Program-made: the position numbers and the translations under genes | Notes under the pieces: generated by a model | The model's input: the letters and a program-made list of their open reading frames with translations, nothing else | Told to the model about the DNA's origin: nothing | The model's database searches: none | Assembly: GCA_900313675.1 (NCBI GenBank) | Contig: OMSO01000012.1 | Span: 1 to 64,000 of the forward strand | Direction: 5' to 3' | DNA length: 64,000 nt | Origin: an uncultured Fibrobacter sp. | Lineage (GTDB): Bacteria; Fibrobacterota; Fibrobacteria; Fibrobacterales; Fibrobacteraceae | In this document: in pieces, positions 1 through 64,000 of the stretch | How the letters are laid out: each line of letters opens with the position of its first letter | Numbering within the stretch: position 1 is the first letter of the stretch

Positions 1-66
1 ATAAAGTTGCGTCTAAAAGGAATGAGTCCGGTACAATACCGGACTCATAACGCAGTTTTATCCTAA
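1..66 (+). CDS. IS3-family transposase OrfB, C-terminal fragment (cut by window edge)
   Basis: The first 22 codons are open in frame 1 and end in TAA at 64-66. The peptide reads KLRLKGMSPVQYRTHNAVLS after an initial Ile. The pattern LKGMSPVQYR is the typical C-terminal tail of IS3-family (IS150-like) DDE transposases. A terminal inverted repeat follows 8 bases after the stop, as expected for such elements. The catalytic part must lie left of the window, so intactness cannot be judged. A perfect hairpin with 12-bp arms (positions 22-48) lies inside the coding part. Confidence 0.75.
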   Translation: MKLRLKGMSPVQYRTHNAVLS

Positions 67-73
67 CTTTAAA

Positions 74-99
74 CTGTCCAACTTTTTGGGTTCAGTTCA
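74..99. repeat. Right terminal inverted repeat of the IS3-family element
   Basis: Read on the minus strand the site begins TGAACTGAACCCAAAAAG and continues TTGGACAG. This matches the general form of IS150-group inverted repeats, which start with TG and carry an AAAAAGTTGGAC-type core. The outer TG end faces right, so the element lies to the left and the host DNA begins at about position 100. The target-site duplication cannot be confirmed because the left end is not in the window. Confidence 0.65.
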
Positions 100-136
100 C
101 ACACTGTCCGGGGCTTTTGCCTATAAGGGGGCTAGG

Positions 137-271
137 AGATCCCCGTGATTCTATCGCCCTATCGCTACGCTCCAGGGTTCCAGAATGACAGCGGGGAAGA
201 CGATGGTAAGGAATGGTGATCCCGGCATCCCGGAACAGGTCCGGGGCAGGCTCGGGTGTGCGGGGATGACA
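137..271. repeat. Two REP-like palindromic repeats
   Basis: Two units, about 137-195 and 213-271. Each begins with GATTC or GATCCC, contains an imperfect palindrome (for example CCCTATCGCTACGCTCCAGGG) and ends in the sequence GAATGAC or GGATGAC. The same ending marks many other intergenic repeats in this window. No gene is evident between 100 and 295; the rest of the stretch is a terminator-like half site (106-121) followed by these repeats. Confidence 0.6.
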
Positions 272-295
272 ATGGAAGGAGGATGGCGATGGTGG

Positions 296-1252
296 TTACT
301 TATTCGCGAGCTCTGCTAGCATCGCCTTCGCCTCGGCAATCATTTCTGGAGAAGCACCCAGTTTCTCGAAGACACTGATAGCGTTGGACTCGCCTTTTGC
401 CTCGCCTGCATTGAAGAAATGCTCACCGAAGGTTTCGTAACCCTTGTTCGCAATGATTTCCGGTCTATCCATCTTGATTGCCTCGCTCTTGTAGGGCCAC
501 TTCCAGAAAAAGTACGAAAGCGACTGCTTGATGAAATCCCTCCCCTCGGCGGTATTTTGCTTCTTGAGCAGGTATGCTGCCGCCTCGCGGAAAGAGATGG
601 AAAATTTCTCCACATCCCAAATATACTTCATTGCCGTCAGGGCGACAAGGGTGATGGGAGAAACACCCTTCAAATCCACATCGTCAATGGCATGGCCCAC
701 ATCCAGATATTCCACCTTGAAGGGGTAGCCGATGTCGTGATAGAACTCGGGATAGCCTGGAAAGCGCTTCTCGGAAAGCGGATCCCAGCCTTCTTCGCCA
801 TTATAGACGATAAAGGCCATTACGGGCACGTCCTTCTTGCGCTCGAGGAAAAGGTGGTGGTAGTATTCCGAAATCTGTGTCATGACTTCGGAATCCTTTT
901 TGGATTTGTGCTCGGCGATGATCCCCACGTAGAGGCCCGCAACGCCGCCATCCTTGATGTTCGCCTCGAAAACGAGGTCCGCGGAGCCTGCATGCTTTGC
1001 AGTGGAGTGGTTTTCGCGAGTCCCACGAAGGCTCCCGAGGTCGATGGTGTCGAGGAACGCCTTGAGCGTGGGATTGTGGCGAGAGAACAGTGTCAGGAGT
1101 TCGGCCATCCGCTTGGGCTCGGCAAAGGCGAACCTAAAGTAACGGTCGTGAATGAAGTCGCTCTTGTCGTCCTTCACGGAGTCTACGATTACGTTGAATT
1201 CGTGAGCGATATCGCGGATAGCCGACTCCACAAAGTTTTCTTTTTCTGTCAT
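296..1252 (-). CDS. Rpn family PD-(D/E)XK nuclease / transposase-like protein
   Basis: Protein of 318 residues resembling the Rpn (recombination-promoting nuclease, transposase_31-like) family. These are PD-(D/E)XK DNA endonucleases linked to recA-independent recombination. The likely catalytic core is SADLVFEA, a glycine-rich strand, then IIAEHKSKKD, giving the D ... ExK pattern. It is followed by a helix with QISEYYHHLF and a hydrophobic strand VPVMAFIVYNGEEGW. The C-terminal third is helical. The ATG follows ACGGAATAAA, a weak ribosome site. Its leader is almost identical to that of the Rpn gene starting at 3783, although the proteins belong to different subfamilies. Its role is not known; family knowledge suggests DNA mobility or recombination, possibly defence. 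Confidence 0.8.
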   Translation of the reverse strand: MTEKENFVESAIRDIAHEFNVIVDSVKDDKSDFIHDRYFRFAFAEPKRMAELLTLFSRHNPTLKAFLDTIDLGSLRGTRENHSTAKHAGSADLVFEANIKDGGVAGLYVGIIAEHKSKKDSEVMTQISEYYHHLFLERKKDVPVMAFIVYNGEEGWDPLSEKRFPGYPEFYHDIGYPFKVEYLDVGHAIDDVDLKGVSPITLVALTAMKYIWDVEKFSISFREAAAYLLKKQNTAEGRDFIKQSLSYFFWKWPYKSEAIKMDRPEIIANKGYETFGEHFFNAGEAKGESNAISVFEKLGASPEMIAEAKAMLAELANK

Positions 1253-1385
1253 TTTATTCCGTTTTATAGCGGGAACGCGCCCGTGTCGCGGACGGGGAAA
1301 GAGCCCCGTCTATGTATAAGACTCTTTTTTGGGGCGAAATATGCCTGAAAATTTTGGTTACAGTGCGGATTTTACAGATGAAAGG
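1253..1385 (-). promoter_or_regulatory. Conserved leader of the Rpn gene (copy 1)
   Basis: About 130 bases upstream of the start are shared with the leaders at 2458-2585 and 3784-3910. On the minus strand the block contains CTGTAAAC, a TTTTCAGGCATATTTCGCCCC stretch with an A run, and CTTATACATAGACGGGG. Directly after the TATACAT box is a small hairpin (ACGGGG, CTCTTT loop, CCCCGT). Conservation of the noncoding part beside divergent proteins suggests a promoter with a structured 5' leader. The transcription start is not determined. Confidence 0.5.
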
Positions 1386-1386
1386 G

Positions 1387-1505
1387 GATCCCCGCCGGAG
1401 CCTGCCCCTGCTTGTGCTGAGCAAAGCCGAAACAAGCAAGGCCGAATGGGCGAGGATGACAAGGGGGGGGGGCTAGGAGATCCCCGACCGAGTCGGGGAT
1501 GACAA
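1387..1505. repeat. REP-like palindromic repeats between Rpn genes
   Basis: One long unit at about 1387-1462 contains a palindrome-like core around GCTTGTGCTGAGCAAAGC and ends GAGGATGACAAG. One short unit at about 1472-1505 reads GATCCCCGACCGAGTCGGGGATGAC in two halves, a near-perfect inverted repeat. The short unit and the 25 bases after it recur at 2753-2845, next to the end of the second Rpn paralogue. Confidence 0.6.
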
Positions 1506-1530
1506 CGCTAGGGTGATGATGAAGGAGGGT

Positions 1531-2457
1531 TTACGCCGTTGCCAGTTCTTTCGCGGCTTGCCGCTTCAGCTTGACCACTTCCTGCTTCGGGAGCTTGGTG
1601 ATAGCCGCTATATCGTCAACGGAATACTTTCGGGCAAGCATCGCGAGGGCGACTTCCTCTTTGGCCTGTAGGTATGATCCCTGTTTCTCGTAGATAATGT
1701 TCGTCATCCCGTCAACCTCGTTCAGGAGTGTTTCGTCGGTGTACCCCACTAAAGATACATCTTTCATAAAGTCCTTGTCAAGCAGTTTCTTCAGCTTTTC
1801 CTCAGGGATGTCCTTTTCTTCAAGAACATCGCGGAACAGGCGCAGCATTTCGGCCCTGTCGCTCGCTTCGCGCTTGTCCGGCGGGGTGCGCTTGTCGATG
1901 GCGAAGAACTTCTCGATTTCGACCAGATAGATGTCCAACTTATTGTAGAAAATGCGACGGTTGCGCACGATTTGCGCATGGTGCAGGTAGGTGTTCGGCT
2001 CCTTCGGGAACTGGTTCTCGGTCAAAAGCGAGAGCACGTAGATGTGTGGCAACTTGTAATCCTGCGACTTCTTGACGGTTCGCGAGACGACGCGGCTGGT
2101 GTAGTAGAAGAGTCTGTCAACGAAAAGCTTGTTGAATGTCTGCTGCACTTCGATAAGCACAGGTTCGCCGGATTGCGTGGTGCCGTAGATGTCAAAGATG
2201 GCGGTCTTGTCGTTGAGTACACCAGGGTTTTCCGGAACCCCGAGAGTATATGTCTTGATGGCCTTGCGTCCGGTAAGCCCGAGCATCGCGTTCAGGAACT
2301 TCACGGTGCGCCGAGGCTTGGCCTCGTTTGCCATGAGCATCTTGAAGATGCCGTCGCTGAACGGGTAGACGTTCTTGTACTTCTTGCGGTATTTCGCCAG
2401 GTGCTCGGGATGCTCGTGTACGTCCTTGACGAAGGCGATGAATTCAGTTCTAGTCAT
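1531..2457 (-). CDS. Rpn/PDDEXK nuclease-family transposase, paralogue A
   Basis: A 308-residue protein of the PD-(D/E)XK nuclease family transposase group (PDDEXK_2-like). The N-terminus has YPFSDGIFKMLMANEAKPRR, the family's usual opening. The nuclease core follows as NDKTAIFDIYG ... GEPVLIEVQQ, giving D and ExQ-type catalytic positions. The C-terminus has a helix-turn-helix-like end, YSVDDIAAITKLPKQEVVKL. The start at 2457 was chosen because it aligns with the start of the paralogue at 3783; an upstream in-frame ATG at 2589 would overlap the conserved leader. It is nearly identical to the protein at 2845-3783, with scattered substitutions and a few residues missing near AKEE. Function in the cell is unknown; recombination or DNA mobility is inferred. 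Confidence 0.8.
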   Translation of the reverse strand: MTRTEFIAFVKDVHEHPEHLAKYRKKYKNVYPFSDGIFKMLMANEAKPRRTVKFLNAMLGLTGRKAIKTYTLGVPENPGVLNDKTAIFDIYGTTQSGEPVLIEVQQTFNKLFVDRLFYYTSRVVSRTVKKSQDYKLPHIYVLSLLTENQFPKEPNTYLHHAQIVRNRRIFYNKLDIYLVEIEKFFAIDKRTPPDKREASDRAEMLRLFRDVLEEKDIPEEKLKKLLDKDFMKDVSLVGYTDETLLNEVDGMTNIIYEKQGSYLQAKEEVALAMLARKYSVDDIAAITKLPKQEVVKLKRQAAKELATA

Positions 2458-2585
2458 ATAGCAGTCCTTTCCGTCGGTTTGGGCGGGGTTCGGACAGGGA
2501 AAATCCCTATCTGCTATATAGACGTTTTTTTGAGGGAAAACTTGCCTGAAAAATTTGTTTACAGTGCAATTTTTACATTGCAAAA
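2458..2585 (-). promoter_or_regulatory. Conserved leader of Rpn paralogue A with start-codon hairpin
   Basis: This leader is homologous to those at 1253-1385 and 3784-3910 (shared TGTAAACAAATTTTTCAGGC block) but has diverged near the gene. On the minus strand ATATAGCAG, just after the presumed -10 box, can pair with CTGCTATAT, which overlaps the ATG. The resulting 9-bp stem encloses a second small hairpin (AGGGATTTTCCCT) and would cover the start codon. This could be translational control, but it is read from one sequence only. Confidence 0.45.
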
Positions 2586-2591
2586 ACAATC

Positions 2592-2621
2592 AAAGCCCCA
2601 GGACACAGGTCCGGGGGCTTT
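2592..2621. terminator. Bidirectional hairpin terminator
   Basis: AAAGCCCC, A, GGAC, loop ACAG, GTCC, G, GGGGCTTT forms a stem of about 12 pairs with one mismatch. A T-rich run follows in both directions. It lies between the two Rpn paralogues and would end transcripts of the gene starting at 3783. The right half of the same hairpin (GTCCGGGGCTTTTGCC) recurs at 106-121, next to the IS end. Confidence 0.5.
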
Positions 2622-2640
2622 TGCCATTTGATTGATTCAA

Positions 2641-2818
2641 GCGGATCCTTGCCTTGGTTCGACTTCGCTCACCACAGGCCGCGAGGATGACGAAGGGAGG
2701 GACTTCTAGGAGATCCCCGCCTGCGCGGGGATGACGAAGGGGGTAGGATATGCTAGGAGATCCCCGACCGAGTCGGGGATGACAAATGCAAAGAAGCCCG
2801 GTCAAGTCGGGGATGACA
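2641..2818. repeat. Cluster of four REP-like palindromes
   Basis: Units lie at about 2641-2697, 2706-2740, 2753-2785 and 2795-2818. Each has a GATCC start, a GC-rich inverted repeat and the ending GGATGAC. The third is identical to the unit at 1472-1505, and the fourth is a half copy (GTCAAGTCGGGGATGACAAC). They fill the spacer between the two paralogous nuclease genes. Confidence 0.65.
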
Positions 2819-2844
2819 ACGCTAGGGTGATGATGAAGGAGGGA

Positions 2845-3783
2845 TTACGCCGTTGCCAGTTCTTTCGCGGCTTGCCGCTTCAGCTTGACCACTTCCTGCT
2901 TCGGGAGCTTGGTGATAGCCGCTATATCGTCAACGGAATAATTTCGGGCAAGCATCGCGAGGGCGATTTCGTTCGCCTTGTCTTCGCCGCCTTGCAGGTA
3001 TGATCCCTGTTTTTCGTAAATAATATTCGTCATCCCGTCAACCTCGTTCAGGAGTGTCTCGTCGGTGTACCCTACTAAAGATACATCTTTCATGAAGTCC
3101 TTGTCAAGCAGTTTCTTCAGCTTTTCCTCCGGGATATCCTTTTCTTCAAGAACATCGCGGAACAGGCGCAGCATTTCGGCCCTGTCGGTCGTTTCGCGCT
3201 TGCCCGGCGGAGTGCGCTTGTCGATGGCGAAGAACTTCTCGATTTCGACCAGATAGATGTCCAGTTTATCGTAGAAAATATGCCGGTTGCGCACAATTTG
3301 CGCATGGTGCAGGTAGGTGTTCGGCTCCTTCGGGAACTGGTTCTCGGTCAAAAGCGAGAGCACATAGATGTGGGGCAACTTGTAATCCTGCGACTTCTTG
3401 ACGGTGCGCGAGATGACGCGGCCGGTGTAGTAGATTAGCCGGTCAACAAAAAGCTTGTTGAATGTCTGCTGCACCTCAATAAGCACTGGTTCGCCGGATT
3501 GCGTGGTGCCGTAGATGTCGAAGATGGCAGTCTTGTCGTTGAGTACTCCCGGGTTCTCAGGTACGCCCAGCGTGTAAGTCTTGATTGCCTTGTGACCGGT
3601 GAGGCCGAGCATGGCGTTCAGGAACTTCACGGTACGCTGCGGCTTGGCCTCGTTTGCCATGAGCATCTTGAAGATGCCGTCGCTGAACGGGTAGACGTTC
3701 TTGTACTTCTTGCGGTATTTCGCCAGGTGTTCGGGATGCTCGTGTACGTCCTTGACCATGGCGAGGAATTCCTCTCTTGTCAT
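2845..3783 (-). CDS. Rpn/PDDEXK nuclease-family transposase, paralogue B
   Basis: A 312-residue protein with the same architecture as the gene at 1531-2457. It has the N-terminal SDGIFKMLMANEAKPQR segment, the nuclease core FDIYGTTQSGEPVLIEVQQ, a middle region with YLVEIEKFF, and a C-terminal helix-turn-helix-like segment ending in ELATA. It carries a few extra residues (GGEDKANE) where paralogue A is shorter. The duplication also includes the 3' flank: the 25 bases after both genes match. The ATG follows ACGGAATAAA. Recent tandem duplication of about 1.3 kb is the simplest reading. Role unknown, probably DNA mobility or recombination. Confidence 0.8.
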   Translation of the reverse strand: MTREEFLAMVKDVHEHPEHLAKYRKKYKNVYPFSDGIFKMLMANEAKPQRTVKFLNAMLGLTGHKAIKTYTLGVPENPGVLNDKTAIFDIYGTTQSGEPVLIEVQQTFNKLFVDRLIYYTGRVISRTVKKSQDYKLPHIYVLSLLTENQFPKEPNTYLHHAQIVRNRHIFYDKLDIYLVEIEKFFAIDKRTPPGKRETTDRAEMLRLFRDVLEEKDIPEEKLKKLLDKDFMKDVSLVGYTDETLLNEVDGMTNIIYEKQGSYLQGGEDKANEIALAMLARNYSVDDIAAITKLPKQEVVKLKRQAAKELATA

Positions 3784-3910
3784 TTTATTCCGTTTTATAG
3801 CGGGAACGCGCCCGTGTCGCGGACAGGGAAAGGCCCCCGTCTATGTATAAGACGCTTTTTTGGGGCGAAATATGCCTGAAAATTTTGTTTACAGTGCAGT
3901 TTTTACAAAT
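3784..3910 (-). promoter_or_regulatory. Conserved leader of Rpn paralogue B
   Basis: Almost the same sequence as the leader at 1253-1385, including TATACATAGACGGGG and the ACGGAATAAAATG start region. The hairpin after the TATACAT box is kept with a G-U pair in place of G-C (ACGGGG paired with CCCTGT). The match to gene 296-1252 stops at the start codon, so the leader, not the protein, is what the two genes share. Confidence 0.5.
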
Positions 3911-3931
3911 GAAAGAGGGCCGGTGTAATGC

Positions 3932-4018
3932 CTAAAAGGTCACCAGAATGAGAACCAGGCCCGAAAAAACGGCCATAAAGTTCACGAGGAAGGCGTTTGA
4001 TTTCAAGTTCTTGAGCAT
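3932..4018 (-). CDS. Possible 28-residue membrane peptide
   Basis: ATG at 4018 opens a frame reading MLKNLKSNAFLVNFMAVF then SGLVLILVTF and a TAG stop. It has a short basic N-terminus and one hydrophobic segment long enough to cross a membrane, similar in form to small membrane proteins or type I toxins. No good ribosome site is seen (GGG is only 2 bases from the ATG) and no clear promoter. Chance is quite possible for a frame this short. Confidence 0.3.
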   Translation of the reverse strand: MLKNLKSNAFLVNFMAVFSGLVLILVTF

Positions 4019-4101
4019 AACCCAATTCTAGAAAGAACGCCCCTTTTTTTAAAGTAACAGAAATCACATTGCGATTTTCATCACATTTGTCAAAATGAAA
4101 T

Positions 4102-4108
4102 TATATTT
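4102..4108 (+). promoter_or_regulatory. -10 box (TATATTT) of the histidine kinase operon
   Basis: TATATTTA fits the TAnnTTTG form seen before many genes here. It ends about 10 bases before the ATG at 4118, so the predicted transcript has a leader of only a few bases. Confidence 0.5.
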
Positions 4109-4117
4109 ACAATAGCT

Positions 4118-6490
4118 ATGAACGAGACCCTTTTTATCCAATCGCCCATCACTCTGGTGCTCTCCCTGGTCGCAATTATCCTTGCCGCCTCGTATTCCAC
4201 CATGATGGGGCAAAAAATCAAAGTTTCGTCACTTCCCTTTGCCGTCCGCTACCTGGTAATCACCATCATCGCCTGGAACATACTTGCCTTTGTAGGCACG
4301 CTGTTCTTTAGCGGTAGCCATCCGGGACTCGGCGGACAAATCGTATTTGGGCTACAGGCCATGGTCTGGATACAGGCGGGCAATACCATCTACAAGGTGG
4401 CCCTATTGAACCTCCATTCAAAATCCAACCTTCTCTGGAATATTTTCAATATTTTCGGCGTCGTTTTGGTGGCCATTTCAACAGCAATTTTATGCCTGCG
4501 CCCAGCCCTCATTACCGACTTTTCGCTGTTCGGGCATCAAATATTCGCCCACCGGCCGAACTTCGTTCTCTTCAGCATCTTCTTTTTCATCTTCGTTTTC
4601 CCGGAACTGCTCCGCAGCATCTTTGTGTTGCTACGGAACGCCCTGCGCACCAGCGACCAGGCCCAAAGCCAGATCAGCATCTACATGACAGGCGCCCTCG
4701 CCTTCTTCGTCATCATCCCCTTGCTCTTTGACTTTTTTATTCCCTTCGTCCAGCGCGGACAGACTAGCCACTTTATGCTGTGGTACCAGTTCTCGTACCT
4801 ATTCCTGACCATTATCTGCGGGCAGTACTACACCTCCATATCTTTCAGGAACAAGAGCGCCTTCTGGTTCTTGGACAAGTTGAGGAAAGACGTGGGCGAC
4901 TGTTACTTTTCCTTTGACAACGAAGGGAACATCATCACGGCAAACCCTGCGGCTGAAACCCTTTTCCGCATGACCGAAACCGACATGCAAAAGAAGAAAA
5001 TCCAGGATTTGCTTCCCGGACTGGATATCAAACGAGAAGGATCAAAAAACAATGTCAATGTGAAAATTTTGAACGAACAGCACTCATTCAACATGAGCAT
5101 CTACCGTATTCAAAAGTCCTTGACTACCTTCACCAACGTGCTTCTGCTTAGCGACCAGAGCAACTCCCTGCTATACAAGCAACGCATCAAATCCCTGAAC
5201 GCCCAGTTTGCCGAATACAAACAGGACTTGCTGCGTTACCAGGACCGTCTGGACAGTTCCCAGAAAAAATCCAACGAAAACGAATCGTTCCTCAACACCC
5301 TCATCAACGCGCTCCCCTTCCAGTTCTGGGCCAAGAACGAGCACGGCGTCTATATGGCGCAAAACCAGCGGGACTTGCAAAAACGGGGCAACCTGTTCCA
5401 TACCACAGACGACACCGAAAGCATTTCAAGCTACGAACTGGAGGCCCGGGAAAAAGGCAACCCCAACAGCCACACCAGCTATGAACTTCTGGACGGCGAA
5501 GAAATTTCCGAAGACGAAGCCAACGTGCAAATCAACGCCGGCAAATTTGTGTCCATATTCGAGAACATGTTTATCCCCATCCTTTCCAAGCATTCGCCCT
5601 ACAAGGTCATCGGTATCAAGATAGACATGACCGACCAAAAGCGCGTAGAAAGGGAAAGGAACATTCTCCAGGAACAAAAGAACATCCATTCCAGGCTCGA
5701 AGAGCTGGGCACCCTTTGCGGAGCCTTCGCCCACGACTACAACAACATCCTGGGATCCCAAATCGGATTCTGCCAGCTGGCATCGGAAATGCTTGGCGCC
5801 ATCCAGTCCGAAGAAGTAGACGACGGCATCAAGAAAAAGGTGCTCACCGCCGGAAACTTCGTGGCAGAAGCCACCAAGGCCGCCCAGCGGGGGAAAGTCT
5901 CGCTAGAAGAACTGCTGAACACCATACGAGGCCAGGCCAAGAGTTCCGGCGACGTCATCGTTTTCGCCCCTTACATGATTATCGACGACGTGAAGAAAAA
6001 ACTTTCCCTGACCCTTCCGCCGAACATTTCCATCAGTTCCAGCAAGATGGACAAGTCCATCCGCATTTCGGGAATCCCCGCCGCCCTGGACCGCATTATC
6101 AGCAATCTTTCCAACAACGCTCTCTTCGCCATGAAGGAGATGGGCGGAACCCTGACCTTCGGGCTAGAAAAAGAATCCTTGGTCCATCAGCTGATTACGC
6201 CCTACGCTCCGCCTATCCCACCCGGAAATTACGCCAAGTTCACCATAGCGGACACGGGTACCGGCATGGATTCCAACACGCTGGAACGAATTTTCTCGCC
6301 GTTCTTTACCACCAAAGCTCCTGGCGAGGGTCTGGGCCTGGGCCTTTCTTCGGCTCTTCGCCTGCTAAAAGAGGGAAATGCCTATCTGACCGTGCAGACA
6401 AGGCTTGGCGAAGGAACTAATTTTAATCTATATTGGTCATTGTATAACGAATCTCAAGGGGAACAAAATGTCCACAGTTCTAATTATTGA
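4118..6490 (+). CDS. Membrane sensor histidine kinase (7TM, PAS, HisKA, HATPase)
   Basis: A 790-residue protein. About seven hydrophobic segments occupy residues 10-245. A PAS-like domain follows (near [20 protein letters not shown]), then a coiled coil (about 345-385) and a second PAS-like region. The dimerisation domain has the phospho-acceptor His539 in [13 protein letters not shown]. The ATPase domain has an N box ([12 protein letters not shown]), G1 (DTGTGMD), F box (SPFFTTK) and G2 (GEGLGLGLS). The HDYNN type of H box is typical of NtrB-like kinases. It heads a three-gene set with a receiver gene (overlap 23 bases) and an NtrC-like regulator, so it most likely phosphorylates one or both. 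The signal sensed is unknown. Confidence 0.9.
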
Positions 6491-6842
6491 TGACGACACC
6501 CAGTTCAATCTGATGCTCAAGTCCGCATTGGAAATCAAGGGTTACGAAGTGGAAACCGCCGCCAACGGAAAAGAAGGCAAGGCTCTCTACCAGAACAAGA
6601 AATACGATGTCATCATTACCGACATCATCATGCCCGACGTAGACGGCTACGAAGTCATTCTGGACCTCCGCCGCATGGGCATGAGCGACCGAACCATCGC
6701 CGTGAGCGGTGGCGGACGCACTGCCGCCGATGACTACCTGGTGACCGCCCAGCATTTCGACGTTGCCGCCACTTTCAACAAGCCCATAGACTTGCAGGCA
6801 CTCCGCGACAAGGTGGACGAAATCATCAAGAGCCACAGCTAA
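6468..6842 (+). CDS. Single-domain response regulator (CheY-like receiver)
   Basis: A 124-residue stand-alone receiver. The acidic cluster D8-D10, phospho-acceptor D52 (VIITDIIMPDVDG), switch S80 and K105 (FNKP) are all present, so it should be phosphorylatable. There is no output domain. The start at 6468 follows an AAGGGG ribosome site at 6456-6461; the gene begins inside the end of the kinase gene, which suggests translational coupling. An upstream in-frame ATG at 6405 lacks this site. It probably acts as the true phosphate acceptor or as a relay or sink for the kinase, because the next regulator lacks the acceptor Asp. Confidence 0.9.
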   Translation: MSTVLIIDDDTQFNLMLKSALEIKGYEVETAANGKEGKALYQNKKYDVIITDIIMPDVDGYEVILDLRRMGMSDRTIAVSGGGRTAADDYLVTAQHFDVAATFNKPIDLQALRDKVDEIIKSHS

Positions 6843-6845
6843 TCC

Positions 6846-8291
6846 ATGAATATTCTGATCGCCGATTTAGACGATTCCTTTATCAGCGACATCCGGCGTT
6901 CCTGGTCCTTAAAGGACACGGAACTTATCCTCTGCAGCGACAGGGAATCCCTAATGCCTCTTGTCAAGAAGGACTCTATAGACCTTGCGTTTATAGAGGT
7001 TCCCCTTTTGACCCATTCCAACATGGACATGGTCAGCTTCTTGAAGGAGAAGAACCCCGGCATCGAGATCTTTGTGCTCTGCGATAGCAAGAACTGGCCG
7101 GGCGCCACCAGCGCCATAGCGAGAGGCGCCAACAGTTTCTTGATGAAACCCGCCACCGTGGAGCAGCTGGAAGACATCGCCAAGAAAATCCAGGCGCAAC
7201 AGCAGAACAACTCCACCCACCAGCTCATGGAATCCCAGGTTTTGGACAGCCTCCTGGGAGACACCCCCGAGATGCGGAAAATCCTCAAGACGGTCTACAA
7301 GATTGCCCCCACCACGAGTACCGTCTTGATTACCGGCGAATCTGGTTCCGGCAAGGAGTTTTTGGCCAACGTCATCCACCGCTACAGCAAGCGGGCTAGT
7401 TCCCCCTTCGTGGCGGTAAACTGCGGCGCCATTCCCGAAAACCTGATCGAGAGCGAACTCTTCGGAAGCAAGAAGGGCTCCTACACGGGTTCTACCGCCG
7501 ACAAGAAAGGCCTTTTTGAATCCGCCAACGGCGGCACGCTGTTCCTGGACGAAGTGGGCGAACTCTCCCCCGCCACCCAGGTCAAGCTTTTGCGCTTTTT
7601 ACAGAGCCACGAAATTCGCCGCGTCGGCGAAACCGAGGCCCGCTACCTGGACGTGCGTATCGTGGCGGCCACCAACCGCGACCTTCAGCAGGCCATGGAA
7701 CAGGGAAACTTCCGCGAAGACCTGTACTACAGGCTGAACACCTTCCACCTGCACCTGCCGCCCCTCAGAGAACGGCGCGTGGTCATACCGACGCTGGTGC
7801 GTTACTTTGTCTTAAAGAACCAGGAAGCTACCGGCAAAGAGATTAAAGAATTGGAGCCGGCGGCGCAGTACGCCCTTTCCAAGTACGCCTATCCCGGAAA
7901 TATCCGCGAGCTGGAAAACATCGTGGAGCACGCCATTGTGCTTTCCGAAGACGGTGTGATCCGGCTCGAGGACTTGCCCGAAAGCGTGCAAGAAGAAGCT
8001 CGCGAAAAGACGCTGGCCATCGCCCACCAGAAAAGCGAAACGAAGGAAGTGGCCGCCATCCCGTTACAACCTTCGAACACCGCTCCCAAGCAAGACGCAG
8101 GTCGTAACAAGAGCGAAAACGACGAAGACGAAAGCGAAATTCTTTCCCTAGAAGAAATGGAACGCAGACACATATTGCACGCCCTGAGCGTCTGCAAGAA
8201 CAACAAGACCGAAGTCTGCAAGCGACTGGGCATCAGCCGCGCCACCCTGTGGCGCAAGCTCAAAGAACTCCAGATTGCGGTAGAAGACTAA
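6846..8291 (+). CDS. NtrC-family sigma-54 activator with a Glu51 pseudo-receiver
   Basis: A 481-residue protein with receiver, AAA+ and Fis-type DNA-binding domains. The receiver (1-115) keeps an N-terminal acidic patch and K101, but the phospho-acceptor position carries Glu51 (DLAFIEVP). The AAA+ domain has Walker A GESGSGKE, a sigma-54 contact loop reading GSYTGS instead of GAFTGA, Walker B GGTLFLDEVGEL and the R-finger region FREDLYYRL. An acidic linker of about 60 residues follows, then a C-terminal helix-turn-helix (NKTEVCKRLGISRATLWRKL). It lies 3 bases after the receiver gene. Glu can mimic phospho-Asp in some receivers, so it may be active without phosphorylation or respond by another route. 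Confidence 0.9.
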   Translation: MNILIADLDDSFISDIRRSWSLKDTELILCSDRESLMPLVKKDSIDLAFIEVPLLTHSNMDMVSFLKEKNPGIEIFVLCDSKNWPGATSAIARGANSFLMKPATVEQLEDIAKKIQAQQQNNSTHQLMESQVLDSLLGDTPEMRKILKTVYKIAPTTSTVLITGESGSGKEFLANVIHRYSKRASSPFVAVNCGAIPENLIESELFGSKKGSYTGSTADKKGLFESANGGTLFLDEVGELSPATQVKLLRFLQSHEIRRVGETEARYLDVRIVAATNRDLQQAMEQGNFREDLYYRLNTFHLHLPPLRERRVVIPTLVRYFVLKNQEATGKEIKELEPAAQYALSKYAYPGNIRELENIVEHAIVLSEDGVIRLEDLPESVQEEAREKTLAIAHQKSETKEVAAIPLQPSNTAPKQDAGRNKSENDEDESEILSLEEMERRHILHALSVCKNNKTEVCKRLGISRATLWRKLKELQIAVED

Positions 8292-9286
8292 ACTTCCACC
8301 AGTGTTGCCACCAGGGAGCTTTCCTTAGAGAGTCCTGCACCGGGAAAGTCTACGCCCTGGGAGCGTTTCCAGGCCGTACGGGCCTTGGAGCACACGTTAC
8401 GGACCGCCGAAAGGACATCTGCCGAAAATTTATCCAGCGCAAATTCGCTGTAGTTGGAACTCACCATAAAAAAACCGCCGGCGTTCAAGAGGCCCGCGCA
8501 CTCCGATACCAGAGGCAACAGGTGTTCCCGCACGTTGAAGTTGCCGCCCTTGAACCGGGCAAAGCTAGGCGGGTCCAGCACAATTCCGTCGAACTTGAGT
8601 CCCTTTTTCAGGGCCCAAGGGACATACTCCAGGGCAGATCCCCTGAAAAATTCTCCAGGGCGCAGGTCCAGGCCGTTCAAGGCATAGTTCTCACGGCCCT
8701 TGTCCAGAATTTTACCGCTGATGTCGGCGTTGGTGGCGACTTCGGCGCCACCCAGGCGGGCGTGAACCGAAAAGGAACAGGTGTAGCTGAACAAGTTCAA
8801 GAATCGAAGCTCCCGACCAGGACCCTCGGCGACTACGTCGCTACCGGACGCACCGGCCGAAGACATTTGACCGAACCGCTCGCAAACTTCCAGGCGTACA
8901 TCCCGCATGTCCAGGAACAGCCCCGGATTCACCGTGTCCAAGAGGTCCACATGGAAGCGGGCCTTGCCTTCGCGAACAGCCCCGCGGGCAAGTTCCGCCG
9001 AACCCGCCACCACGTCCATACGGGGGTGTTCCAGCGAACGGCCCGAAGGATCGGTACGGAATTTCGCTACCAGAAACTCCGGCTGGAACAGGTCCAGCAC
9101 GGATTTCTTAATTTGTTCATAATCCTTCACTGCATCCGCAGAAAAGAACTGCAGCTGATAGCGGTCGCCGAAACGGTCCAGCGTCACTCCGGGAATACCG
9201 TCTCCTACCCCGTTGAATAAACGGCAAGCGTCGGTCACCTCCGAAAGAGATGACCGCTTGTCTGCCGCAATGCGGAATATGTCCAT
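8288..9286 (-). CDS. Class I SAM-dependent rRNA cytosine methyltransferase (RlmI/RlmK-like, no PUA domain)
   Basis: About 332 residues. The N-terminal part contains RLFNGVGDGIPGVTLDRFGD, the segment that follows the PUA domain in RlmI-type enzymes, so the PUA domain is absent. The Rossmann methyltransferase domain has LNLFSYTCSFSVHA as the SAM-binding loop and the catalytic-site motif VLDPPSFAR, typical of 23S rRNA m5C methyltransferases of this group. The exact target base is not certain. A TTG four codons upstream (9298) is an alternative start; a TATATT box at 9307-9312 puts the transcription start close to either. The 3' end overlaps the NtrC-like gene by 4 bases in convergent orientation. 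Confidence 0.8.
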   Translation of the reverse strand: MDIFRIAADKRSSLSEVTDACRLFNGVGDGIPGVTLDRFGDRYQLQFFSADAVKDYEQIKKSVLDLFQPEFLVAKFRTDPSGRSLEHPRMDVVAGSAELARGAVREGKARFHVDLLDTVNPGLFLDMRDVRLEVCERFGQMSSAGASGSDVVAEGPGRELRFLNLFSYTCSFSVHARLGGAEVATNADISGKILDKGRENYALNGLDLRPGEFFRGSALEYVPWALKKGLKFDGIVLDPPSFARFKGGNFNVREHLLPLVSECAGLLNAGGFFMVSSNYSEFALDKFSADVLSAVRNVCSKARTAWKRSQGVDFPGAGLSKESSLVATLVEV

Positions 9287-9306
9287 TAAAGCTGCCAACA
9301 GACCTT

Positions 9307-9312
9307 AATATA
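9307..9312 (-). promoter_or_regulatory. -10 box (TATATT) of the methyltransferase gene
   Basis: On the minus strand the sequence AAATTATATTAAGG lies 8-20 bases before the two candidate starts, so the leader would be very short. Confidence 0.4.
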
Positions 9313-9384
9313 ATTTTTTCCAGGTCGTTAATCGTGGGACTTTCGCCCTTCAGGCTCAAGTCCACGACGCGTCGCCTCGGTCAT

Positions 9385-9406
9385 AGGAACAAGCATGCTT
9401 GTTCCT
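9385..9406. repeat. Perfect 22-bp palindrome
   Basis: AGGAACAAGCA followed by its exact reverse complement TGCTTGTTCCT, flanked by CTCGGTCAT and GCGACACTCGG. It lies just after the aldolase stop and may act as its terminator, but no T run follows. A similar CTCGG-flanked palindrome (CAACGC, AA, GCGTTG) sits at about 59010-59035. Confidence 0.55.
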
Positions 9407-9420
9407 GCGACACTCGGCTC

Positions 9421-10362
9421 CTAGTCGTTCATCATGTGATCGTAGAACTTGCGGTAGTTGTCCTTGTCCTCGGTCTTGCGGATGGCAATAGCATCTTGCG
9501 GATGGCGGTTCAGCATGCCCGTAATCATCTGCGGGATAATGTAACCCCATTCGTACTTGTCGCGGAGCGGCAAGAACAGTTCTTGGATGGCATCCAGCAC
9601 CGGACGCAAGTCGTACTTGGGATTCTTCAAGAAACTGAGCAGCAGTTCCGTAGTGCAGTTGCCTGCGCCACGGCCCATGCCAGACACGGAGCCGTCCAGG
9701 TAATCCACGTGGTTGATGATAGCCTGGATGGTGTTGCTGAAAGCCAGCTGCTGGTTGTTGTGCCCGTGGAAACCGAACTTCTTGTTCTTCACGATGCTCT
9801 TGTAACGGGCCAGTTCCTTATCAATGTCTTCTTGATAGAATGCACCGAAGCTATCTACCAGGTAGAGCACGTCGGCCTTGCATTCCTCTTGCACCTGGTG
9901 GAGCGCCTCGTCCAGTTCCGGACCGCGGTCACGGCTCACCGCCATGATGTTGAGAGTGGTCTCGTAACCCATTTCGTGGAAGGTATTCACCATGTCGATA
10001 CCCTTGTCGATGTTCTTCACATAGCTTGCCACGCGGAACATCTGGTAAGGACTTTCACTTGCGGGTTTCACGGCGTCCATATTCACGCGGCCCACGTCGG
10101 CCATCACCGCCATCTTGATCTTGGAATCGATACCGTCCTTCACTTTCCACAGCAGGTCATCGTCGCAGAACTTCCAGGGACCATATTCCTTGGGGTCGAA
10201 AAGTTCGGGAGAATTCTTGTAGCCCATTTCCATGTAGTCGATGCCGGCTGCAGAGAGGAGGGTGTAGAGGCGACGCACAAATTCCAGGGAAAAATCGTGC
10301 TTGTTCACCAGGCCGCCGTCGCGGATGGTGCAGTCGAGAACTTTGATGCTTTCGTAGTACAT
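9421..10362 (-). CDS. DRE-TIM metallolyase, HMG-CoA lyase / 4-hydroxy-2-oxovalerate aldolase-like
   Basis: A 313-residue TIM-barrel enzyme of the HMGL-like superfamily. The hallmark metal and substrate motif appears at the N-terminus as LDCTIRDGG. GFHGHNNQQLAFSNT gives the paired histidines that bind the divalent metal, and DGSVSGMGRGAGNCTTE is the usual glycine-rich C-terminal motif. The family makes or breaks C-C bonds next to a keto or thioester group. The length fits aldolase-type members rather than isopropylmalate synthases, which carry a regulatory domain. No pathway neighbour is present: upstream is mqnC (divergent) and downstream an rRNA methyltransferase. Substrate unknown. Confidence 0.75.
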   Translation of the reverse strand: MYYESIKVLDCTIRDGGLVNKHDFSLEFVRRLYTLLSAAGIDYMEMGYKNSPELFDPKEYGPWKFCDDDLLWKVKDGIDSKIKMAVMADVGRVNMDAVKPASESPYQMFRVASYVKNIDKGIDMVNTFHEMGYETTLNIMAVSRDRGPELDEALHQVQEECKADVLYLVDSFGAFYQEDIDKELARYKSIVKNKKFGFHGHNNQQLAFSNTIQAIINHVDYLDGSVSGMGRGAGNCTTELLLSFLKNPKYDLRPVLDAIQELFLPLRDKYEWGYIIPQMITGMLNRHPQDAIAIRKTEDKDNYRKFYDHMMND

Positions 10363-10779
10363 GGTAAAACAGTGGTTAGGCCGTAGGGCCGTGGTTAGTG
10401 GTTAGTGATTGGGACGGAAGGTCCGTACTTTCTTGTTCGGAGGGGAATTTAGAATAAGGGAAAGAACAAATCAACAGGTTTGCTAGAATTTGACAAAATT
10501 TCTTTATTATTAACGCTATTTTTGCGTATATTGTTTAAATTTTGCCTCAAAACCAGGGAAATAGACCCCTTTGCCAGCTTCTTGACCACCACCCTTACTA
10601 CTAGTTCTCAGTGTCTGTATTTCCGAAAATGCAGTTTCCTGCAAAACAGAAAATTCATTTCACACACATTTTACGCACATTTTGCGTATTTCAAAATTCA
10701 GATTTCTCACACCACACTCCACATTTCACATTCCACACACTCCCTCGGCCCCCTTTCTTCTTTTCTATCTTGCACCTCA
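10363..10779. other. Intergenic region between the aldolase and mqnC genes
   Basis: No gene is visible in these 417 bases. Positions 10376-10412 hold a TTAGTGG heptad tract wrapped around the palindrome GGCCGTAGGGCC. The centre is AT-rich, with TTGACA at about 10490. The right part (10690-10745) is C/A-rich with repeated CACATTT and CACACTCC. A TATCTTGC box at 10766-10773 lies just before the mqnC start and would give an almost leaderless transcript. Confidence 0.5.
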
Positions 10780-11814
10780 ATGAACCCCCTACTGCAAAAG
10801 ACCGTCGAAGGCATTCGCCTCTCCCCCGCCGAGGCATTGGATTTGCTGAAAAACGCCCCGTGGACCCAGGTGGCAGAGGCCGCCGACATGGTTCGCCACA
10901 GAGTCAATCCCGGCAACAGGGTGGGCTACACGGCTTTCCGCATCGTGAACTACACCAACGCGTGCGAAATCACCTGCAGTTTCTGCAGCTTTTGCAGACC
11001 GGCCAAGAGCCCCGAGGCCTACGTGCTTAGTTTAGGCGAAATCCGGCAGAAAACGCTGGAGGCAAAGGCAAAAGGGGCAGACCAGATCTTTTTGCAGGGC
11101 GGCGTGAACAGGGACATTCCCTTAAGCTACTACACCGACGTCTTGCAGATGCTCACCCGCGAAATGGGCGTAAAGGTCCGGGGGTTCTCTCCGGTGGAAC
11201 TGGTGCGCATCGCCGAATTCAACCACATGGAACTCGACGACCTGCTGGACGTTTTGAAAGCGGCGGGACTCAGTTCCGTACCCGGTGCCGGGGCCGAAAT
11301 TCTCAGCGACCGTATGCGTCAAATTCTGTCACCGAAAAAACTCCCCGCCAAACAATGGTGCGATACCCTTGCCGCCTGCCACAAGAAGGGATTGCCCGGC
11401 AGCGCCAACATCGTGTTCGGCAGCGTGGAAACGCCCGAAGAAATCATCGAGCATCTGGATTACGTGCGCAGCACCCAAGACATCGCTCAGGGCTTCAAGA
11501 GTTTTGTGGTATGGACCTTCCAGCCGCAAACGGACAAGTTCCCGATTAGGCACGTGCGGGGCGACGAATACCTGAAACTGCTGGCCCTTTCCCGCCTGTA
11601 CCTGGACAATATTCCCCACATCGAGGTGTCGCTCTTGGGCATGGGCCTTTCGCTGGGAGAGCTTGGGCTCCACTGCGGCGCCGACGACATCAACAGCATT
11701 GTGATAGAAGAAAACGTGCTCCAGAACCACGGACTCACCTCCATCGCAGAGGCAGAAGCCTTCATCAAGAACGCCGGTTTTACGCCGTACCGCCGTTCTT
11801 TAAACTTCGACTAA
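10780..11814 (+). CDS. mqnC: Cyclic dehypoxanthinyl futalosine synthase (radical SAM), menaquinone pathway
   Basis: A 344-residue radical SAM enzyme. The [4Fe-4S] cluster motif is C62-x3-C66-x2-C69 (CEITCSFC). FLQGGVNRDIPLSYY and SVPGAGAEILSDRMRQILSP are typical of MqnC, which cyclises dehypoxanthine futalosine in the futalosine route to menaquinone. WTFQP near residue 240 also favours MqnC over the related MqnE, whose proteins usually read AFHP there. The start at 10780 was chosen because the N-terminus then matches the family; the frame is open 100 codons further upstream, but that part is low-complexity. No other mqn gene is in the window. Product needed for anaerobic electron transport such as fumarate reduction (known for the quinone, inferred here). 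Confidence 0.88.
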   Translation: MNPLLQKTVEGIRLSPAEALDLLKNAPWTQVAEAADMVRHRVNPGNRVGYTAFRIVNYTNACEITCSFCSFCRPAKSPEAYVLSLGEIRQKTLEAKAKGADQIFLQGGVNRDIPLSYYTDVLQMLTREMGVKVRGFSPVELVRIAEFNHMELDDLLDVLKAAGLSSVPGAGAEILSDRMRQILSPKKLPAKQWCDTLAACHKKGLPGSANIVFGSVETPEEIIEHLDYVRSTQDIAQGFKSFVVWTFQPQTDKFPIRHVRGDEYLKLLALSRLYLDNIPHIEVSLLGMGLSLGELGLHCGADDINSIVIEENVLQNHGLTSIAEAEAFIKNAGFTPYRRSLNFD

Positions 11815-11822
11815 TGGCGACT

Positions 11823-11931
11823 AGGGAAGGCTTCCGCCCTCCCTAACACCTACCCCACACTCAATAAACTGCCACACTCTGGTCGCAAGGCTTTGGTTTT
11901 GCAGTTTATTTTCGTGGGCACCTGGCGGTGC
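11823..11931. repeat. Three-hairpin repeat element, copy 1
   Basis: Three stem-loops in a row. Hairpin 1 (11823-11844) is AGGGAAGGC paired with GCCCTCCCT, with one mismatch. Hairpin 2 pairs AATAAACTGC (about 11863-11872) with GCAGTTTATT (11901-11910), flanked by CACACTCA and TTCGTGGGC. Hairpin 3 (11918-11931) pairs GCACC with GGTGC. The order, spacing and linkers match the two copies at 21911-22144, but the stem sequences differ and pairing is kept. It sits between mqnC and the small gene at 11997. Confidence 0.6.
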
Positions 11932-11932
11932 T

Positions 11933-11967
11933 AAAAAAAAACACCGGCCCGCTTTTGGCGGATCCGG
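11933..11967 (-). terminator. Rho-independent terminator of the 20-codon gene
   Basis: On the minus strand CCGG, A, TCCGC, loop CAAAA, GCGGG, C, CGG forms a GC-rich stem, followed by TGTTTTTTTTT. This is a well-formed intrinsic terminator about 30 bases after the stop of the small gene. Confidence 0.8.
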
Positions 11968-11996
11968 CATAAAGAGAGTTATGAAAATTGGACTTG

Positions 11997-12059
11997 TTAG
12001 GCGCGCTTGGAGCGCTTTCTCAAACTTTTGACCAGCAGGGCGGCGAGAATGCAGTACAT
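11997..12059 (-). CDS. 20-residue peptide gene with its own promoter and terminator
   Basis: The product reads MYCILAALLVKSLRKRSKRA: a short hydrophobic N-terminus and a strongly basic C-terminus (seven Lys/Arg in the last ten residues). AGAAGGA at 12064-12070 is an excellent ribosome site, 4 bases before the ATG. A promoter with near-consensus boxes and 17-bp spacing lies at 12111-12139 and a strong terminator at 11933-11967, giving a predicted transcript of about 170 bases. I do not recognise the peptide. The basic tail could bind RNA or the ribosome, or with the hydrophobic part it could sit on the membrane. The transcript could also act mainly as a small RNA. Confidence 0.6.
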   Translation of the reverse strand: MYCILAALLVKSLRKRSKRA

Positions 12060-12110
12060 TTAATCCTTCTTTTTTGGCGTTTTTGGGTTGTTTTTCAAAT
12101 TGACGCGCCA

Positions 12111-12139
12111 ATGATAACAAAATTTTACCGTTTTGACAA
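12111..12139 (-). promoter_or_regulatory. Promoter of the 20-codon gene
   Basis: On the minus strand TTGTCA (12139-12134), a 17-bp spacer and TATCAT (12116-12111). Transcription should start near 12104, leaving a 45-base A-rich leader before the ATG at 12059. It is the clearest sigma-70-type promoter in the window. Confidence 0.7.
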
Positions 12140-12199
12140 GGTGTTTGTTAAAAGATTTTTACTTTATTTTTCTTACATGAGCCCTCAAAAACCCTAGCC

Positions 12200-12310
12200 C
12201 TAACGAGTTATCAGTCGTCAGTTTTCAGTCCTCAGTATATAATTTGGCGCCTAGGGCGCGATTATAAAAACCCACAACTCATAACTGACAACTCATTACT
12301 AGTCTCGCCC
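12200..12310. repeat. Composite heptad repeat with GC palindrome core
   Basis: A tract of GTTATCAGTCGTCAG-type heptads leads into TTTGGCGCC, TA, GGGCGCG, ATTATAAAAA, then AACTCATAACTGACAACTCA heptads. The same core (TTTTTATAATCGCGCC, two bases, AGGCGCCAAATT) occurs in opposite orientation at 28014-28044, also with heptads on both sides. This is therefore a defined mosaic unit and not random low complexity. Confidence 0.6.
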
Positions 12311-12334
12311 CTCATTTTTTGTAAATTTGGGGCC

Positions 12335-14143
12335 ATGAAAAGATTGTTGTTGATTCTTCTCTGTCTGGCGGCGGTCGCAACGGCCCGCATGTCGCTCCAG
12401 GTGGACAAGGACCGCGTAGAAGCCGGCAAGACCTTCAAACTGATGCTTATCGTGCCCCTGCAGGAACTCCCCGCCGAAAGGGGCGTCCCGCAGCTGGAAA
12501 CGCGTAACGGATTCACCTTCCTGGGCCTGGACAGCGCAGAGCAGGTCATCCGCCCCGATTTTGAAGACATGTTCAACTCCTTCTTTGGCGGAGGTGGCAG
12601 GCCTTACAAGGCAAGGGTCTATAGTTTCAACATCCGCGCCCCCAAAAAGACAGGCTCCCTAGACGTTGGGCAAATCGAATGGAACATCAACGGAAGCGTG
12701 CGCACCATCAGCGGGAACATTCCCATAAATATCCAGCGGGCCTATAGCGACGAAGCCGTATCCGTAAGTCTCACCCCCAGCAAAAGATCCATCTACGAAG
12801 GGGAACAGTTCTACGTCACTCTCGGGTTCCACACCTACGAGCATTTCGAAGGAGGCCTGCAGGCCACCGACATGAGCACCGGTAACGATTTTATCGTCCA
12901 CCGCGGCGACCTTTCCACTATGGAATTCAAGCCCGTCGAAGGCGCCCGCCGCGAAATGCAGGCCAGCGCCAAGTTCGCCTGGCTTTCCCCCACCAAAAAC
13001 GGCACACTGCAAATTCCGCCCTTCAAGTTCAAGTACACCAAACGTGGCGAGCCGAAAATTGTAGAAGAAAAGAAGCAGATGGGCGGAATGTCTTTCCACA
13101 GCCAGTCCATCAAGCAGGAATCTATCGAAGCCGAAACCCAGACTCCGACTGTAAACATCACGGTAAAGCCTCTCCCCGCCCAGGGCAAACCCGCAGACTT
13201 TAGCGGCATGGTAGGCGACTACAAGTTCAGCGCCGATTTCGACCGCACAAACCTGAAGGTAGGCGAAGCCCTGACGCTATCCATAAGCATCAAGGGCGAC
13301 GGTACACCTGGTACTGTCACGGACCCGAAACTTCCCGATTTCAGCGAGTTCCGCTCCGTACCCCCCGAGAACAACATCTCCAAGAAGGTTACGGGGAACA
13401 AGGTCATCACCTCCAAGGACATCAAGGTTTTCCTCTACCCCAAAAAGAAGGGGACCTTCGAAATCCCGGCCATAAACTATTCCTGGTTCAACCCCGCCAA
13501 GAAAAAATATGAAACGGCTACCGCAGGCCCCTGGACCATCGAGGTGGAAAAAGGGGACGCAGGTGCCGAAGCCATTTTCCAGGGTCCCGTGGCAGGGTCC
13601 GCAGGCCCAAGCGCCGTGCAAAAACAGGAAATCGAATCCCTAGGTAGCGACATCCGGTTTATTCACACCAGCGCCGCAAAGGCGGACACTGTCGCTCCCT
13701 ACAAGAGTGTGTTGTTCTGGATTCTCTTTACCGCAGCCATTCCCTTCTACATCGTCGCCACCCTTCTTGTCAAGATCCGTCGCAAGCGTAACAGCAACGC
13801 GGCTCTGGTCCGCAAGGGGCATGCTAGCAAACAGCTCAAGGAAAAGTTCGCCCAGGCCCGCAAGGCTCTCGAATCAGGCGACGGCAAGGGATTCTTTGCC
13901 GCTCTCGAAAACGGGCTGTTGAACTACCTGAGCGATACCACCAACCTGGAATTCAAGGGCATGACACGCCCCCAGATGAAAGAAGAACTGGCAAGGCTCG
14001 GCGTGAAAGAAGAAACCATCGCCGCCATCGACAGCTGGCTGGATAAATGCGCCTTCGTGCGCTACGCTCCCGTGACGGCCACGCCCGAAGAGCAAAAACA
14101 GATGCTTGCCGATGTGGAAAAGCTATGCGAGAAAGTTAGATAG
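12335..14143 (+). CDS. batD: BatD-family membrane protein
   Basis: A 602-residue protein with an N-terminal signal peptide (about 1-17), a large beta-rich extracytoplasmic region and one membrane segment near residues 450-472 (VLFWILFTAAIPFYIVATLL), followed by a helical cytoplasmic tail. The repeated beta domains and the late TM match the BatD (oxygen tolerance) family, usually encoded with MoxR and BatA/B/C/E. Here only BatE follows. The gene has a TAAATTTG box at 12322-12329 that ends 5 bases before the ATG, so a leaderless start is likely. Members are linked to aerotolerance and envelope stress in Bacteroides-type bacteria; the mechanism is not known. Confidence 0.8.
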   Translation: MKRLLLILLCLAAVATARMSLQVDKDRVEAGKTFKLMLIVPLQELPAERGVPQLETRNGFTFLGLDSAEQVIRPDFEDMFNSFFGGGGRPYKARVYSFNIRAPKKTGSLDVGQIEWNINGSVRTISGNIPINIQRAYSDEAVSVSLTPSKRSIYEGEQFYVTLGFHTYEHFEGGLQATDMSTGNDFIVHRGDLSTMEFKPVEGARREMQASAKFAWLSPTKNGTLQIPPFKFKYTKRGEPKIVEEKKQMGGMSFHSQSIKQESIEAETQTPTVNITVKPLPAQGKPADFSGMVGDYKFSADFDRTNLKVGEALTLSISIKGDGTPGTVTDPKLPDFSEFRSVPPENNISKKVTGNKVITSKDIKVFLYPKKKGTFEIPAINYSWFNPAKKKYETATAGPWTIEVEKGDAGAEAIFQGPVAGSAGPSAVQKQEIESLGSDIRFIHTSAAKADTVAPYKSVLFWILFTAAIPFYIVATLLVKIRRKRNSNAALVRKGHASKQLKEKFAQARKALESGDGKGFFAALENGLLNYLSDTTNLEFKGMTRPQMKEELARLGVKEETIAAIDSWLDKCAFVRYAPVTATPEEQKQMLADVEKLCEKVR

Positions 14144-14178
14144 TTCGAAATTCGGAATTCGGAATCGAGAAGGTTTAT

Positions 14179-14943
14179 ATGAAAAGTTTTGTATTTATTC
14201 TGATTACTATTCTAACGGCATTCGCCACCTCAAATGCTGCGGAAACCTGTGCAGGTCTCGAAGCAGGTGCCAAAGCCTACAACGAAGGCGATTTCGAACG
14301 GGCCGTTGATGAATGGCGGAGCTGCGCCGACAGCGGCATCAACGACGCAGACCTTTTCTACAACCTGGGGAACGCCTATTTCAGGAGCGGAAAACTGGGA
14401 TTCTCCATTTTCTACTACAAGAAAGCCCTCCGCCTTAGGGCCAACGACAGCGATATCCAGCACAACCTGAAATACGCCCAGGCCATGACCCGGGACAAGG
14501 TGGACGAAGATTCCGAAGAGAACCCCATTCTGAACGCCCTTTTCCAGGCGCACCACGCCATCTCTCTAAAGACGCAGCTCTGGATTATGCTCGGCATTTT
14601 CTGGGCCATAGCCATTTCCGCCGTCCTAACAAAGGTCAGCCTGCGCGAAAAGGCCCGAAACATCTACACCGGAATCATCTTTGGGCTTACCATCATCTTA
14701 GGAGTCTTTGGCGCCAGCGCAGGCTACAAGATTTTTGTTCTGGAAACGGACATCACCGGAGTTGTCACCGCCAAAGATGCCGACGTGACCAGCGCTCCAA
14801 GCGACAAGTCCCAGACCCTGAATACCCTTTCCGAAGGAACATCCTTCCAGGTGCTTTCCACCCAAGGAAATTTCGCCGAAATACAGCTGGGCGAAAAAAT
14901 CAAGGGCTTCGTCAAACTCTCCGACGTAGGGATTGTGGAGTAG
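14179..14943 (+). CDS. batE: BatE-family TPR and SH3 membrane protein
   Basis: A 254-residue protein: signal peptide (1-20, ending NAAE), TPR repeats (about 25-100, including DADLFYNLGNAYFRSGK), two membrane segments (about 130-150 and 165-185) and a C-terminal SH3-like domain (about 195-252). This order is that of BatE. GAGAAGG lies 6 bases before the ATG. It follows batD by 35 bases (a spacer of AATTCGG-type repeats), so the two probably form an operon and act together at the inner membrane. The usual batA, batB and batC partners are absent from the window. Confidence 0.78.
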   Translation: MKSFVFILITILTAFATSNAAETCAGLEAGAKAYNEGDFERAVDEWRSCADSGINDADLFYNLGNAYFRSGKLGFSIFYYKKALRLRANDSDIQHNLKYAQAMTRDKVDEDSEENPILNALFQAHHAISLKTQLWIMLGIFWAIAISAVLTKVSLREKARNIYTGIIFGLTIILGVFGASAGYKIFVLETDITGVVTAKDADVTSAPSDKSQTLNTLSEGTSFQVLSTQGNFAEIQLGEKIKGFVKLSDVGIVE

Positions 14944-14949
14944 TCGTGA

Positions 14950-14995
14950 GTCCCGCGACCCTAACCCCTAGATTCTAGCCCCTAGATCCTAATCA
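14950..14995. repeat. CCCTAGAT heptad tract
   Basis: Repeats of CCCTAACC, CCTAGATT, CTAGCCC and CCTAGATCC fill the spacer between the convergent batE and sprA-like genes and run into the last codons of the latter. No terminator hairpin was seen. Confidence 0.6.
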
Positions 14996-17900
14996 AACCT
15001 AAGCATCAGCGCGATTTCGAACTGCAATATCTGACGCAGGTGGGGCGTCTCGTCGTCCAGTTTTTCGTGGATCTGACGATACTCGATGTAGCTGCTCATA
15101 GAAGCGATGCGGTTGAACTGGTAGCCTGCACTAGGCCGCACGAACCATTCGTGTGTGCGTGAAGGCACCGTACGGTCCGTCTTGTGGAGTTCCGGCTTGT
15201 AGACCGTATAATCGTATCCGTCGATACTCCACTGTCTGAACACTCCATCTGTGCCGCTGGCCTTGTTCCACATGTCGTATCCCGGGTCGGGGTCGTATTC
15301 CTTGCGGATGGTCTTGTTGTAGTCGTAACCGGCGGTAAACTTCAGGTCGATATCGTTTTCCAGCTTGAAATACCATTTCCATAGCTGGAACCCGCGTTTG
15401 GTCTTTAGCGGGTACGAAATGGTCAGGTCATTTCCGATATTGATGGCAAAGTCGTTGTACAGGGAGGTATGAATCCAAGGAGTATCCCAGAAATAGTCCG
15501 TAGTATCCCGAATGTCTCCTTCCTTATCGGGCCAGCTGGGATAACCGATAACTTCTTCCTTGGGCCGTCTGTCCGTAGATTCTATCTTCAGGCGCACCGC
15601 ATTGTCAATCCGCATATTGCTCTGTGTCAAGAAAGACACGCGGACCAGCGGGTTAAAGTTCCACTGGTGGGCCCAGGAGTCTTCGGCACTCTGGAAAGGC
15701 CGCACCACAGTAGTCCTTGTGTAATCAAACCTATGTGTGGTGCTCACGCTCTTGAATCCATTCAAGAAAGACACCCGCTGGGAGAAATTCGGCACATTCA
15801 CGCCAATACCAATTTTCGGCCACACCGTAGTGGTATCCAAATACAGCGGGTATTCACGAGACTGGTTAAATTCTTCGCGCCACATCAGGTCACCCGTAAC
15901 ACCGATATCCCAAATAGGCAGCACAATGCCCGTCCCTATCTGGAACTGACGGGAAACGGAGTGGCGGAAATTACCCTGATAGACAAGGGTGTCTACATGA
16001 TGGTTACGATACTGGGCAAAGTGCGTGAAGTCGTCACGATGGTCAAGTCCCATATCGCCAGTGACAATGTTCCAGAACCCGCGATTGCGGTAACCGTTAC
16101 CGAGACCCAGACCATACAGATAATATTCCATAGGGGTCACGCCCTGTTCCTCGTACAGCTGCGACAGGGTAAAGTTTTCACCAACGGTATTTGTCGTGGT
16201 CTGCCAACTCATGCGGATTTCATTCCACTTGATCTTTTCAAGGGACGTTGCCACTACATTGTCCTTTCCGAAATTCTGGAAGAAATCGATTACCCTGAAG
16301 GTGGGGCTAAAGTCAAAGCGGTTCGTCTGGGATATAGTCCAGTAATTCTTCTCGATATCGGTGGCGTCCAAGAAGTCGTATTCGTCAGGAATAGTCTTTT
16401 GCTGGTTGAAGTCCGAAGTAAAGGTGGTGTTGAACGGAATAAAGGGAATCAGCCTCGGGTTGAATCCAATCTTGAACTGCTGGGTACGGGCCCGTTCATT
16501 TCTCAAAATACCGTAGGAACGGCCATATTCTCGGGTACCCACGCTGTCCACGCGGTAGAATGCAGAGGTGTCGTAGCGGATTTCATAGGTTTCCGGATTT
16601 TGCATGTCGATTGCCCACTCTCTGCCATCTTCCATAGTTCGAGCAACCGTATCCCGAGGCACAATCACCACGCTATCCTTGGATATATAGACCTTACGGT
16701 CCGTATGGTCGTAATCGAACACGTAATCGCTGGCAAAGAGTCCGCCTTCTTTTGTAGTAAAGAAATTCTCCTTCACGAATCCTTCGCGATCGCCACCGCC
16801 CTGCATGTCACGGGAAATGTTCAGGGAGTAAGAGGTATTCAACCAAGAAAGGATATTCCAACGCATGTTCAGTTTGTGGTTCAAGTCCGCCGTATAGGTC
16901 ACCACCTTGTCCACCTGGGGTTCCACAAAGTCCGGGTCCCTATCCTGGTCCACATAACGCACATAGTTGAAATCGAACAGCGTCAAGTCAAAGGTCTGGG
17001 GCCAGGGTTCAAATTCCGTCTTCGCAAGGGCCTTGCTGAAGGCGTTGTCAAACTTGCCAAGGCTTTCGAAAGGTTTGAACTTGAACAAGGTGAAGGTTCC
17101 CAACTTGTACTCCAAAATAGTCCTGTAAGAGTAAGTCGAGTCCGCGCTGGTGGTGGCACGGCCTTCGGACTCCGCATAGGAATAACTCGCCGCCGGGCGT
17201 TCCAACAGAATCTGGGAAAGGGCCTCCCCTATCTTGGTTTCCGCCGCCTTGTAGTCCTTGCTATAGCTTACGCTGAAGCTCTTTTCACGAACGTATGACT
17301 CATAGCCCTTGGACTCCGCCTTATCACGCAGTTTCTGTTCCTTAGAATTCGACGTCACCGAAAGATCGTTCTGGAACATGTCCTTGGTCAGATTCGAGAA
17401 GCTGCTCTTTTTAAGAAGCATGTCGTCCGTGGGCTTCATGTAGGGGCGCTTGGTGGTGCTGTTGTAACCGAAGTTCATAGGAATATGGAACCCGAGACTG
17501 TCGGCCAGGAACTTGTTCAGACTAATGTTCAAGTCGCCCGCAATGTCCAGCTGGGACGCCGCATCGGAAAGTTTCGGCTTCGGGGACCCTCCCGTAGTAG
17601 AAAGCGTTGCAAAATTACCGTCCTGATACCGCACCGCTCCCGATAGAGAAATAAAGTCCGCAAACTGTATCTGGCCCGAGGTTCTTGCCGCATAGCCCCA
17701 TTCCGTATCCATGTCCGAAAGGCGCAAGTCGTCAATCCAGAAAGTTCCCTTCAAATCATCTGGTGAAGCGTCTGCATCGGCGATAATGACAAAACGGATC
17801 CAATCAATACGGGTCACCGACGGATTACCCACCAGCTTGATCTGTTCTTCGCGGGAACTGCCTTCTACCTTGCGGACCGTCGGCTCCAAGAAGGGAGGCT

Positions 17901-20900
17901 TACGGCCACGTTTCATGTCGGAGAAATCGGAAAGGTCCATGGCGAACGCGTTGGCCAGCCAGTTTTCTTCGTGGCAGTCCTGAGGGCGATCGCCCGAAGT
18001 GCAGTTATACTTTGTCGGACGGAAACTCCATTCATAGTAATCACTGGAGCCATCTAGAGAACCTTCACCAAACTGAAGGGCAAAACGTACAGGAACCTTG
18101 TCCGCTTCCGTCTCGTAATGAATTTCCATCTTGACGGACTTGTAGCTGGACAAATCCTTCACTTCGTTTTCAAAGACGCGGGTCACACCCACTTCCTGAC
18201 CGGGACTCATATTCTGATAGTCCAGCACCAAAGCTGTTTCTTTCAGAGGAGCGTTGGTCTCGGAATCCCGTTCCGTCTTGGTATTGGGAGATTTCGTGTA
18301 GATGTTGGAATCTTCGCGGTTGTTGATGGTGGTGACCTTGATACGGCTTGTGTCACGGGTGTCCATGGATTCCTGCACCTGGGTGGGCATGCCGTTCACT
18401 TCTACCACCTGGGAATTTTCCGTAGAGCTGGTCTTGTAGAGGTCGGCTACCGTGGTCTCTTCCCAGGAGTTCCCCACTACAGCCAGGCTCACAATCTGGA
18501 CCTTGGATTCGGCAACACCCGGATTTAGGCCGCCAATCCAAAGCCTGGAATAAAGGGCCTCGGCAAGAATGGTCTTGTAGTCGCTTCCCGACGGGGACAC
18601 GATGGTATCGTACTGGTTCAGGGGGATTCTCCACTTGCGCCAGCCATTCTTCAGGTCCTCGTAGTCCATGTGGTCCGTCTTGGACAAATCGATGCGGTAC
18701 CGCACGAAGCTGATGTCCGTGTCCAGAGAACCGTTCTTGTTGATGTCTTCGGTATCGTACAGGCGTTCACCGGAGTTGTTTTCGGTACCGTTGATGTGTA
18801 CCGACGGATCACTTTCATCTTCCAAATCCTCGTCGTAATTATCCTGGGCAATATCCGTAGCAGAGGCATCCGAATTGGCAGCCGTAATCTCCGACGAAAT
18901 ACATCCCGAAATACGGCAGTCCCACACCAGGCGCTTTTCGTCGGAACCGGAAACCTTATCCAAACCATTGTCGGTACGGGCAACAGTTGTACCCAGGTCG
19001 TTTTCGCCGTCATATTCCTCATTAGGTTCGTAACCGTTGATTGAAATATCTTCGCTGATAAGGCCCAGGTCCAGGTAAATGGAGCCTACGTTACCGCGGG
19101 CCACCACTTCCAGGTACTTCATCTCGCTCAGGTCCTGGTAGTAAGAACTGTTAGGACGCATGATACCGCCCCAGGAATTCCCCACTAGGTTGTCGTTGGC
19201 GCGGAGGGTCATCTTCAGCACCGTCAGGTGCTGGTTGTCCACATCGGAGTTGCCTACACTAGGATAGATGTACTTGTACAGTTCCGTGGTGTTGCTGTGC
19301 CAAATAAACTCGCCCTTGTGGCGATAGTCCTGGTTCTCGATGTAAGTCGAAGGCTGGCGTGCAACGCCGCCCGGAGGCGATGCCGGATACCACGAAAGTC
19401 TGGTCAGGGGATAAGTAAGGCCCGAAACCGTAGATTCAAAATCTTCTACAAGGGCCTCGTTGTCTCCGCTGGTATTTGCGTTATGGCGGCTGGCGGCAAA
19501 TTCCGCCTCGAACCGCCAGCTGGACTTGGCGTCCGTCTGAATTCCGGGAATCAAGTTCACGAAGTCGGTCAGAGCCTGCACCGTGTCCTGCAGACGCAAG
19601 TTCATGCCCCACAGCACGCTGGAGAAGGGCTCGTTACCGAGGGTCGGGGTCTTGGCCGTAGTGCTCTGGCTCTTGTACAGCGCAGTGACACCAAAGAGGG
19701 ATCCCGTACCAAAGCCGTAACGTTCCAGCGGGAGTTCCGCTCGCGCGCCCAACAGCAACTTGTTGTCTATCTCGAACAGGGGCTCGCATTCAAAGGTGAC
19801 CTTGATTTCCTTGTTGGGGTCTAGGGCGCGCTCGCTCAAAAGTTCTATCTGGCCAAGCTCATAGTTCACCTCGTAGTCCGTGCCGCGAATAAGGGTGGTG
19901 GAACCGGCGGTCAGCTTTTCCGTACCCGGAGAAATATCCATGCAGGAGCCCGCGCTCACCGAATAGCTAGACGCAGGGTCACGAACACTGATGATAGAAT
20001 TGCGTCGCTTACCCACCGATTCAAAATAGAAGCGACTGGTAAAGCGGTTCAGCTTGTAGACCGGCAAGGTGTACAGCTGAGACATGGCTCCCGTAGAATC
20101 CAACAAGCGAAGCGGTTCCAGGCAGTTTTCGCGAGCACGCTCCGTAGCGCCCGCTCCGGAATACTGCGACAAGGGTTTACAAGGGAGCCACATTTCGCCG
20201 GTGTAGTTTCCGGAGGCGTCCTTCTTGAAGATGGTCGCATCGTTCACCAGCGGGCTTCCGGTGGAGGTGTCCGCCACCCCAAGAGTCTTGAGGTAGGTGC
20301 CCGACATGCCGGACTTGTTCTTGAGGCGCAGCACAAAGCTGCTGGAGCTTGCATCAGAAATCCCAACGGAATAAACATTACGGAGCATCAGCTTGTCGAT
20401 GTCCGTCAGTTCCGAAAGGGTGGCATCCCACTGGATCAGCACCATGCTGGAGCCGTTCCTGATGGTGGTTCCCGTACGGCCGCTACCGTCGTTACTCCAG
20501 CTGGCCGCCACCAGGGTATTGCGGTTCACCCCGTTGATTTTCAAAATGCCAGTCTTGGGGTCGTAGGTGTAATCGCTGCTGGGAATTTCCACCATGCGTT
20601 CCACCAGTTTCGTAATGGTTTTACCACCAGGCGTCTTGTACACTACCGTAATGTTGTCCACCACGTCCTTGGCGTTGTTCAGGTTGCTGCGCTTAAAGAG
20701 TTTCAGGTTCGTGGCCGGGTAGTTCGAGGTGGTGCGTCCGGTAATGGCCGCACTGATGTAGTTGTCCCTGGCCTCGTGATTCAAGAAGTAGTAGCGGTAG
20801 GCCACGAACTGCTTGTCCAGAATCTGGAATTCCGTTGTGGACTCGTTGGCATTGATGGTGTATTCTTCCTGGGAACCGCCATCCTGGGACGCGATGGTGG

Positions 20901-21825
20901 TAAGCCTCCAGTCCCCAAGTTTCCAGTCAGCCTTGATACCGAATAGCCCCTGGTGGTTCTCGGAGTAACCCGTCAGTTCCGTACCCGAAAGAGTCAGGGA
21001 GGTAGTACCCGCTTCCACCCTCTGGAGGATGTAGTCCTCAAATTCATCCTTGTAGGATTCCTCGTAGACCACCCTCACCTGGTTCTGGATACCGAGGCCC
21101 GTCTCCACGTTGTTGATTTCCACAGTGATGTAGGGGCCGATCTTGCCCTTCACCATAAAGCTCGGGTCGTAATGCAGCGAAAGGGACGGCACAAGACTGG
21201 TATTGGTGCTGCCCTGGGCATCGTCCTTTTCGGCGTACCCCTTGAGGCGTATGTCCATGGTTCCCTGGAGCATCAGCTTGGGCTTGTCCAGGCCAAAATC
21301 CTTCATCCAGGCGGGCATGGTCACCGGTACCGTAATGTCGAATACAGAACCTGTTTCCGGCGTTTCATAGCCGCCGTCCTTCTGGCCCACCAGGCCATTC
21401 AGCCACAGGTTCTTGCGGCCGATATCGTACATATCCGCCACGTAATCCGTCAGTTCCGGATAGTGGGCGGTCCACAAGGTGGTGGTGTCCCTAGAAAGGC
21501 TATTCACCCGCTTTTCGCTCACATCCATTTCACGGGTGGCGATATCAATGTCATGACTATAGACCTGGCCCCTGTTGTTCTTCATGAGCCTAGGGGACGC
21601 CCCGACGCCACCGAAAGGCAACATGCCGTTCAGGGGGGTGGCTGAAGGGGGCAATTCCATATATTGGTAAGTAGGTTGCCACTCCGTCTCTGCCGGGTCC
21701 GGTTCCGCCTCAGCTGGCGCATAGCCGCTGGAGTCCGCCTGAGCCCACAGGGAAACACTTGCCCACAGGATGGACAAGCCAAAGGCGAACAACCCCAAGG
21801 GGGTTCTATGCAAGAACCTTTTCAA
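14989..21825 (-). CDS. sprA: SprA-like giant outer-membrane protein (type IX secretion translocon family)
   Basis: A 2,278-residue protein with an N-terminal signal peptide (about 1-28, ending LWAQA). Length and internal motifs resemble SprA, the outer-membrane translocon of the type IX secretion system: an early linker with NNRGQVYSHDID, the block KLLLGARAELPLERYGFG, the segment EPFSSVLWGMNLR, and the region with LSWYPASPPGG. The last third alternates charged and aromatic beta strands, and the chain ends RFD with a terminal aromatic-x pattern, as expected for a large beta-barrel. The start codon is TTG at 21823-21825. No other type IX gene is in the window, but the protein at 51930-57758 carries a sorting-like C-terminus, so both substrate and channel may be encoded here. 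Low-similarity assignment, but the length supports it. Confidence 0.75.
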   Translation of the reverse strand: MKRFLHRTPLGLFAFGLSILWASVSLWAQADSSGYAPAEAEPDPAETEWQPTYQYMELPPSATPLNGMLPFGGVGASPRLMKNNRGQVYSHDIDIATREMDVSEKRVNSLSRDTTTLWTAHYPELTDYVADMYDIGRKNLWLNGLVGQKDGGYETPETGSVFDITVPVTMPAWMKDFGLDKPKLMLQGTMDIRLKGYAEKDDAQGSTNTSLVPSLSLHYDPSFMVKGKIGPYITVEINNVETGLGIQNQVRVVYEESYKDEFEDYILQRVEAGTTSLTLSGTELTGYSENHQGLFGIKADWKLGDWRLTTIASQDGGSQEEYTINANESTTEFQILDKQFVAYRYYFLNHEARDNYISAAITGRTTSNYPATNLKLFKRSNLNNAKDVVDNITVVYKTPGGKTITKLVERMVEIPSSDYTYDPKTGILKINGVNRNTLVAASWSNDGSGRTGTTIRNGSSMVLIQWDATLSELTDIDKLMLRNVYSVGISDASSSSFVLRLKNKSGMSGTYLKTLGVADTSTGSPLVNDATIFKKDASGNYTGEMWLPCKPLSQYSGAGATERARENCLEPLRLLDSTGAMSQLYTLPVYKLNRFTSRFYFESVGKRRNSIISVRDPASSYSVSAGSCMDISPGTEKLTAGSTTLIRGTDYEVNYELGQIELLSERALDPNKEIKVTFECEPLFEIDNKLLLGARAELPLERYGFGTGSLFGVTALYKSQSTTAKTPTLGNEPFSSVLWGMNLRLQDTVQALTDFVNLIPGIQTDAKSSWRFEAEFAASRHNANTSGDNEALVEDFESTVSGLTYPLTRLSWYPASPPGGVARQPSTYIENQDYRHKGEFIWHSNTTELYKYIYPSVGNSDVDNQHLTVLKMTLRANDNLVGNSWGGIMRPNSSYYQDLSEMKYLEVVARGNVGSIYLDLGLISEDISINGYEPNEEYDGENDLGTTVARTDNGLDKVSGSDEKRLVWDCRISGCISSEITAANSDASATDIAQDNYDEDLEDESDPSVHINGTENNSGERLYDTEDINKNGSLDTDISFVRYRIDLSKTDHMDYEDLKNGWRKWRIPLNQYDTIVSPSGSDYKTILAEALYSRLWIGGLNPGVAESKVQIVSLAVVGNSWEETTVADLYKTSSTENSQVVEVNGMPTQVQESMDTRDTSRIKVTTINNREDSNIYTKSPNTKTERDSETNAPLKETALVLDYQNMSPGQEVGVTRVFENEVKDLSSYKSVKMEIHYETEADKVPVRFALQFGEGSLDGSSDYYEWSFRPTKYNCTSGDRPQDCHEENWLANAFAMDLSDFSDMKRGRKPPFLEPTVRKVEGSSREEQIKLVGNPSVTRIDWIRFVIIADADASPDDLKGTFWIDDLRLSDMDTEWGYAARTSGQIQFADFISLSGAVRYQDGNFATLSTTGGSPKPKLSDAASQLDIAGDLNISLNKFLADSLGFHIPMNFGYNSTTKRPYMKPTDDMLLKKSSFSNLTKDMFQNDLSVTSNSKEQKLRDKAESKGYESYVREKSFSVSYSKDYKAAETKIGEALSQILLERPAASYSYAESEGRATTSADSTYSYRTILEYKLGTFTLFKFKPFESLGKFDNAFSKALAKTEFEPWPQTFDLTLFDFNYVRYVDQDRDPDFVEPQVDKVVTYTADLNHKLNMRWNILSWLNTSYSLNISRDMQGGGDREGFVKENFFTTKEGGLFASDYVFDYDHTDRKVYISKDSVVIVPRDTVARTMEDGREWAIDMQNPETYEIRYDTSAFYRVDSVGTREYGRSYGILRNERARTQQFKIGFNPRLIPFIPFNTTFTSDFNQQKTIPDEYDFLDATDIEKNYWTISQTNRFDFSPTFRVIDFFQNFGKDNVVATSLEKIKWNEIRMSWQTTTNTVGENFTLSQLYEEQGVTPMEYYLYGLGLGNGYRNRGFWNIVTGDMGLDHRDDFTHFAQYRNHHVDTLVYQGNFRHSVSRQFQIGTGIVLPIWDIGVTGDLMWREEFNQSREYPLYLDTTTVWPKIGIGVNVPNFSQRVSFLNGFKSVSTTHRFDYTRTTVVRPFQSAEDSWAHQWNFNPLVRVSFLTQSNMRIDNAVRLKIESTDRRPKEEVIGYPSWPDKEGDIRDTTDYFWDTPWIHTSLYNDFAINIGNDLTISYPLKTKRGFQLWKWYFKLENDIDLKFTAGYDYNKTIRKEYDPDPGYDMWNKASGTDGVFRQWSIDGYDYTVYKPELHKTDRTVPSRTHEWFVRPSAGYQFNRIASMSSYIEYRQIHEKLDDETPHLRQILQFEIALMLRFD

Positions 21826-21910
21826 AATATTCCGTCACAAAATACTGAATTTAGGGGTCCTAAATCCACTATTTTTTCAAGATTTTCGGGGAAATTAGAA
21901 AAATATGAAT

Positions 21911-22144
21911 AGGGAGGGGCGAACGCCCCTCCCTAAATCCCTTCCCTACACGCTCATAATTACCAATCCTCGGGAACTGTTCGTTGGGAGGTAATTATTA
22001 GCGTGGGCGCAAACTGCGTTTATATGACAAGGGAGGGGTGAAACCCCTCCCTAAGACTCTCCCCTACACGCTCATAATTACCATTCCCCAGGAACTGTTC
22101 GTTGGGAGGTAATTATTAGCGTGGGCGCAAACTGCGTTTGCGCA
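21911..22144. repeat. Three-hairpin repeat element, tandem copies 2 and 3
   Basis: Two copies start 119 bases apart. Hairpin 1: AGGGAGGGGCG with CGCCCCTCCCT (21911-21934) and AGGGAGGGGT with ACCCCTCCCT (22030-22052), a paired C-G to T-A change. Hairpin 2: CACGCTCATAATTACC with GGTAATTATTAGCGTG (21949-22005 and 22067-22123), 16-bp arms with one mismatch around a 24- to 25-base loop. Hairpin 3: GCGCAAAC, TGC, GTTTGCGC (complete in the last copy at 22126-22144, broken off after GTTT in the other). The pair fills the 322-base gap between the AIPR gene stop and the sprA-like gene start; nothing else is seen there. Confidence 0.7.
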
Positions 22145-22147
22145 TTA

Positions 22148-24040
22148 TTAAAGGAACAGTTCGATTCCTCCGCGAACCTTTTCCCATGACTTGTTCTTCT
22201 TGCACAGGAAATCCATCATCTTTTCGTAGGTGGCGGTGTTGGCGAAGCCCTTCCAGAGCCTGCGTTCCACGGATTCGCCGCTGTCCTTGTCGATGGTGGT
22301 AATGGTATCGTAGTAAGCCGGATTGTCCTTGAATTCGGTAATCAGGATTCCCTTCAGGTCTTCCGTGTAGATACGGGAGGCATACTTGAGGATAGAATCG
22401 TTGAAGTTCAGCTCGTTTTCCACCAGCCATTCGAAATCCTGGATAGGATCGCCGTACACAAGCCAGTGCTTGAGGGCGAGAGCCACCACCAGGTCCTTCA
22501 CGGCGCTGCGGAAGATAAACTTGTCTTCGAGACGGCCATTAAAGGTAATCTTGGTCAGCGGGTTATCGTCGTTGGCCTCGATGGAAACGCCCTTGCCCGG
22601 GGTCACGCGGCGGATCTTGATGGGGAGTCGGCTAAGAAGCTGCCATGCCTTGGTGAAGGCGATGGTCTTGCGCACAAAATCCTTCTCCTTTTCGGGAGCC
22701 ACGCGCACAAAGGCGCCAAAGCAACGCTGGTACAGGGTTTCCTTGTCAAAAATGCAATCGCTAGAGCGGCATTCGCTGAGCTTGCCGTCCATCATAAAGA
22801 GGGTCTTGGCCAGTTCGGGGCGCATGCGGACTTCGAGCTTACGGGTACGGGCCTTGAGGCGCACGCCGTCCTTGTACACATAGGTAAAGCCTTCTTCCTG
22901 ATAACGCTGCCAAATGAAGAACTGCAGGTCGTCGGCGGCGCGCAGGTGATAGCTGAACACCGGGTTCTGGCGGTTATTGGCCATGGTCACCTGGTTCAAG
23001 AAGTTGTCGGCACCGGGGTACGGCACCACCACCTTCACCAGCACCTTGGGGTTCACCGGCTTCTTGCTCTTCTTGGCATAGTGTTCGTAAGTGAACAGGG
23101 ACTGGGCTCCGTTAATGATCTTCGGGCGTTCGATGTAGAGCACCTTCTTGCCATCCCGTTCCTTGAGGCGCAGGTCATCACCCGTGAGGGTCATACCGTT
23201 GTGCAAGAAGGGGAAATCGTCCACGTTCACGTTCTGGTCGTCGTTACGTTCCATGGTCTGGAAGGCATCGATCAGGGCCGCGTTGGTGTGGGTCAGGTTG
23301 CCCAGGTAAGTACGGATGTTGGAACTCACGATAGCCATGTTGTGCTTGGTCTTGAGGCGCTTACCCAAGTTCACATGGTAGTCATAAATAGTGCGGATGG
23401 GGCAGAAACCGAGGAAAAGTTCACCGTGATCGCTTGTGAGGTGCAAGGGATCGGAATCCATGACAATTTCCAGCTTGTCGTCGGCGCTGCGGAAATCGCG
23501 GGTCAGGTCGTCGTGTTCAGCGATAATGTCCAGCTTGGCCTTCACCTCGTTTTTCCAGATGGTGAGCTTGCGGCGCATGTCCTTGAGGGTGCGTTCCAGT
23601 TCAGAGTCGGTAATGTCGCGGGTAGCGCGGGTGCGGAGTACCGTGATTTCGAGAGTCTCCATGTAGGGGCGGCTTGCCGGAGTATCGTCGTCCTCTTCCT
23701 CGTCGTCATCGCTAATCTTGTTCACTGCCCAGGGGTCGGCCTCTTCGCGCAGCGACATGAAGAAGGGGTTGGTGGGATCGCTGGTGCGGAACACGGCAAT
23801 CTGGAGCTGTTTCAGGTCGGCATTCAGGTGAGAAACCACCTTCTCGAGGGGTGTATCCTCGTCCAGGAATATGAAGAATTCCATGAAGCCCTGGGAGTAC
23901 TGGAAGCCATGAAAGCATCCGTTCTCGTCCAGATTCAAGTGCCGAAGGGCCTTGATACGGTCATTAGGGTCATTGGGGTTCAAACTCAAGAGGCTAGCCA
24001 CGAATGCTAGGCGTCGTTCCTGGGATTTTGTCAGTTCCAT
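22148..24040 (-). CDS. AIPR family protein (abortive infection / phage resistance)
   Basis: A 630-residue protein resembling the AIPR family. The key conserved part is PKIINGAQSLFTYEH (Asn310 region), followed by VLVKVVVPYP, the segment NQVTMANNRQNPVFSYHLRA and LQFFIWQRYQEEGF, in the usual order of this family. An acidic stretch (DDDEEEDDD) lies near residue 105. TTGAGGAAAAA provides the ribosome site before the ATG. AIPR proteins occur in anti-phage loci, often beside restriction-modification genes; here the gene stands alone. No nuclease motif was found by eye. Its downstream side abuts the tandem three-hairpin element. Confidence 0.72.
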   Translation of the reverse strand: MELTKSQERRLAFVASLLSLNPNDPNDRIKALRHLNLDENGCFHGFQYSQGFMEFFIFLDEDTPLEKVVSHLNADLKQLQIAVFRTSDPTNPFFMSLREEADPWAVNKISDDDEEEDDDTPASRPYMETLEITVLRTRATRDITDSELERTLKDMRRKLTIWKNEVKAKLDIIAEHDDLTRDFRSADDKLEIVMDSDPLHLTSDHGELFLGFCPIRTIYDYHVNLGKRLKTKHNMAIVSSNIRTYLGNLTHTNAALIDAFQTMERNDDQNVNVDDFPFLHNGMTLTGDDLRLKERDGKKVLYIERPKIINGAQSLFTYEHYAKKSKKPVNPKVLVKVVVPYPGADNFLNQVTMANNRQNPVFSYHLRAADDLQFFIWQRYQEEGFTYVYKDGVRLKARTRKLEVRMRPELAKTLFMMDGKLSECRSSDCIFDKETLYQRCFGAFVRVAPEKEKDFVRKTIAFTKAWQLLSRLPIKIRRVTPGKGVSIEANDDNPLTKITFNGRLEDKFIFRSAVKDLVVALALKHWLVYGDPIQDFEWLVENELNFNDSILKYASRIYTEDLKGILITEFKDNPAYYDTITTIDKDSGESVERRLWKGFANTATYEKMMDFLCKKNKSWEKVRGGIELFL

Positions 24041-24265
24041 TTTTTCCTCAATTTTAGGCTTCTGCCATATTTTGCCATTAAAAATAGTTTCAAAAGCCTT
24101 ACTTTGGGCATAAAAAATAGTAAATCTTAAAAAAAATTTCCACTTTGGTCCCTATTTAGTGAACAAATGTATAAATTTTAGCTATTTTTAACACATTTTG
24201 GGCAGTCAAGCCCTTTTTTTTCGCAAAAATGCTATGATTTATCGTGTATAAATAGGAGAGTCTTT

Positions 24266-25018
24266 ATGAACCTGCTCGATATTATTAATAAAGCCAAGGC
24301 CGAAAAAGCCAAAACCCTGGACCTATCCCAGCAGGGACTTCGCCTGTTACCCCCCGAACTTTTCGAAATCCAGTCCCTGGAAGAACTGAACCTGGACCGG
24401 AACAAGCTGGTGGAGCTCCCCGACGACATCGGGCTCCTGAAGAACCTGAAAAGCCTTTCCGTCAGCGAAAACGACCTGATGGAGCTTCCGGATACCATCG
24501 GGAACCTCTCCGCCCTGGAACACCTTTACCTGGGTTACAACAGCCTGTCGGAGCTCCCCGCCACCGTCGGAAACCTCACAAACCTCCATACGGTGAATAT
24601 CGCAAAGAACCAACTTCTGGAACTTCCCGACGAAATCGGCAACTGGGCCAAGGTGGTAAAACTCTCCCTCCACGACAACATGCTCACCACCATCCCCGAT
24701 TCCGTCGGCAAGCTGAAAAGCCTGGTGAAGCTGTACCTGGACAACAACGACCTGACCGAGGTCCCCGCCTCCCTCGGGAACCTCACAAGCCTCGAAATCC
24801 TGATGATTTCCGGCAACCAGCTGAGCGTGATTCCTCAGGAATTCGGCAAACTTTCCAAGCTCCGAGAACTGGTGCTGGACGCAAACCAGCTGGAAACACT
24901 GCCCGAAGCCCTCGCCGACTGCAAGAGTCTCAAAACCATCTCCATCAACGAAAACCCCATGGAAGACGGCCTGCCTCGGGCTATCCTCGACAAGAAGGGG
25001 TTGAAGATAGACCAGTAG
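24266..25018 (+). CDS. Leucine-rich repeat protein
   Basis: A 250-residue protein made almost wholly of about nine 23-residue leucine-rich repeats with the pattern LxxLxLxxNxLxxLPxxIG, for example LEELNLDRNKLVELPDDIG. No signal peptide or membrane segment is present, so it is probably cytoplasmic. Such repeats form curved protein-binding surfaces; the partner is unknown. AGGAGAG lies 7 bases before the ATG at 24266. A TATGAT box lies at about 24233. The repeats are regular with little decay, which suggests an intact gene. Confidence 0.85.
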   Translation: MNLLDIINKAKAEKAKTLDLSQQGLRLLPPELFEIQSLEELNLDRNKLVELPDDIGLLKNLKSLSVSENDLMELPDTIGNLSALEHLYLGYNSLSELPATVGNLTNLHTVNIAKNQLLELPDEIGNWAKVVKLSLHDNMLTTIPDSVGKLKSLVKLYLDNNDLTEVPASLGNLTSLEILMISGNQLSVIPQEFGKLSKLRELVLDANQLETLPEALADCKSLKTISINENPMEDGLPRAILDKKGLKIDQ

Positions 25019-25090
25019 CGCGCCAAGGGCGCAGTGGTTAGTGGTTAGTGGTTAGTGGTTAGTTGCTAGTTACTAGTTATTAGTTGTTAG
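25019..25090. repeat. GTGGTTA / TAGTTAC heptad tract
   Basis: Starts with the palindrome GCGCGCCAAGGGCGC, then repeated GTGGTTA (four copies) grading into TTGCTAGTTACTAGTTATTAG. It fills the spacer before the S41 protease gene. Confidence 0.65.
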
Positions 25091-25108
25091 AGAAGCAGGA
25101 ATGGAACA

Positions 25109-26485
25109 TTGAATTTTCTGGTCCGCACAATCAAGAATAGTCTAGTAACTAGAAACTTAGAACTCAGAACTTTCCTGCTGTTCTCCCTCGTCTTGTTCGT
25201 TGCCTGCAACGATTTCATGGAGCCGGTGGAAAGTACTCCGGAGCCCACCGCCTACGAGTTCAACTACTGGCTTTTGAACCACACCTATCTGTACGAAGCG
25301 GAACTGAAAAATTTACCCGCGGTCGGGGACAGCATTCCCCTTTTATACTCCGCACTGGAAGACCGCTACACCCGATACTACCCTCCCTCCAAGAGCGAGG
25401 CCGCCGAAAACCAGATGAACACCTCCATCGTGGAGGGCGATCTGGGTATGGAATACCTGGTCATCTACACCGAAGGGGATGATCACCCCTACCCCATCTT
25501 GATATCGAGAGTCTATGCCGACAGTCCTGCCGGCAGGGCCAAGGTTCCCCGCTACGGACGGATCATTTCGGCAAACGGCATTTCAATGGAGGGTTACGAC
25601 TCCAAGATGGTATACGATTCCATTGTCGACTACAGCGCCGACATTTCGCTTACTGTGTTTTTCGACGACAGCCTACTTCAGTTTGACCTGACCAAGGAAA
25701 CGGTTTACGCCCCTACCGTCTTTTTGGACACCATCAAGGGAATCACCTTCGTAACCATCACCGAATTCAAGGAATCCACCGCCGACAGGGAGAATGGCAC
25801 CTTCGGCGAGCTTAGGGCATACCTGGATTCTACGGCTGGCGTTTCCGAGCCCAGGGTGTTAGACCTGCGGAACAATCCCGGCGGACTGATCAGCCAATGC
25901 CTCCCTGCCGCAGACCTCTTTGTAAAAGAAGGCCTCTTGTCTAGGCGGCAATTTGTAAGCCTAACCCCCGACGGAAAAAGGACACACCGCTCCCTAGATG
26001 TCTTGGCGAACCCCGGAGACCCCGGAGAAAACGGGAAATTCCTAATGCTTGCCAACAGGGCTTCGGCCTCCTGCGCCGAAATATTCATCGCCGCAGCCAA
26101 GGAACAGGGAGGCATTCCCCTGGCAGGCGAAACCACCTTTGGCAAGGGCATAGGGCAAAGCCAGTGGAAGACCCTAGAAGGCGGGCTTGCCGTCATTACC
26201 AACCTGGAATTCTACACGCCCAAGGGCAACAGCTATCACAAAAAAGGAATCGCCCCCGATATGGACTGTCCGGAAGGAGCTTCAAGGACATGCGCCCTAA
26301 ATGCCGTCAAAACCCTATATGGTAATTCACCCAAGACACAAAGTGCCAAAATGTCTGTGGCAGAGCGTGCCATCAAGGAATCTTTGCTGGCCTCGACAAA
26401 AACAACTATTCCTGCAAAGAGTTTCGACATGGGTGGCGCTTTGGACTCCGTCGTACATTTTGTAAATTATCCCTATTCACCGTAG
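25109..26485 (+). CDS. S41 family peptidase lipoprotein (C-terminal processing protease-like)
   Basis: A 458-residue protein. A hydrophobic leader ends in the lipobox LFVAC, so it should be a lipoprotein anchored after cleavage before the Cys. A PDZ-like region (about 130-190) precedes the S41 protease core. The catalytic block is ANRASASCAEIF (Ser321 region), with the Lys in GETTFGKGIGQSQ. The start codon is TTG at 25109, eight bases after AGGA; an ATG at 25101 gives only three codons. The next gene is a paralogue 6 bases downstream. These proteases process or degrade envelope proteins from the C-terminus; substrates are unknown. Confidence 0.82.
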   Translation: MNFLVRTIKNSLVTRNLELRTFLLFSLVLFVACNDFMEPVESTPEPTAYEFNYWLLNHTYLYEAELKNLPAVGDSIPLLYSALEDRYTRYYPPSKSEAAENQMNTSIVEGDLGMEYLVIYTEGDDHPYPILISRVYADSPAGRAKVPRYGRIISANGISMEGYDSKMVYDSIVDYSADISLTVFFDDSLLQFDLTKETVYAPTVFLDTIKGITFVTITEFKESTADRENGTFGELRAYLDSTAGVSEPRVLDLRNNPGGLISQCLPAADLFVKEGLLSRRQFVSLTPDGKRTHRSLDVLANPGDPGENGKFLMLANRASASCAEIFIAAAKEQGGIPLAGETTFGKGIGQSQWKTLEGGLAVITNLEFYTPKGNSYHKKGIAPDMDCPEGASRTCALNAVKTLYGNSPKTQSAKMSVAERAIKESLLASTKTTIPAKSFDMGGALDSVVHFVNYPYSP

Positions 26486-26491
26486 GTCGTT

Positions 26492-27898
26492 ATGAATTTC
26501 AAGAAAATTTCACTTTATAGTCTTGTTTCTGTTTCACTTGCGCTATGGACTGGTTGCACGGTCAAGCATGCCGACAGCGAAATCGCAATGCCCGACGAAG
26601 AGGAGGAAATTCCACAGGAACTTACTGCCGCTGAACAGGAACTGGTCGAAAACCACCAATTACTCCATTTCTTCTTTTTAAACGCCAATCAAAAGCTTGG
26701 CGACATCAATAGCTATAACGGTCACGGCGAAGATGCGGGATATTCTCCCGACTATTATGAATTTCCAGACGTCTATTATATGTATAGCCAAATGGACGAC
26801 AATTATACCAGGTATTTCGGGCCCTACTATGTAAGCAAATACGATTTGGATATGGCATCGGAGCCCATATACAGTATCGCCGTTTCCGTACAGCCCGCCG
26901 ATTCCCAGCTGGTAATCACCCAGGTGTATCCTAACGGTCCGGGCGACAAGGCCGGACTCAAGGCTGGTGACACCGTACTCTACGTGGGCTCTACCAAGCC
27001 CGGCGACGAAAAGAGTTTCGAAAAGCTCACCTCCGGAAGCGAAGGGGACAGCATTTCCTTTAAAATCTTAAGAGGTAGCGACACGCTGGATATCTCGGCG
27101 GAACTTTTCTGCTACCTTGAGCCAACCGTGCACATCAGCTATCATGATTCTGTTCCCGTCATCAAAATCACTTCCTTTGAAAATTTCAGTGGCATAAGCT
27201 GCAACGAGGCAAACTCCGCCAACGAAGACAGCACCAAAGGAACCTCGGACGAAGTCAAGGCGGCTCTTCAAGCCACCAAGGGGGCTGCCATTATTGACCT
27301 GAGAGGTAACCCTGGCGGGGCCTTTGACGCATGCGTTAAGGCAACCGAGCTGTTCCTTTCCAAAGGGGACACCATCGGCACCCTTGAATACACCGAAGTC
27401 GCACCCGACGAAGTCCACCAAATGGTGATTTCAGACCGCATAGTGGCCACCGAAGACGGCATTGCCAAAGGGCGCTACTTTGTATTTATGGCAGACACCA
27501 ATAGCGCAAGTTGTTCCGAAACCATGCTCATGGGCGTCACCAACACCACGCAATCTCCCATTGTGGGTATGCTGACCTATGGAAAGGGAATCGGGCAGTA
27601 CAACATACCGACTGGTGCAGGCGGACTCAGCATGATTACAGCCATGAAGCTTTACGACAAGAACGACGTTTCATACCACGACAAGGGCATCGAACCGGAC
27701 TACGCCATTTCTGATACTCTCAAAGCCCTGGACAAGGCGGTTGAAATCGCCAAACTCGGGAAAGAAAAGAGAACCAAGGGCTACGGCACTGAAAAACAGG
27801 GGCACTTCGAGAACTCCCTTGCCAAAAAGGCATTCCCATCAAGGGAACCAGCCAGAGGCGGAGCGTATAAGGTGATAAAGAATCCGCTGATGAAGTAG
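26492..27898 (+). CDS. S41 family peptidase lipoprotein, second paralogue
   Basis: A 468-residue protein with a signal peptide and lipobox LWTGC (Cys22), an acidic linker, a PDZ-like domain (about 120-200, including VYPNGPGDKAGLKAGD) and the S41 core: TNSASCSETML with the likely catalytic Ser, and MLTYGKGIGQYN with the Lys. It follows the first S41 gene by 6 bases, so they are probably one operon. The two share architecture but have diverged strongly, so the duplication is old. The C-terminal 35 residues are basic. Confidence 0.82.
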   Translation: MNFKKISLYSLVSVSLALWTGCTVKHADSEIAMPDEEEEIPQELTAAEQELVENHQLLHFFFLNANQKLGDINSYNGHGEDAGYSPDYYEFPDVYYMYSQMDDNYTRYFGPYYVSKYDLDMASEPIYSIAVSVQPADSQLVITQVYPNGPGDKAGLKAGDTVLYVGSTKPGDEKSFEKLTSGSEGDSISFKILRGSDTLDISAELFCYLEPTVHISYHDSVPVIKITSFENFSGISCNEANSANEDSTKGTSDEVKAALQATKGAAIIDLRGNPGGAFDACVKATELFLSKGDTIGTLEYTEVAPDEVHQMVISDRIVATEDGIAKGRYFVFMADTNSASCSETMLMGVTNTTQSPIVGMLTYGKGIGQYNIPTGAGGLSMITAMKLYDKNDVSYHDKGIEPDYAISDTLKALDKAVEIAKLGKEKRTKGYGTEKQGHFENSLAKKAFPSREPARGGAYKVIKNPLMK

Positions 27899-28124
27899 TG
27901 AGTTGTGAGTTGTGAGTTGTGAGTTGTGAGTTGTGAGTTGTGAGTTATGAGTTGTGGGTTGTGGGTTGTGAGTTATGGGTTATGAGTTGTGAGTTATGAG
28001 TGGTGAGTGGTGAGTTTTTATAATCGCGCCGAAGGCGCCAAATTGTGGACTGATAACTCATAACTGAAAACTCATAACTAATCTCACCTCAAGCCCCTAG
28101 CCCCTAGATCCTAAGCCCTAACCC
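27898..28124. repeat. Long GTGAGTT heptad array and composite repeat
   Basis: About 17 near-perfect GAGTTGT heptads run from 27898 to 28013. The core TTTTTATAATCGCGCCGAAG and GCGCCAAATT follows (28014-28044). Inverted AACTCAT heptads (28049-28080) and CCCTAGC/CCTAGATCC heptads (28090-28130) complete it. The last tract touches the stop codon of the M23 gene. No gene is present. The array is the purest heptad tract in the window. Confidence 0.75.
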
Positions 28125-29450
28125 CTATTCCACCACCCGCATGTGGACCATCACGTCGGTGGTATCGTTGGCCTTTACGGCGGGTGCAGCCTGAGTCAGC
28201 TCTATCTGCTTACGAATTTCCGCCACCTGCTTCTTGAGACGGGCCAGACGGGCGCCTTCCAGCTTGGGCGTTGCAATCATAGTCTTGGAAAGCGGGTTTA
28301 TCCAGGCACCGTTGGCATCCTTGAATCCAAAATGCAGGTGGGGTCCTGTGCTTCGGCCTGTGGAGCCTACCCGCCCGATGGCCTGACCCGGAGAGACTTT
28401 TGCCCCAACGGCCACGCCTCTAGACTGCAAATGCATATACCAGCTTACGGAATTGTCCCTGTGCTTGATAGCAATCTTGTTTCCGCTTAAATCGTCATAA
28501 CCCGAAACAGTCACGTTGCCTTCGGCCACGGCATGGACTACCGTACCTGCCGGGGCTCCATAGTCTACGCCGTAATGGACCTTGCGCTGGCCCGTGATAG
28601 GGTGAATTCTAGAACCGAATGAACTAGTAATGCGCAAGTGTTCCAACGGGTAGCGGAGCCCATCGAAGACTAAAGCGTCGCCCGCTTCAGTATAGTGGGC
28701 ATTGTAAGAACTCTTGGGATCTTCGTCTTCGTAACGGAACGCCTCATGGTGGCCCACAATCCTTCCGTCAAATTCGGCATAAATGACCTTACCGCCCACC
28801 CAGATGGAATCCTGATAGTAAGAATCTTCTAGAAGCACACGGAAACGGTCTCCGGCGCGGGCCAGCGGGAATGCCACCTTGCACTGAAGCACTCCGCTCA
28901 CGATACCCACCATGCGGCCGGGGATTCCCACCTTGAAAAGGATTCCGTTCAGCGTGCTACCTTCTTCCAGGGCGCCCTCATAAACGGACTGTTTCTTGAC
29001 CACGGGCTTTTCGACAAGCTTATAGACGAAACCGGTGTCTGTTTTGCTCACCAAATGGACGGTTATGGGGTTCGGCGCATAGCGGAACCGCTGCACCCTA
29101 TTGGTTGAATCTACAGAGACGTAAAAAATTTCGCCAACCCGAAGCTTGAATTCCACACTGTCCTGCATAGCGGCATAGACGCGGCCCAGGTCTTCTTCGC
29201 CGTGACTGACCTGAGCCTTGAGCCTTGTAAACAGATGGAAGGGCCCCTCCCCCGCACGCACCGTATCGCGAATGACGCGAACATTTTTGACCAGGGCTTC
29301 AGCCGAGGCGATTTGGGCATTCAGGGAATCCACACGGACCTGTAAACTTGCGCGTTCCGATTTCAGATTCTGGATAATTTCTTCTTCGTTACAGGCGATT
29401 AAAGGGAGAACAAGGAGCAGAGAAAGAGCTAAACGCAAGAAAATTTTCAT
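28125..29450 (-). CDS. M23-family metallopeptidase lipoprotein
   Basis: A 441-residue protein starting MKIFLRLALSL, with the lipobox LPLIAC. A coiled-coil segment follows (about 25-55). The C-terminal LytM/M23 domain has the zinc ligands HYGVDYG (HxxxD) and GPHLHFGF (HxH). Such enzymes cut peptide cross-links of peptidoglycan, or activate amidases if degenerate; here the metal residues are kept. The frame extends further upstream, but that part is antisense to the Ala-rich tail of the FKBP gene and is not coding. A terminator separates it from the FKBP gene. Confidence 0.85.
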   Translation of the reverse strand: MKIFLRLALSLLLVLPLIACNEEEIIQNLKSERASLQVRVDSLNAQIASAEALVKNVRVIRDTVRAGEGPFHLFTRLKAQVSHGEEDLGRVYAAMQDSVEFKLRVGEIFYVSVDSTNRVQRFRYAPNPITVHLVSKTDTGFVYKLVEKPVVKKQSVYEGALEEGSTLNGILFKVGIPGRMVGIVSGVLQCKVAFPLARAGDRFRVLLEDSYYQDSIWVGGKVIYAEFDGRIVGHHEAFRYEDEDPKSSYNAHYTEAGDALVFDGLRYPLEHLRITSSFGSRIHPITGQRKVHYGVDYGAPAGTVVHAVAEGNVTVSGYDDLSGNKIAIKHRDNSVSWYMHLQSRGVAVGAKVSPGQAIGRVGSTGRSTGPHLHFGFKDANGAWINPLSKTMIATPKLEGARLARLKKQVAEIRKQIELTQAAPAVKANDTTDVMVHMRVVE

Positions 29451-29454
29451 AGGG

Positions 29455-29487
29455 TAAATATAAAAATCCCCTGCGAAATGCAGGGGA
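29455..29487 (-). terminator. Terminator of the FKBP gene
   Basis: On the minus strand TCCCCTGC, loop ATTTC, GCAGGGGA is followed by TTTTTATA. It lies 25 bases after the FKBP stop and just upstream of the M23 gene start. Confidence 0.75.
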
Positions 29488-29511
29488 CTTTCAAATTGCA
29501 AAGTAAACCGA

Positions 29512-30681
29512 TTACTGTGCAGCAGCGGGTGCGGCAGCAGCAGGCTGAGCAGCCGGGGCAGCTGCAGCAGGCTTAGCAGCCGGAGCGGCAGCCGGTGCGG
29601 CGGCAGCGGGCTTAGCAGCCGGGGCAGCAGCAGCGGGCTTGGCTTCGGCCTTGGCAGCAGGGGCTGCGGCAGGAGCGGCCTTCGGGGCAGCCTTTTCAGC
29701 AGCGGGCTTGGCTTCGGCCTTAGCAGGTTCGGCCTTGGCAGCAGCGGGAGCTGCGGCAGGAGCGGCCTTCGGGGCAGCCTTTTCAGCAGCAGGCTTGGCT
29801 TCGGCCTTAGCAGGTTCGGCCTTGGCAGCAGCGGGGGCTGCGGCAGGAGCGACCTTTTCAGCAGCAGGCTTGGCCTCGGCCTTAGCCGGTTCAGCCTTAG
29901 CTTCCTCCTTAGCAGGTTCGGCGGCGGCGATGGCGTTAGAAGGTGCGCCCGGAGCGTGGGTATCAATCAGTTCCATCTCGAAAATCAGCATGCTGTTGCC
30001 GGGAATCTGCGGGCCACGACCGCGGGGACCGTAAGCGAGATCGCTAGGAATCCAGGCGGTGACCTTCTCACCCACCTTCATGAGCTTGAGCATTTCGGTC
30101 CAGCCGGGGATTACGGCGCCGATGGGGAACTCCAGAGGTTCGCCACGGTCAACGGAGCTGTCGAACTTGGTGCCGTCCAGGAGAGTGCCGGTGTAATGGA
30201 CCTTCACCACGTCGGTATCGGAAGGAGTCACGCCAGTACCTTCGGTAATCACCTTGTACTGGAGTCCACTTTCGGTAGTCACCACACCTTCGGCAGTCTT
30301 GTTCTGGGCCAAGAAGGCTTCGCCCTTGGCCTTGTTTTCGGCAGCGGCGACGCTATCCTTACGGGCCTTTTCGGCCTGACGGGACTGGGAAAGTTCGGTC
30401 AATGTCTGGAAAATGGTGGAATCGGCCATCAGGTACTTGGCGCTATCCTGCTTGTAGCGTTCCACAAAAGCCTGGATAAAGAGGTCCAAATCCAAATCGA
30501 TGGAATCGCGGGCCACCAGCTGGAACTGGGCCTGGTTTCCGAAATGGGCACCCAGGGCATAGCTATACTTATCCTTTTCGGTGACCAGAGCGGTCTTGGT
30601 CTTGGGGCCCTGGCACAACTGATCACAACCTGTCAAGAGCAGGGCAAGAGCACCTGCAGCAACAATCACTTTTTTATTCAT
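29512..30681 (-). CDS. FKBP-type peptidyl-prolyl isomerase lipoprotein with Ala/Lys/Pro repeat tail
   Basis: A 389-residue protein. The lipobox LLLTGC gives lipidation at about Cys19. An N-terminal dimerisation-type region (about 35-130) precedes the FKBP domain (about 140-245), with VKVHYTGTLLDGTKFDSS and the segment IPSDLAYGPRGRGPQIPGN. These match FkpA/Mip-type periplasmic isomerases that help fold exported proteins. The last 145 residues are Ala, Lys, Pro and Glu only, with a 29-residue unit repeated in tandem. AGAGGAC lies 6 bases before the ATG. The tail may span the periplasm or bind the cell wall. Confidence 0.87.
   Translation of the reverse strand: MNKKVIVAAGALALLLTGCDQLCQGPKTKTALVTEKDKYSYALGAHFGNQAQFQLVARDSIDLDLDLFIQAFVERYKQDSAKYLMADSTIFQTLTELSQSRQAEKARKDSVAAAENKAKGEAFLAQNKTAEGVVTTESGLQYKVITEGTGVTPSDTDVVKVHYTGTLLDGTKFDSSVDRGEPLEFPIGAVIPGWTEMLKLMKVGEKVTAWIPSDLAYGPRGRGPQIPGNSMLIFEMELIDTHAPGAPSNAIAAAEPAKEEAKAEPAKAEAKPAAEKVAPAAAPAAAKAEPAKAEAKPAAEKAAPKAAPAAAPAAAKAEPAKAEAKPAAEKAAPKAAPAAAPAAKAEAKPAAAAPAAKPAAAAPAAAPAAKPAAAAPAAQPAAAAPAAAQ
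29540..29930. repeat. Tandem repeat coding for the FKBP tail
   Basis: An 87-base unit (29 codons) recurs with starts near 29691 and 29778, then a shortened 75-base unit and partial copies. CCTTTTCAGCAGC marks each start. The DNA identity between units is high, so copy number could change by slippage. A long antisense frame arises here from the codon bias and is not a gene. Confidence 0.75.
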
Positions 30682-30774
30682 AAGTTGTCCTCTTCTTTTG
30701 AATTGACTCCCATAAAATAGTAAATCTTACAAGAAATGGTGCCTAAAATGCTAAATTTCGGTTTAAGGTTTTCA

Positions 30775-30781
30775 TATATTG
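30775..30781 (+). promoter_or_regulatory. -10 box (TATATTG) of glmS
   Basis: TATATTG in TTTTCATATATTGTTTGGGC; the transcription start should be near 30788, leaving a leader of about 26 bases that holds the ribosome site GAGGATT. No glmS ribozyme fits in this leader. Confidence 0.5.
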
Positions 30782-30813
30782 TTTGGGCATAACGATTTTA
30801 TCGAGGATTCTAT

Positions 30814-32643
30814 ATGTGCGGAATAGTCGCCTATATCGGTCAAAATGAAGCTCTTCCTGTTCTCGTGGGCGGCCTTAAAAAGCTGGAATATCGTGGCTAT
30901 GACAGCTCGGGGGTATCCCTTATCGACCACGGGAAAATCAAGACCGTCCGTGCCTCCGGCAAAATCAGCGCCCTGGAATCCAAGCTCAAGGAAACTCCCG
31001 TCCAAGGAAACATCGGTATCGCCCACACCCGCTGGGCCACCCACGGAGCCCCTACCGAACAAAATGCCCACCCCCATATGAGTTTTGACGGGAAAATTTC
31101 CATCGTCCACAACGGCATTATCGAAAACTACGCGAGCCTCAAGGCGAAACTTATTGAAAAAGGCGTCACCTTCAAGTCCGAAACGGATACCGAAGTGGTT
31201 GCCCACCTGATTGCCAAGAACTACAACGGCAACCTAAAAGAGGCTGTCCTCAAGGCCCTTTCCCTTATCGAAGGCACATTTGGCCTTGCGGTGATATGCA
31301 GCGACGAACCCGACACCCTGATTGGCGCCCGCCGAGGGAGCCCCCTGATTCTCGGTATCGGGAACGAAGGTGAATTTTTCTTGGCCAGCGACGTGTCCGC
31401 CATTATCAACCACACCCAGAAGGTGGTGTACCTGGACGACAACGACGTGGTGGAAATCAAGCGGAGCGGATACTCTATCGTGAACATGAACAGCCACGAG
31501 GTGACCCGCGACATCCAGGACGTAGATTTTGACGCCGAATCCATCGCCAAGGGCGGGTTCGCCCACTTCATGCTGAAAGAAATCTTCGAGCAGCCCGAAG
31601 TGCTCAAGAACACCATGCGCGGGCGCCTGCTCATCGCCGAAGGAAACGCCAAACTGGCTGGCCTCGACACCAACATCAAGGAACTGAGAAACATCAACCG
31701 CATTATCATCACCGCCTGTGGCACCAGCTACTACGCGGGCATGGTCGGCGAATACATGATAGAGGATTTGGCCGGCGTTCCCGTAGAGGTGGAATACGCC
31801 TCGGAGTTCCGCTACCGGAACCCCATCATCAAGCCGGGGACCTTGGTCCTTGCCATTTCCCAGTCCGGCGAAACCGCCGACACGCTTGCGGCATTGAAAG
31901 AAGCCCAGCAGAAGGGCGCTACCGCACTTGCCATCTGTAACGGCGTGGGTTCCACCATTGCCCGCACCAGCGACGGCGGCGTATACCTGCACGCAGGTCC
32001 GGAGATTGGCGTGGCCAGCACCAAGGCATTCACCAGCCAGGTGACGGTGCTTGCCATGATTGCCCTCTTGCTTGGCCGCCAGCGCAGGCTCAGTTTCGAG
32101 ACCGGAGCAGACATCGCCCGAGCTCTCACTGAACTACCCGCCCTGGTAGAAGAAACCCTCAAGCTTTCTGACAGCATTGCCGAAATCGCCAAACAGTACG
32201 TGAAGGCCAACAACTTCTTGTACCTGGGCCGCCACTTCAACTACCCCGTGGCCATGGAAGGAGCCCTGAAGCTCAAGGAAATCAGCTACATTCATGCCGA
32301 AGGCTACCCCGCTGCCGAAATGAAGCACGGCCCCATCGCCCTCATCGACGAGAACATGCCCGTGGTGGTCATCGCCCCCAAGGACGCCCTGTTCGACAAG
32401 GTCATCAGTAACGTGCGCGAAATCAAGGCCCGCGGCGGCCGAGTCATCGCCGTCACTACCGAAGACTGCAAGCCCCTGGACGAATTTGCGGACCACCTGA
32501 TCAAGGTACCAAAAACCATCCCCATGCTCATGCCTATCGTCACTTGCGTGCCGCTGCAGCTTTTGGCCTACCACATCGCCGTGCTCCGCGGAAACGACGT
32601 GGACCAGCCGAGGAACCTGGCTAAGAGTGTGACGGTGGAATAG
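30814..32643 (+). CDS. glmS: Glutamine--fructose-6-phosphate aminotransferase (isomerizing)
   Basis: A 609-residue enzyme of standard length. The N-terminal Ntn glutaminase domain starts MCGIVAYIG with Cys2 as nucleophile and contains HTRWATHG. Two SIS sugar-isomerase domains follow (about 285-420 and 455-600), with TACGTSYYAG, SQSGETADT and the C-terminal DQPRNLAKSVTVE tail. It makes glucosamine-6-phosphate, the entry step to UDP-GlcNAc for peptidoglycan and LPS. The ribosome site is GAGGATT. It is followed by scpA after a 67-base spacer of heptad repeat. Confidence 0.97.
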   Translation: MCGIVAYIGQNEALPVLVGGLKKLEYRGYDSSGVSLIDHGKIKTVRASGKISALESKLKETPVQGNIGIAHTRWATHGAPTEQNAHPHMSFDGKISIVHNGIIENYASLKAKLIEKGVTFKSETDTEVVAHLIAKNYNGNLKEAVLKALSLIEGTFGLAVICSDEPDTLIGARRGSPLILGIGNEGEFFLASDVSAIINHTQKVVYLDDNDVVEIKRSGYSIVNMNSHEVTRDIQDVDFDAESIAKGGFAHFMLKEIFEQPEVLKNTMRGRLLIAEGNAKLAGLDTNIKELRNINRIIITACGTSYYAGMVGEYMIEDLAGVPVEVEYASEFRYRNPIIKPGTLVLAISQSGETADTLAALKEAQQKGATALAICNGVGSTIARTSDGGVYLHAGPEIGVASTKAFTSQVTVLAMIALLLGRQRRLSFETGADIARALTELPALVEETLKLSDSIAEIAKQYVKANNFLYLGRHFNYPVAMEGALKLKEISYIHAEGYPAAEMKHGPIALIDENMPVVVIAPKDALFDKVISNVREIKARGGRVIAVTTEDCKPLDEFADHLIKVPKTIPMLMPIVTCVPLQLLAYHIAVLRGNDVDQPRNLAKSVTVE

Positions 32644-32690
32644 GCCTTCGGCCAGTTATTAGTTATTAGTTACTAGTTATTAGAATCTTT
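32643..32690. repeat. GGCCTTCGGCC palindrome with TTAGTTA heptads
   Basis: GGCCTTCGGCC directly follows the glmS stop, then AGTTATTAGTTATTAGTTAC and similar heptads to 32685. The same palindrome-plus-heptad plan occurs at 10376-10412. The scpA -10 box (TAGATT, 32693-32698) begins right after it. Confidence 0.6.
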
Positions 32691-32710
32691 TCTAGATTTA
32701 AGCTATCGCG

Positions 32711-33979
32711 ATGGCAACAGAAGAACAGGAAGATTACGAAGTACGCATCGGGTCCTTCAACGGCCCTATGGATTTGCTTCTGTACCTGGTCCAGAAAAAG
32801 GAAATGGCCCTGGACCAGATTCCTATCGCCGAAATTGCCGACGATTTTTTGATGTGGGTCAACAAGATTGGGGTCACCGACCTTTCCAAGGCGGGCGATT
32901 TTTTGTACATGGCAAGCCGCCTCATGGCCCTGAAGGTCCAGGAACTGTTGCCTGCCGAAGAACGTGACCCGGCCATCATCGAAGAATACAACGAAGACCG
33001 CGAACAGCTCATGCGGGAGATGCTGGAATACCAGCGTTACAAGCAGGTGGCAAGCGGCCTCCAAGAGATGGAAAGCGAAAACTACGGCACCTACAGCCGT
33101 GGCCGCCTGGAAAAGACCCAGAACGACGACGAGACCCTGGCCGATGCCAATATATGGCAGCTGTTCCGGGCCTACCAGAAAAGCTTAAAGACAAAGATTT
33201 CGGAGACCATCCACCACATCGAACTGGACTACGTGACCATCCAGGACCGTCAGCAGGCCATCAACAACTACCTGAACGTCCATGGCCGTGCCCTTTTTGA
33301 AGACCTGCTGGACAACGACAGCCACCCCATCGTGGCGGCGGTGACTTTTATGGCCCTGCTGGAGATGATCAAGACCGACGAGCTGGTGTTCCGCCAGAGC
33401 GAACTCTTTGGCCCCATCTGGATCTACCGCAAAAAGAACAACGAGGAATACGCCGAAGAAATGGCCCACGAGACGGTGTTCCTTTCCAAGGACCCGGACG
33501 TAAAGCCCGGCCTTGTAGAAGAAATCCGGCGGGAGGCCACGGCACGCTCCCAGGCCGGGAGCGTGGGCGACATCGCTGCCGTGATGCGCGAGGCCCTTTT
33601 ATGGGCCAGCCGTGGCCGAGACGTAACCGAAGACGACCTGATGGCCATGCTGGAAGGCCGCGAAGACCTGAGCGAAGTGCAAGAAGACCCCTTCGGAGAC
33701 AAGGACGACGACACCCCGGCAGGTACTGCCTCCACGGAACAGCCGCAACAGGTACAGCCAACCGCAGAGCAGCCGCAGGAACCCGCACCGTCCGTTGAAC
33801 AGACGCCTACATCAGAACAAGTTCAGCAGGTCCTGGATCCTTCCCCTATCGCTTCGCTCCAGGGTCAGGATGACAAAGGAGAGTCGGCTCAGGACGAAAC
33901 CGTCGAGCCTTCTACTCCAGAGAATAACGAAACATCCCAAGATGACGAAGGCCCCGTCGTTTACGGGAGCCAGGACTAG
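32711..33979 (+). CDS. scpA: Segregation and condensation protein A, with extended acidic tail
   Basis: A 422-residue ScpA (kleisin). The N-terminal part has NGPMDLLLYLVQKKEMALDQIPIAEI and AGDFLYMASRLMALKVQELLP, which bind the SMC neck in this family. The middle is helical, and a winged-helix region (about 195-240, AVTFMALLEMIKTDELVFRQ) is the C-terminal SMC-head-binding part. Usual length is about 250-280; the extra 150 residues are acidic and Gln/Pro-rich. Codons 376-388 lie in a REP-like repeat shared with intergenic DNA. scpB, often adjacent, is absent. The predicted start is 5-10 bases after the -10 box. Confidence 0.88.
   Translation: MATEEQEDYEVRIGSFNGPMDLLLYLVQKKEMALDQIPIAEIADDFLMWVNKIGVTDLSKAGDFLYMASRLMALKVQELLPAEERDPAIIEEYNEDREQLMREMLEYQRYKQVASGLQEMESENYGTYSRGRLEKTQNDDETLADANIWQLFRAYQKSLKTKISETIHHIELDYVTIQDRQQAINNYLNVHGRALFEDLLDNDSHPIVAAVTFMALLEMIKTDELVFRQSELFGPIWIYRKKNNEEYAEEMAHETVFLSKDPDVKPGLVEEIRREATARSQAGSVGDIAAVMREALLWASRGRDVTEDDLMAMLEGREDLSEVQEDPFGDKDDDTPAGTASTEQPQQVQPTAEQPQEPAPSVEQTPTSEQVQQVLDPSPIASLQGQDDKGESAQDETVEPSTPENNETSQDDEGPVVYGSQD
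33835..33874. repeat. REP-like repeat inside the scpA coding sequence
   Basis: GGATCCTTCCCCTATCGC and TTCGCTCCAGGGTCAGGATGAC match the intergenic unit at 137-195 (GATTCTATCGCCCTATCGCT, ACGCTCCAGGG, CAGAATGAC) almost base for base. It is read in frame as DPSPIASLQGQDD within the acidic tail. Confidence 0.7.
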
Positions 33980-34006
33980 TTAATACCACCAATACCGCAG
34001 GAAAAA

Positions 34007-34291
34007 TCAATCCCAGTTGATGCTGGGAGGCGGATCCTTAAGGTCCTTATTTTGCTTGGCGGCCTCGAATTTCTTTTCCAGAAGTTCTGCACGGCTTTTC
34101 TGGGCTTCCTTGGCGGCAGCGAACTTGGCGTCCAATTCGGAACTGCGGGACTTCTGTTCTTTCAAGAAATCGTCGAAGGACTTGACTTCCTTCTTGAACT
34201 CCTTGTGGGAAAGGACTTCGCCGGTATCGGCGTCCACCACGATTTCGCCCTTGCACATGGGGCATTCGACAGTCAGCGTTCTCACGGCCAT
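34007..34291 (-). CDS. Small conserved protein with CPMC motif
   Basis: A 94-residue protein. The N-terminus has VECPMCKGEIVVDADTGEVL, a single CxxC pair in a zinc-ribbon-like half; the rest is a highly charged helix (about 35-85) and a proline turn. I do not recognise the family. AGGAGGC before the ATG is a strong ribosome site and overlaps the stop of the YugP-type protease gene, so the two genes are translationally linked. With one CxxC pair, metal binding would need dimerisation. Confidence 0.75.
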   Translation of the reverse strand: MAVRTLTVECPMCKGEIVVDADTGEVLSHKEFKKEVKSFDDFLKEQKSRSSELDAKFAAAKEAQKSRAELLEKKFEAAKQNKDLKDPPPSINWD

Positions 34292-34299
34292 AGAGCCTC

Positions 34300-35013
34300 C
34301 TAATCCCTGCGCCCGCCGATAAGGCCTGCGCGGTACGCCCAGTAGAGCAGTTGCAAAATGGAGGAAACGGCGGCAGCCACATAGGTAAGCCCCGCCGCAA
34401 AGAGCACACCGGAGACGGTGTTGTATTCCCGACCCTGGGCCACGATGTCCATACGGGCAAGGGACTTCTTGGCGCGGGAAGAGGCGTCAAATTCCACAGG
34501 GACGGTTACCAAGGTAAAGAACGTCGCAATGGCAAAAAGCAACACGCCCACAATGGCCAGAGAATATCCCAGCGCCCGACCGGCGCTCATCAAGATAATT
34601 CCGAGAATCACAAGCCAGGGCCCCAGATTGGAGCCGATATTTGCCGCAGGGACAATAAAGGAACGGAGCCACAGGGGGAAATACCCCTGAGCGTGCTGGA
34701 TGGCGTGGCCTACTTCGTGGGCGGCAACACCTGCGGCACTGGCGTTCTGGCCGTAATAGACTTCCTTGGACAGGTTCAGGGTCTTGTTCAGAGGGTTGTA
34801 ATGGTCCGACAAAAATCCCTGATGCACCAGGACCTTAACGTCAGTAATGCCCGCGTCCATCAAAATAGCCTTGGCCACGTCGGCGCCGGTAAGCCCGCTC
34901 GTAATGCGGACTTTCTGGCCCGCCGCAAAGCGGCTCTTGACCAGCATGGAAACGGTGCCCGAAAGCACCAGGGTCACAAGCAATATGGACATGTACAAAG
35001 GATCGAACATCAT
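34300..35013 (-). CDS. YugP-type zinc metallopeptidase, membrane bound
   Basis: A 237-residue protein with the zinc motif HEVGH (AAHEVGHAIQHAQGY) and about four membrane segments: one at the N-terminus (about 8-25), two in the middle (about 135-185) and one near the C-terminus. This fits the neutral zinc metallopeptidase family that includes YugP. Active site and membrane order are as in the family; the substrate is unknown. CCAGGAGAT lies 6 bases before the ATG. It is the first gene of a two-gene operon with the CPMC protein. Confidence 0.82.
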   Translation of the reverse strand: MMFDPLYMSILLVTLVLSGTVSMLVKSRFAAGQKVRITSGLTGADVAKAILMDAGITDVKVLVHQGFLSDHYNPLNKTLNLSKEVYYGQNASAAGVAAHEVGHAIQHAQGYFPLWLRSFIVPAANIGSNLGPWLVILGIILMSAGRALGYSLAIVGVLLFAIATFFTLVTVPVEFDASSRAKKSLARMDIVAQGREYNTVSGVLFAAGLTYVAAAVSSILQLLYWAYRAGLIGGRRD

Positions 35014-35040
35014 AAGCGGATCTCCTGGGGAATAATATAC

Positions 35041-35212
35041 AAAATAGTTGTGAGTTGTGAGTTGTGAGTTGTGAGTTGCGAGTTGTGAGTTGCGAGTGGT
35101 GAGTTGTGAGTTGTGTGGTATGAGATATGAGGCACGAACCTCAAAGGGAGCCTTTGGCGACCGAGCTCACACCTCAAAGCGAAGCGACCTCAAACCCCTA
35201 GCCCCTAGATAA
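35041..35212. repeat. GAGTTGT heptad array and CCTCAAAGC palindromic repeat
   Basis: About ten GAGTTGT heptads (35046-35118), then TATGAGGCACGAACCTCAAA with GGGAGCCTTTGGCGACC, then CTCACACCTCAAAGCGAAGC and CGACCTCAAACCCCTAGCCC. The CCTCAAAGC...GCGACCTCA unit also occurs at 60625-60660, 62265-62285 and inside the coding sequence at 61857-61917. The end supplies the last codons and TAG stop of the permease gene. Confidence 0.7.
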
Positions 35213-36343
35213 AATCATGTAGAATACCGCCTGGGTCGCCAAAGGCAAGAGGTAGGTAGCGGCATCGCTAACGCCTGCACCCCGCTGTTCAATGGCAAGC
35301 CACGCCGGAATGGCAAAGGTCGAAGGGAAAAAGTTGGAAAGTCCTTTCATCCAAATCGGGGCCAATTCAACAGGCCAACTAAAATTGGACAAGAACAGAA
35401 GCGGAATGGACATATACAGGAACAGCTGCACGCTGGTTTCGCGCCGCAAGAACACCTGGGACACCACCATGCCGAAATTGATGACAGCAAGTAAGAAAAT
35501 AAAGGTAAATACCGCCATGGGCAAGAATTCGCCACGACGGGGAAAGTCAAAGACATCGTAGATGACGAAGTGGTAAAACAATATGAAGCTGCAATAGTGA
35601 ACAAAGTAAGCGAAGGAGCGACCAAAGTACCGATAGAACAGGCCTTCATTTTCATGAGCGGTATTGCGTTGCAACTTGCGGAACTTGCGGTGGGCGCGAG
35701 CTCCCCCAAGCAGGCAAAGTCCAATCACCAGGGTCTGCTGCAATATCAGCACCAGCACGCTAGGGACAACATAGTTAGAATAGCTACCCGTATTGTTGTA
35801 CATGGTCTGAATGCCCAGGGGAATCGGGTCACGCATAGCCATGGCCTGCGCGGCAGGGACCTTCTTGGAAAGGGCGATTCGCTTGACCTTGGTTGTAGCC
35901 CCGAGGGTTAAGGCACAGGTGGAAAACGCCGTAGAGATGTTTCCATGAAGCATCACGTAGGCGCCGTGGGTAAACACGTTGACCACCACATTCTCGCCCT
36001 TCTGTAAATTCGCTTCCATCCCCTTGGGAATGACCATAAAGCCGTATATTTCTTCGCTCGCCATGGATTCCTCGGCATCGTGAATCTGGCCGAAGGTTTG
36101 CCGCACACTCACCTGCTGAGAAGCGTCTGCCATCTGGACGAGTTCGCGAGAAAGCTTGCTGTGGTCCATATCCACGACGGCTACGGGAATCTTGGAAACG
36201 GTCTGGTACTTGTAGGGCATGGGGTAATAGAACGCATAGAGCACGCCCGCCACCACCAGCAAAAGCACCGCCGCCGCATCGGTATAGAACAGTTTCCATT
36301 CCGCAACGGCCACCATGAAGAACCGCTTGAGGGCATCAATCAT
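35198..36343 (-). CDS. ABC-2 type transporter permease (second subunit)
   Basis: A 381-residue permease with one N-terminal membrane segment (about 20-40), a large extracytoplasmic loop (about 45-170) and five further membrane segments, the plan of YhhJ/YbhS/YbhR-type ABC-2 permeases. It overlaps the preceding permease gene by 8 bases. The end reads MILSRG and the TAG stop falls in the heptad repeat CCCTAGCCCCTAG, so the repeat sets the C-terminus. No ATP-binding subunit is in the cluster. The substrate is unknown; related systems export drugs or envelope compounds. Confidence 0.85.
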   Translation of the reverse strand: MIDALKRFFMVAVAEWKLFYTDAAAVLLLVVAGVLYAFYYPMPYKYQTVSKIPVAVVDMDHSKLSRELVQMADASQQVSVRQTFGQIHDAEESMASEEIYGFMVIPKGMEANLQKGENVVVNVFTHGAYVMLHGNISTAFSTCALTLGATTKVKRIALSKKVPAAQAMAMRDPIPLGIQTMYNNTGSYSNYVVPSVLVLILQQTLVIGLCLLGGARAHRKFRKLQRNTAHENEGLFYRYFGRSFAYFVHYCSFILFYHFVIYDVFDFPRRGEFLPMAVFTFIFLLAVINFGMVVSQVFLRRETSVQLFLYMSIPLLFLSNFSWPVELAPIWMKGLSNFFPSTFAIPAWLAIEQRGAGVSDAATYLLPLATQAVFYMILSRG

Positions 36344-37658
36344 CTGATACCTCCGGCGGTCGATTTTCTTCGTCCCGATTCATCTGCGGATTCATCAGGT
36401 TCAGATGCAGCCTTTCCGTATTTCGGGCCCCGTGCCTGTTTCCGATTCCATAATTCGCAGGATTCAAATCGTCGGCGACCACGCCCAGGGCAGCCTTAAT
36501 CTTGTCCTTCGCAGATCCGTGCTGTCGGACCCAGTTCAATTCCTTGCGCTTGGAGGCAAACCAGCGCACATACAGAAGTCTTGTGGCCAGCAGCTGCCAG
36601 AACAGTCCCATAAAAAGAAGGGTGACGATACTATCCCAGGCGTGCGCGCTGCCGGCAGGACCCACCAACATGGCGGACTGGACCTTGAGCAGGTGGGTCA
36701 GTGGCAACAGGTAGGCAAAACAGCGCACCACAAAGGGCATGGCCATCAGGGGGAAGGTCTGCCCCGCAAAGGCAAAGGCAGGGCCGCCAATCACACCCGC
36801 CACACTTGTAGCCATGCGCATGTTTCCCGTAATGCCCACAAAGGTCGCTCCGGCCCCGGTGCAGGCCAAAATCATGGCCAGCTGGCCCGCCGACACCAAG
36901 ACGAACTCCCTAAAGGTCATGGGAGTCAGCATACTATGGGCGTAGGCATACACCGCCATGAAGGCAAGCCACTGGACAACAATCAGGGGCAACATGGTCG
37001 CGCACATAAGGACGGCGCGGGATTTTCCGGCACGCCCGATCATCCAGCGGACCGTATGGTCCCTGAAGGGGAAACTGAACACGTAAACCGCCCCAAGAAT
37101 TGCCGCCAGATGGAAGATGGCACTGACCAGCCCCAGCCCCAAGAACCCCTGGTAGTTACCTTCGAGATTGCCGACGGAATGGAGTTCCACCTGGACAGGA
37201 TTGTCGATTCCTGCGGTAAAGAGCCCTTCGCCCACATTCGTCACCACCGCACGGATTTCTTTTAAGGCAAAGGAATTGGTCAGGTAGTTCTGCCCGCTGG
37301 AAAACACGGGAATCACAGGCGTCTCGAGGCGAAGGGCGCGGCGTTCCATATTGTACGGGATAACGAGAAAGGCCTGCAGGTCTCCACGGATTACCGCATG
37401 TTCGCATTCCCCGATGTCGCTGCACTCCTGGACCACATCCAGAACGGGATCCGACCGCAAGGCGTTTTCCAGTTTATCGGCTAGCAGGGACGCATCCTGA
37501 CGGACAATACCGATGGGCACGTGCTGAATAATACGGGCGGAGAAGAACTCCACCATAAACACGGAGGTTCCCACGGGCAACAAGAGAATTACCAGCCACA
37601 AGACAATGTTTGGACTGAAATAAATCTTCTTGACCGTGTCTGTGAACGCCCTGAACAA
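36336..37658 (-). CDS. ABC-2 type transporter permease (first subunit)
   Basis: A 440-residue protein with the same plan as its neighbour: an N-terminal membrane segment (about 18-38), an extracytoplasmic domain (about 40-175) and five membrane segments between about 180 and 375. A hydrophilic C-terminal tail of about 65 residues is extra. It sits after the HlyD gene, separated by a REP-like palindrome. With the TolC and HlyD genes upstream it should form a tripartite exporter, with the two permeases in the inner membrane. Confidence 0.85.
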   Translation of the reverse strand: MFRAFTDTVKKIYFSPNIVLWLVILLLPVGTSVFMVEFFSARIIQHVPIGIVRQDASLLADKLENALRSDPVLDVVQECSDIGECEHAVIRGDLQAFLVIPYNMERRALRLETPVIPVFSSGQNYLTNSFALKEIRAVVTNVGEGLFTAGIDNPVQVELHSVGNLEGNYQGFLGLGLVSAIFHLAAILGAVYVFSFPFRDHTVRWMIGRAGKSRAVLMCATMLPLIVVQWLAFMAVYAYAHSMLTPMTFREFVLVSAGQLAMILACTGAGATFVGITGNMRMATSVAGVIGGPAFAFAGQTFPLMAMPFVVRCFAYLLPLTHLLKVQSAMLVGPAGSAHAWDSIVTLLFMGLFWQLLATRLLYVRWFASKRKELNWVRQHGSAKDKIKAALGVVADDLNPANYGIGNRHGARNTERLHLNLMNPQMNRDEENRPPEVSDD

Positions 37659-37671
37659 TTTTATTTCCTAC

Positions 37672-37704
37672 GCCAAGGAGATTCCCGCCTTCGCGGGAAT
37701 GACA
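37672..37704. repeat. REP-like palindrome inside an operon
   Basis: GGAGATTCCCGCCTTCGC followed by GGGAATGACAG: an inverted repeat GATTCCCGCC, TTC, GCGGGAATG. It lies between the HlyD and first permease genes, both on the minus strand, and could stabilise or separate the upstream part of the mRNA. Confidence 0.65.
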
Positions 37705-37710
37705 GTTACA

Positions 37711-38709
37711 CTATTTCAATTGCTCCAGCGGGAACAACACGCTCATGCCGGGTCTCAGGTTTTCTACCTCTACCGTGGGGCGCAGGCGCACCTCGAAAGT
37801 CTTCAGGTCAAAGCCGCCACTTTCCTTGGAGCTTTTCCAGGTGGCATAGTCCCCAACAGGGGCAATGTAGGACACCTCCATCTCCACGGCGGCGTTCAAG
37901 GCCGGTACCGGCAGAACAAAGGTCTTGCCCTTGGTCACGTTCTTCAAGAAATCTTCCCGCAGGTGGAATACTGCCCAGGCGTCCTTCAGGTCGGTCACGG
38001 CGATTACCGGCATGCCCGCCCCCACGACCTCGCCTTCTTCCACCACCTTCAGGGTGACCTCGCCCGCGATGGGGCTCTTGATTTTTGTTTCTTCCAGATA
38101 GGCGTTCACCTCGGCGTTGGCGCCTTCGGCCTGCTTCACCAGGGCTTCTGCCGCCTCCTTGTCTTCGTCGCGGGCGCCTGCCAGGGCCATCTCGTACTGG
38201 GCCCGAGCCGCATCGGCAGCCCCCTGGGAGGCCTTCATCTGGGTTTCGGCCTCGTCCCGTTTCTGCAGCGGGAGCACGCCTTCGTTATAGAGTTTCTGCA
38301 CCCGCTCGTAGGTGTTCTTCGCCAGGTTGGCGGCATCTTGTGCACGGGCCGCCATGGCCTTCAGGGCCTTGACGTCTTCGGAGCGGGCACCGTTTTTCGC
38401 CTTGTTGGCCTGGGCCTTGGCCGCCCCCAGCGCCCCCTGGGCCTGCATTTTCTTGGCCTCGATTTCGGGGCTGTTGATGACCGCCACCAGGGCGTTCTTC
38501 TTGACGGTCTGGCCCTCACGGACCAAAAGTTTTTCTATGCGTCCGGGAACTTTCCCCGCCACCAACACGCGGCGGGCCTCCATCTGGCCCTGCAAGTACT
38601 TGTCCTTCGGCTTTGTCGCAAATTCCTGAAGTTGCAGAATAGCCGCCACCATAAGGGCCACCAGCACGACAATCGCAAAAATCTTGCTTGCAAACTTTAT
38701 CTTGTCCAT
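37711..38709 (-). CDS. HlyD-family membrane fusion protein
   Basis: A 332-residue protein with an N-terminal membrane anchor (about 10-28), a biotinyl-lipoyl-like half (VAGKVPGRIEKLLVREGQTVKK), a long coiled-coil hairpin rich in Ala and Lys (about 85-195), the second lipoyl half (IKSPIAGEVTLKVVEEGEVV) and a beta-barrel domain. This is the periplasmic adaptor that joins inner-membrane permeases to TolC. It overlaps the TolC gene by one base and belongs to the same operon. Confidence 0.9.
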   Translation of the reverse strand: MDKIKFASKIFAIVVLVALMVAAILQLQEFATKPKDKYLQGQMEARRVLVAGKVPGRIEKLLVREGQTVKKNALVAVINSPEIEAKKMQAQGALGAAKAQANKAKNGARSEDVKALKAMAARAQDAANLAKNTYERVQKLYNEGVLPLQKRDEAETQMKASQGAADAARAQYEMALAGARDEDKEAAEALVKQAEGANAEVNAYLEETKIKSPIAGEVTLKVVEEGEVVGAGMPVIAVTDLKDAWAVFHLREDFLKNVTKGKTFVLPVPALNAAVEMEVSYIAPVGDYATWKSSKESGGFDLKTFEVRLRPTVEVENLRPGMSVLFPLEQLK

Positions 38710-40295
38710 TATTCCTTCCCCACAGTTTTGCTATTCAACATGGACCCCGCCTGTTCCACCTCGCCGCTGGCTTCCAGCAGGCCAAGCCAGGCGATGACCG
38801 CATCGTAATGGGCCTTCAAATCGGCCACCTGGAGGCGCGACAGCGCAAGTTCTGCATCCACCACGTCCAGGCCCGTAGCAAGGCCGGACTCGTATGCCAG
38901 CTTTTGGCTGCGGAGGGCCTCGTCCGCAAGTTCACGGGTTTTCTTCAGGCTCTCCAGACGGCCCTTGGCATGCTCCAGCTCCCGCCAGCGCTTTTCTACC
39001 AAAAGGCCGATGTTGTCCAGGGTCTGCTCTTCCATACTGGCCAGGGAGCGGTCCATGGCCTTGGCGTTTGCCACCTTGGAGCGGGTCTCGCCACCCTTGA
39101 ACAAATCCCACTGGGCCTTGGCACCTACGGCCCATTCCGGTTCCAGAATAGTCAGGTCCTTGGTGTAGAGTTCCTTGTAGGCAAACAGGGCCACCGTAGG
39201 GAAGTAATCGGCACGGGCGGCACTCACCGCATCCTGGCTACGCTTGCGCTCCGTACGGAGCTGTCTCAGTCCCGGATGGTTCTCCCTGGCCTTCTGCTTG
39301 ATTTCTTCCATGGTCCGAACACTTTCCGGAGCTTCCACCGGCGTCACCGCCGTAATGTTCGTGTCCGTATGGAGCAGGCTTGCAAGAGCCATCCGGGCAA
39401 GGGACTGGTCCCGCAGGGCGTCGTCGTAGGCGTTTTCCGCTTCGGCCAGCGCCACTTCGGCGCGGAGCCTTTCCGCCTTGCTGATCTGGCCGCTGGCCTC
39501 CAGCTTCTTGGAGCGTTCCAGGTGTTCTTCCAGATTCTTCTTGGTGTTCTCCCGCATCACCGCCAGTTCTTCGGCCAGCCTAAGGGTAAAATACTTGGTG
39601 GCCACATCCATCAAGATGGCATTTTGCGCCATGTCAAAAGCGGCCTTCTTGGCGTTTACGTTTTCCTTGGCGGCATCGTAGGCGGAATAAATCTTGAGAC
39701 CCGTAAAAATGGGCCAGATGGCTGTAAGCCGAGCATTGAAGAACAGTTCGTCCTGGACCTTCATCCGGAATTCGGCATCGTCAATCTGGGATTTTGCCGC
39801 ATCCATCTGCTGTTGGGTGGCGGCGGCGTATTCATCGGCCTTCTGCTGGGCGATTTCCTGGGCGGTCCCTCCGAGCCGACTTTTGGCGAAAGCATCTGCC
39901 TGGGCTGCAGACAGCCCCTGAGCCAATGCACCGTTGTAGGCCTGGGCATACCCTGCACTGGCCTGGTTATAGGCGTCAATGTAGGCCTTGGAATAGGCGG
40001 CAGCCGGTGCCACCGTAGAAAGCCCGCCGGCAATGCCACTCAGGGCCTGCTGAATTTCACCTAAATCAATGTAAATGGGGTCGTTAATTCTCGTAACGCC
40101 TGCGCTCAGGCTTACCGTAGGCATAAAGCGGGAACGGGCCTCGCCCTGGGCGCTTTCGGCCATATCCACCTTGGCCTTTTCGGCCTTGATTTGTGCGTTA
40201 CCGGACTTGGCCATTGAAAGCGCGTCTTGCAGGGTGATAGGAGCCGACCACGCCAGCGCCACCCCAAAAAGAACTGACAAAAAACACTTTCCCAT
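38709..40295 (-). CDS. TolC-family outer-membrane efflux protein
   Basis: A 528-residue protein with a signal peptide (about 1-17, ending AWSAP) and the two-fold repeated outer-membrane factor architecture. The helical halves contain VAEAEN-like and LRQLRTERKRSQDAVSAARADYFP segments typical of TolC-like channels. An unusual insertion between residues 70 and 160 is Ala/Gln-rich (KAYIDAYNQASAGYAQAYNG) and may lengthen the channel or form a plug. It is the first gene of the export operon. On the minus strand TATCTTTTATAGTT lies directly before the ATG, giving an almost leaderless start. Confidence 0.88.
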   Translation of the reverse strand: MGKCFLSVLFGVALAWSAPITLQDALSMAKSGNAQIKAEKAKVDMAESAQGEARSRFMPTVSLSAGVTRINDPIYIDLGEIQQALSGIAGGLSTVAPAAAYSKAYIDAYNQASAGYAQAYNGALAQGLSAAQADAFAKSRLGGTAQEIAQQKADEYAAATQQQMDAAKSQIDDAEFRMKVQDELFFNARLTAIWPIFTGLKIYSAYDAAKENVNAKKAAFDMAQNAILMDVATKYFTLRLAEELAVMRENTKKNLEEHLERSKKLEASGQISKAERLRAEVALAEAENAYDDALRDQSLARMALASLLHTDTNITAVTPVEAPESVRTMEEIKQKARENHPGLRQLRTERKRSQDAVSAARADYFPTVALFAYKELYTKDLTILEPEWAVGAKAQWDLFKGGETRSKVANAKAMDRSLASMEEQTLDNIGLLVEKRWRELEHAKGRLESLKKTRELADEALRSQKLAYESGLATGLDVVDAELALSRLQVADLKAHYDAVIAWLGLLEASGEVEQAGSMLNSKTVGKE

Positions 40296-40466
40296 AACTA
40301 TAAAAGATACAAAAAACAGGCACTGATAAATCTTACGAAAAAATAATTTCGTGAAATTTGATGTATTATAAGAAAAATGAAACTTACTCCACTATCGCTC
40401 CTCTGGAGGGTAGCAAACAGAAAGTAGATTTTCTATCTTCTAGATTGTAAGGAAAAAGGGTTAGCC
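40296..40466. promoter_or_regulatory. Divergent promoter region, TolC operon and CoA transferase
   Basis: Two promoters back to back. Toward the left, TATCTT at about 40304-40309 is about 8 bases before the TolC start. Toward the right, TATCTT at about 40434-40439 lies 28 bases before the ATG at 40467, with the ribosome site AAGGAAAAAGGG between. Both have the T-rich -10 form used elsewhere in the window. Confidence 0.45.
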
Positions 40467-41951
40467 ATGTACGAAACTTTGAAACAAAGAATCAAATGTC
40501 CTGAACTCCATGAAAAAATCCGCTCCAGCAGCGAGGCCGCTAGTTACATTACCCCGGGCATGACCATCGGCGTTAGCGGATTCACCCTCTCAGGTTACCC
40601 AAAAGAAGTCGCCAAAGCACTTGCCGAGCGTTCTCACCGCGGTGAAAAGCTGGAATTGACCGTATATTCTGGCGCATCCCTGGGCGATGACTTCGACGGA
40701 CTTTTGACACGGGCAGGGGCTCTCAAGTGCAGAATGCCCTACCAGACAAACACCGATTTGCGCAACGCCATCAACGAAGGCAAAGTCAAATACGTGGATT
40801 TACCCCTGAGCCTCATGTCCAAATGGGTTCGCAGCGGATACCTGAACCATATCGACGTGGCTCTGGTAGAGGCCAGCTCCATCGACGAAAATGGAAACAT
40901 CATCCCCACGGCTTCCGTGGGCGCATCCGAAGCCTATGTGGCCAGTGCCGACAAGGTGATTGTAGAAATCAACACCTACGTTCCCGAAAACATCAAGGGA
41001 ATCCACGACATCTACATGACGGAACTGGCTCCCAACACCAAACCAATCCCGCTGACCAAGGTGGCGGACCGTATCGGCACACCCTACATTCCTTGCGACC
41101 CGTCCAAGATTGTAGCCATCGTCCAAAGCGAAATTCCCGACTGCGGCATCCCAGAAACTGCCGGTGACGAAGATTACAACAAGATGAGCGAGAACCTGAT
41201 CAGCTTCCTAGAAAAAGACGTGGAAGCGGGCAGGCTCTGCAATCCGCTGCCGCCTATCCAGGCGGGCATCGGTGCCGTCTCCAACGCAGTGCTCTCGGGT
41301 CTGCAAAAATCCAAGTTCGAGCACCTGACCGTCTATTCCGAAGTCATGCAGGATTCCCTGGTGGACCTGATTGAATGCGGCAAGGTGGATGCGGCCTCTT
41401 CTACCGCCATCACCATGTCCAAAGAAAAGATGAAGGCTTTCTTCGAAAAACTGGATGCGCTGAAGGGCAAGATTGTGCTTCGCCCCATGGAAATCAGCAA
41501 CAGCCCCGAAGTGATTCGCCGCCTGAACGTGATTGCCATCAACACCATCATCGAAGCGGACCTCTACGGAAACACCAACTCCAGCTACGTGGGCGGAAGC
41601 CGCCTCATGAACGGCGTGGGCGGTTCCGGAGACTTCTGCCAAAACGGCGGTCTTTCCATTTTCATCACCAAGTCCACCGCGAAAAACGGCACCATTTCTT
41701 CTATCGTCCCGCTGGTAAGCCATATCGACCATACCAGCAAGACAGTGCAGGTGATTGTGACGGAACAGGGCGTCGCCGACCTTCGCGGCCTGAACGTCAT
41801 CGAGCGCGCCCATGCCATCATCGACAACTGCGCCCACCCCAAGTTCCGCCCCGCTCTTGAAAAATACCTAAGAAAGGCCTCTGTGCTTTCGGACTACCCT
41901 GCCTACCCCTACAGCGTGGAGGCGGCACAGATGTTCCACGGATCCGTCTGA
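40467..41951 (+). CDS. Acetyl-CoA hydrolase/transferase family, succinate CoA-transferase type
   Basis: A 494-residue class I CoA-transferase. GVSGFTLSGYPKEV near the N-terminus and YSGASLGDDFDGLL are typical of the Ach1/succinate:CoA transferase group. The C-terminal half carries AGIGAVSNAVLSGL, the acyl-site strand, and VGGSRLMNGVGGSGDF. Length is standard. Members move CoA between succinate and acetate or related acids, which fits a succinate- and acetate-forming fermenter; the exact pair of acids is not shown. The next gene starts one base inside its stop, so the two are coupled. Confidence 0.88.
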   Translation: MYETLKQRIKCPELHEKIRSSSEAASYITPGMTIGVSGFTLSGYPKEVAKALAERSHRGEKLELTVYSGASLGDDFDGLLTRAGALKCRMPYQTNTDLRNAINEGKVKYVDLPLSLMSKWVRSGYLNHIDVALVEASSIDENGNIIPTASVGASEAYVASADKVIVEINTYVPENIKGIHDIYMTELAPNTKPIPLTKVADRIGTPYIPCDPSKIVAIVQSEIPDCGIPETAGDEDYNKMSENLISFLEKDVEAGRLCNPLPPIQAGIGAVSNAVLSGLQKSKFEHLTVYSEVMQDSLVDLIECGKVDAASSTAITMSKEKMKAFFEKLDALKGKIVLRPMEISNSPEVIRRLNVIAINTIIEADLYGNTNSSYVGGSRLMNGVGGSGDFCQNGGLSIFITKSTAKNGTISSIVPLVSHIDHTSKTVQVIVTEQGVADLRGLNVIERAHAIIDNCAHPKFRPALEKYLRKASVLSDYPAYPYSVEAAQMFHGSV

Positions 41952-43222
41952 TGTACAAATACACCCTAAATTACACAGAACAGATGTATGCCGCCAACAA
42001 GGCGGCACTTCCCTGTTTTACAGTAACGTTAAAAAAGCCTGTAGATGGTAAAATACTGAGCGAGGCGGTAAACGCAGCCCTCAGCTACCACCCCCATTTC
42101 AAGACAAGACTCGTCAAAGAAAAGGGGCTGTACGCCCTTGTCGAAAATTCCAAGGAACCCATTGTCAAGGAATGCGACTGGGATAGGGAAATCGTATATG
42201 GCGGAGACGATTACAATCATTTTCCATGGGTTATCGCCTACACCGGGAAAAAAATCAGCTTCTCGGCTATACACGCCCTCACCGACGGTGGCGGCACCTT
42301 GTGTTTCCTGTTCGCCGTGCTCCGGCAATACCTGGAGCGCACAGGGGTAATGTTCATGACTCCTGTGGGCCATGTGCCAGACGAAAGCATCGGGCGCACC
42401 ATGGAGGACATGTTCCAGGTCAACGGGAATCCAGCCGTCAAAAGTTTTTACAAGCCAAGCTTTGGTGCGGCCATGGAGATTCCCGCAGAATTCTACGAGA
42501 CCCATCCAGAAAAGGTGGCCGTTTACCGCATAAGCCTTTCGCTACCGGACATCAAGAAATATTCCATTGAAAGCGAAACCTCGAACTTTACCGTGGTTGC
42601 CTACATTATAGCCAAGGCCATGGAGCTCGCTCTTGGTAAATCCGAGGGGATAATCAAGCTTCGCATCCCCGTCAGCATGAGAGGGGTGTTCAAGAGCATC
42701 TCTGACCGAAAGAGCATCATCATTCCGCAGTTGAACTACGACATCAAACGCATGGGCAGGCTAGACCGCAAGCTGGTGGAAACAGCCTTCAAGGGCCAGC
42801 TGTTCTTGCTTTCTGACAAGGACAACGCCATAGAAAACTGCAACGAGATGAACAGCGCCACCCAGGCTCTCCTGGAGCACCCGGAAACCTTAGCGGCCCA
42901 GGCCAAGGCCTTCGACGACGGATGCAACGCCATGACGGCAGGCATCTCGTATTCCCAGGCCACCAACGCCCACAGTTTCGGAGAAATGGAACAGTACATG
43001 GAGAACTACGAGGTTTACCATTTCGCCGACTGCATGCACTACATGGAAATCATCGGCAACACGTTCAACGACAGGATCAACCTATCTGTCAGCCAAAGCA
43101 GCAAAGGCGATTGTCTTATAGACAAGCTACGCAAGGTAATGGACGAAGAAAAAGTCCATTACGAAATCGAAAAAGTCCACACCCACGGCAGAATGAAGCC
43201 CGCCGAAAGCGTGTTCGCCTAA
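41951..43222 (+). CDS. Condensation-domain-like acyltransferase
   Basis: A 423-residue protein of the CoA-dependent acyltransferase / condensation superfamily. The catalytic motif is HALTDGG (His108, HxxxDG). TMEDMFQ and the segment VSMRGVFKSISDRKS lie at the positions of substrate-channel motifs. It most resembles stand-alone alcohol acetyltransferase or phthiocerol-type acyltransferases. Coupled to the CoA-transferase gene (TGATG overlap), it may use the acyl-CoA that the neighbour makes; this is inference. It converges on the lamin-tail gene with one base between the stops. Confidence 0.72.
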   Translation: MYKYTLNYTEQMYAANKAALPCFTVTLKKPVDGKILSEAVNAALSYHPHFKTRLVKEKGLYALVENSKEPIVKECDWDREIVYGGDDYNHFPWVIAYTGKKISFSAIHALTDGGGTLCFLFAVLRQYLERTGVMFMTPVGHVPDESIGRTMEDMFQVNGNPAVKSFYKPSFGAAMEIPAEFYETHPEKVAVYRISLSLPDIKKYSIESETSNFTVVAYIIAKAMELALGKSEGIIKLRIPVSMRGVFKSISDRKSIIIPQLNYDIKRMGRLDRKLVETAFKGQLFLLSDKDNAIENCNEMNSATQALLEHPETLAAQAKAFDDGCNAMTAGISYSQATNAHSFGEMEQYMENYEVYHFADCMHYMEIIGNTFNDRINLSVSQSSKGDCLIDKLRKVMDEEKVHYEIEKVHTHGRMKPAESVFA

Positions 43223-43223
43223 G

Positions 43224-44840
43224 TTACTTTCCAACGGTGGGTTCGGCAGCCTTCCAGGCAGAAGCCTCGTAACCCATGGTAGAGTAGTTGGTGCGCTGCA
43301 GGCTCTTGCCAAAACCGTCCGTTTCTTCGAAACCTTTCCAGGTATCGGAATAGAGCGTGGCATCGGACCAGTCGTAGTACCATTGGACTACAGATGTCAA
43401 TGTCGGATCGGTCTCGCTGTACACGGCATCATCAAAATCGAAAGGCTCCTTTACAGCCACCGTTTCACCGCGGTTCGAAAGCTTGCCCTTATAGAGGCAA
43501 ATCTGCACGTCGCTTGCAATCTTGTAATCGGTGCGAATGGCGCCCGTATCCTTCACCAGGGAATCAGAAAGCAGCAGCACCTTGCCACCTGCAGGTACGA
43601 TAGTTCCCGAAGAGAACTCCATGTTGATGCCTTCCACCTTCCAGCCCTTGCTCTTGGCGGACTTGGTCACGTAAAGGTTCACCGCCGTATCGGCCTTGTT
43701 CACGATCTCCATAAATTCGAAAGGCACGGCACCGCCCTCCATGGGGTGGTAGTAGATCTCGTCGATAAAGAGAGGTCCCACTTTCAGGGCATCGTTTGCA
43801 GCCCCCTTGGTGGCCTTTTTCATGGCGCCCTGGGCCGTAGAGCCGTCGCTCACATCTATGATACCGCTACTCAGGTTGCTGGCCGCCAGGAGCAGGCTAG
43901 ATTCGCCACCGGTCTTTTTGCCGCCCACCGTTTCGTACAGGTAGTAAGAACCGCCCTTGGGATTCAAGATGATTTGTTCACCGAACACGGACTCGTCATC
44001 GGCAGGGAGCACCAGGTAACCCTTGGCAGGAACCTTACCCTTCTTGATGGTCCAGGCCATCTTCTTGTACTTGGATTCAAAAATCCAGCCGCTCACATCC
44101 ACTTCCTTGTCGCCGGAGTTGTAAAGTTCTACCCAGCCGTTATCCGTTCCCAGCACAAAGGGTTGGATTTCGTTCAGGCGAACCGTAATGGGAGACACAT
44201 ACTCGTCGGCGGCACCAGGATTGCCCCACTCTTTTTTGCTTGCGGCCCAGGCACTGGCCTGGCTGGGGTTTCCACCCACGAACACCAGGCTGCTGCCGTT
44301 ACCGTCGGCAAGGCTCGGCCAAGGCGGTTCCTTGCTAAAGGCACAGCTCACGTCGCCAGCACCCGTCAGCTTCACGTCAATAACGTCGCCCTCGTTAGAA
44401 AGCTTGGCAATGGAATCGGTCTTTATGTCCTTTTCCCAGGGGCCAAACAGACGGCCTTTGAAATCCTTGTAGGTCTTCTTGAACAGGTCGGGGTCGTTGG
44501 TCACCACGATGTATTCGTTGGTATCCAAGGGTTCCGCCGGGAAATAGTAGGTCACCGCTCCATCCAGATGGAGATTGAAGTACTGCATATCGCTCATGGC
44601 AGACCCGCCGATAATCTTCAGTTCCACCCATTCAAGAGCTGAATTTTCGGGAGCGTTGTACATGATTTCGGTAATCATCACGTAGGCGCCACCCGCCTCC
44701 GTAGAATTCTGGTCGTAGCCGCTGTCTTCGCCTTTCGGGTCGTCACCGCTACTAGAAGAACTGTCGGAACAAGCCGAAAACAAGCCAGCCATGGCAAAGG
44801 CTGCCATCGCACCTACTATAGACCATTTTTTCGAGAGCAT
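43224..44840 (-). CDS. Lipoprotein with lamin tail domains
   Basis: A 538-residue protein. The start at 44840 follows GGGAGGC and gives a signal with the lipobox LFSAC followed by a Ser-rich linker. Three lamin-tail-like (LTD) beta domains can be seen: MITEIMYNAPENSALEWVEL near 40, VRLNEIQPFVLGTDNGWVEL near 210 and LFIDEIYYHPMEGGAVPFEF near 370. LTD domains occur on bacterial surface proteins, often with CotH or nucleases; neither is seen here. It is the last gene of a five-gene operon with the VTC-domain protein 31 bases upstream. Probably exposed on the outer membrane. Confidence 0.8.
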   Translation of the reverse strand: MLSKKWSIVGAMAAFAMAGLFSACSDSSSSSGDDPKGEDSGYDQNSTEAGGAYVMITEIMYNAPENSALEWVELKIIGGSAMSDMQYFNLHLDGAVTYYFPAEPLDTNEYIVVTNDPDLFKKTYKDFKGRLFGPWEKDIKTDSIAKLSNEGDVIDVKLTGAGDVSCAFSKEPPWPSLADGNGSSLVFVGGNPSQASAWAASKKEWGNPGAADEYVSPITVRLNEIQPFVLGTDNGWVELYNSGDKEVDVSGWIFESKYKKMAWTIKKGKVPAKGYLVLPADDESVFGEQIILNPKGGSYYLYETVGGKKTGGESSLLLAASNLSSGIIDVSDGSTAQGAMKKATKGAANDALKVGPLFIDEIYYHPMEGGAVPFEFMEIVNKADTAVNLYVTKSAKSKGWKVEGINMEFSSGTIVPAGGKVLLLSDSLVKDTGAIRTDYKIASDVQICLYKGKLSNRGETVAVKEPFDFDDAVYSETDPTLTSVVQWYYDWSDATLYSDTWKGFEETDGFGKSLQRTNYSTMGYEASAWKAAEPTVGK

Positions 44841-44871
44841 AGAGCCTCCCTTTTTTGCGGACACACCGCCA

Positions 44872-45690
44872 TTAAAAATTTCCCGCGAGCCTTGTCCAAT
44901 AGGGGTCCTTGAAATCCTTGGGGTGTTCATAGACCCTGGACCATTCCGCGGCGGCGTTTCCGAATTTAGAAAAACCGCCCTGTCGCAGGTTCAAAAAGCG
45001 AATCAAATCAATCATCCAGAAGGGCACCTGGGAACAGGGACACTTCAGTTCCAGCACGGCGTCGCAGCCCGGCTTGAAAAAGCGGGGTAGCCCCGTAGAA
45101 TGCATGTAGTGGGGGTCCACCGTGTAGTCAAAACCAGTCTCTTCCCGAAAACGCATGCCCGTATCGATAGTCACCCGGGAATATTCCTCCCGGAGCCCGA
45201 ACCAGGCCCGGCGTTTGTACTGGGTCAAAAGCCTCGGGTGGGCGTTGTACAGGTGAGTCTTGTACAAAAAATCTTTCAGGTACTTGCGGTCCGTATCGCT
45301 CTTGCAGGGCCAATCTTCCGGCTTCATGTTCCAGACTTCGCCAGGGCTTATCCCCTTGACGGTGGCGCGGCTCTTGTAGCAGACCTCTTTCACCTTCCGC
45401 TTGCTTTCGAAATGGAAGGTGCCGTCTTGTGCCGGGTGCTCACCATAGGTGCGGATACGCATGTTGAAGCGGTCCAGCAGCCGCGCCTTTTTCCAGCCGA
45501 GAAATGTCCAGCGGTCCGAATCCAGGTACAGGTTCGTAATCCAGTAAAAATGACCCGGCGTAATCTGGGAGTAATGATCCTCTTCGCAATAGGGCGCAAT
45601 GAATTCGCCGATACGGTCCGCCCATGCCACAGGAATGTGGTACTTGAGCTCGAATCGCTCCAACAGGCTAAAACCGCGGGCTTCGGCCAT
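44872..45690 (-). CDS. VTC-domain protein (polyphosphate polymerase-like)
   Basis: A 272-residue soluble protein that consists of the VTC (triphosphate tunnel) domain only. Conserved charged residues for the tunnel are present: ERFELKYHI (R12, E14, K16), R78 and R80 in MRIRTYG, E95 and K97 in FHFESKRK, R160 and R161 near YKRRAWFG, E214 and K216 in VLELKCP. In yeast Vtc4 the same fold makes polyphosphate from ATP. The bacterial versions are often near DUF4956 and CotH genes, as here near DUF4956. It overlaps the TolC-like gene by one base. A CPC motif at 217-219 is unusual. Catalytic activity is likely from the residues but unproven. Confidence 0.85.
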   Translation of the reverse strand: MAEARGFSLLERFELKYHIPVAWADRIGEFIAPYCEEDHYSQITPGHFYWITNLYLDSDRWTFLGWKKARLLDRFNMRIRTYGEHPAQDGTFHFESKRKVKEVCYKSRATVKGISPGEVWNMKPEDWPCKSDTDRKYLKDFLYKTHLYNAHPRLLTQYKRRAWFGLREEYSRVTIDTGMRFREETGFDYTVDPHYMHSTGLPRFFKPGCDAVLELKCPCSQVPFWMIDLIRFLNLRQGGFSKFGNAAAEWSRVYEHPKDFKDPYWTRLAGNF

Positions 45691-47081
45691 TACTTGAGGC
45701 CCTCCCGCAGGTGGTTTTTCACATTGGGATTTGCAAAGATACCCGTATAGGTCAGCAAGACCAGATACCGTTCAAAGATATCGTATTCCAACTTCAAGGC
45801 CTTCAGGTCGCTTTCCAGAGCGCTCTCGCGGGCACGCAACAGCAGAAGCGGGTCCGCCCCTGCCGACTGGGCAAAGTCCTCAAAGAGGTTTCCGGCATTC
45901 ACCTTCTCCACAAAGTCCTTCTGCACCTTCCACTGGGCCACCAGGGCCACGATTTCTTCGGACAGACGGGAAACTTTTTGGGTTAGAGTCCGCACGGCAT
46001 CCAGGTAATCGCTTTCGGCGTCCAGTTCATCCACCTGATTGCGTAATGCGTTCCCGTTGTTGTCATCCAGGAACGGGAGCCTCACTGCCAGATTCACAAA
46101 GAACTTGTCCTTCAGCTGACGGTCATCCTTGTCGGGCACCAAAAATTCTGCCGTACCGTCGCAGTTGATCGAAGAACACCCGGTCTTGTCCAGCCAATCC
46201 TTGTAATAGTCGTTGTAGGCACCATAGGGGCCCACATCGCCGGCATCCAGTTCCTTGTACTTTTTCATTAGGGATTCAATCTTCAGGGAATAGCCCACGC
46301 CGATATGGGAAATGAAATCGTTTCCCTTGGCCAGATCCCGCTTGGACTTGGCCTGTTCGTATTCCATCTTGGATTTTGCCTTCATGACTTCGGGGAACTG
46401 GTCGTTTACCGCAATACCGTCTTGCAGTCCCTTGGCAAGTTCATCCATGGTAGGGAGCCACGAGGTATCCAGGCCCACGGAATCAAAGTCAGGCACCCAG
46501 GACTTGAGTTTCAGCTCCGCATCTTTCAGGGCGGTACTATCTCCCAGAAGTTCTGCACGGCGGGCGGATTCTTGCTCCAGGGCCACAATCAGGTCCTGGG
46601 AATTGAAGGTCTCGCTCCCAGCCTTCAGGTGGAGCACCTCGATGCGGTCCAGGTTCACCTGGTAGAGCTGCTTGTCAATTTCGGCAATCTTCCGGCGGAT
46701 GACATAGCGGAGCGCCCGCTCGTAGCGGTCGTAAAGCAGGTACGAACGGTCCACCGCCAGGCGGGCTTTCTGGTAATCCCGCAGGGTCTCGTACTGGCGC
46801 TTGTCCGCAGAGCCTATACCGAAAGACTTTGGCTTGAGACGCAGTTCAAAGTCGTGCTTCGCAAAACTGAAACCGTCCAGCTGGTAACGGAATTCCAGGT
46901 TGTCCCACAGCTTGGTTCCCACATCCTGGGAAGCCGCCTGGGAGCGTTTCTCCGACGTCTGGTAAACCGGGTCCTTATCTACGGACTCCACCAGCTGCTC
47001 CCAGGTCAAGGGGGCGGCAACGGCGGCAGCGGAAAGGATTGCCGCAAAAAACGCAGTAATAAAAAACCTATTATCGTACAT
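45690..47081 (-). CDS. TolC-like outer-membrane factor in the VTC operon
   Basis: A 463-residue protein with a signal peptide (about 1-22) and a long helical build with heptads, weakly similar to outer-membrane efflux proteins. It lacks the clear repeat of the TolC at 38709. An extra segment with two cysteines (GCSSINCDG) near 310 may form a disulphide. The partner HlyD-type protein is encoded just upstream after a repeat-filled spacer, so an outer-membrane exit duct is the likely job. It could also be a coiled-coil periplasmic protein. Confidence 0.65.
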   Translation of the reverse strand: MYDNRFFITAFFAAILSAAAVAAPLTWEQLVESVDKDPVYQTSEKRSQAASQDVGTKLWDNLEFRYQLDGFSFAKHDFELRLKPKSFGIGSADKRQYETLRDYQKARLAVDRSYLLYDRYERALRYVIRRKIAEIDKQLYQVNLDRIEVLHLKAGSETFNSQDLIVALEQESARRAELLGDSTALKDAELKLKSWVPDFDSVGLDTSWLPTMDELAKGLQDGIAVNDQFPEVMKAKSKMEYEQAKSKRDLAKGNDFISHIGVGYSLKIESLMKKYKELDAGDVGPYGAYNDYYKDWLDKTGCSSINCDGTAEFLVPDKDDRQLKDKFFVNLAVRLPFLDDNNGNALRNQVDELDAESDYLDAVRTLTQKVSRLSEEIVALVAQWKVQKDFVEKVNAGNLFEDFAQSAGADPLLLLRARESALESDLKALKLEYDIFERYLVLLTYTGIFANPNVKNHLREGLK

Positions 47082-47107
47082 TCACAAACCTATACACTTC
47101 TATCTCT

Positions 47108-47206
47108 TTCAGGCAAGTGATTGCTTCGCACCTACCGTGCTCGCAATGACATCTCCATTCTACATCACTCACTACTCATCACTCATTACCCATTACTCAT
47201 CGCCAC
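47108..47206. repeat. REP-like unit and CATTACT heptads inside the VTC operon
   Basis: GTGATTGCTTCGCACCTACC and GTGCTCGCAATGAC form an inverted REP-like unit (about 47115-47151), followed by ACTCACTACTCATCACTCATT and similar heptads up to the HlyD stop codon. This fills the 111-base gap between the HlyD and TolC-like genes. Confidence 0.65.
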
Positions 47207-48284
47207 TGCCGAAAAGGGCTTCCATAATCCGGGTCGCCAGGTCCTTGATCTTACCTTCTTCGGAAATGGCCACCATCTCCCCCAGCAAGAAGGAATTGTC
47301 TTCGGGAATCTTGATGGTCACTTCGCGGCCATACACCGGCATGTCGGGCATTTTCCACATACGGTCCGGGAACACCACGATACGGCTAGAAAGGCCGACC
47401 ACCTCGCCCTTGATGGGCTTGCCCTTGCCGCCCAGAGTGCGGATCTCTACATCTTTGCCCAGGTTCATGCGCTGGTAGACCTGCTCGTTGATGTATCCGC
47501 GGATTAAAGATGGGGACTTGTGGGTCAAGGTCACGATAGGCGTAAAGCTAGAGACCTTTTCGCCTTCACGAACGTTCACGCTACCAACCACCCAGCTTTC
47601 CTTGGCAATCTGCACCAGGTCGGCCTGTTCCTTTTTGAGCTGTTCCAGTTCCTTGTGCAAGGTGGCGGCCTCGGTGGCGCCGCTTCTCCTTTGAAGACTA
47701 CGGCTCCCCTGCAAGAGGGCAATCTGCTCGTTGGCGTTTTTCTCGGCCAGGGCCAGCTCGTCTTTCAGGTTCTTGATCTGCATGGCCATGCCGTCGTTGC
47801 CACCGGCCTTGGCGTTGTTTCCGCTCAGGCTTTTCAGCTTAGAAGAAATTTCCTTGTTCTTCTGGTATTCCGTTTCCAGCCTGTTGATTTCAAACCGGAG
47901 CGCCGCACTGCGGGTAGCAAGGTCCGCCTTCACGGAGGCCACCCGCTGGTCGATATCCGCCTTGTTCAGGCTGCTACGACCCTCGATGGCGTCCAGCTCC
48001 CGGGTCACTTCGTTGATGCGGAGCGTCAAATCCGGGCGGTTCAGTTCCACGATGGTATCACCCGCCTTGATTTCTTGACCGGGCATCACATGGACCTTCA
48101 CGATTTCGGTAGCGCTAGGCACGCTGATGATGGTTTCAGAAGCTTCGGCGATGCCCTGGAACAGGGCGACGTTCCCCTGGTAAAAATACCCCAGACCCAC
48201 CACAGCCACTACGGCCAGAATCCAGGCGATAGAAAGCTTGCGCTTGTAGATAGAAGAAATGAGGAATGTGTTTTTCAAAGCCAT
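47193..48284 (-). CDS. HlyD-family adaptor in the VTC operon
   Basis: A 363-residue periplasmic adaptor: N-terminal membrane anchor (about 18-35), first lipoyl half (ATEIVKVHVMPGQEIKAGD), a long coiled coil (about 85-220), second half near GSVNVREGEKVSSFTPIVTL and a beta-barrel. It follows the DUF4956 gene by 13 bases. It should link an inner-membrane protein with the outer-membrane TolC-like protein. The only inner-membrane candidate in the operon is DUF4956, which is not a known transporter. Confidence 0.87.
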   Translation of the reverse strand: MALKNTFLISSIYKRKLSIAWILAVVAVVGLGYFYQGNVALFQGIAEASETIISVPSATEIVKVHVMPGQEIKAGDTIVELNRPDLTLRINEVTRELDAIEGRSSLNKADIDQRVASVKADLATRSAALRFEINRLETEYQKNKEISSKLKSLSGNNAKAGGNDGMAMQIKNLKDELALAEKNANEQIALLQGSRSLQRRSGATEAATLHKELEQLKKEQADLVQIAKESWVVGSVNVREGEKVSSFTPIVTLTHKSPSLIRGYINEQVYQRMNLGKDVEIRTLGGKGKPIKGEVVGLSSRIVVFPDRMWKMPDMPVYGREVTIKIPEDNSFLLGEMVAISEEGKIKDLATRIMEALFGSGDE

Positions 48285-48297
48285 TTTCGTTCCTCCC

Positions 48298-48981
48298 CTA
48301 CATGTCCGTGGTGGCGTCCTGCATCATGAACTGGATGTCAGAAAGCCCCTCCACCTTGGAGAGTTCCGCAAGGACTTCGGCCGCAGGCTTAGACGCCTTC
48401 AGCTTTATCTGGTAGGCAACGTCTATGCGCTCGCCGCCGTTCACCTCCCGCATGGTTATCAAGATAAACGTCTTCAGGTTTTTCCGCAAAATCTTTTCCG
48501 TTTCCAGGCGGGGTTCCGATGTATTGGGCATGGCAAAGCGGAGCATACCATCAAAGAAATGCTTGGTGCCAAGACCCGTGCGAGAAAGCAAGAAGGCAAC
48601 TACACAGAAGGCCAAAGTTCCGCCTACGGCAGCGCCCCAGGCATACACGCCGCAACCGATGCCAGCGCCCAAGGCCGCAAAGATGAACATGATGTCGCGG
48701 GGGTCCTTGAAGCTGGTGCGGAAGCGGACAATGGAAAGGGCGCCCAGCATTCCGAGACCGCGGCCCACATTGTCGCCGATGGCCTGCATCACCGTAGCGG
48801 CCACCACCGAACTGAGCACCAGGGCCTGCACATAGTTTCTGGAGTAGGAAAGTCCGAGGAAGGTCCGTTCGTAGGTCCAGCCGATAATGGACGAAAGCAC
48901 AAAGGCCAACAAAAGCGTATAGGCCAGGGTAATGATAGTGGCGTTAGCCGTACTGGATTGAACAGCCAATAAGTCGAGCAT
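48298..48981 (-). CDS. DUF4956 membrane protein
   Basis: A 227-residue protein with about four or five membrane segments in the first 150 residues, then a soluble alpha/beta domain of about 75 residues. The segment GLGMLGALSIVRFRTSFKDPRD, with Arg and Asp next to a membrane helix, is the family hallmark. Function unknown. DUF4956 genes are often beside VTC-domain genes in bacteria, which suggests that the pair works together. The ATG follows GGAG at a spacing of 6; a TATCTT box at 49008-49013 is the likely promoter of the whole five-gene operon. Confidence 0.85.
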   Translation of the reverse strand: MLDLLAVQSSTANATIITLAYTLLLAFVLSSIIGWTYERTFLGLSYSRNYVQALVLSSVVAATVMQAIGDNVGRGLGMLGALSIVRFRTSFKDPRDIMFIFAALGAGIGCGVYAWGAAVGGTLAFCVVAFLLSRTGLGTKHFFDGMLRFAMPNTSEPRLETEKILRKNLKTFILITMREVNGGERIDVAYQIKLKASKPAAEVLAELSKVEGLSDIQFMMQDATTDM

Positions 48982-49290
48982 AGAAACTCCGTTGTTTATA
49001 CCTCTAAAAGATACTTTTTTAGGGGGATTTTATCCCAGCACGTTAACTACTTAAACGATATTATTCAACGCCCTTAATTTTTTTTTACAAAGGGTGGGAA
49101 GAAACACCCCTATTTTTCCATTCCCAGCAGGCATCCCGCCGTTTCACCAATTCGTTCTCGCCCTAGCGCCGTTCTCACGAAATCTGCCGCAATTCATTGC
49201 CATTGGCAAAATTTTGTATAACAGTACTTGACCAGGGAAAATTAAAATATATATTACTTTGTGGAAAAAACAAAAACCAAAGGAAAACTT
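48982..49290. other. Intergenic region, divergent promoters of the VTC operon and a lipoprotein gene
   Basis: The left side holds the DUF4956 promoter (TATCTT, 49008-49013). At 49092-49116 GGGTG, loop, CACCC is followed by CTATTTTT, a weak terminator-like hairpin with no obvious upstream gene. The right side holds the promoter at 49228-49255. No coding frame with support was found. Confidence 0.4.
49228..49255 (+). promoter_or_regulatory. Promoter of the lipoprotein gene
   Basis: TTGACC (49228-49233), a 16-bp spacer and TATATT (49250-49255). Transcription would start near 49262, which rules out a GTG at 49261 as start codon and supports the ATG at 49291. Confidence 0.65.
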
Positions 49291-50061
49291 ATGAAAAAAG
49301 TTCTCACCCACTCTCTCGCCACCTGCGGAATACTTCTGTTTGCCGCCTGCTCTGACAACTCTTCCAATGCCGAGGGAGGCTGCCCGCTAGCCAGCCAACT
49401 TCCGCCTTCGGAAATAAAGTGGGAAGAAATGTCTGAATATGACACGGGTTCCCAATTCTGCACTGCGGACATCTGGGGCGAAATGTCGATGAACGCAGAA
49501 GATCTGAATAACTACAACGCCCAGGTCGTCGCTAATGGTTTTGACATGACTCAAAAGGAATGGGGCGATGGCTACAAGTACGAATTTACCAAAAGGGAAG
49601 GCGACGCTATCACCACCTTTACCTTTGCCTACAGCACCAACACAGGAGCAATGAGCGAGATTTCCATTACAAAGAACGTCAAGCAATATGTGAACGGCGG
49701 CATGGACCGTGTCATAGAGGGACTCACCCCGCTTCTTCCGACCATTGCAAGTACGCCGACAATCTTGAAATGGGAGACGACTAGCGAGACGGCGACAGCA
49801 AGCGGCTCTACCTACAAGGGCAAGACAAGTGCCGAACTGGATGCCTTTGTCGGCCAGTTGGTTACTGCAGGGTGGCAGAACGTGATGATCGAGTTTATTG
49901 TCAATACCTGGACAATTACGGCAACCAACTCCATAGACGGCGCAAATTACATGCTTTCCGTCAATGTGACGATTATGAGCACCTATTCCGGCTCTACCTG
50001 GGAAACGGCCGAATCCAGTTATTCGGACAATCAGCTTTCGCTGATTATCACGAAAATGTAG
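49291..50061 (+). CDS. Lipoprotein of unknown function
   Basis: A 256-residue protein with signal peptide and lipobox LFAAC (about Cys20), followed by a short Ser/Asn linker. The rest repeats twice a pattern of about 100 residues: a helix, a strand with W, and segments such as YNAQVVANGFDMTQKEW and ELDAFVGQLVTAGWQNVMIE, which look like two copies of the same alpha/beta domain. AAAGGAAAAC is the ribosome site. I do not recognise the family. It has its own promoter and terminator, so it is a single-gene unit. Confidence 0.8.
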   Translation: MKKVLTHSLATCGILLFAACSDNSSNAEGGCPLASQLPPSEIKWEEMSEYDTGSQFCTADIWGEMSMNAEDLNNYNAQVVANGFDMTQKEWGDGYKYEFTKREGDAITTFTFAYSTNTGAMSEISITKNVKQYVNGGMDRVIEGLTPLLPTIASTPTILKWETTSETATASGSTYKGKTSAELDAFVGQLVTAGWQNVMIEFIVNTWTITATNSIDGANYMLSVNVTIMSTYSGSTWETAESSYSDNQLSLIITKM

Positions 50062-50108
50062 GCGGACAAGTCTGTCGCAACGCTGACAACATATCCCGAG
50101 TAATTACC

Positions 50109-50138
50109 ATGACGGATTCGTTCCGTCATTTTTTTATT
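50109..50138 (+). terminator. Terminator of the lipoprotein gene
   Basis: ATGACGGA, loop TTCGT, TCCGTCAT, then TTTTTTATT. It is 48 bases after the lipoprotein stop. Confidence 0.8.
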
Positions 50139-50141
50139 AAC

Positions 50142-50167
50142 AAAAAAGTCCGGGAGCAAGCCCGGAC
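50142..50167 (-). terminator. Terminator of the DASS symporter gene
   Basis: On the minus strand GTCCGGG, loop CTTGCT, CCCGGAC, then TTTTTTG. It is separate from the convergent terminator just to its left, so each convergent gene has its own stop signal. Confidence 0.8.
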
Positions 50168-50194
50168 GAAACATTCTCTTTTGCAAACTGGAAG

Positions 50195-51832
50195 TTACTT
50201 CGCAGCGGCGGAGTCAACGACTTCGACCTTAGCGGCCGTATCGGCGCTCACGGCGACCGTAGAGTCGGCGGCAACAGCAGCGGCCGTGTCAGCGGCAGCA
50301 GGAGCTTCCACAACCTTTTCGGCGGCAACAGGAGCAGCCGGGGCGGCTTCAGCTGCCTTGGGAACCGGCGTACCGAAGAAGTTCACCTTGGCAAGGAAGA
50401 TCATCATGATCCAGGAAACGACCAAGCCAAGGATACCCATGACAACGCCGGTAATGGCCATGCCGCGAGTATCGGTGTAACCCGTAGCGTGGGCAAGAGC
50501 GTTAGGCGGCGTAGAGATAGGCAGGCTCATGCCGAGAGAGCTTGCAAAGGCAACAGACACGAGGAGGGCGGTCACGCCACCCAGGCCGACCAGGTTGTCC
50601 TGGCAGGCAATGCCCACGGCGCAAAGAATAGGAACAAGCAATGTAGCCGTAGAAGTATGGCTCATGAAGTTCGCCATGAAGAGACAGATGATGCCGCAGC
50701 CAATCATCAGGGCCAGCGGAGACCAGCTTGCAAACGGGATAGTCTTGATAAGGTGAGCGGCAAGACCCGTAGCGTTGAGACCAACACCCAGGGCAAAACC
50801 ACCGGCCACGAGCCAGAGCACGTCCCAGCTCATGGCGTTCAGGTCTTTCTTGGTAATCACGCCGGTCAGGGCGAACACGGCCATAGGAATCATAGCGATG
50901 GCGTTGTCGTTGATACCGTGGACATTCTTACCGGTCACCCACAAAATCACGCAAAGGACAAAGGTAATATAGACGATGATTGCCTTGGGGCTGGTGTCGA
51001 ACTTGCCCGCCCCTTCGATGTTCAGGACCATCTCTTTCATCTTGATGGGGTAAATCTTGAGAAGAAGAAGCCAAGCCACCACCATGAGGATAATCACGTA
51101 GGGGATACCGAAGGCCATCCACTGGCCAAATGTCACGGGGTTTGCCACCAGGTCACCGCGGGCCACGGCGTCGTTCAGGGCACCGAGAGCGATAGCGTTA
51201 GGAGGCGTTCCGATAGGAGTACCCATGCCGCCGATGTTGGCGCCAAGGGGAATGGCAAGGGCAAAGGCTGCCTTACCGCGGTCATCGGGTTCAAAGAGCT
51301 TGAGCACCGGGGCGAGGATGGCAAGCATCATGGCGGCGGTGGCGGTATTGCTCATGAACATGGAGAACACGGCGGTAATGAGCATAAGGCCCAGAAGCAC
51401 GAACTTCGGGTTCTTGCCGAAGGGCTTCAGGAGAACGCGGGCCAGGTTCAAGTCCATCTTGTACTTGGTGGCTGCAGCAGCGAGGAAGAAGCCGCCCAAG
51501 AAAAGCATGATGATGGGGTTTGCGAAGGTGGCCATGATGGACTTGTGGCTGATCATGGTCACGCCGTCCACCCGGAAAGGCGTCAGGGAAGAGTCGGACA
51601 TGGTCACGATCATGAGCACGATGACCAGCACCGACGTGGACCAAATGGGGAACGGTTGCAGAATCCAGAAAAGGGCGGCCATCACAAAAACGCCGATGAC
51701 GCGAATTTCGAGGGGATTCAAGATTCCCATGGGGCTTGCGGCATCGAACCCGAGGGATTCGTAGGGCAAGAAGAGGGCGACAATCGCAAGGATCGACGCG
51801 ATGATGAACTTGATGAATTTAGCCTTTGTCAT
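50195..51832 (-). CDS. SLC13/DASS family sodium/anion symporter with Ala-rich tail
   Basis: A 545-residue membrane protein with about 11-12 hydrophobic segments, of the divalent anion:Na+ symporter family. The two Ser-Asn-Thr type substrate loops are visible as MSNTATAAMMLAI (about 155) and MSHTSTATLLVP (about 400), and GTPIGTPPNAI and SLGMSLPISTPPNALAH are typical of the family. Likely substrates are C4-dicarboxylates such as succinate or sulfate; not decidable here. The last 55 residues are Ala/Val/Glu-rich (VAAEKVVEAPAAADTAA) and extra to the family. The start at 51832 was preferred to an upstream ATG at 51871, which overlaps a terminator. Confidence 0.87.
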   Translation of the reverse strand: MTKAKFIKFIIASILAIVALFLPYESLGFDAASPMGILNPLEIRVIGVFVMAALFWILQPFPIWSTSVLVIVLMIVTMSDSSLTPFRVDGVTMISHKSIMATFANPIIMLFLGGFFLAAAATKYKMDLNLARVLLKPFGKNPKFVLLGLMLITAVFSMFMSNTATAAMMLAILAPVLKLFEPDDRGKAAFALAIPLGANIGGMGTPIGTPPNAIALGALNDAVARGDLVANPVTFGQWMAFGIPYVIILMVVAWLLLLKIYPIKMKEMVLNIEGAGKFDTSPKAIIVYITFVLCVILWVTGKNVHGINDNAIAMIPMAVFALTGVITKKDLNAMSWDVLWLVAGGFALGVGLNATGLAAHLIKTIPFASWSPLALMIGCGIICLFMANFMSHTSTATLLVPILCAVGIACQDNLVGLGGVTALLVSVAFASSLGMSLPISTPPNALAHATGYTDTRGMAITGVVMGILGLVVSWIMMIFLAKVNFFGTPVPKAAEAAPAAPVAAEKVVEAPAAADTAAAVAADSTVAVSADTAAKVEVVDSAAAK

Positions 51833-51872
51833 AGTGGGCCCAAATGTAGAAATTATGGCCCCCGGTGGCAAT

Positions 51873-51902
51873 GAAAAAAAGCCCCCGATTTAGGCGGGGG
51901 CT
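51873..51902 (-). terminator. Terminator-like hairpin upstream of the symporter gene
   Basis: On the minus strand AGCCCCCG, loop CCTAAAT, CGGGGGCT, then TTTTTTTC. It lies 28 bases after the stop of the giant secreted protein gene and clearly ends that transcript before the symporter gene. Confidence 0.85.
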
Positions 51903-51929
51903 ACTTTGTAAGTCAAATGTAAGAGAGCG

Positions 51930-54900
51930 TCACTTGATGGCGACAGAGCCGGCGGCCTGCTTAGAGCCCACGCGGACGCGGACCATGTAGAGTCCGGACT
52001 TGGGGGTCTGCAGGGTCAGGGCATTGGAACCGGACACGGCCGTTCCCGAAACAGAGGACAGGACCTTGCCCTTCATATCGAGGATTTCCACGTAGGCCCT
52101 GGCACCTGCCAGGCTTTCGGAGACCTGGAAGCCCACCTGCAGGGAGTTACCCGCCTGGAAGGCACGGAGCCCGTTCAGCTTCTGGGCCACCACGGTACGG
52201 GCGGAGGGCGCCACACGGACCACAGCCGTCTTGGCCATGCTCCCGATGGAAACCTTCAGGGTGTCGTTCTCGGCCATCTGGGTAGTGGTACCGTCAACCG
52301 TCACGAACACCTTGAGGCCAGCGGCATTCAGGTCGCGGACACCTTCGAAGTGCAGGTAGCCCGTGCGGTCGCCAGAGGCTTCCAGAGAGACCGTCCATTC
52401 GTAGCTGTCGCCGGCGGCCTTCTTGAAGGACTTGGAGAGGGACTTGTTGCCGTCCTTGATGGACAGGTTCACATGGTCACCCATACCGGAAGGCGGCTCT
52501 TCGGAAGCCCATCCGGACTCGGAGACGCCCATGAAGTTCCAACTGTCCCGTTTGCCCTTGGCGTCGCGGAGTACGGCACGAATCACCCAGCCCTTGCCGC
52601 CGGAGGCTAGCTCGACGGTCTTCTTCAGGGGCTCGACCACATTCTCCTCGCCTTCTGCGTCTACGGTCGCTACAAAGGCAGGCTTAGAGGGCAGTTTCCA
52701 CTGGCTCGGGCCTGTGACCTTCGCCCATACGGCCTCATACGGACCAATCACATCCACAGGTTCATAATCACCAAGGCTGTCGTTCCAGCTGTAGAATTCA
52801 ATGCTGGACTTTTCAGTAGCGGCCTTTTTCTCGTTCGGGTTTTCACCATAGAGGTCCACATACCAGCCGTAGGGGTTAGCCACCATATTCCAGCCGGTAT
52901 AGACACTGTCCATATTCCAGACCACGGGGTCCTTAGGAGCAGCCATATCCTTTTTCATGACCAGCGGGCGACCTTCCAGGGAACTGTACCAGTAACCCGT
53001 CAGGTTGTCCACCTTGTCGTCCCGGTTCAGCCTCTGGTATTGCCAGAAGGCGCCCGTGTTCCGGGTGTCGTCCCACCAGTAGAAGCGAATATCGTCGTCC
53101 CAGGTCACGGAGTCCATAACCACGTTGGACAGCGACAGCATGCGCCAGCCGCCTTCGGCAGCAGAAGCAATTTCGGCCTTCACCTCGAAATCCTGTTCGA
53201 ACACATCGGAGGACTTACTGTTTGCAACCGTGGCCGTCAGCAGGAACGTGCCCGCACGCAGGGGGTAGTAATCCCAGGAGCCTTCGTAAGGCGTCTTCGA
53301 GATCTGGATTACGGAATCCGCAACCACTTTCCCGTCATCGTCTTCCAGCACAACCTTTACAGATGCACCACTTGCGCCAAACTCGTTGGTAGCAAATTCA
53401 AAGCGGATAGCGCTACCGGACTGCAACAGTTTCGATGTGACGAACTTGGCCGGTGTGGGATTTTCCGGCATAAAGTAGGCAGCGAAAGTAGCCTTGGTGA
53501 TGCTACCCGCAAGGGTATCCCCTTCGTGATACACATACTTCTTGCCATCCAAGGTCATAACCAGGGAATCCAGTATGTAATCCTTTGCAGGCAAGCCCTG
53601 GACCACAAAGCTCGAACCCTTCACATAGTAAGGCAAGAGCATGGTGCCGTCCTTGGCGAACTTGTGCAGTTGGGTGCCGATTATCTTTCCGGTGGAATCC
53701 TTGCGAATTTCCTTGAACGCCACGGAACCGTTCTCAGATTCCGTCAGCTTCGTCTGCTTGTAGCTAAGCTCCTCGACGCAGGTCTTGGCATCTACCCACT
53801 TGGCGTACAGGGGGTATTTCTCCTGACGGTTGCCAACTTGCAAATCCAATTCCTCTGACAACGCAAAATTGAACACATCAAACGCCACTGCCCAATTGTC
53901 AGGCATTTCATATTCGCAATTAGGTTCGTCATTACAATCAGGGTTCCAATTGACATCGGGCCCTTCCATGACGGGTTCATCCTGATTTTCAATATTGGAA
54001 TGCACGGTCCAGCCCTCTACGCATTGGTCTGCAGTATAGACCCAGAACGGCAAATCGATGGCGTCATCTTCGGCATTAAGCTTGTATGTTCCCACGGAAT
54101 CAGAATTCTCGCCGTAAAGAACATCGGTCTTGCCGGTTTCAAAAACAATATTGAACTTCTTGTAGGTGTAGTTGGCGGAGAATTCCATATTCGAAGACAT
54201 AAGCTCCCACGAATCGATCGTCAACAGGTCGCCTTCCTTGAGTTTTTTTGTCTCCGGGGTCCCTCCATCGAAGGAAGCCTTGGTGAAAGTAATGTCTCCA
54301 TCCAATTCATAACCTGGATAACCGTCGGCAAAGACCTCAAAGACAAATTTATTGGTATCAGCGTAAGGCACCAGGATTCCCGTCACGCCCACATCTTGCT
54401 GTACAGACTTATGCCTCAGGGTATCGCCCATCCACACCTGCTGTAAGACGATGTTCCCTAGTTCGGAGTTATCCTTGACAACATAGTTGTTCCAGACCAA
54501 TTCCTGTTCTTCGCGAATACGATAGCCTGCATAATCAGAACAAGAAGCCACATCGTATTTCCATTGCGCATACAATTTCATTGACTTGGAGCCGTCTTTA
54601 TTGGTCGTGTAGGGAATGCGCTGCTCTTCTTCGTTACTAAGCAATTCCTCTACCATCCCAAAATTGGACATGTAAATGCCATCAGAGTACAGGTCTGGAG
54701 AAAACTCTCCCACAAAACAAGCATCCGTCCGGAAAGCATACCATTGATAGGATTCAAAGAATTGCTCATACTGATTTTCAGCGGTATAGGTAGCACCAAG
54801 TTCGGTTTTACCGTTCCAGGTAGTCGCTATAAAGAGCGGATTATAGTCTGTATTAGTTTCGTAATTGATATCGAAGGTCACATGATACCGAATTTCAGCG

Positions 54901-57758
54901 GTTTGCGGCAGGAATCCCACATAAATCGGGTAATCATACTCATATTGCCGTAGAGATTCTACCGCAGCAAACAAGTTCGTCAAGTCAATGTTGTCATCCT
55001 TGTCCAACCACACATAGCGGGCGTAGACCAAGCTATTACCGGATTTGACCTGGTCATCCATCTTGGCACGGATTTCCATCGGGGATTCCAAAGCCTTCAC
55101 CGTATCCTTGAGGAAGGGGTGATCTAGATTGTTTGATGCTAGCTGCGAAAGAGCGCTCCCCATGAGTGTATAAAGTTCTGTTGCGCCATCATTTGAGGAA
55201 GCTCCCACGATTACCAGGGCTAGAGTTCCGTTCACATTGTTCCAGAAATCGGGAGGATAGTCGGCAACAAGATAGGGTGAGAAGGGCATGGATTTCGTAG
55301 AAGTGTTCTGTTCATTAAAGGCATTTCTAAGAATAGACTCAATTGCACTGGAAGTTGACGTTTCCACCTCCAGATAATCGGGAGCCCCGAACAAAAGCGA
55401 TTCTCCATTTGCATCTACGGCCTTCATTTGAGCATTGGCAACGCCCAAATCAAATCTACTGCCATGCAAGTCGCCGACAAACAGGTAGCCCCCTGCCGTA
55501 TTCACGGGTTCGGATTCATAAACCACATAGAGAGTATCGCCGTTAGAAAACTCCGAAAGGGCATCGGTGTAGAACCCATTCGAGCCATTCATATTCACGG
55601 TGTTGTAATAGCAATAGATATCCGGTTCGTCATCGGTGCCATGATTCTCACAACTCTTCCTGGTCAAACGAAAGCCATAATATTTGTACACACCTTCGTC
55701 TTCGTCATAAGAGGCCAGATAAGGCACCCTAGTCCAAGCACTGTCGCTGGAAATGGTCGCCGCTGGGGTTCCCATGAAGTAGACATCCTCACCAAGATAG
55801 GAGGAATACTCGTCCAAGGTATAGAACTCATCTCCATCGGTGGATTCAACAAACCCATGCCTCACCGTCACCGTAATCTTTTCCGAAAGGGACAGGGTCA
55901 TGGAGGAATTGAAGGTCGTGGAAGTCTTTATGGGGAATGCGACAATTTTACTTGTCTGTTCGTCAAAATAACTCCAGTAATAGCTATTACTCACTATCTG
56001 AGCGGCAGTTGTTTGCCAGGTGCTGTTGCTGAGCTTCCCCGTGTAGTCGGTGTAGACGCTAAGACTAAGCCCGTCGGCAGTTTCTGAGGCACCGGCAGCA
56101 ATCCACTTTTGTTTTTCCGTTGCCGAAATGTTTTCGTAGTAGTCGCTACCCGCCATAAAGTCAATCTGGTAAATGGGCTTGAGTTCGTCGGTAGCGAACA
56201 CGGGGAGTCCGCTGTTTAAGCCGTTTTTGCGGGACCATTTCTGATAACCGCCATCCGAAGACGGTACGTTTATTGCGCCCGATACGCCATTGAGCCAAAC
56301 GGCAAAGGCATCGGCTTTCATGGCTTCCGGCTCTACGTAGCCGCCGTAATTGCTGCCATCTAACAGCAAGCATTTATAGCCGTAGGATGGACCCATATAT
56401 ACGGGATTGTCCAGGTTACAATTCGTAGGTTCTATCTTTCCGGAAATGGAGTTGCGGTAGTTGAGACCGCCGCCCAAGGGGTGGTTTCCTCCTAGGCTTC
56501 CAGAGCCATTTATCCAATAGGTAGTCACATCGGAACCGCTTTGGTACAGCCTACCCGCCACATTTTCTGCCTGGTAGTCGGTGGCGCCATAGTGGTAGTT
56601 GTAGCCCGCATACAAATAGCTGTCAAATGATACATTTCCAAACAGGAAACCGACATTACATTTTTTACCCCCATCCGTAACACCGCCTGTTCCATTTTCA
56701 CAGTCCTCCGGCGCTGTAACACTACCGGTCGTATAGGTGTTGACAACAGCACTTTCGTTATCAGAACTAGAAGCATACGAACCCACAAGGCCACCAACAT
56801 TCACATCTAAATATCCGTTGGCTCCCTCTACCGTTACTGACCAAATATCCGAATGCACGTTAAGGTCAGAAAAGCCCACATTTGCGATATTAAGATTTCT
56901 TGATGCAGATCCGACCAAACCGCCCAAGTCTATGGACATGCTGCCGGCCATATTTCCATTAAGGTTTGCCGGAACTACGCCATTTGCGGCAACAACCTCT
57001 ACATTCTCACCTAGAATATTCTTGAAGTCCGCTTCACCATACGCAACACCTGCAACGCCACCTGCCTGAGCCGCAACGATCTTTGCATTTTTCAAGGAAA
57101 TCTTGTTAAATTCAGCCCCATTTTCACCTACCAAACCAACCACTACACCAGTAGGCACGCTACTAAAGAAACCGTTGTTGTTTACCTTGATGAATACATT
57201 TTCAAAATTCAGATTTTCAACTTTTCCACCCGACAATTCTGAAAAAAAGCCAACACTGGATAACTGCGTAGTTCCAGCTTGACCTTCCTGATTAGAGGAG
57301 CCCACGACATAACATAGATTCTTGATAGTGTAGCCACCACCATTGAAATAGGAAGCATAATTTGTGGAAACCGTCAACGGCTTGAAGCTCTCGTTACAGC
57401 CCGAACTGTCTGTACTGACCCCACCGAAATCAAGATCCGACTCCAAATACAAGGAGCTTCCCGATTGCCGTTCTTCAAGCTGTCGAACAAGATCTGCCCA
57501 ACTCTCAGTAAATTCTAGCCACGTATCAGAACAATATTCGAAATATTCCGTGAAATTTTCCTCGTCATAGGGAGCAGGATTCGGCTCATAGGAGCTGGGA
57601 CGCTGAGACAGGTATATGTACTCGTCTAAAATACCATTAGATTCAGAGTAGCTATAGCAGAACTTGCTCCCCGAACCGGTGTCCGCGGCGGTAGATGTAG
57701 TTGCCAGAAGCAGCAAAGCAAGGCCCATCAAGGCGGCCAGGTTCAATCTACGTTCCAT
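51930..57758 (-). CDS. Giant secreted protein with GLUG-like repeats and C-terminal sorting-like domain
   Basis: A 1,942-residue protein. A signal peptide (1-25, ending STAAD) is followed by a beta-helix-like region with repeated GLVG and GG-V patterns (about 125-380, including NFENVFIKVN and GVAGVAYGEADFKNI), similar to GLUG-type repeats of surface adhesins. The middle (about 500-1500) has beta-rich and Trp/Tyr-rich segments such as DGYPGYELDGDITFTKA. The last 75 residues (AGNSLQVGFQVSESLAG ... SGLYMVRVRVGSK) fit the type A sorting domain of type IX secretion cargo. It is the likely passenger for the SprA-like protein. Predicted to be cell-surface or released; an enzyme domain was not recognised. 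Confidence 0.8.
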   Translation of the reverse strand: MERRLNLAALMGLALLLLATTSTAADTGSGSKFCYSYSESNGILDEYIYLSQRPSSYEPNPAPYDEENFTEYFEYCSDTWLEFTESWADLVRQLEERQSGSSLYLESDLDFGGVSTDSSGCNESFKPLTVSTNYASYFNGGGYTIKNLCYVVGSSNQEGQAGTTQLSSVGFFSELSGGKVENLNFENVFIKVNNNGFFSSVPTGVVVGLVGENGAEFNKISLKNAKIVAAQAGGVAGVAYGEADFKNILGENVEVVAANGVVPANLNGNMAGSMSIDLGGLVGSASRNLNIANVGFSDLNVHSDIWSVTVEGANGYLDVNVGGLVGSYASSSDNESAVVNTYTTGSVTAPEDCENGTGGVTDGGKKCNVGFLFGNVSFDSYLYAGYNYHYGATDYQAENVAGRLYQSGSDVTTYWINGSGSLGGNHPLGGGLNYRNSISGKIEPTNCNLDNPVYMGPSYGYKCLLLDGSNYGGYVEPEAMKADAFAVWLNGVSGAINVPSSDGGYQKWSRKNGLNSGLPVFATDELKPIYQIDFMAGSDYYENISATEKQKWIAAGASETADGLSLSVYTDYTGKLSNSTWQTTAAQIVSNSYYWSYFDEQTSKIVAFPIKTSTTFNSSMTLSLSEKITVTVRHGFVESTDGDEFYTLDEYSSYLGEDVYFMGTPAATISSDSAWTRVPYLASYDEDEGVYKYYGFRLTRKSCENHGTDDEPDIYCYYNTVNMNGSNGFYTDALSEFSNGDTLYVVYESEPVNTAGGYLFVGDLHGSRFDLGVANAQMKAVDANGESLLFGAPDYLEVETSTSSAIESILRNAFNEQNTSTKSMPFSPYLVADYPPDFWNNVNGTLALVIVGASSNDGATELYTLMGSALSQLASNNLDHPFLKDTVKALESPMEIRAKMDDQVKSGNSLVYARYVWLDKDDNIDLTNLFAAVESLRQYEYDYPIYVGFLPQTAEIRYHVTFDINYETNTDYNPLFIATTWNGKTELGATYTAENQYEQFFESYQWYAFRTDACFVGEFSPDLYSDGIYMSNFGMVEELLSNEEEQRIPYTTNKDGSKSMKLYAQWKYDVASCSDYAGYRIREEQELVWNNYVVKDNSELGNIVLQQVWMGDTLRHKSVQQDVGVTGILVPYADTNKFVFEVFADGYPGYELDGDITFTKASFDGGTPETKKLKEGDLLTIDSWELMSSNMEFSANYTYKKFNIVFETGKTDVLYGENSDSVGTYKLNAEDDAIDLPFWVYTADQCVEGWTVHSNIENQDEPVMEGPDVNWNPDCNDEPNCEYEMPDNWAVAFDVFNFALSEELDLQVGNRQEKYPLYAKWVDAKTCVEELSYKQTKLTESENGSVAFKEIRKDSTGKIIGTQLHKFAKDGTMLLPYYVKGSSFVVQGLPAKDYILDSLVMTLDGKKYVYHEGDTLAGSITKATFAAYFMPENPTPAKFVTSKLLQSGSAIRFEFATNEFGASGASVKVVLEDDDGKVVADSVIQISKTPYEGSWDYYPLRAGTFLLTATVANSKSSDVFEQDFEVKAEIASAAEGGWRMLSLSNVVMDSVTWDDDIRFYWWDDTRNTGAFWQYQRLNRDDKVDNLTGYWYSSLEGRPLVMKKDMAAPKDPVVWNMDSVYTGWNMVANPYGWYVDLYGENPNEKKAATEKSSIEFYSWNDSLGDYEPVDVIGPYEAVWAKVTGPSQWKLPSKPAFVATVDAEGEENVVEPLKKTVELASGGKGWVIRAVLRDAKGKRDSWNFMGVSESGWASEEPPSGMGDHVNLSIKDGNKSLSKSFKKAAGDSYEWTVSLEASGDRTGYLHFEGVRDLNAAGLKVFVTVDGTTTQMAENDTLKVSIGSMAKTAVVRVAPSARTVVAQKLNGLRAFQAGNSLQVGFQVSESLAGARAYVEILDMKGKVLSSVSGTAVSGSNALTLQTPKSGLYMVRVRVGSKQAAGSVAIK

Positions 57759-57867
57759 AAATACCTCTCTCCAGGGGAAGCGGTCTTCCCCCTATCATTT
57801 TTCATAAAAATAATATAATTGTATGCATTCCATGCTGCGACTTCCGTCACATGTTGCCGAAAATCAC

Positions 57868-57985
57868 ATTTTAGGGGCTAGAGACTAGGATTTAGAGATT
57901 AGTGATTTCCTAACCCTCAAATCCTAACCCCTAGATCCTAAATCCTATCCCCTAGATCCTATCCCCTAGATCCTATCCCCTCTTT
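57868..57985. repeat. CCTAGATCC / TATCCCC heptad tract
   Basis: Starts with GGGGCTAGAGACTAGG and then gives three nearly perfect 14-base units of CCCTAGATCCTATC, each made of two heptads. It ends just before the promoter of the FHA-GGDEF gene. The region 57759-58015 holds only this tract and an AT-rich stretch. Confidence 0.7.
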
Positions 57986-58015
57986 TACTATATTAAATGT
58001 GTCATTGGAGAAAAT

Positions 58016-58903
58016 ATGCAGGATTTGGACCAGACTATTGTCACCCCAGGCAACACGATCCCCTTTAGGGTCATGGAGTTACACCCACATCTGATAATCC
58101 TGTACCCCCAGACTCAATTCAAGCAGATTGCCCTGGAAAAAGGCACTGTTGTCCTTGGTCGCGGTGCCGATGCCGACATCCGCCTGGACGACGAACTGGT
58201 GAGCCGCAAGCACTGCAGCCTGACCTTCGACGGCAAGAACGTCACGGTCCAGGACCTGGGCAGCACCAACGGCACCTATGTAGATGGGAATCCGGTGAGC
58301 CAGATGGTCTTGGATTCCGACAACCGCCTGCAGCTGGGCAAGCACGTGTTGAAAATTGACTTCAAGGATGCCAGCGAAGAGGCCTTTGACCGGGAACTCT
58401 ACGAGGCGGCCACTATGGACCCGCTGACCAAGATTTCCAACCGCCGGAACTTCTTTGACCGGAGCCTGGGCGAACTTGCCCTTGCCCGCCGGAACAACTT
58501 CTTTGTGCATGCCATCATGGTGGATGCCGACCACTTCAAGCACGTGAACGACACCTGGGGCCACCAGTGCGGCGACATGGTTCTGAAAGAAATCGCCCGC
58601 ATTCTCAAAGAAGAAAAGCGGGAATCGGACCTGCTGGCCCGTTACGGCGGCGAGGAATTCGTGCTCTTGCTCAGCGGAATCGGTGTAGAAGACGCCAAAA
58701 AGAGCGCCGAAAGGCTCCGTATGGCGGTAGAACGCCACCGTTTCTCCTGGAAGGATACCATTATCCCCGTGACCATTTCTCTCGGGCTTGCTAGCAAGCA
58801 AGGGGAAAATATCGGGAAAATCGAGGACCTGATTGCGGAATGCGACCGTCTTTTGTACGTAGCCAAGGAAGGCGGGCGAAATCAGGTAGCGTGCGAAGCG
58901 TAG
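58016..58903 (+). CDS. FHA-GGDEF diguanylate cyclase
   Basis: A 295-residue protein: an FHA domain (about 35-120; LGRGADADIRLDDELVSRKH and DLGSTNGTYVDG contain the usual R, S, H and N residues for phosphothreonine binding) joined to a GGDEF domain (about 135-290). The active-site loop reads GGEEF (211-215), which is active in the family. The inhibitory RxxD site is kept at 202-205 (RESD), five residues before it, so product inhibition is expected. It should make c-di-GMP in response to a phosphoprotein partner. TTGGAG is the ribosome site; a TATATT box is at about 57990. Confidence 0.92.
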   Translation: MQDLDQTIVTPGNTIPFRVMELHPHLIILYPQTQFKQIALEKGTVVLGRGADADIRLDDELVSRKHCSLTFDGKNVTVQDLGSTNGTYVDGNPVSQMVLDSDNRLQLGKHVLKIDFKDASEEAFDRELYEAATMDPLTKISNRRNFFDRSLGELALARRNNFFVHAIMVDADHFKHVNDTWGHQCGDMVLKEIARILKEEKRESDLLARYGGEEFVLLLSGIGVEDAKKSAERLRMAVERHRFSWKDTIIPVTISLGLASKQGENIGKIEDLIAECDRLLYVAKEGGRNQVACEA

Positions 58904-58912
58904 CTTCGCGAA

Positions 58913-59045
58913 AATTCGGAATTAAGAATTAGGTCTTTATTCTAAAAACAATTCCGAAATCTGAAATCCGAATTCATAATTTTCTATCTTTGCGTAAACG
59001 CATATAGCTCGGCTCGGCATTGCCAACGCAAGCGTTGTCACTGCT
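58913..59045. repeat. AATTCGG repeats and CTCGG-flanked palindrome
   Basis: AATTCGGAATTAAGAATTAG and ATTCCGAAATCTGAAATCCG are the same motif in both directions, also seen at 14145-14165. Then CTCGGCTCGGCATTGCCAAC with GCAAGCGTTG makes a 6-bp palindrome, like the CTCGG-flanked palindrome at 9385-9406. No gene is present between the cyclase and the MATE gene. Confidence 0.5.
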
Positions 59046-59057
59046 CTCACCTTTTGC

Positions 59058-59065
59058 TATATTTG
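59058..59065 (+). promoter_or_regulatory. -10 box (TATATTTG) of the MATE gene
   Basis: An exact TAnnTTTG match that ends 6 bases before the ATG at 59072. No ribosome site is found. Leaderless translation is likely. Confidence 0.55.
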
Positions 59066-59071
59066 GCGCCG

Positions 59072-60457
59072 ATGAGTGAATTCTACTCCGAGCGCCTCAA
59101 CTCCTTTGGCACCGCAAGCATCCCGAAACTGGTGCTGCAGTTTTCGGTCCCCGCCATCATCAGCATGTGCGTCAACGCCCTCTACAACATAGTGGACCGT
59201 TTTTTCGTTGGCCAGGGCGTAGGCAGTCTCGGCATCGCGGGCATCACCCTCTGCTTCCCCATCGCCCTGTTCATCATGGCCATGTCCATGATTGTAGGAG
59301 TCGGCGGGAACACCCTCTTTGCCATCCGTCTCGGACAAAAGAAGTACATCCAGGCAAGCATCATTTTGAACAACTCCTTTTCGTTGCTCATCTTGATGGC
59401 TATCTTTTCCTTTGCCTTCGGCGAAATCTTCATGACGCCGCTCCTGAAGCTGTTCGGGGCCAGCGACCAGACACTCCCCGTGGCCGAAAGCTACATGCGC
59501 ATTATCTTGTGCGGGGCGGTATTCCAGACTATCGCTCCAGGCATGAACCACTTCATCCGTTCCATGGGCCATCCGAAAACCGCCATGTTCCGGGAAATCG
59601 CCGGGGCTGTTTCCAATATCGTCCTGGACTGGCTGTTCATCATGAAATTCCACTGGGGCATCGAAGGAGCCGCCTGGGCCACGGTGTGTTCCCAGCTTGT
59701 CGCCAGCGGCCTGATTACCCAGTTCTTCATCAAGAAGGGCACCCCCATCCGTATCCGCTGGCGGCACATGAAGCTCAGGCTCCCCTACGTGAGAAAGATT
59801 TACATCTTGGGGCTCCCGCCTTCGGTAATGCAGATTTGCAACAGCCTCATGAACGCCATTCTGGCCTGGAGCCTCACCAGCTACGGCAATATCAGCCTCA
59901 AGCCCACCGGCAGCCTTTCTGGAGGCGACATGGCCATCTCGGCCTTCGGCATCATCAACAGCGTGGTATCCATCATCGTGTTACCCCTCCTGGGCTTTGT
60001 CCACGGGACGCAACCTATCATCGGTTACAACTACGGCGCCCGGCTGAACGACCGCGTGAAGGGAACCGTAAAATTTGCCCTGATTTACGCGGCGAGTTTT
60101 ATGGCCATCGCCTGGGCGGTGCTGATGTGGAAGGCGGAGACCTTCGTGGCTCCCTTCGCTCCCGGTGACCTAGAAATGCAGCAGGTGGCCGCCTGGGCCA
60201 TGCGCATTTTCACCGCCGCCTTTTTCATGATTCCCTTCGGCATGGTGGCCGGAAGCTTTTTCCAGGGCACGGGGAAAGCCTTCAGGTCCATGTTCCTGAA
60301 CGCCTGCCGCCAGGTGATACTGCTGATACCCTTCCTGCTTGTACTCCCCCATTTCTTTGAACTGAAGGGGGTGTTCATGGCCCAGCCCATCGCCGATACC
60401 GGGGCCGCCATCATCGGCATGGGAATGCTGCTGCACGAACTGAAGAAGCTGAAGTGA
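59072..60457 (+). CDS. MATE family efflux transporter
   Basis: A 461-residue protein with 12 predicted membrane segments arranged in two halves of about 220 residues. VPAIISMCVNALYNIVDRFFVG near the N-terminus and LGFVHGTQPIIGYNYGA in the second half are typical of the MATE family (DinF/NorM-like). These antiporters use H+ or Na+ to expel organic cations or lipid-linked substrates. The start at 59072 was preferred to a TTG six codons upstream because the -10 box lies between them. No regulator is next to it. Confidence 0.9.
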   Translation: MSEFYSERLNSFGTASIPKLVLQFSVPAIISMCVNALYNIVDRFFVGQGVGSLGIAGITLCFPIALFIMAMSMIVGVGGNTLFAIRLGQKKYIQASIILNNSFSLLILMAIFSFAFGEIFMTPLLKLFGASDQTLPVAESYMRIILCGAVFQTIAPGMNHFIRSMGHPKTAMFREIAGAVSNIVLDWLFIMKFHWGIEGAAWATVCSQLVASGLITQFFIKKGTPIRIRWRHMKLRLPYVRKIYILGLPPSVMQICNSLMNAILAWSLTSYGNISLKPTGSLSGGDMAISAFGIINSVVSIIVLPLLGFVHGTQPIIGYNYGARLNDRVKGTVKFALIYAASFMAIAWAVLMWKAETFVAPFAPGDLEMQQVAAWAMRIFTAAFFMIPFGMVAGSFFQGTGKAFRSMFLNACRQVILLIPFLLVLPHFFELKGVFMAQPIADTGAAIIGMGMLLHELKKLK

Positions 60458-60459
60458 AG

Positions 60460-60668
60460 CAGTGGTTAGTGGTTGGTGATTAGGATTGCGGGACTCAAGA
60501 TGTGTCATTCTCGCGAAGGCGAGAATCCACTACAGAAAAGCAAGCGGATCCTCACTTTCGTGAGGATGACGAAGATGAACTTTTCAAAAATCATTATTCA
60601 TACCCCAAAGGGCCATAGGCCCGAGCCTCAAGCCTCGAACCTCAAAGCGCCGAAGGCGCGACCTCACT
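60460..60668. repeat. Heptads, two REP-like units and GCGCCGAAGGCGC palindrome
   Basis: GTGGTTA heptads (60462-60482); REP-like units TCATTCTCGCGAAGGC/GAGAATCC at 60507-60537 and GGATCCTCACTTTCGTGAGGATGAC in two halves at 60541-60570; GGGCCATAGGCCC; and CCTCAAAGCGCCGAAGGC/GCGACCTCA at 60637-60668, which reaches the lipoprotein stop. Three repeat families follow one another. Confidence 0.65.
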
Positions 60669-60669
60669 G

Positions 60670-61155
60670 TTAGAACAGTTTCTTTGCGGAGGTGAGTTCG
60701 CCGTTCTTCTCGTGGAAGAGGATAAGGGAACCGCCGTCCACCTTGATGAAGATGTTTTTCAGGGTCTCTACCACATGGTTTTCGTCAAAGCCGATTTCGT
60801 TGTAGGCAGTTTCGCCGATGACAATACCGAAGTTCACCATGTCGGGCGAAGTAAAGCGCAGGTACTTGAGGAGGTCTTCGGGGGTGTTCACCACGTCGGT
60901 GGCGGTGAGCCGTTCAATTTCTTGGGGGTCGCGGGTGCTCACCAACAGGGGGAACAGGTTGTCGCCTATCACCTGCTTGCTGTTCAGGTACAGGGTGTTT
61001 CCAATCATGAGACTGATGGAGTCGTTCAGTACCTGGCGGACTTCGATGATGATGTCGCGGCTAGAAGACATTTCCTGCATTTCCAGCTTGGAAGGGCCGC
61101 AGGCGACGAACATGGCAGAGGCCATGGCAACAACGAGAATCAAAAGTTTTTTCAT
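60670..61155 (-). CDS. Small lipoprotein of unknown function
   Basis: A 161-residue protein with a signal peptide and lipobox MFVAC, then a helical segment and an alpha/beta domain with VRQVLNDSISLMIGNTLYL and VNTPEDLLKYLRFTSPDMVNFGIVIGETAYNEIGF. No family was recognised. The ATG at 61155 follows AAAGGAAC. The frame is open further upstream, but that part runs through a hairpin repeat and is not coding. A TATATTTC box lies at about 61180. Confidence 0.78.
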   Translation of the reverse strand: MKKLLILVVAMASAMFVACGPSKLEMQEMSSSRDIIIEVRQVLNDSISLMIGNTLYLNSKQVIGDNLFPLLVSTRDPQEIERLTATDVVNTPEDLLKYLRFTSPDMVNFGIVIGETAYNEIGFDENHVVETLKNIFIKVDGGSLILFHEKNGELTSAKKLF

Positions 61156-61217
61156 AAGACGGGTTCCTTTTTTGAGGAGAAATATAAATATTTTCAAGAA
61201 TTTTTTTTCTTGCGGGC

Positions 61218-61256
61218 GGGGCCCCAGCTCGGAGTTGCGAAGGCCGCACGGGCCCC
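61218..61256. repeat. GGGGCCC-armed hairpin
   Basis: GGGGCCC (61218-61224) pairs with GGGCCCC (61250-61256). An inner hairpin TGCG, AAGGC, CGCA lies between. On the left it is preceded by CAAGAATTTTTTTTCTTG, itself a palindrome. It sits upstream of the lipoprotein gene and could be a repeat or a terminator; the direction is not clear. Confidence 0.45.
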
Positions 61257-61406
61257 TCCCTGCACCCTCCCCATCCTTGGCCGACGCTTTTACTCTCGTT
61301 CTGTATGTTTTTATTCTAAAATTAAAATTACACCTCACTTTCTGCGATACTTTATTTATGGAAAGAATCGCAAATACTTCTGGCGAGAGATAATATTAAG
61401 AAGGTT

Positions 61407-62219
61407 TCAAGAATGTTCTTTTTTTAGGATCCCGAGGGCGCGGTCAACTAAGTCCGGCGAAATGTGGAAAATCTCGCTGAGCTTTTCCACACGGAGTTCT
61501 TCGGGAATGCGTTCCATACGGGAGCCGTCCTTGTCGCGGATGACCAGGTTCCCTTTCTGGTAGTAATACTGCACTCCCCGTTCCCGGTCCAGGCGGTTGA
61601 GCACCGGGTAGGTCATCATCTCCCGGTAGAAACTTTCGGACCAGTGCTGCTTGAATTCTTCGACGGAAACACCTTCTAGCGGATACTCGAAACGAAGTTT
61701 CATGGGGCCGCCCGCACCGCCGGTCCAGAGTTCCAGGGCATCGGCGGCAGGCCGCACCAGCCGCACGCAGTTGGGAACCAGCGGGAAAAACGCCTCGCCG
61801 GAACCAAACGGTTGAGGTGCAGGCAAAGGGAGCGGATCGAAGATGAGGTAACCGGGGTCAAAGAGGTACGAGGTATGGGGTATGAGGTCGCCAGCCTTTG
61901 GCTGGCTTTGAGGTGCGAAAGAGACCTCCGGCAAAACCAGGGCGCAGTGGATGTTTTTTTCTTTGCGCTTGTGGCCCATGACCAGACGGGGCGAAAGCCC
62001 CATGTCGGTAAAGGCCTGGTACAGATGCCAGGTCATGCTGAAGCAGGTGCCGCCGCCCATCCAGCAGTCCACATCGTTCTGGAAACTGTCATCCAGGTTG
62101 CGGGCACGAGTGGCAGAACCCGCCGATTCCAGACGGATAATTTTCGTGAGGTTCTCGTAGGTGACGGTGGAAAGCCTGTTGCACAGCTCGAGAATCTTTT
62201 GCCAACTAGATTGTTCCAC
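61407..62219 (-). CDS. Arylamine N-acetyltransferase-like protein (Cys-His-Asp fold)
   Basis: A 270-residue protein similar to the NAT/transglutaminase-like fold. A likely catalytic triad is Cys59 (GGGTCFSMTW), His91 (NIHCALVL) and Asp121 (SYLFDPGYLI). In NATs Cys comes first, then His about 35 residues on and Asp about 15 later; here the His-Asp gap is 30. The extra residues SFAPQSQPKAGDLIPHTS lie exactly between and are coded by an intergenic-type repeat. The GTG start at 62219 follows a TATCTT box (62227-62232) by seven bases, so the transcript may begin at the codon. Natural substrate unknown. Confidence 0.68.
   Translation of the reverse strand: MEQSSWQKILELCNRLSTVTYENLTKIIRLESAGSATRARNLDDSFQNDVDCWMGGGTCFSMTWHLYQAFTDMGLSPRLVMGHKRKEKNIHCALVLPEVSFAPQSQPKAGDLIPHTSYLFDPGYLIFDPLPLPAPQPFGSGEAFFPLVPNCVRLVRPAADALELWTGGAGGPMKLRFEYPLEGVSVEEFKQHWSESFYREMMTYPVLNRLDRERGVQYYYQKGNLVIRDKDGSRMERIPEELRVEKLSEIFHISPDLVDRALGILKKEHS
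61857..61917. repeat. Spacer-type repeat inside the NAT-like coding sequence
   Basis: On the minus strand GCACCTCAAAGC, CAGCCAAAGGCTG, GCGACCTCATACC then CCATACCTCG. The unit CCTCAAAGC ... GCGACCTCA is the same as in the noncoding tracts at 35130-35195, 60637-60668 and 62265-62285. The reading frame is kept through it. Confidence 0.7.
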
Positions 62220-62224
62220 AGAAG

Positions 62225-62440
62225 GAAAGATAGTAATTAGGATTTAGGGGATAGGATCTAGGGGCTAGGGGTTTGAGGTCGCTTTGCTTTGAGGGCTGTC
62301 ATCCTCGCGAAGGCGAGGATCTGCTAGATTGCGGTAAGCGGATCCTCACCTGCGTGAGGATGACGACTCACACCTCACACCTCACACCTCATAACTCATA
62401 ACTCACCACTCACCACTCACTACTCACAACTCACCACTAT
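62225..62440. repeat. Mixed repeat block: CCTAGATCC heptads, REP-like units, CTCACAC/AACTCAC heptads
   Basis: From left: GGATTTAGGGGATAGGATCT-type heptads (62236-62268); GAGGTCGCTTTGCTTTGAGG (62266-62287); REP-like units TCATCCTCGCGAAGGC/GAGGATC (62300-62325) and GGATCCTCACCTGCGTGAGGATGAC in two parts (62338-62365); then CTCACACCTCACACC and ACTCACC heptads (62366-62436). It ends at the promoter of the next gene. Confidence 0.7.
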
Positions 62441-62444
62441 TTGC

Positions 62445-62450
62445 TATATT
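62445..62450 (+). promoter_or_regulatory. -10 box (TATATT) of the 62457 gene
   Basis: TATATTG directly after the heptad tract; +1 is expected at or next to the A of the ATG at 62457. No ribosome site is present. The case for a leaderless mRNA is clearest here. Confidence 0.5.
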
Positions 62451-62456
62451 GTGGCT

Positions 62457-63359
62457 ATGCTGGGAATCGAACAGAAAAAAGGAAACGACCAACGCCTGTG
62501 CGGGCGCATGATTGCCTACGCCAAGATTTTACCTTCGCCTGATGCGGAGCGGAGCGGCACGCCTTTTGACGACATGGTGAAAAACGGACTTTTCGCCCTG
62601 GAAGGGGATTTCCGGCAGCAGCCCAAGATGCCTAGCCGAAGAGCCATCAACAAGGCCGTGGATTCAAAGATCGACAACCTGCTGGAATCCATGGAAGAAG
62701 ACGGCGTGGAGCTGCCCGAAGACATGGACGTGGATTCCCTGCGGGAGCGCCTTCATGAACTGGCCAACATGGAAGTCATTCCCATTCCCGCCCGCATCTG
62801 CAATTTTGCCAGCGAAGAAGATATTCTGAACGAAGACGCCGACGTGTATTACATTGGCGAGTTCATCGGCATGAACCAGGCCCACTTTTGTCTGACCACG
62901 CTGCCCGTCTTTTACCAGGCCCGTTACCGCGAACAGGCCAAGGTCGAAGAAATCAACCTGCTGAACGAGATGCTTTCGCAGTTCGAGACCGGCAGCATCA
63001 TGGACAACGACGATATTCAACGGGAAACAGAAGAACTTTTCCCCGAAGGGGCGAGCCTCAATACCTTCGTGGGCGACCTGAACAACCTGCTGAATACCAG
63101 GGTGGTGCCTTTCTTGCTGGCCTGCGAAACCGACAGCGACTACGAAAACCAGATTGCCCTGTTCTACAAGTTCATGAAAAACTATCCCGAACAGCGCGAC
63201 ATCAAGCTTATCGACGGAGCCATCCGGGAACTGCGCAGGCAAAGCGACAACCAAGGAGCCCGCAGGCTCTTGGAACTGGGATGCAAGAAGGTGAACGCCA
63301 TCTACAACGAAGACATCAAGGGCGCCGAAGAAATCAACCAGGAAATCGCCGCCATCTAG
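62457..63359 (+). CDS. Conserved protein of unknown function
   Basis: A 300-residue acidic protein with no signal peptide or membrane segment. The N-terminal third is helical (KAVDSKIDNLLESMEEDG), the middle has strand-rich ADVYYIGEFIGMNQAHFCLTT, and the C-terminal half is helical, with LNNLLNTRVVPFLLACETDS and ALFYKFMKNYPEQRDIKLI. I do not recognise a family. A GTG two codons upstream (62451) is an alternative start. Codon use is like that of its neighbours, so it is probably native and cytoplasmic. Confidence 0.75.
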   Translation: MLGIEQKKGNDQRLCGRMIAYAKILPSPDAERSGTPFDDMVKNGLFALEGDFRQQPKMPSRRAINKAVDSKIDNLLESMEEDGVELPEDMDVDSLRERLHELANMEVIPIPARICNFASEEDILNEDADVYYIGEFIGMNQAHFCLTTLPVFYQARYREQAKVEEINLLNEMLSQFETGSIMDNDDIQRETEELFPEGASLNTFVGDLNNLLNTRVVPFLLACETDSDYENQIALFYKFMKNYPEQRDIKLIDGAIRELRRQSDNQGARRLLELGCKKVNAIYNEDIKGAEEINQEIAAI

Positions 63360-63381
63360 GGCGATTCCAGGGCCCAATTCG

Positions 63382-64000
63382 CTACATCTTGGAGAGGGTC
63401 AACAGCACCGCTCCAATCAAGATGACCACCGTGGACATGGCAAGCTTGATGCGGCCTCCGCGGGAAGCGTATTCGCCGAACACGAACACGCCCCACAACT
63501 GGTTTACCACCAGGTTCAACTGCAGAAGCGGGTAACCTACCGCGTAGCCGAACATGCCGTCGTCGGCGATGGTCCAGAAAATGGCCAGGGTGCCGAACAT
63601 CCACATGACGCCTGACGCCATGGAAAGGAGGGTGGGCACAAGGTTCGAATGCCTGATATCCTTGCGGCGGCGAAATGTCACCAGGCCCACCAGCACGAGG
63701 CTTCCGATGCAGACCCCGAAGGAGAAGGGGAACAGGAATTCCATGTCGCCCATGCCGCTGAACTTGAAGGGAATCAGGTAGGTGCCGAACACCGCTCCCG
63801 ACAGGAGGGAGCGCCAGTTTTTCCAGATGGATTTTTTCTTGCTGGCGGGAATCCAGATGCCGATAATCATGCAGGCGATAGCCGGAATAGAATAGTACAG
63901 CAGGGTCTTTTCCTGGAAAATGACCACCCCGCTAAAGAACGACAGCAAAATGCTCACGCTCATGGACCGTAGGCCAGTCCCTGCCAGGTCCGCCTCGGCC
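63382..64000 (-). CDS. GRP/RhaT-like sugar permease, cut by window edge
   Basis: At least 205 residues; the frame is open to the edge of the window, so the N-terminal part is missing. About six hydrophobic segments are seen, with GTYLIPFKFSG, FPFSFGVCIG and the C-terminal NLVVNQLWGVFVFGEYASRG. These resemble glucose/ribose porter (GlcU/RhaT-like) proteins of the drug/metabolite transporter superfamily, which have ten segments and about 290 residues. An internal ATG at 63963 is probably not the start. Substrate uncertain, probably a sugar. Confidence 0.72.
   Translation of the reverse strand, partial: AEADLAGTGLRSMSVSILLSFFSGVVIFQEKTLLYYSIPAIACMIIGIWIPASKKKSIWKNWRSLLSGAVFGTYLIPFKFSGMGDMEFLFPFSFGVCIGSLVLVGLVTFRRRKDIRHSNLVPTLLSMASGVMWMFGTLAIFWTIADDGMFGYAVGYPLLQLNLVVNQLWGVFVFGEYASRGGRIKLAMSTVVILIGAVLLTLSKM

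Follow-up and report, generated by a model that had tools for sequence, protein, structure and literature searches.

The locus analysed here raises the question of whether a polyphosphate polymerase domain, a DUF4956 membrane protein and a HlyD/TolC-type envelope conduit that are encoded side by side form a single machine and, if so, what that machine may do. The window, by which we mean the whole stretch of 64,000 nucleotides analysed from an uncultured Fibrobacter sp., contains five open reading frames between positions 43224 and 48981, all on the minus strand, for a DUF4956 protein, a HlyD-type adaptor, a TolC-like protein, a VTC protein and a lamin-tail-domain (LTD) lipoprotein. It is already known that related VTC, DUF4956 and CotH genes lie beside Gram-positive Pel operons. 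The open papers searched (preprints and most subscription papers being outside the scope) contain no description of the DUF4956-HlyD-TolC-VTC set, no paper that brings together VTC, polyphosphate, HlyD and TolC, and none on Bdellovibrio with polyphosphate and VTC.

The gene for the DUF4956 protein (48298..48981; 227 aa) is separated by 13 bases from that of the HlyD-type periplasmic adaptor (47193..48284; 363 aa). A gap of 111 bases (47082..47192) precedes the gene for the TolC-like outer-membrane channel protein (45690..47081; 463 aa), which shares a single base, within TAATG, with the gene for the VTC protein, a putative polyphosphate polymerase with a triphosphate-tunnel domain (44872..45690; 272 aa). 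The LTD lipoprotein gene (43224..44840; 538 aa) follows after 31 bases, counted to the lipoprotein-type ATG at 44840. The preliminary description had reported the five same-strand genes with these spacings, and all of the coordinates were confirmed; its further statement that the 111-base gap is filled with repeats holds only in part, since the gap contains just two 18-nt direct repeats, 83% alike. Promoter-like sites occur at the locus at chance frequency, and a plasmid search found no close copies.

The order of the cassette genes is the same in five families of Fibrobacterota, with changing flanking genes. For a broader comparison we used the 80 closest relatives of the VTC protein among 84,980 species genomes, a sample that was picked by similarity to one VTC type and is consequently not representative of all bacterial VTCs. 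All four core genes are found on one strand within 6.5 kb at 64 of these 80 loci, in ten named phyla, and 63 of the 64 orders are rotations of DUF4956-HlyD-TolC-VTC (DHTV 33, HTVD 20, VDHT 10), the remaining one being DVHT. Profiles built from Fibrobacterota cassettes only detect DUF4956 in 61, HlyD in 62 and TolC in 45 of the 68 loci outside that phylum, and find neither HlyD nor TolC in any of 23 "plain" VTC loci; these counts were made with uniterated cassette profiles because the iterated HlyD and TolC profiles also matched an ordinary efflux pair in the window. The matrices of pairwise identity for the four proteins are correlated with one another (r 0.84–0.91), and the median distance from the TolC stop to the VTC start over 107 loci is −1 base, with a 4-base overlap in 33. 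Cultured carriers of the four-gene set include Bdellovibrio bacteriovorus, Desulfonema magnum, Desulfoluna limicola and Nannocystis. The proposal that the set is one unit is thus borne out by kept order, across Fibrobacterota and beyond, by co-inheritance and by overlapping genes, and the sequence comparisons support very well that the grouping did not arise by chance. As their association extends over some ten phyla, perhaps more, the four genes probably form one machine.

The VTC protein matches PF09359 with 104.2 bits (Pfam cut-off 23), and its family profile finds Vtc4 chains as the best matches among solved structures (E 7e-15); a single-sequence search with the window protein alone found nothing. 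Of ten mapped Vtc4 tunnel residues, nine are identical in the window protein and invariant over 50 aligned relatives: K200, R264, R266, K281 and K294 of Vtc4 correspond to K16, R78, R80, K97 and K106, and R361, R373, E426 and K458 to R160, R172, E214 and K242. The exception is R253, which is replaced by K67. R264, R266 and E426 are the positions that were altered to inactivate Vtc4 (PMC9911596). Judged by this alignment, which agrees with the earlier claim that the charged tunnel residues are kept, the tunnel is intact with its catalytic residues present, and the protein looks capable of polyphosphate synthesis. It has no apparent signal peptide and is therefore taken as cytoplasmic, and Pfam finds the VTC domain only, with neither an SPX nor a fused membrane domain. 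Sequence identity to Vtc4 is low.

The DUF4956 protein (PF16316, 51 bits, cut-off 30.6) is modelled with moderate quality (pLDDT 83.6, pTM 0.64). Five membrane helices are predicted at residues 16-40, 46-68, 72-88, 94-111 and 115-135, followed by an ACT/ferredoxin-like C-terminal domain for which the fold search matches ACT-type folds, and the invariant columns over 44 relatives are R86-x-R88 and D96. The family profile gave chance-level matches only among solved structures, and the results of the fold search were filled by the ACT-like domain and bear on that domain only; for the membrane part there is no known-channel match. The predicted helices fit the place of inner-membrane partner that had been suggested for this protein, and we propose DUF4956 as the candidate partner, or channel, of VTC.

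In the envelope conduit, the HlyD protein exceeds the cut-offs of PF16576 and of HlyD_3 (PF13437; 38 bits, cut-off 22.2), and a long form occurs in 45 of the 80 related loci, which in those examined is a fusion with a phytase-like/DUF3616 propeller-like domain. No Pfam family matches the TolC-like protein itself, while 25 of its 62 relatives match OEP (PF02321). Its family profile finds solved TolC chains (E 2e-8), and the model (pLDDT 91.9) matches E. coli TolC in Foldseek with E 3e-11 and TM 0.63/0.60; the TolC fold, with helical tunnel, barrel strands and two repeats, is confidently modelled, in line with the original assignment. A basic conduit was considered on the ground of net charge and is not supported, the window protein being acidic overall (−13) and its family mostly acidic, in terms of whole-protein net charge rather than pore lining.

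The operon contains no ABC, RND or MFS partner for this pair. Only 2 of the related loci have ABC-like open reading frames within 3 kb, which are not a common part, and the recurrent neighbours of the related loci, which were not scanned with RND or MFS profiles, include no common transporter. The pair is accordingly accompanied by neither an inner-membrane pump nor an ATPase, as the preliminary description had noted for the ATPase. The window also holds a second, ordinary HlyD/TolC efflux pair with its own ABC-2 permeases.

The LTD lipoprotein (PF00932 in three stretches, 87 bits, cut-off 34.3), whose start MLSKK...LFSAC ends in a lipobox, had been counted as the fifth member of the system. 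It is present in the operon and kept with the cassette in Fibrobacterota, but it is not part of the core, because at other loci it gives way to CotH, forms a fusion with CotH or is absent: other phyla have CotH or CotH+LTD in its place, and CotH lies within 6.5 kb in 22 of the 80 related loci. The lipoprotein is a surface or outer-membrane accessory, a variable partner. The window's operon has no CotH gene; four unlinked ones are found in the genome.

Fibrobacterota also carry a paralogous VTC-DUF4956 pair, whose VTCs form a separate branch of the VTC tree and which has HlyD/TolC nearby in 0 of 23 cases. These plain loci, with Porin_O_P or DUF2490 and CotH, share the two-protein core and an outer-membrane protein with the cassette but have a porin-like barrel where the cassette has HlyD/TolC. 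The adjacent envelope gene matches Porin_O_P at 14 of 17 loci and DUF2490 at 2 of 17, the Porin_O_P matches being weak (best 2.9e-6) and the family name broad; the porin-like family found no match among solved chains. Porin_O_P denotes the phosphate-selective porin O/P family. As to other polyphosphate enzymes, 19 of 111 genomes from the family yielded PPK1 and 1 yielded PPK2, and neither was found in the window's genome. Among the Fibrobacter genomes searched, PPK1 is absent from most and PPK2 was found in none, and VTC is present in 76 of 80. PPK1 and the cassette occur together in 5 of 10 other genomes, so the cassette is not simply a PPK1 replacement. The literature searched holds no report of polyphosphate in Fibrobacter.

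We infer from these observations a trans-envelope machine for polyphosphate synthesis and export that works without a separate permease or ATPase, a model to which we give about even chances of being right. The cytoplasmic VTC protein would add phosphates from ATP to a chain growing in the basic tunnel, and the chain would pass into an inner-membrane assembly of DUF4956, with five helices and the Arg-x-Arg motif at the predicted cytoplasmic mouth, whose ACT-like domain may serve in the cytoplasm as a contact or sensor. The HlyD adaptor would join DUF4956 to the TolC-like tube, so that no separate pump would be needed to take the chain through the periplasm and the outer membrane. The driving force would come from the synthesis reaction together with the membrane potential, as in the yeast VTC complex, and the LTD lipoprotein (elsewhere CotH or CotH-LTD) may receive, anchor or use the chain at the surface.

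Several known systems resemble parts of this model. The yeast complex (Vtc1/Vtc3/Vtc4) has the same VTC/triphosphate-tunnel catalytic domain and tunnel residues and makes polyphosphate at the mouth of a membrane channel that bears basic residues, synthesis being coupled to translocation (PMC9911596), a coupling that is likewise proposed here. In the cassette, by contrast, a separate protein of 272 aa carries the catalytic domain and has neither an SPX nor a membrane domain; the role of membrane partner would fall to DUF4956, for which the comparisons made gave no sequence relationship to the membrane domain of the Vtc proteins; and the chain would have two membranes to pass, by way of HlyD and TolC. 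The adaptor and the tube of tripartite pumps and type I secretion systems have the folds found here, but where those systems have an ABC, RND or MFS component the cassette has a polymerase and DUF4956. In the synthase-dependent secretion of cellulose, alginate and Pel, the polymerase moves the chain and hands it over to a periplasmic and outer-membrane path. The same working principle is proposed for the cassette, which differs in polymer, enzyme and membrane proteins and is not a member of that class. The accessory group CotH-VTC(PPP)-DUF4956 of Gram-positive Pel operons (PMC7112168; SIR_1592-1594 in PMC12345266) has VTC and DUF4956 adjacent and often CotH, as in relatives of the cassette, but lacks HlyD/TolC and is attached to pelDEADAFG, and the window's operon lacks CotH. 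In Streptococcus intermedius, Pel and aggregation are lowered when the DUF4956 and CotH genes are lost (PMC12345266), an effect that may be taken to point to a role in polysaccharide biology. The zetaproteobacterial stalk genes (sfz; PMC8250860) were considered as a relative and set aside, no VTC, HlyD, TolC or DUF4956 being named there.

In a rival reading, the product of VTC-DUF4956, either polyphosphate or a phosphorylated carrier, would modify or cross-link a surface polysaccharide made elsewhere, and HlyD/TolC would export that polymer or a modifier. Besides the position of the accessory group next to Pel operons, this reading draws on the reduced Pel and aggregation of S. intermedius without the DUF4956 and CotH genes and on a C. 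perfringens locus where VTC and CotH accompany a chitin-synthase-like glycosyltransferase (PMC2879425). We consider it rather unlikely, since the loci examined show no recurrent glycosyltransferase or polysaccharide synthase next to the cassette and the window's operon has neither. The product itself might be different, for example a phosphorylated lipid, a glycan or an oligophosphate exported by HlyD/TolC. Triphosphate-tunnel enzymes have varied chemistry; the identity to Vtc4 is low, and the literature searched contains no report of bacterial VTC activity. The invariant tunnel residues and the Vtc4 chains as closest solved relatives speak against such a product and make it unlikely in our view.

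The remaining alternatives concern the conduit. Polyphosphate might be delivered to the periplasm only, as a store, with HlyD/TolC doing a separate job and being kept near by co-regulation, and both the plain pairs without HlyD/TolC in the same phylum and the Gram-positive relatives, which have no outer membrane, would fit this arrangement. It is nevertheless very unlikely given that, across some ten phyla and three rotations of the gene order, HlyD and TolC are neighbours of DUF4956 and VTC or stand between them, that no other cargo gene is common to the loci, and that the plain pairs usually have an outer-membrane porin-like gene instead. That the pair is an ordinary multidrug-efflux adaptor and channel, a chance neighbour of VTC with its permease encoded elsewhere, is largely refuted and highly improbable: the EmrA and RND adaptor matches that favour it are weak and far under the cut-offs, whereas the linkage to VTC is conserved over many phyla and the pair with its own permeases is the separate one in the window, which the cassette-only TolC profile misses and the HlyD profile matches with only 24.6 bits.

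An extension of the export model, which we regard as quite unlikely, is that the exported polyphosphate acts as an extracellular phosphate donor with which CotH-type kinases phosphorylate surface proteins or glycans or attach the chain. ATP is practically absent outside the cell, and lamin-tail surface proteins are found fused to or replacing CotH. If true, this extension would account for the association of VTC, DUF4956 and CotH in Gram-positive as well as Gram-negative bacteria and would amount to a dedicated system of polyphosphate secretion and surface phosphorylation.

We know of no dedicated bacterial polyphosphate exporter. Some bacteria carry polyphosphate outside the cell, for example in the gonococcal pseudo-capsule (PMC10237660), and the four-gene set is a concrete candidate for such an exporter. 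If the export model is true, it would give DUF4956 a function, provide a case of a TolC tube run by a polymerase and not by a pump, and help to explain why VTC genes are found beside CotH and Pel genes.

The window lies on contig 35 of an incomplete 2.4-Mb genome whose nearest relatives are Fibrobacter-like. The preliminary description had five genes running in one direction, and the operon is borne out on the minus strand from 48981 to 43224, where genes for DUF4956, a HlyD adaptor, a TolC-like protein, a VTC protein and a lamin-tail (LTD) lipoprotein follow one another with gaps of 13, 111, -1 and 31 bases, as described. The TolC-like protein falls below the Pfam cut-offs and the other four exceed them. 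The HlyD-TolC gap contains short direct repeats (CATCACTCAYTAC...) at 47163-47201, and its longer repeat string has a single copy within the window. An acyltransferase-like gene without Pfam match (41951-43222, plus strand) converges on the last gene of the operon; a surface-like protein of 1942 aa with a weak C-terminal sorting domain is encoded at 51930-57758 (minus strand).

VTC is present, almost always singly, in 136 of 168 Fibrobacterota genomes, and 80 of the VTC regions of this phylum were taken for comparison of gene order. The order, on whose persistence in relatives the earlier interpretation depended, is kept together with strand (DUF4956-HlyD-TolC-VTC-LTD) in the window's genus and in four families of the phylum (f4, f5, f7 and f10); LTD is absent from a few of these loci, and the flanks vary, the CoA-transferase, acyltransferase and DASS genes being retained in the nearest species only. 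Using the VTC of non-Fibrobacter cassettes as query, we also searched 84,980 species genomes and obtained 80 loci, including the named cultured strains Bdellovibrio bacteriovorus kdesi, Desulfonema magnum, Desulfoluna limicola and Nannocystis pusilla. The close grouping of the four core genes in other genomes, proposed earlier as a check, was found at 64 of the 80 loci (one strand, within 6.5 kb), and contig ends interrupt several loci short of four genes. The complete loci belong to Fibrobacterota, Thermodesulfobacteriota, Myxococcota, Bdellovibrionota, Calditrichota, Delongiibacteriota, Campylobacterota, Spirochaetota, Pseudomonadota and Lentisphaerota, and to records without a named phylum (UBP6 and rumen genomes among them). 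With genes abbreviated to initials, their orders are DHTV (33), HTVD (20), VDHT (10) and DVHT (1), so that 63 of the 64 can be read as the same circular order begun at different genes. Because the iterated HlyD and TolC profiles were broad enough to match the window's ordinary efflux pair, we recounted with narrower profiles built from Fibrobacterota cassettes alone, which at 68 loci outside the phylum detected DUF4956 at 61, HlyD at 62 and TolC at 45. The TolC stop and VTC start overlap by a median of one base (107 loci). Matrices of pairwise identity agree among the four proteins with correlations between 0.84 and 0.91, which none of 999 permutations reached; shared species history contributes to this agreement. 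This comparative sequence evidence is strong, and the four core genes almost certainly act as one unit. The component families are already known; the preliminary description knew of no account of the set as one machine, and we found none of the combination, its spread or its likely function in the open literature searched.

By alignment, with numbering counted by hand, K200, R264, R266, K281, K294, R361, R373, E426 and K458 of Vtc4, the catalytic subunit of the yeast complex, correspond to K16, R78, R80, K97, K106, R160, R172, E214 and K242 of the window's VTC, all nine invariant among 50 relatives. R264, R266 and E426 were changed to inactivate Vtc4 in a cryo-EM study, which also shows the yeast enzyme above a membrane channel that carries basic residues, with synthesis and translocation coupled (PMC9911596). 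The predicted structure of DUF4956 has five helices and, C-terminal to them, an ACT/ferredoxin-like domain; two relatives weakly match an MgtC/SapB-family model. The charges of DUF4956 suggest an N-out, C-in topology; helix 3 would then have its cytoplasmic end at the invariant R86-x-R88 and the K92/R95 segment.

The TolC-like family has an OEP match in 25 of 62 relatives, its profile matches E. coli TolC chains at E 2e-8, and the model of the window's protein (mean pLDDT 91.9) aligns to TolC over the full length (TM 0.63/0.60, E 3e-11). HlyD has a long form (>480 aa) at 45 of 80 loci, the extra C-terminal part being propeller-like in the examples examined, with weak phytase-like and DUF3616 matches. 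Such a domain, fused to HlyD or lying between HlyD and TolC, occurs in many phyla (related loci L041:5712-6668, L032:4691-6667 and L121:293-2302) and is absent from the window's operon. Several Bdellovibrionota encode an exported-looking protein of ~1100 aa without Pfam match directly 3' of VTC (L145:10783-14112). The alternative that the pair belongs to a drug-efflux family with its own permease is best judged against the window's separate, ordinary efflux locus (35198-40295, minus strand), where TolC (OEP 179 bits), HlyD and two ABC-2 permeases stand in a row. There the permeases adjoin the second HlyD/TolC pair (37711-40295), whereas no permease or ATPase was found as a shared companion of the cassette pair among the loci (ABC by signature motifs only), in keeping with the absence of an ATPase noted before.

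Fibrobacterota also carry paralogous VTC-DUF4956 pairs, here called plain, and profiles from the cassettes of the phylum found HlyD and TolC at 0 of 23 such loci. One branch with support 91 separates plain from cassette VTCs in a quick tree with long branches present. Of 17 envelope genes adjoining plain pairs, 14 match Porin_O_P and 2 match DUF2490, with weak scores but a recurrent answer. The plain loci present the VTC-DUF4956 core in a second envelope setting. Loci L061-L083 (except L071), for example L061:7917-10842, combine a Porin_O_P-like or DUF2490 outer-membrane neighbour with CotH, and some plain loci carry a Cthe_2159 carbohydrate-binding protein.

OprO of Pseudomonas is a polyphosphate porin. 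The VTC tunnel, the Porin_O_P and DUF2490 neighbours of plain loci and the scarcity of polyphosphate kinases (PPK1 in 19 and PPK2 in 1 of 111 genomes of the family) point to polyphosphate as the cargo. Two results speak against so simple a view: 5 of 10 other genomes have both PPK1 and the cassette, and most of the TolC-like proteins are acidic. We consider it probable that the window's VTC makes polyphosphate, and the chances that HlyD/TolC, the putative export path, carries the chain out of the cell are about even. The cassette has CotH or CotH-LTD proteins as companions in Fibrobacterota, Thermodesulfobacteriota and Calditrichota, among others, and neither was found with the Bdellovibrionota cassettes among the 80 loci compared. 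In Gram-positive bacteria VTC, DUF4956 and CotH adjoin Pel operons (PMC7112168), and S. intermedius has less Pel and aggregates less once it lacks the DUF4956 or the CotH gene (PMC12345266). Taken with the company of CotH, these observations make a surface polymer the common thread, with polyphosphate as the likeliest direct product.
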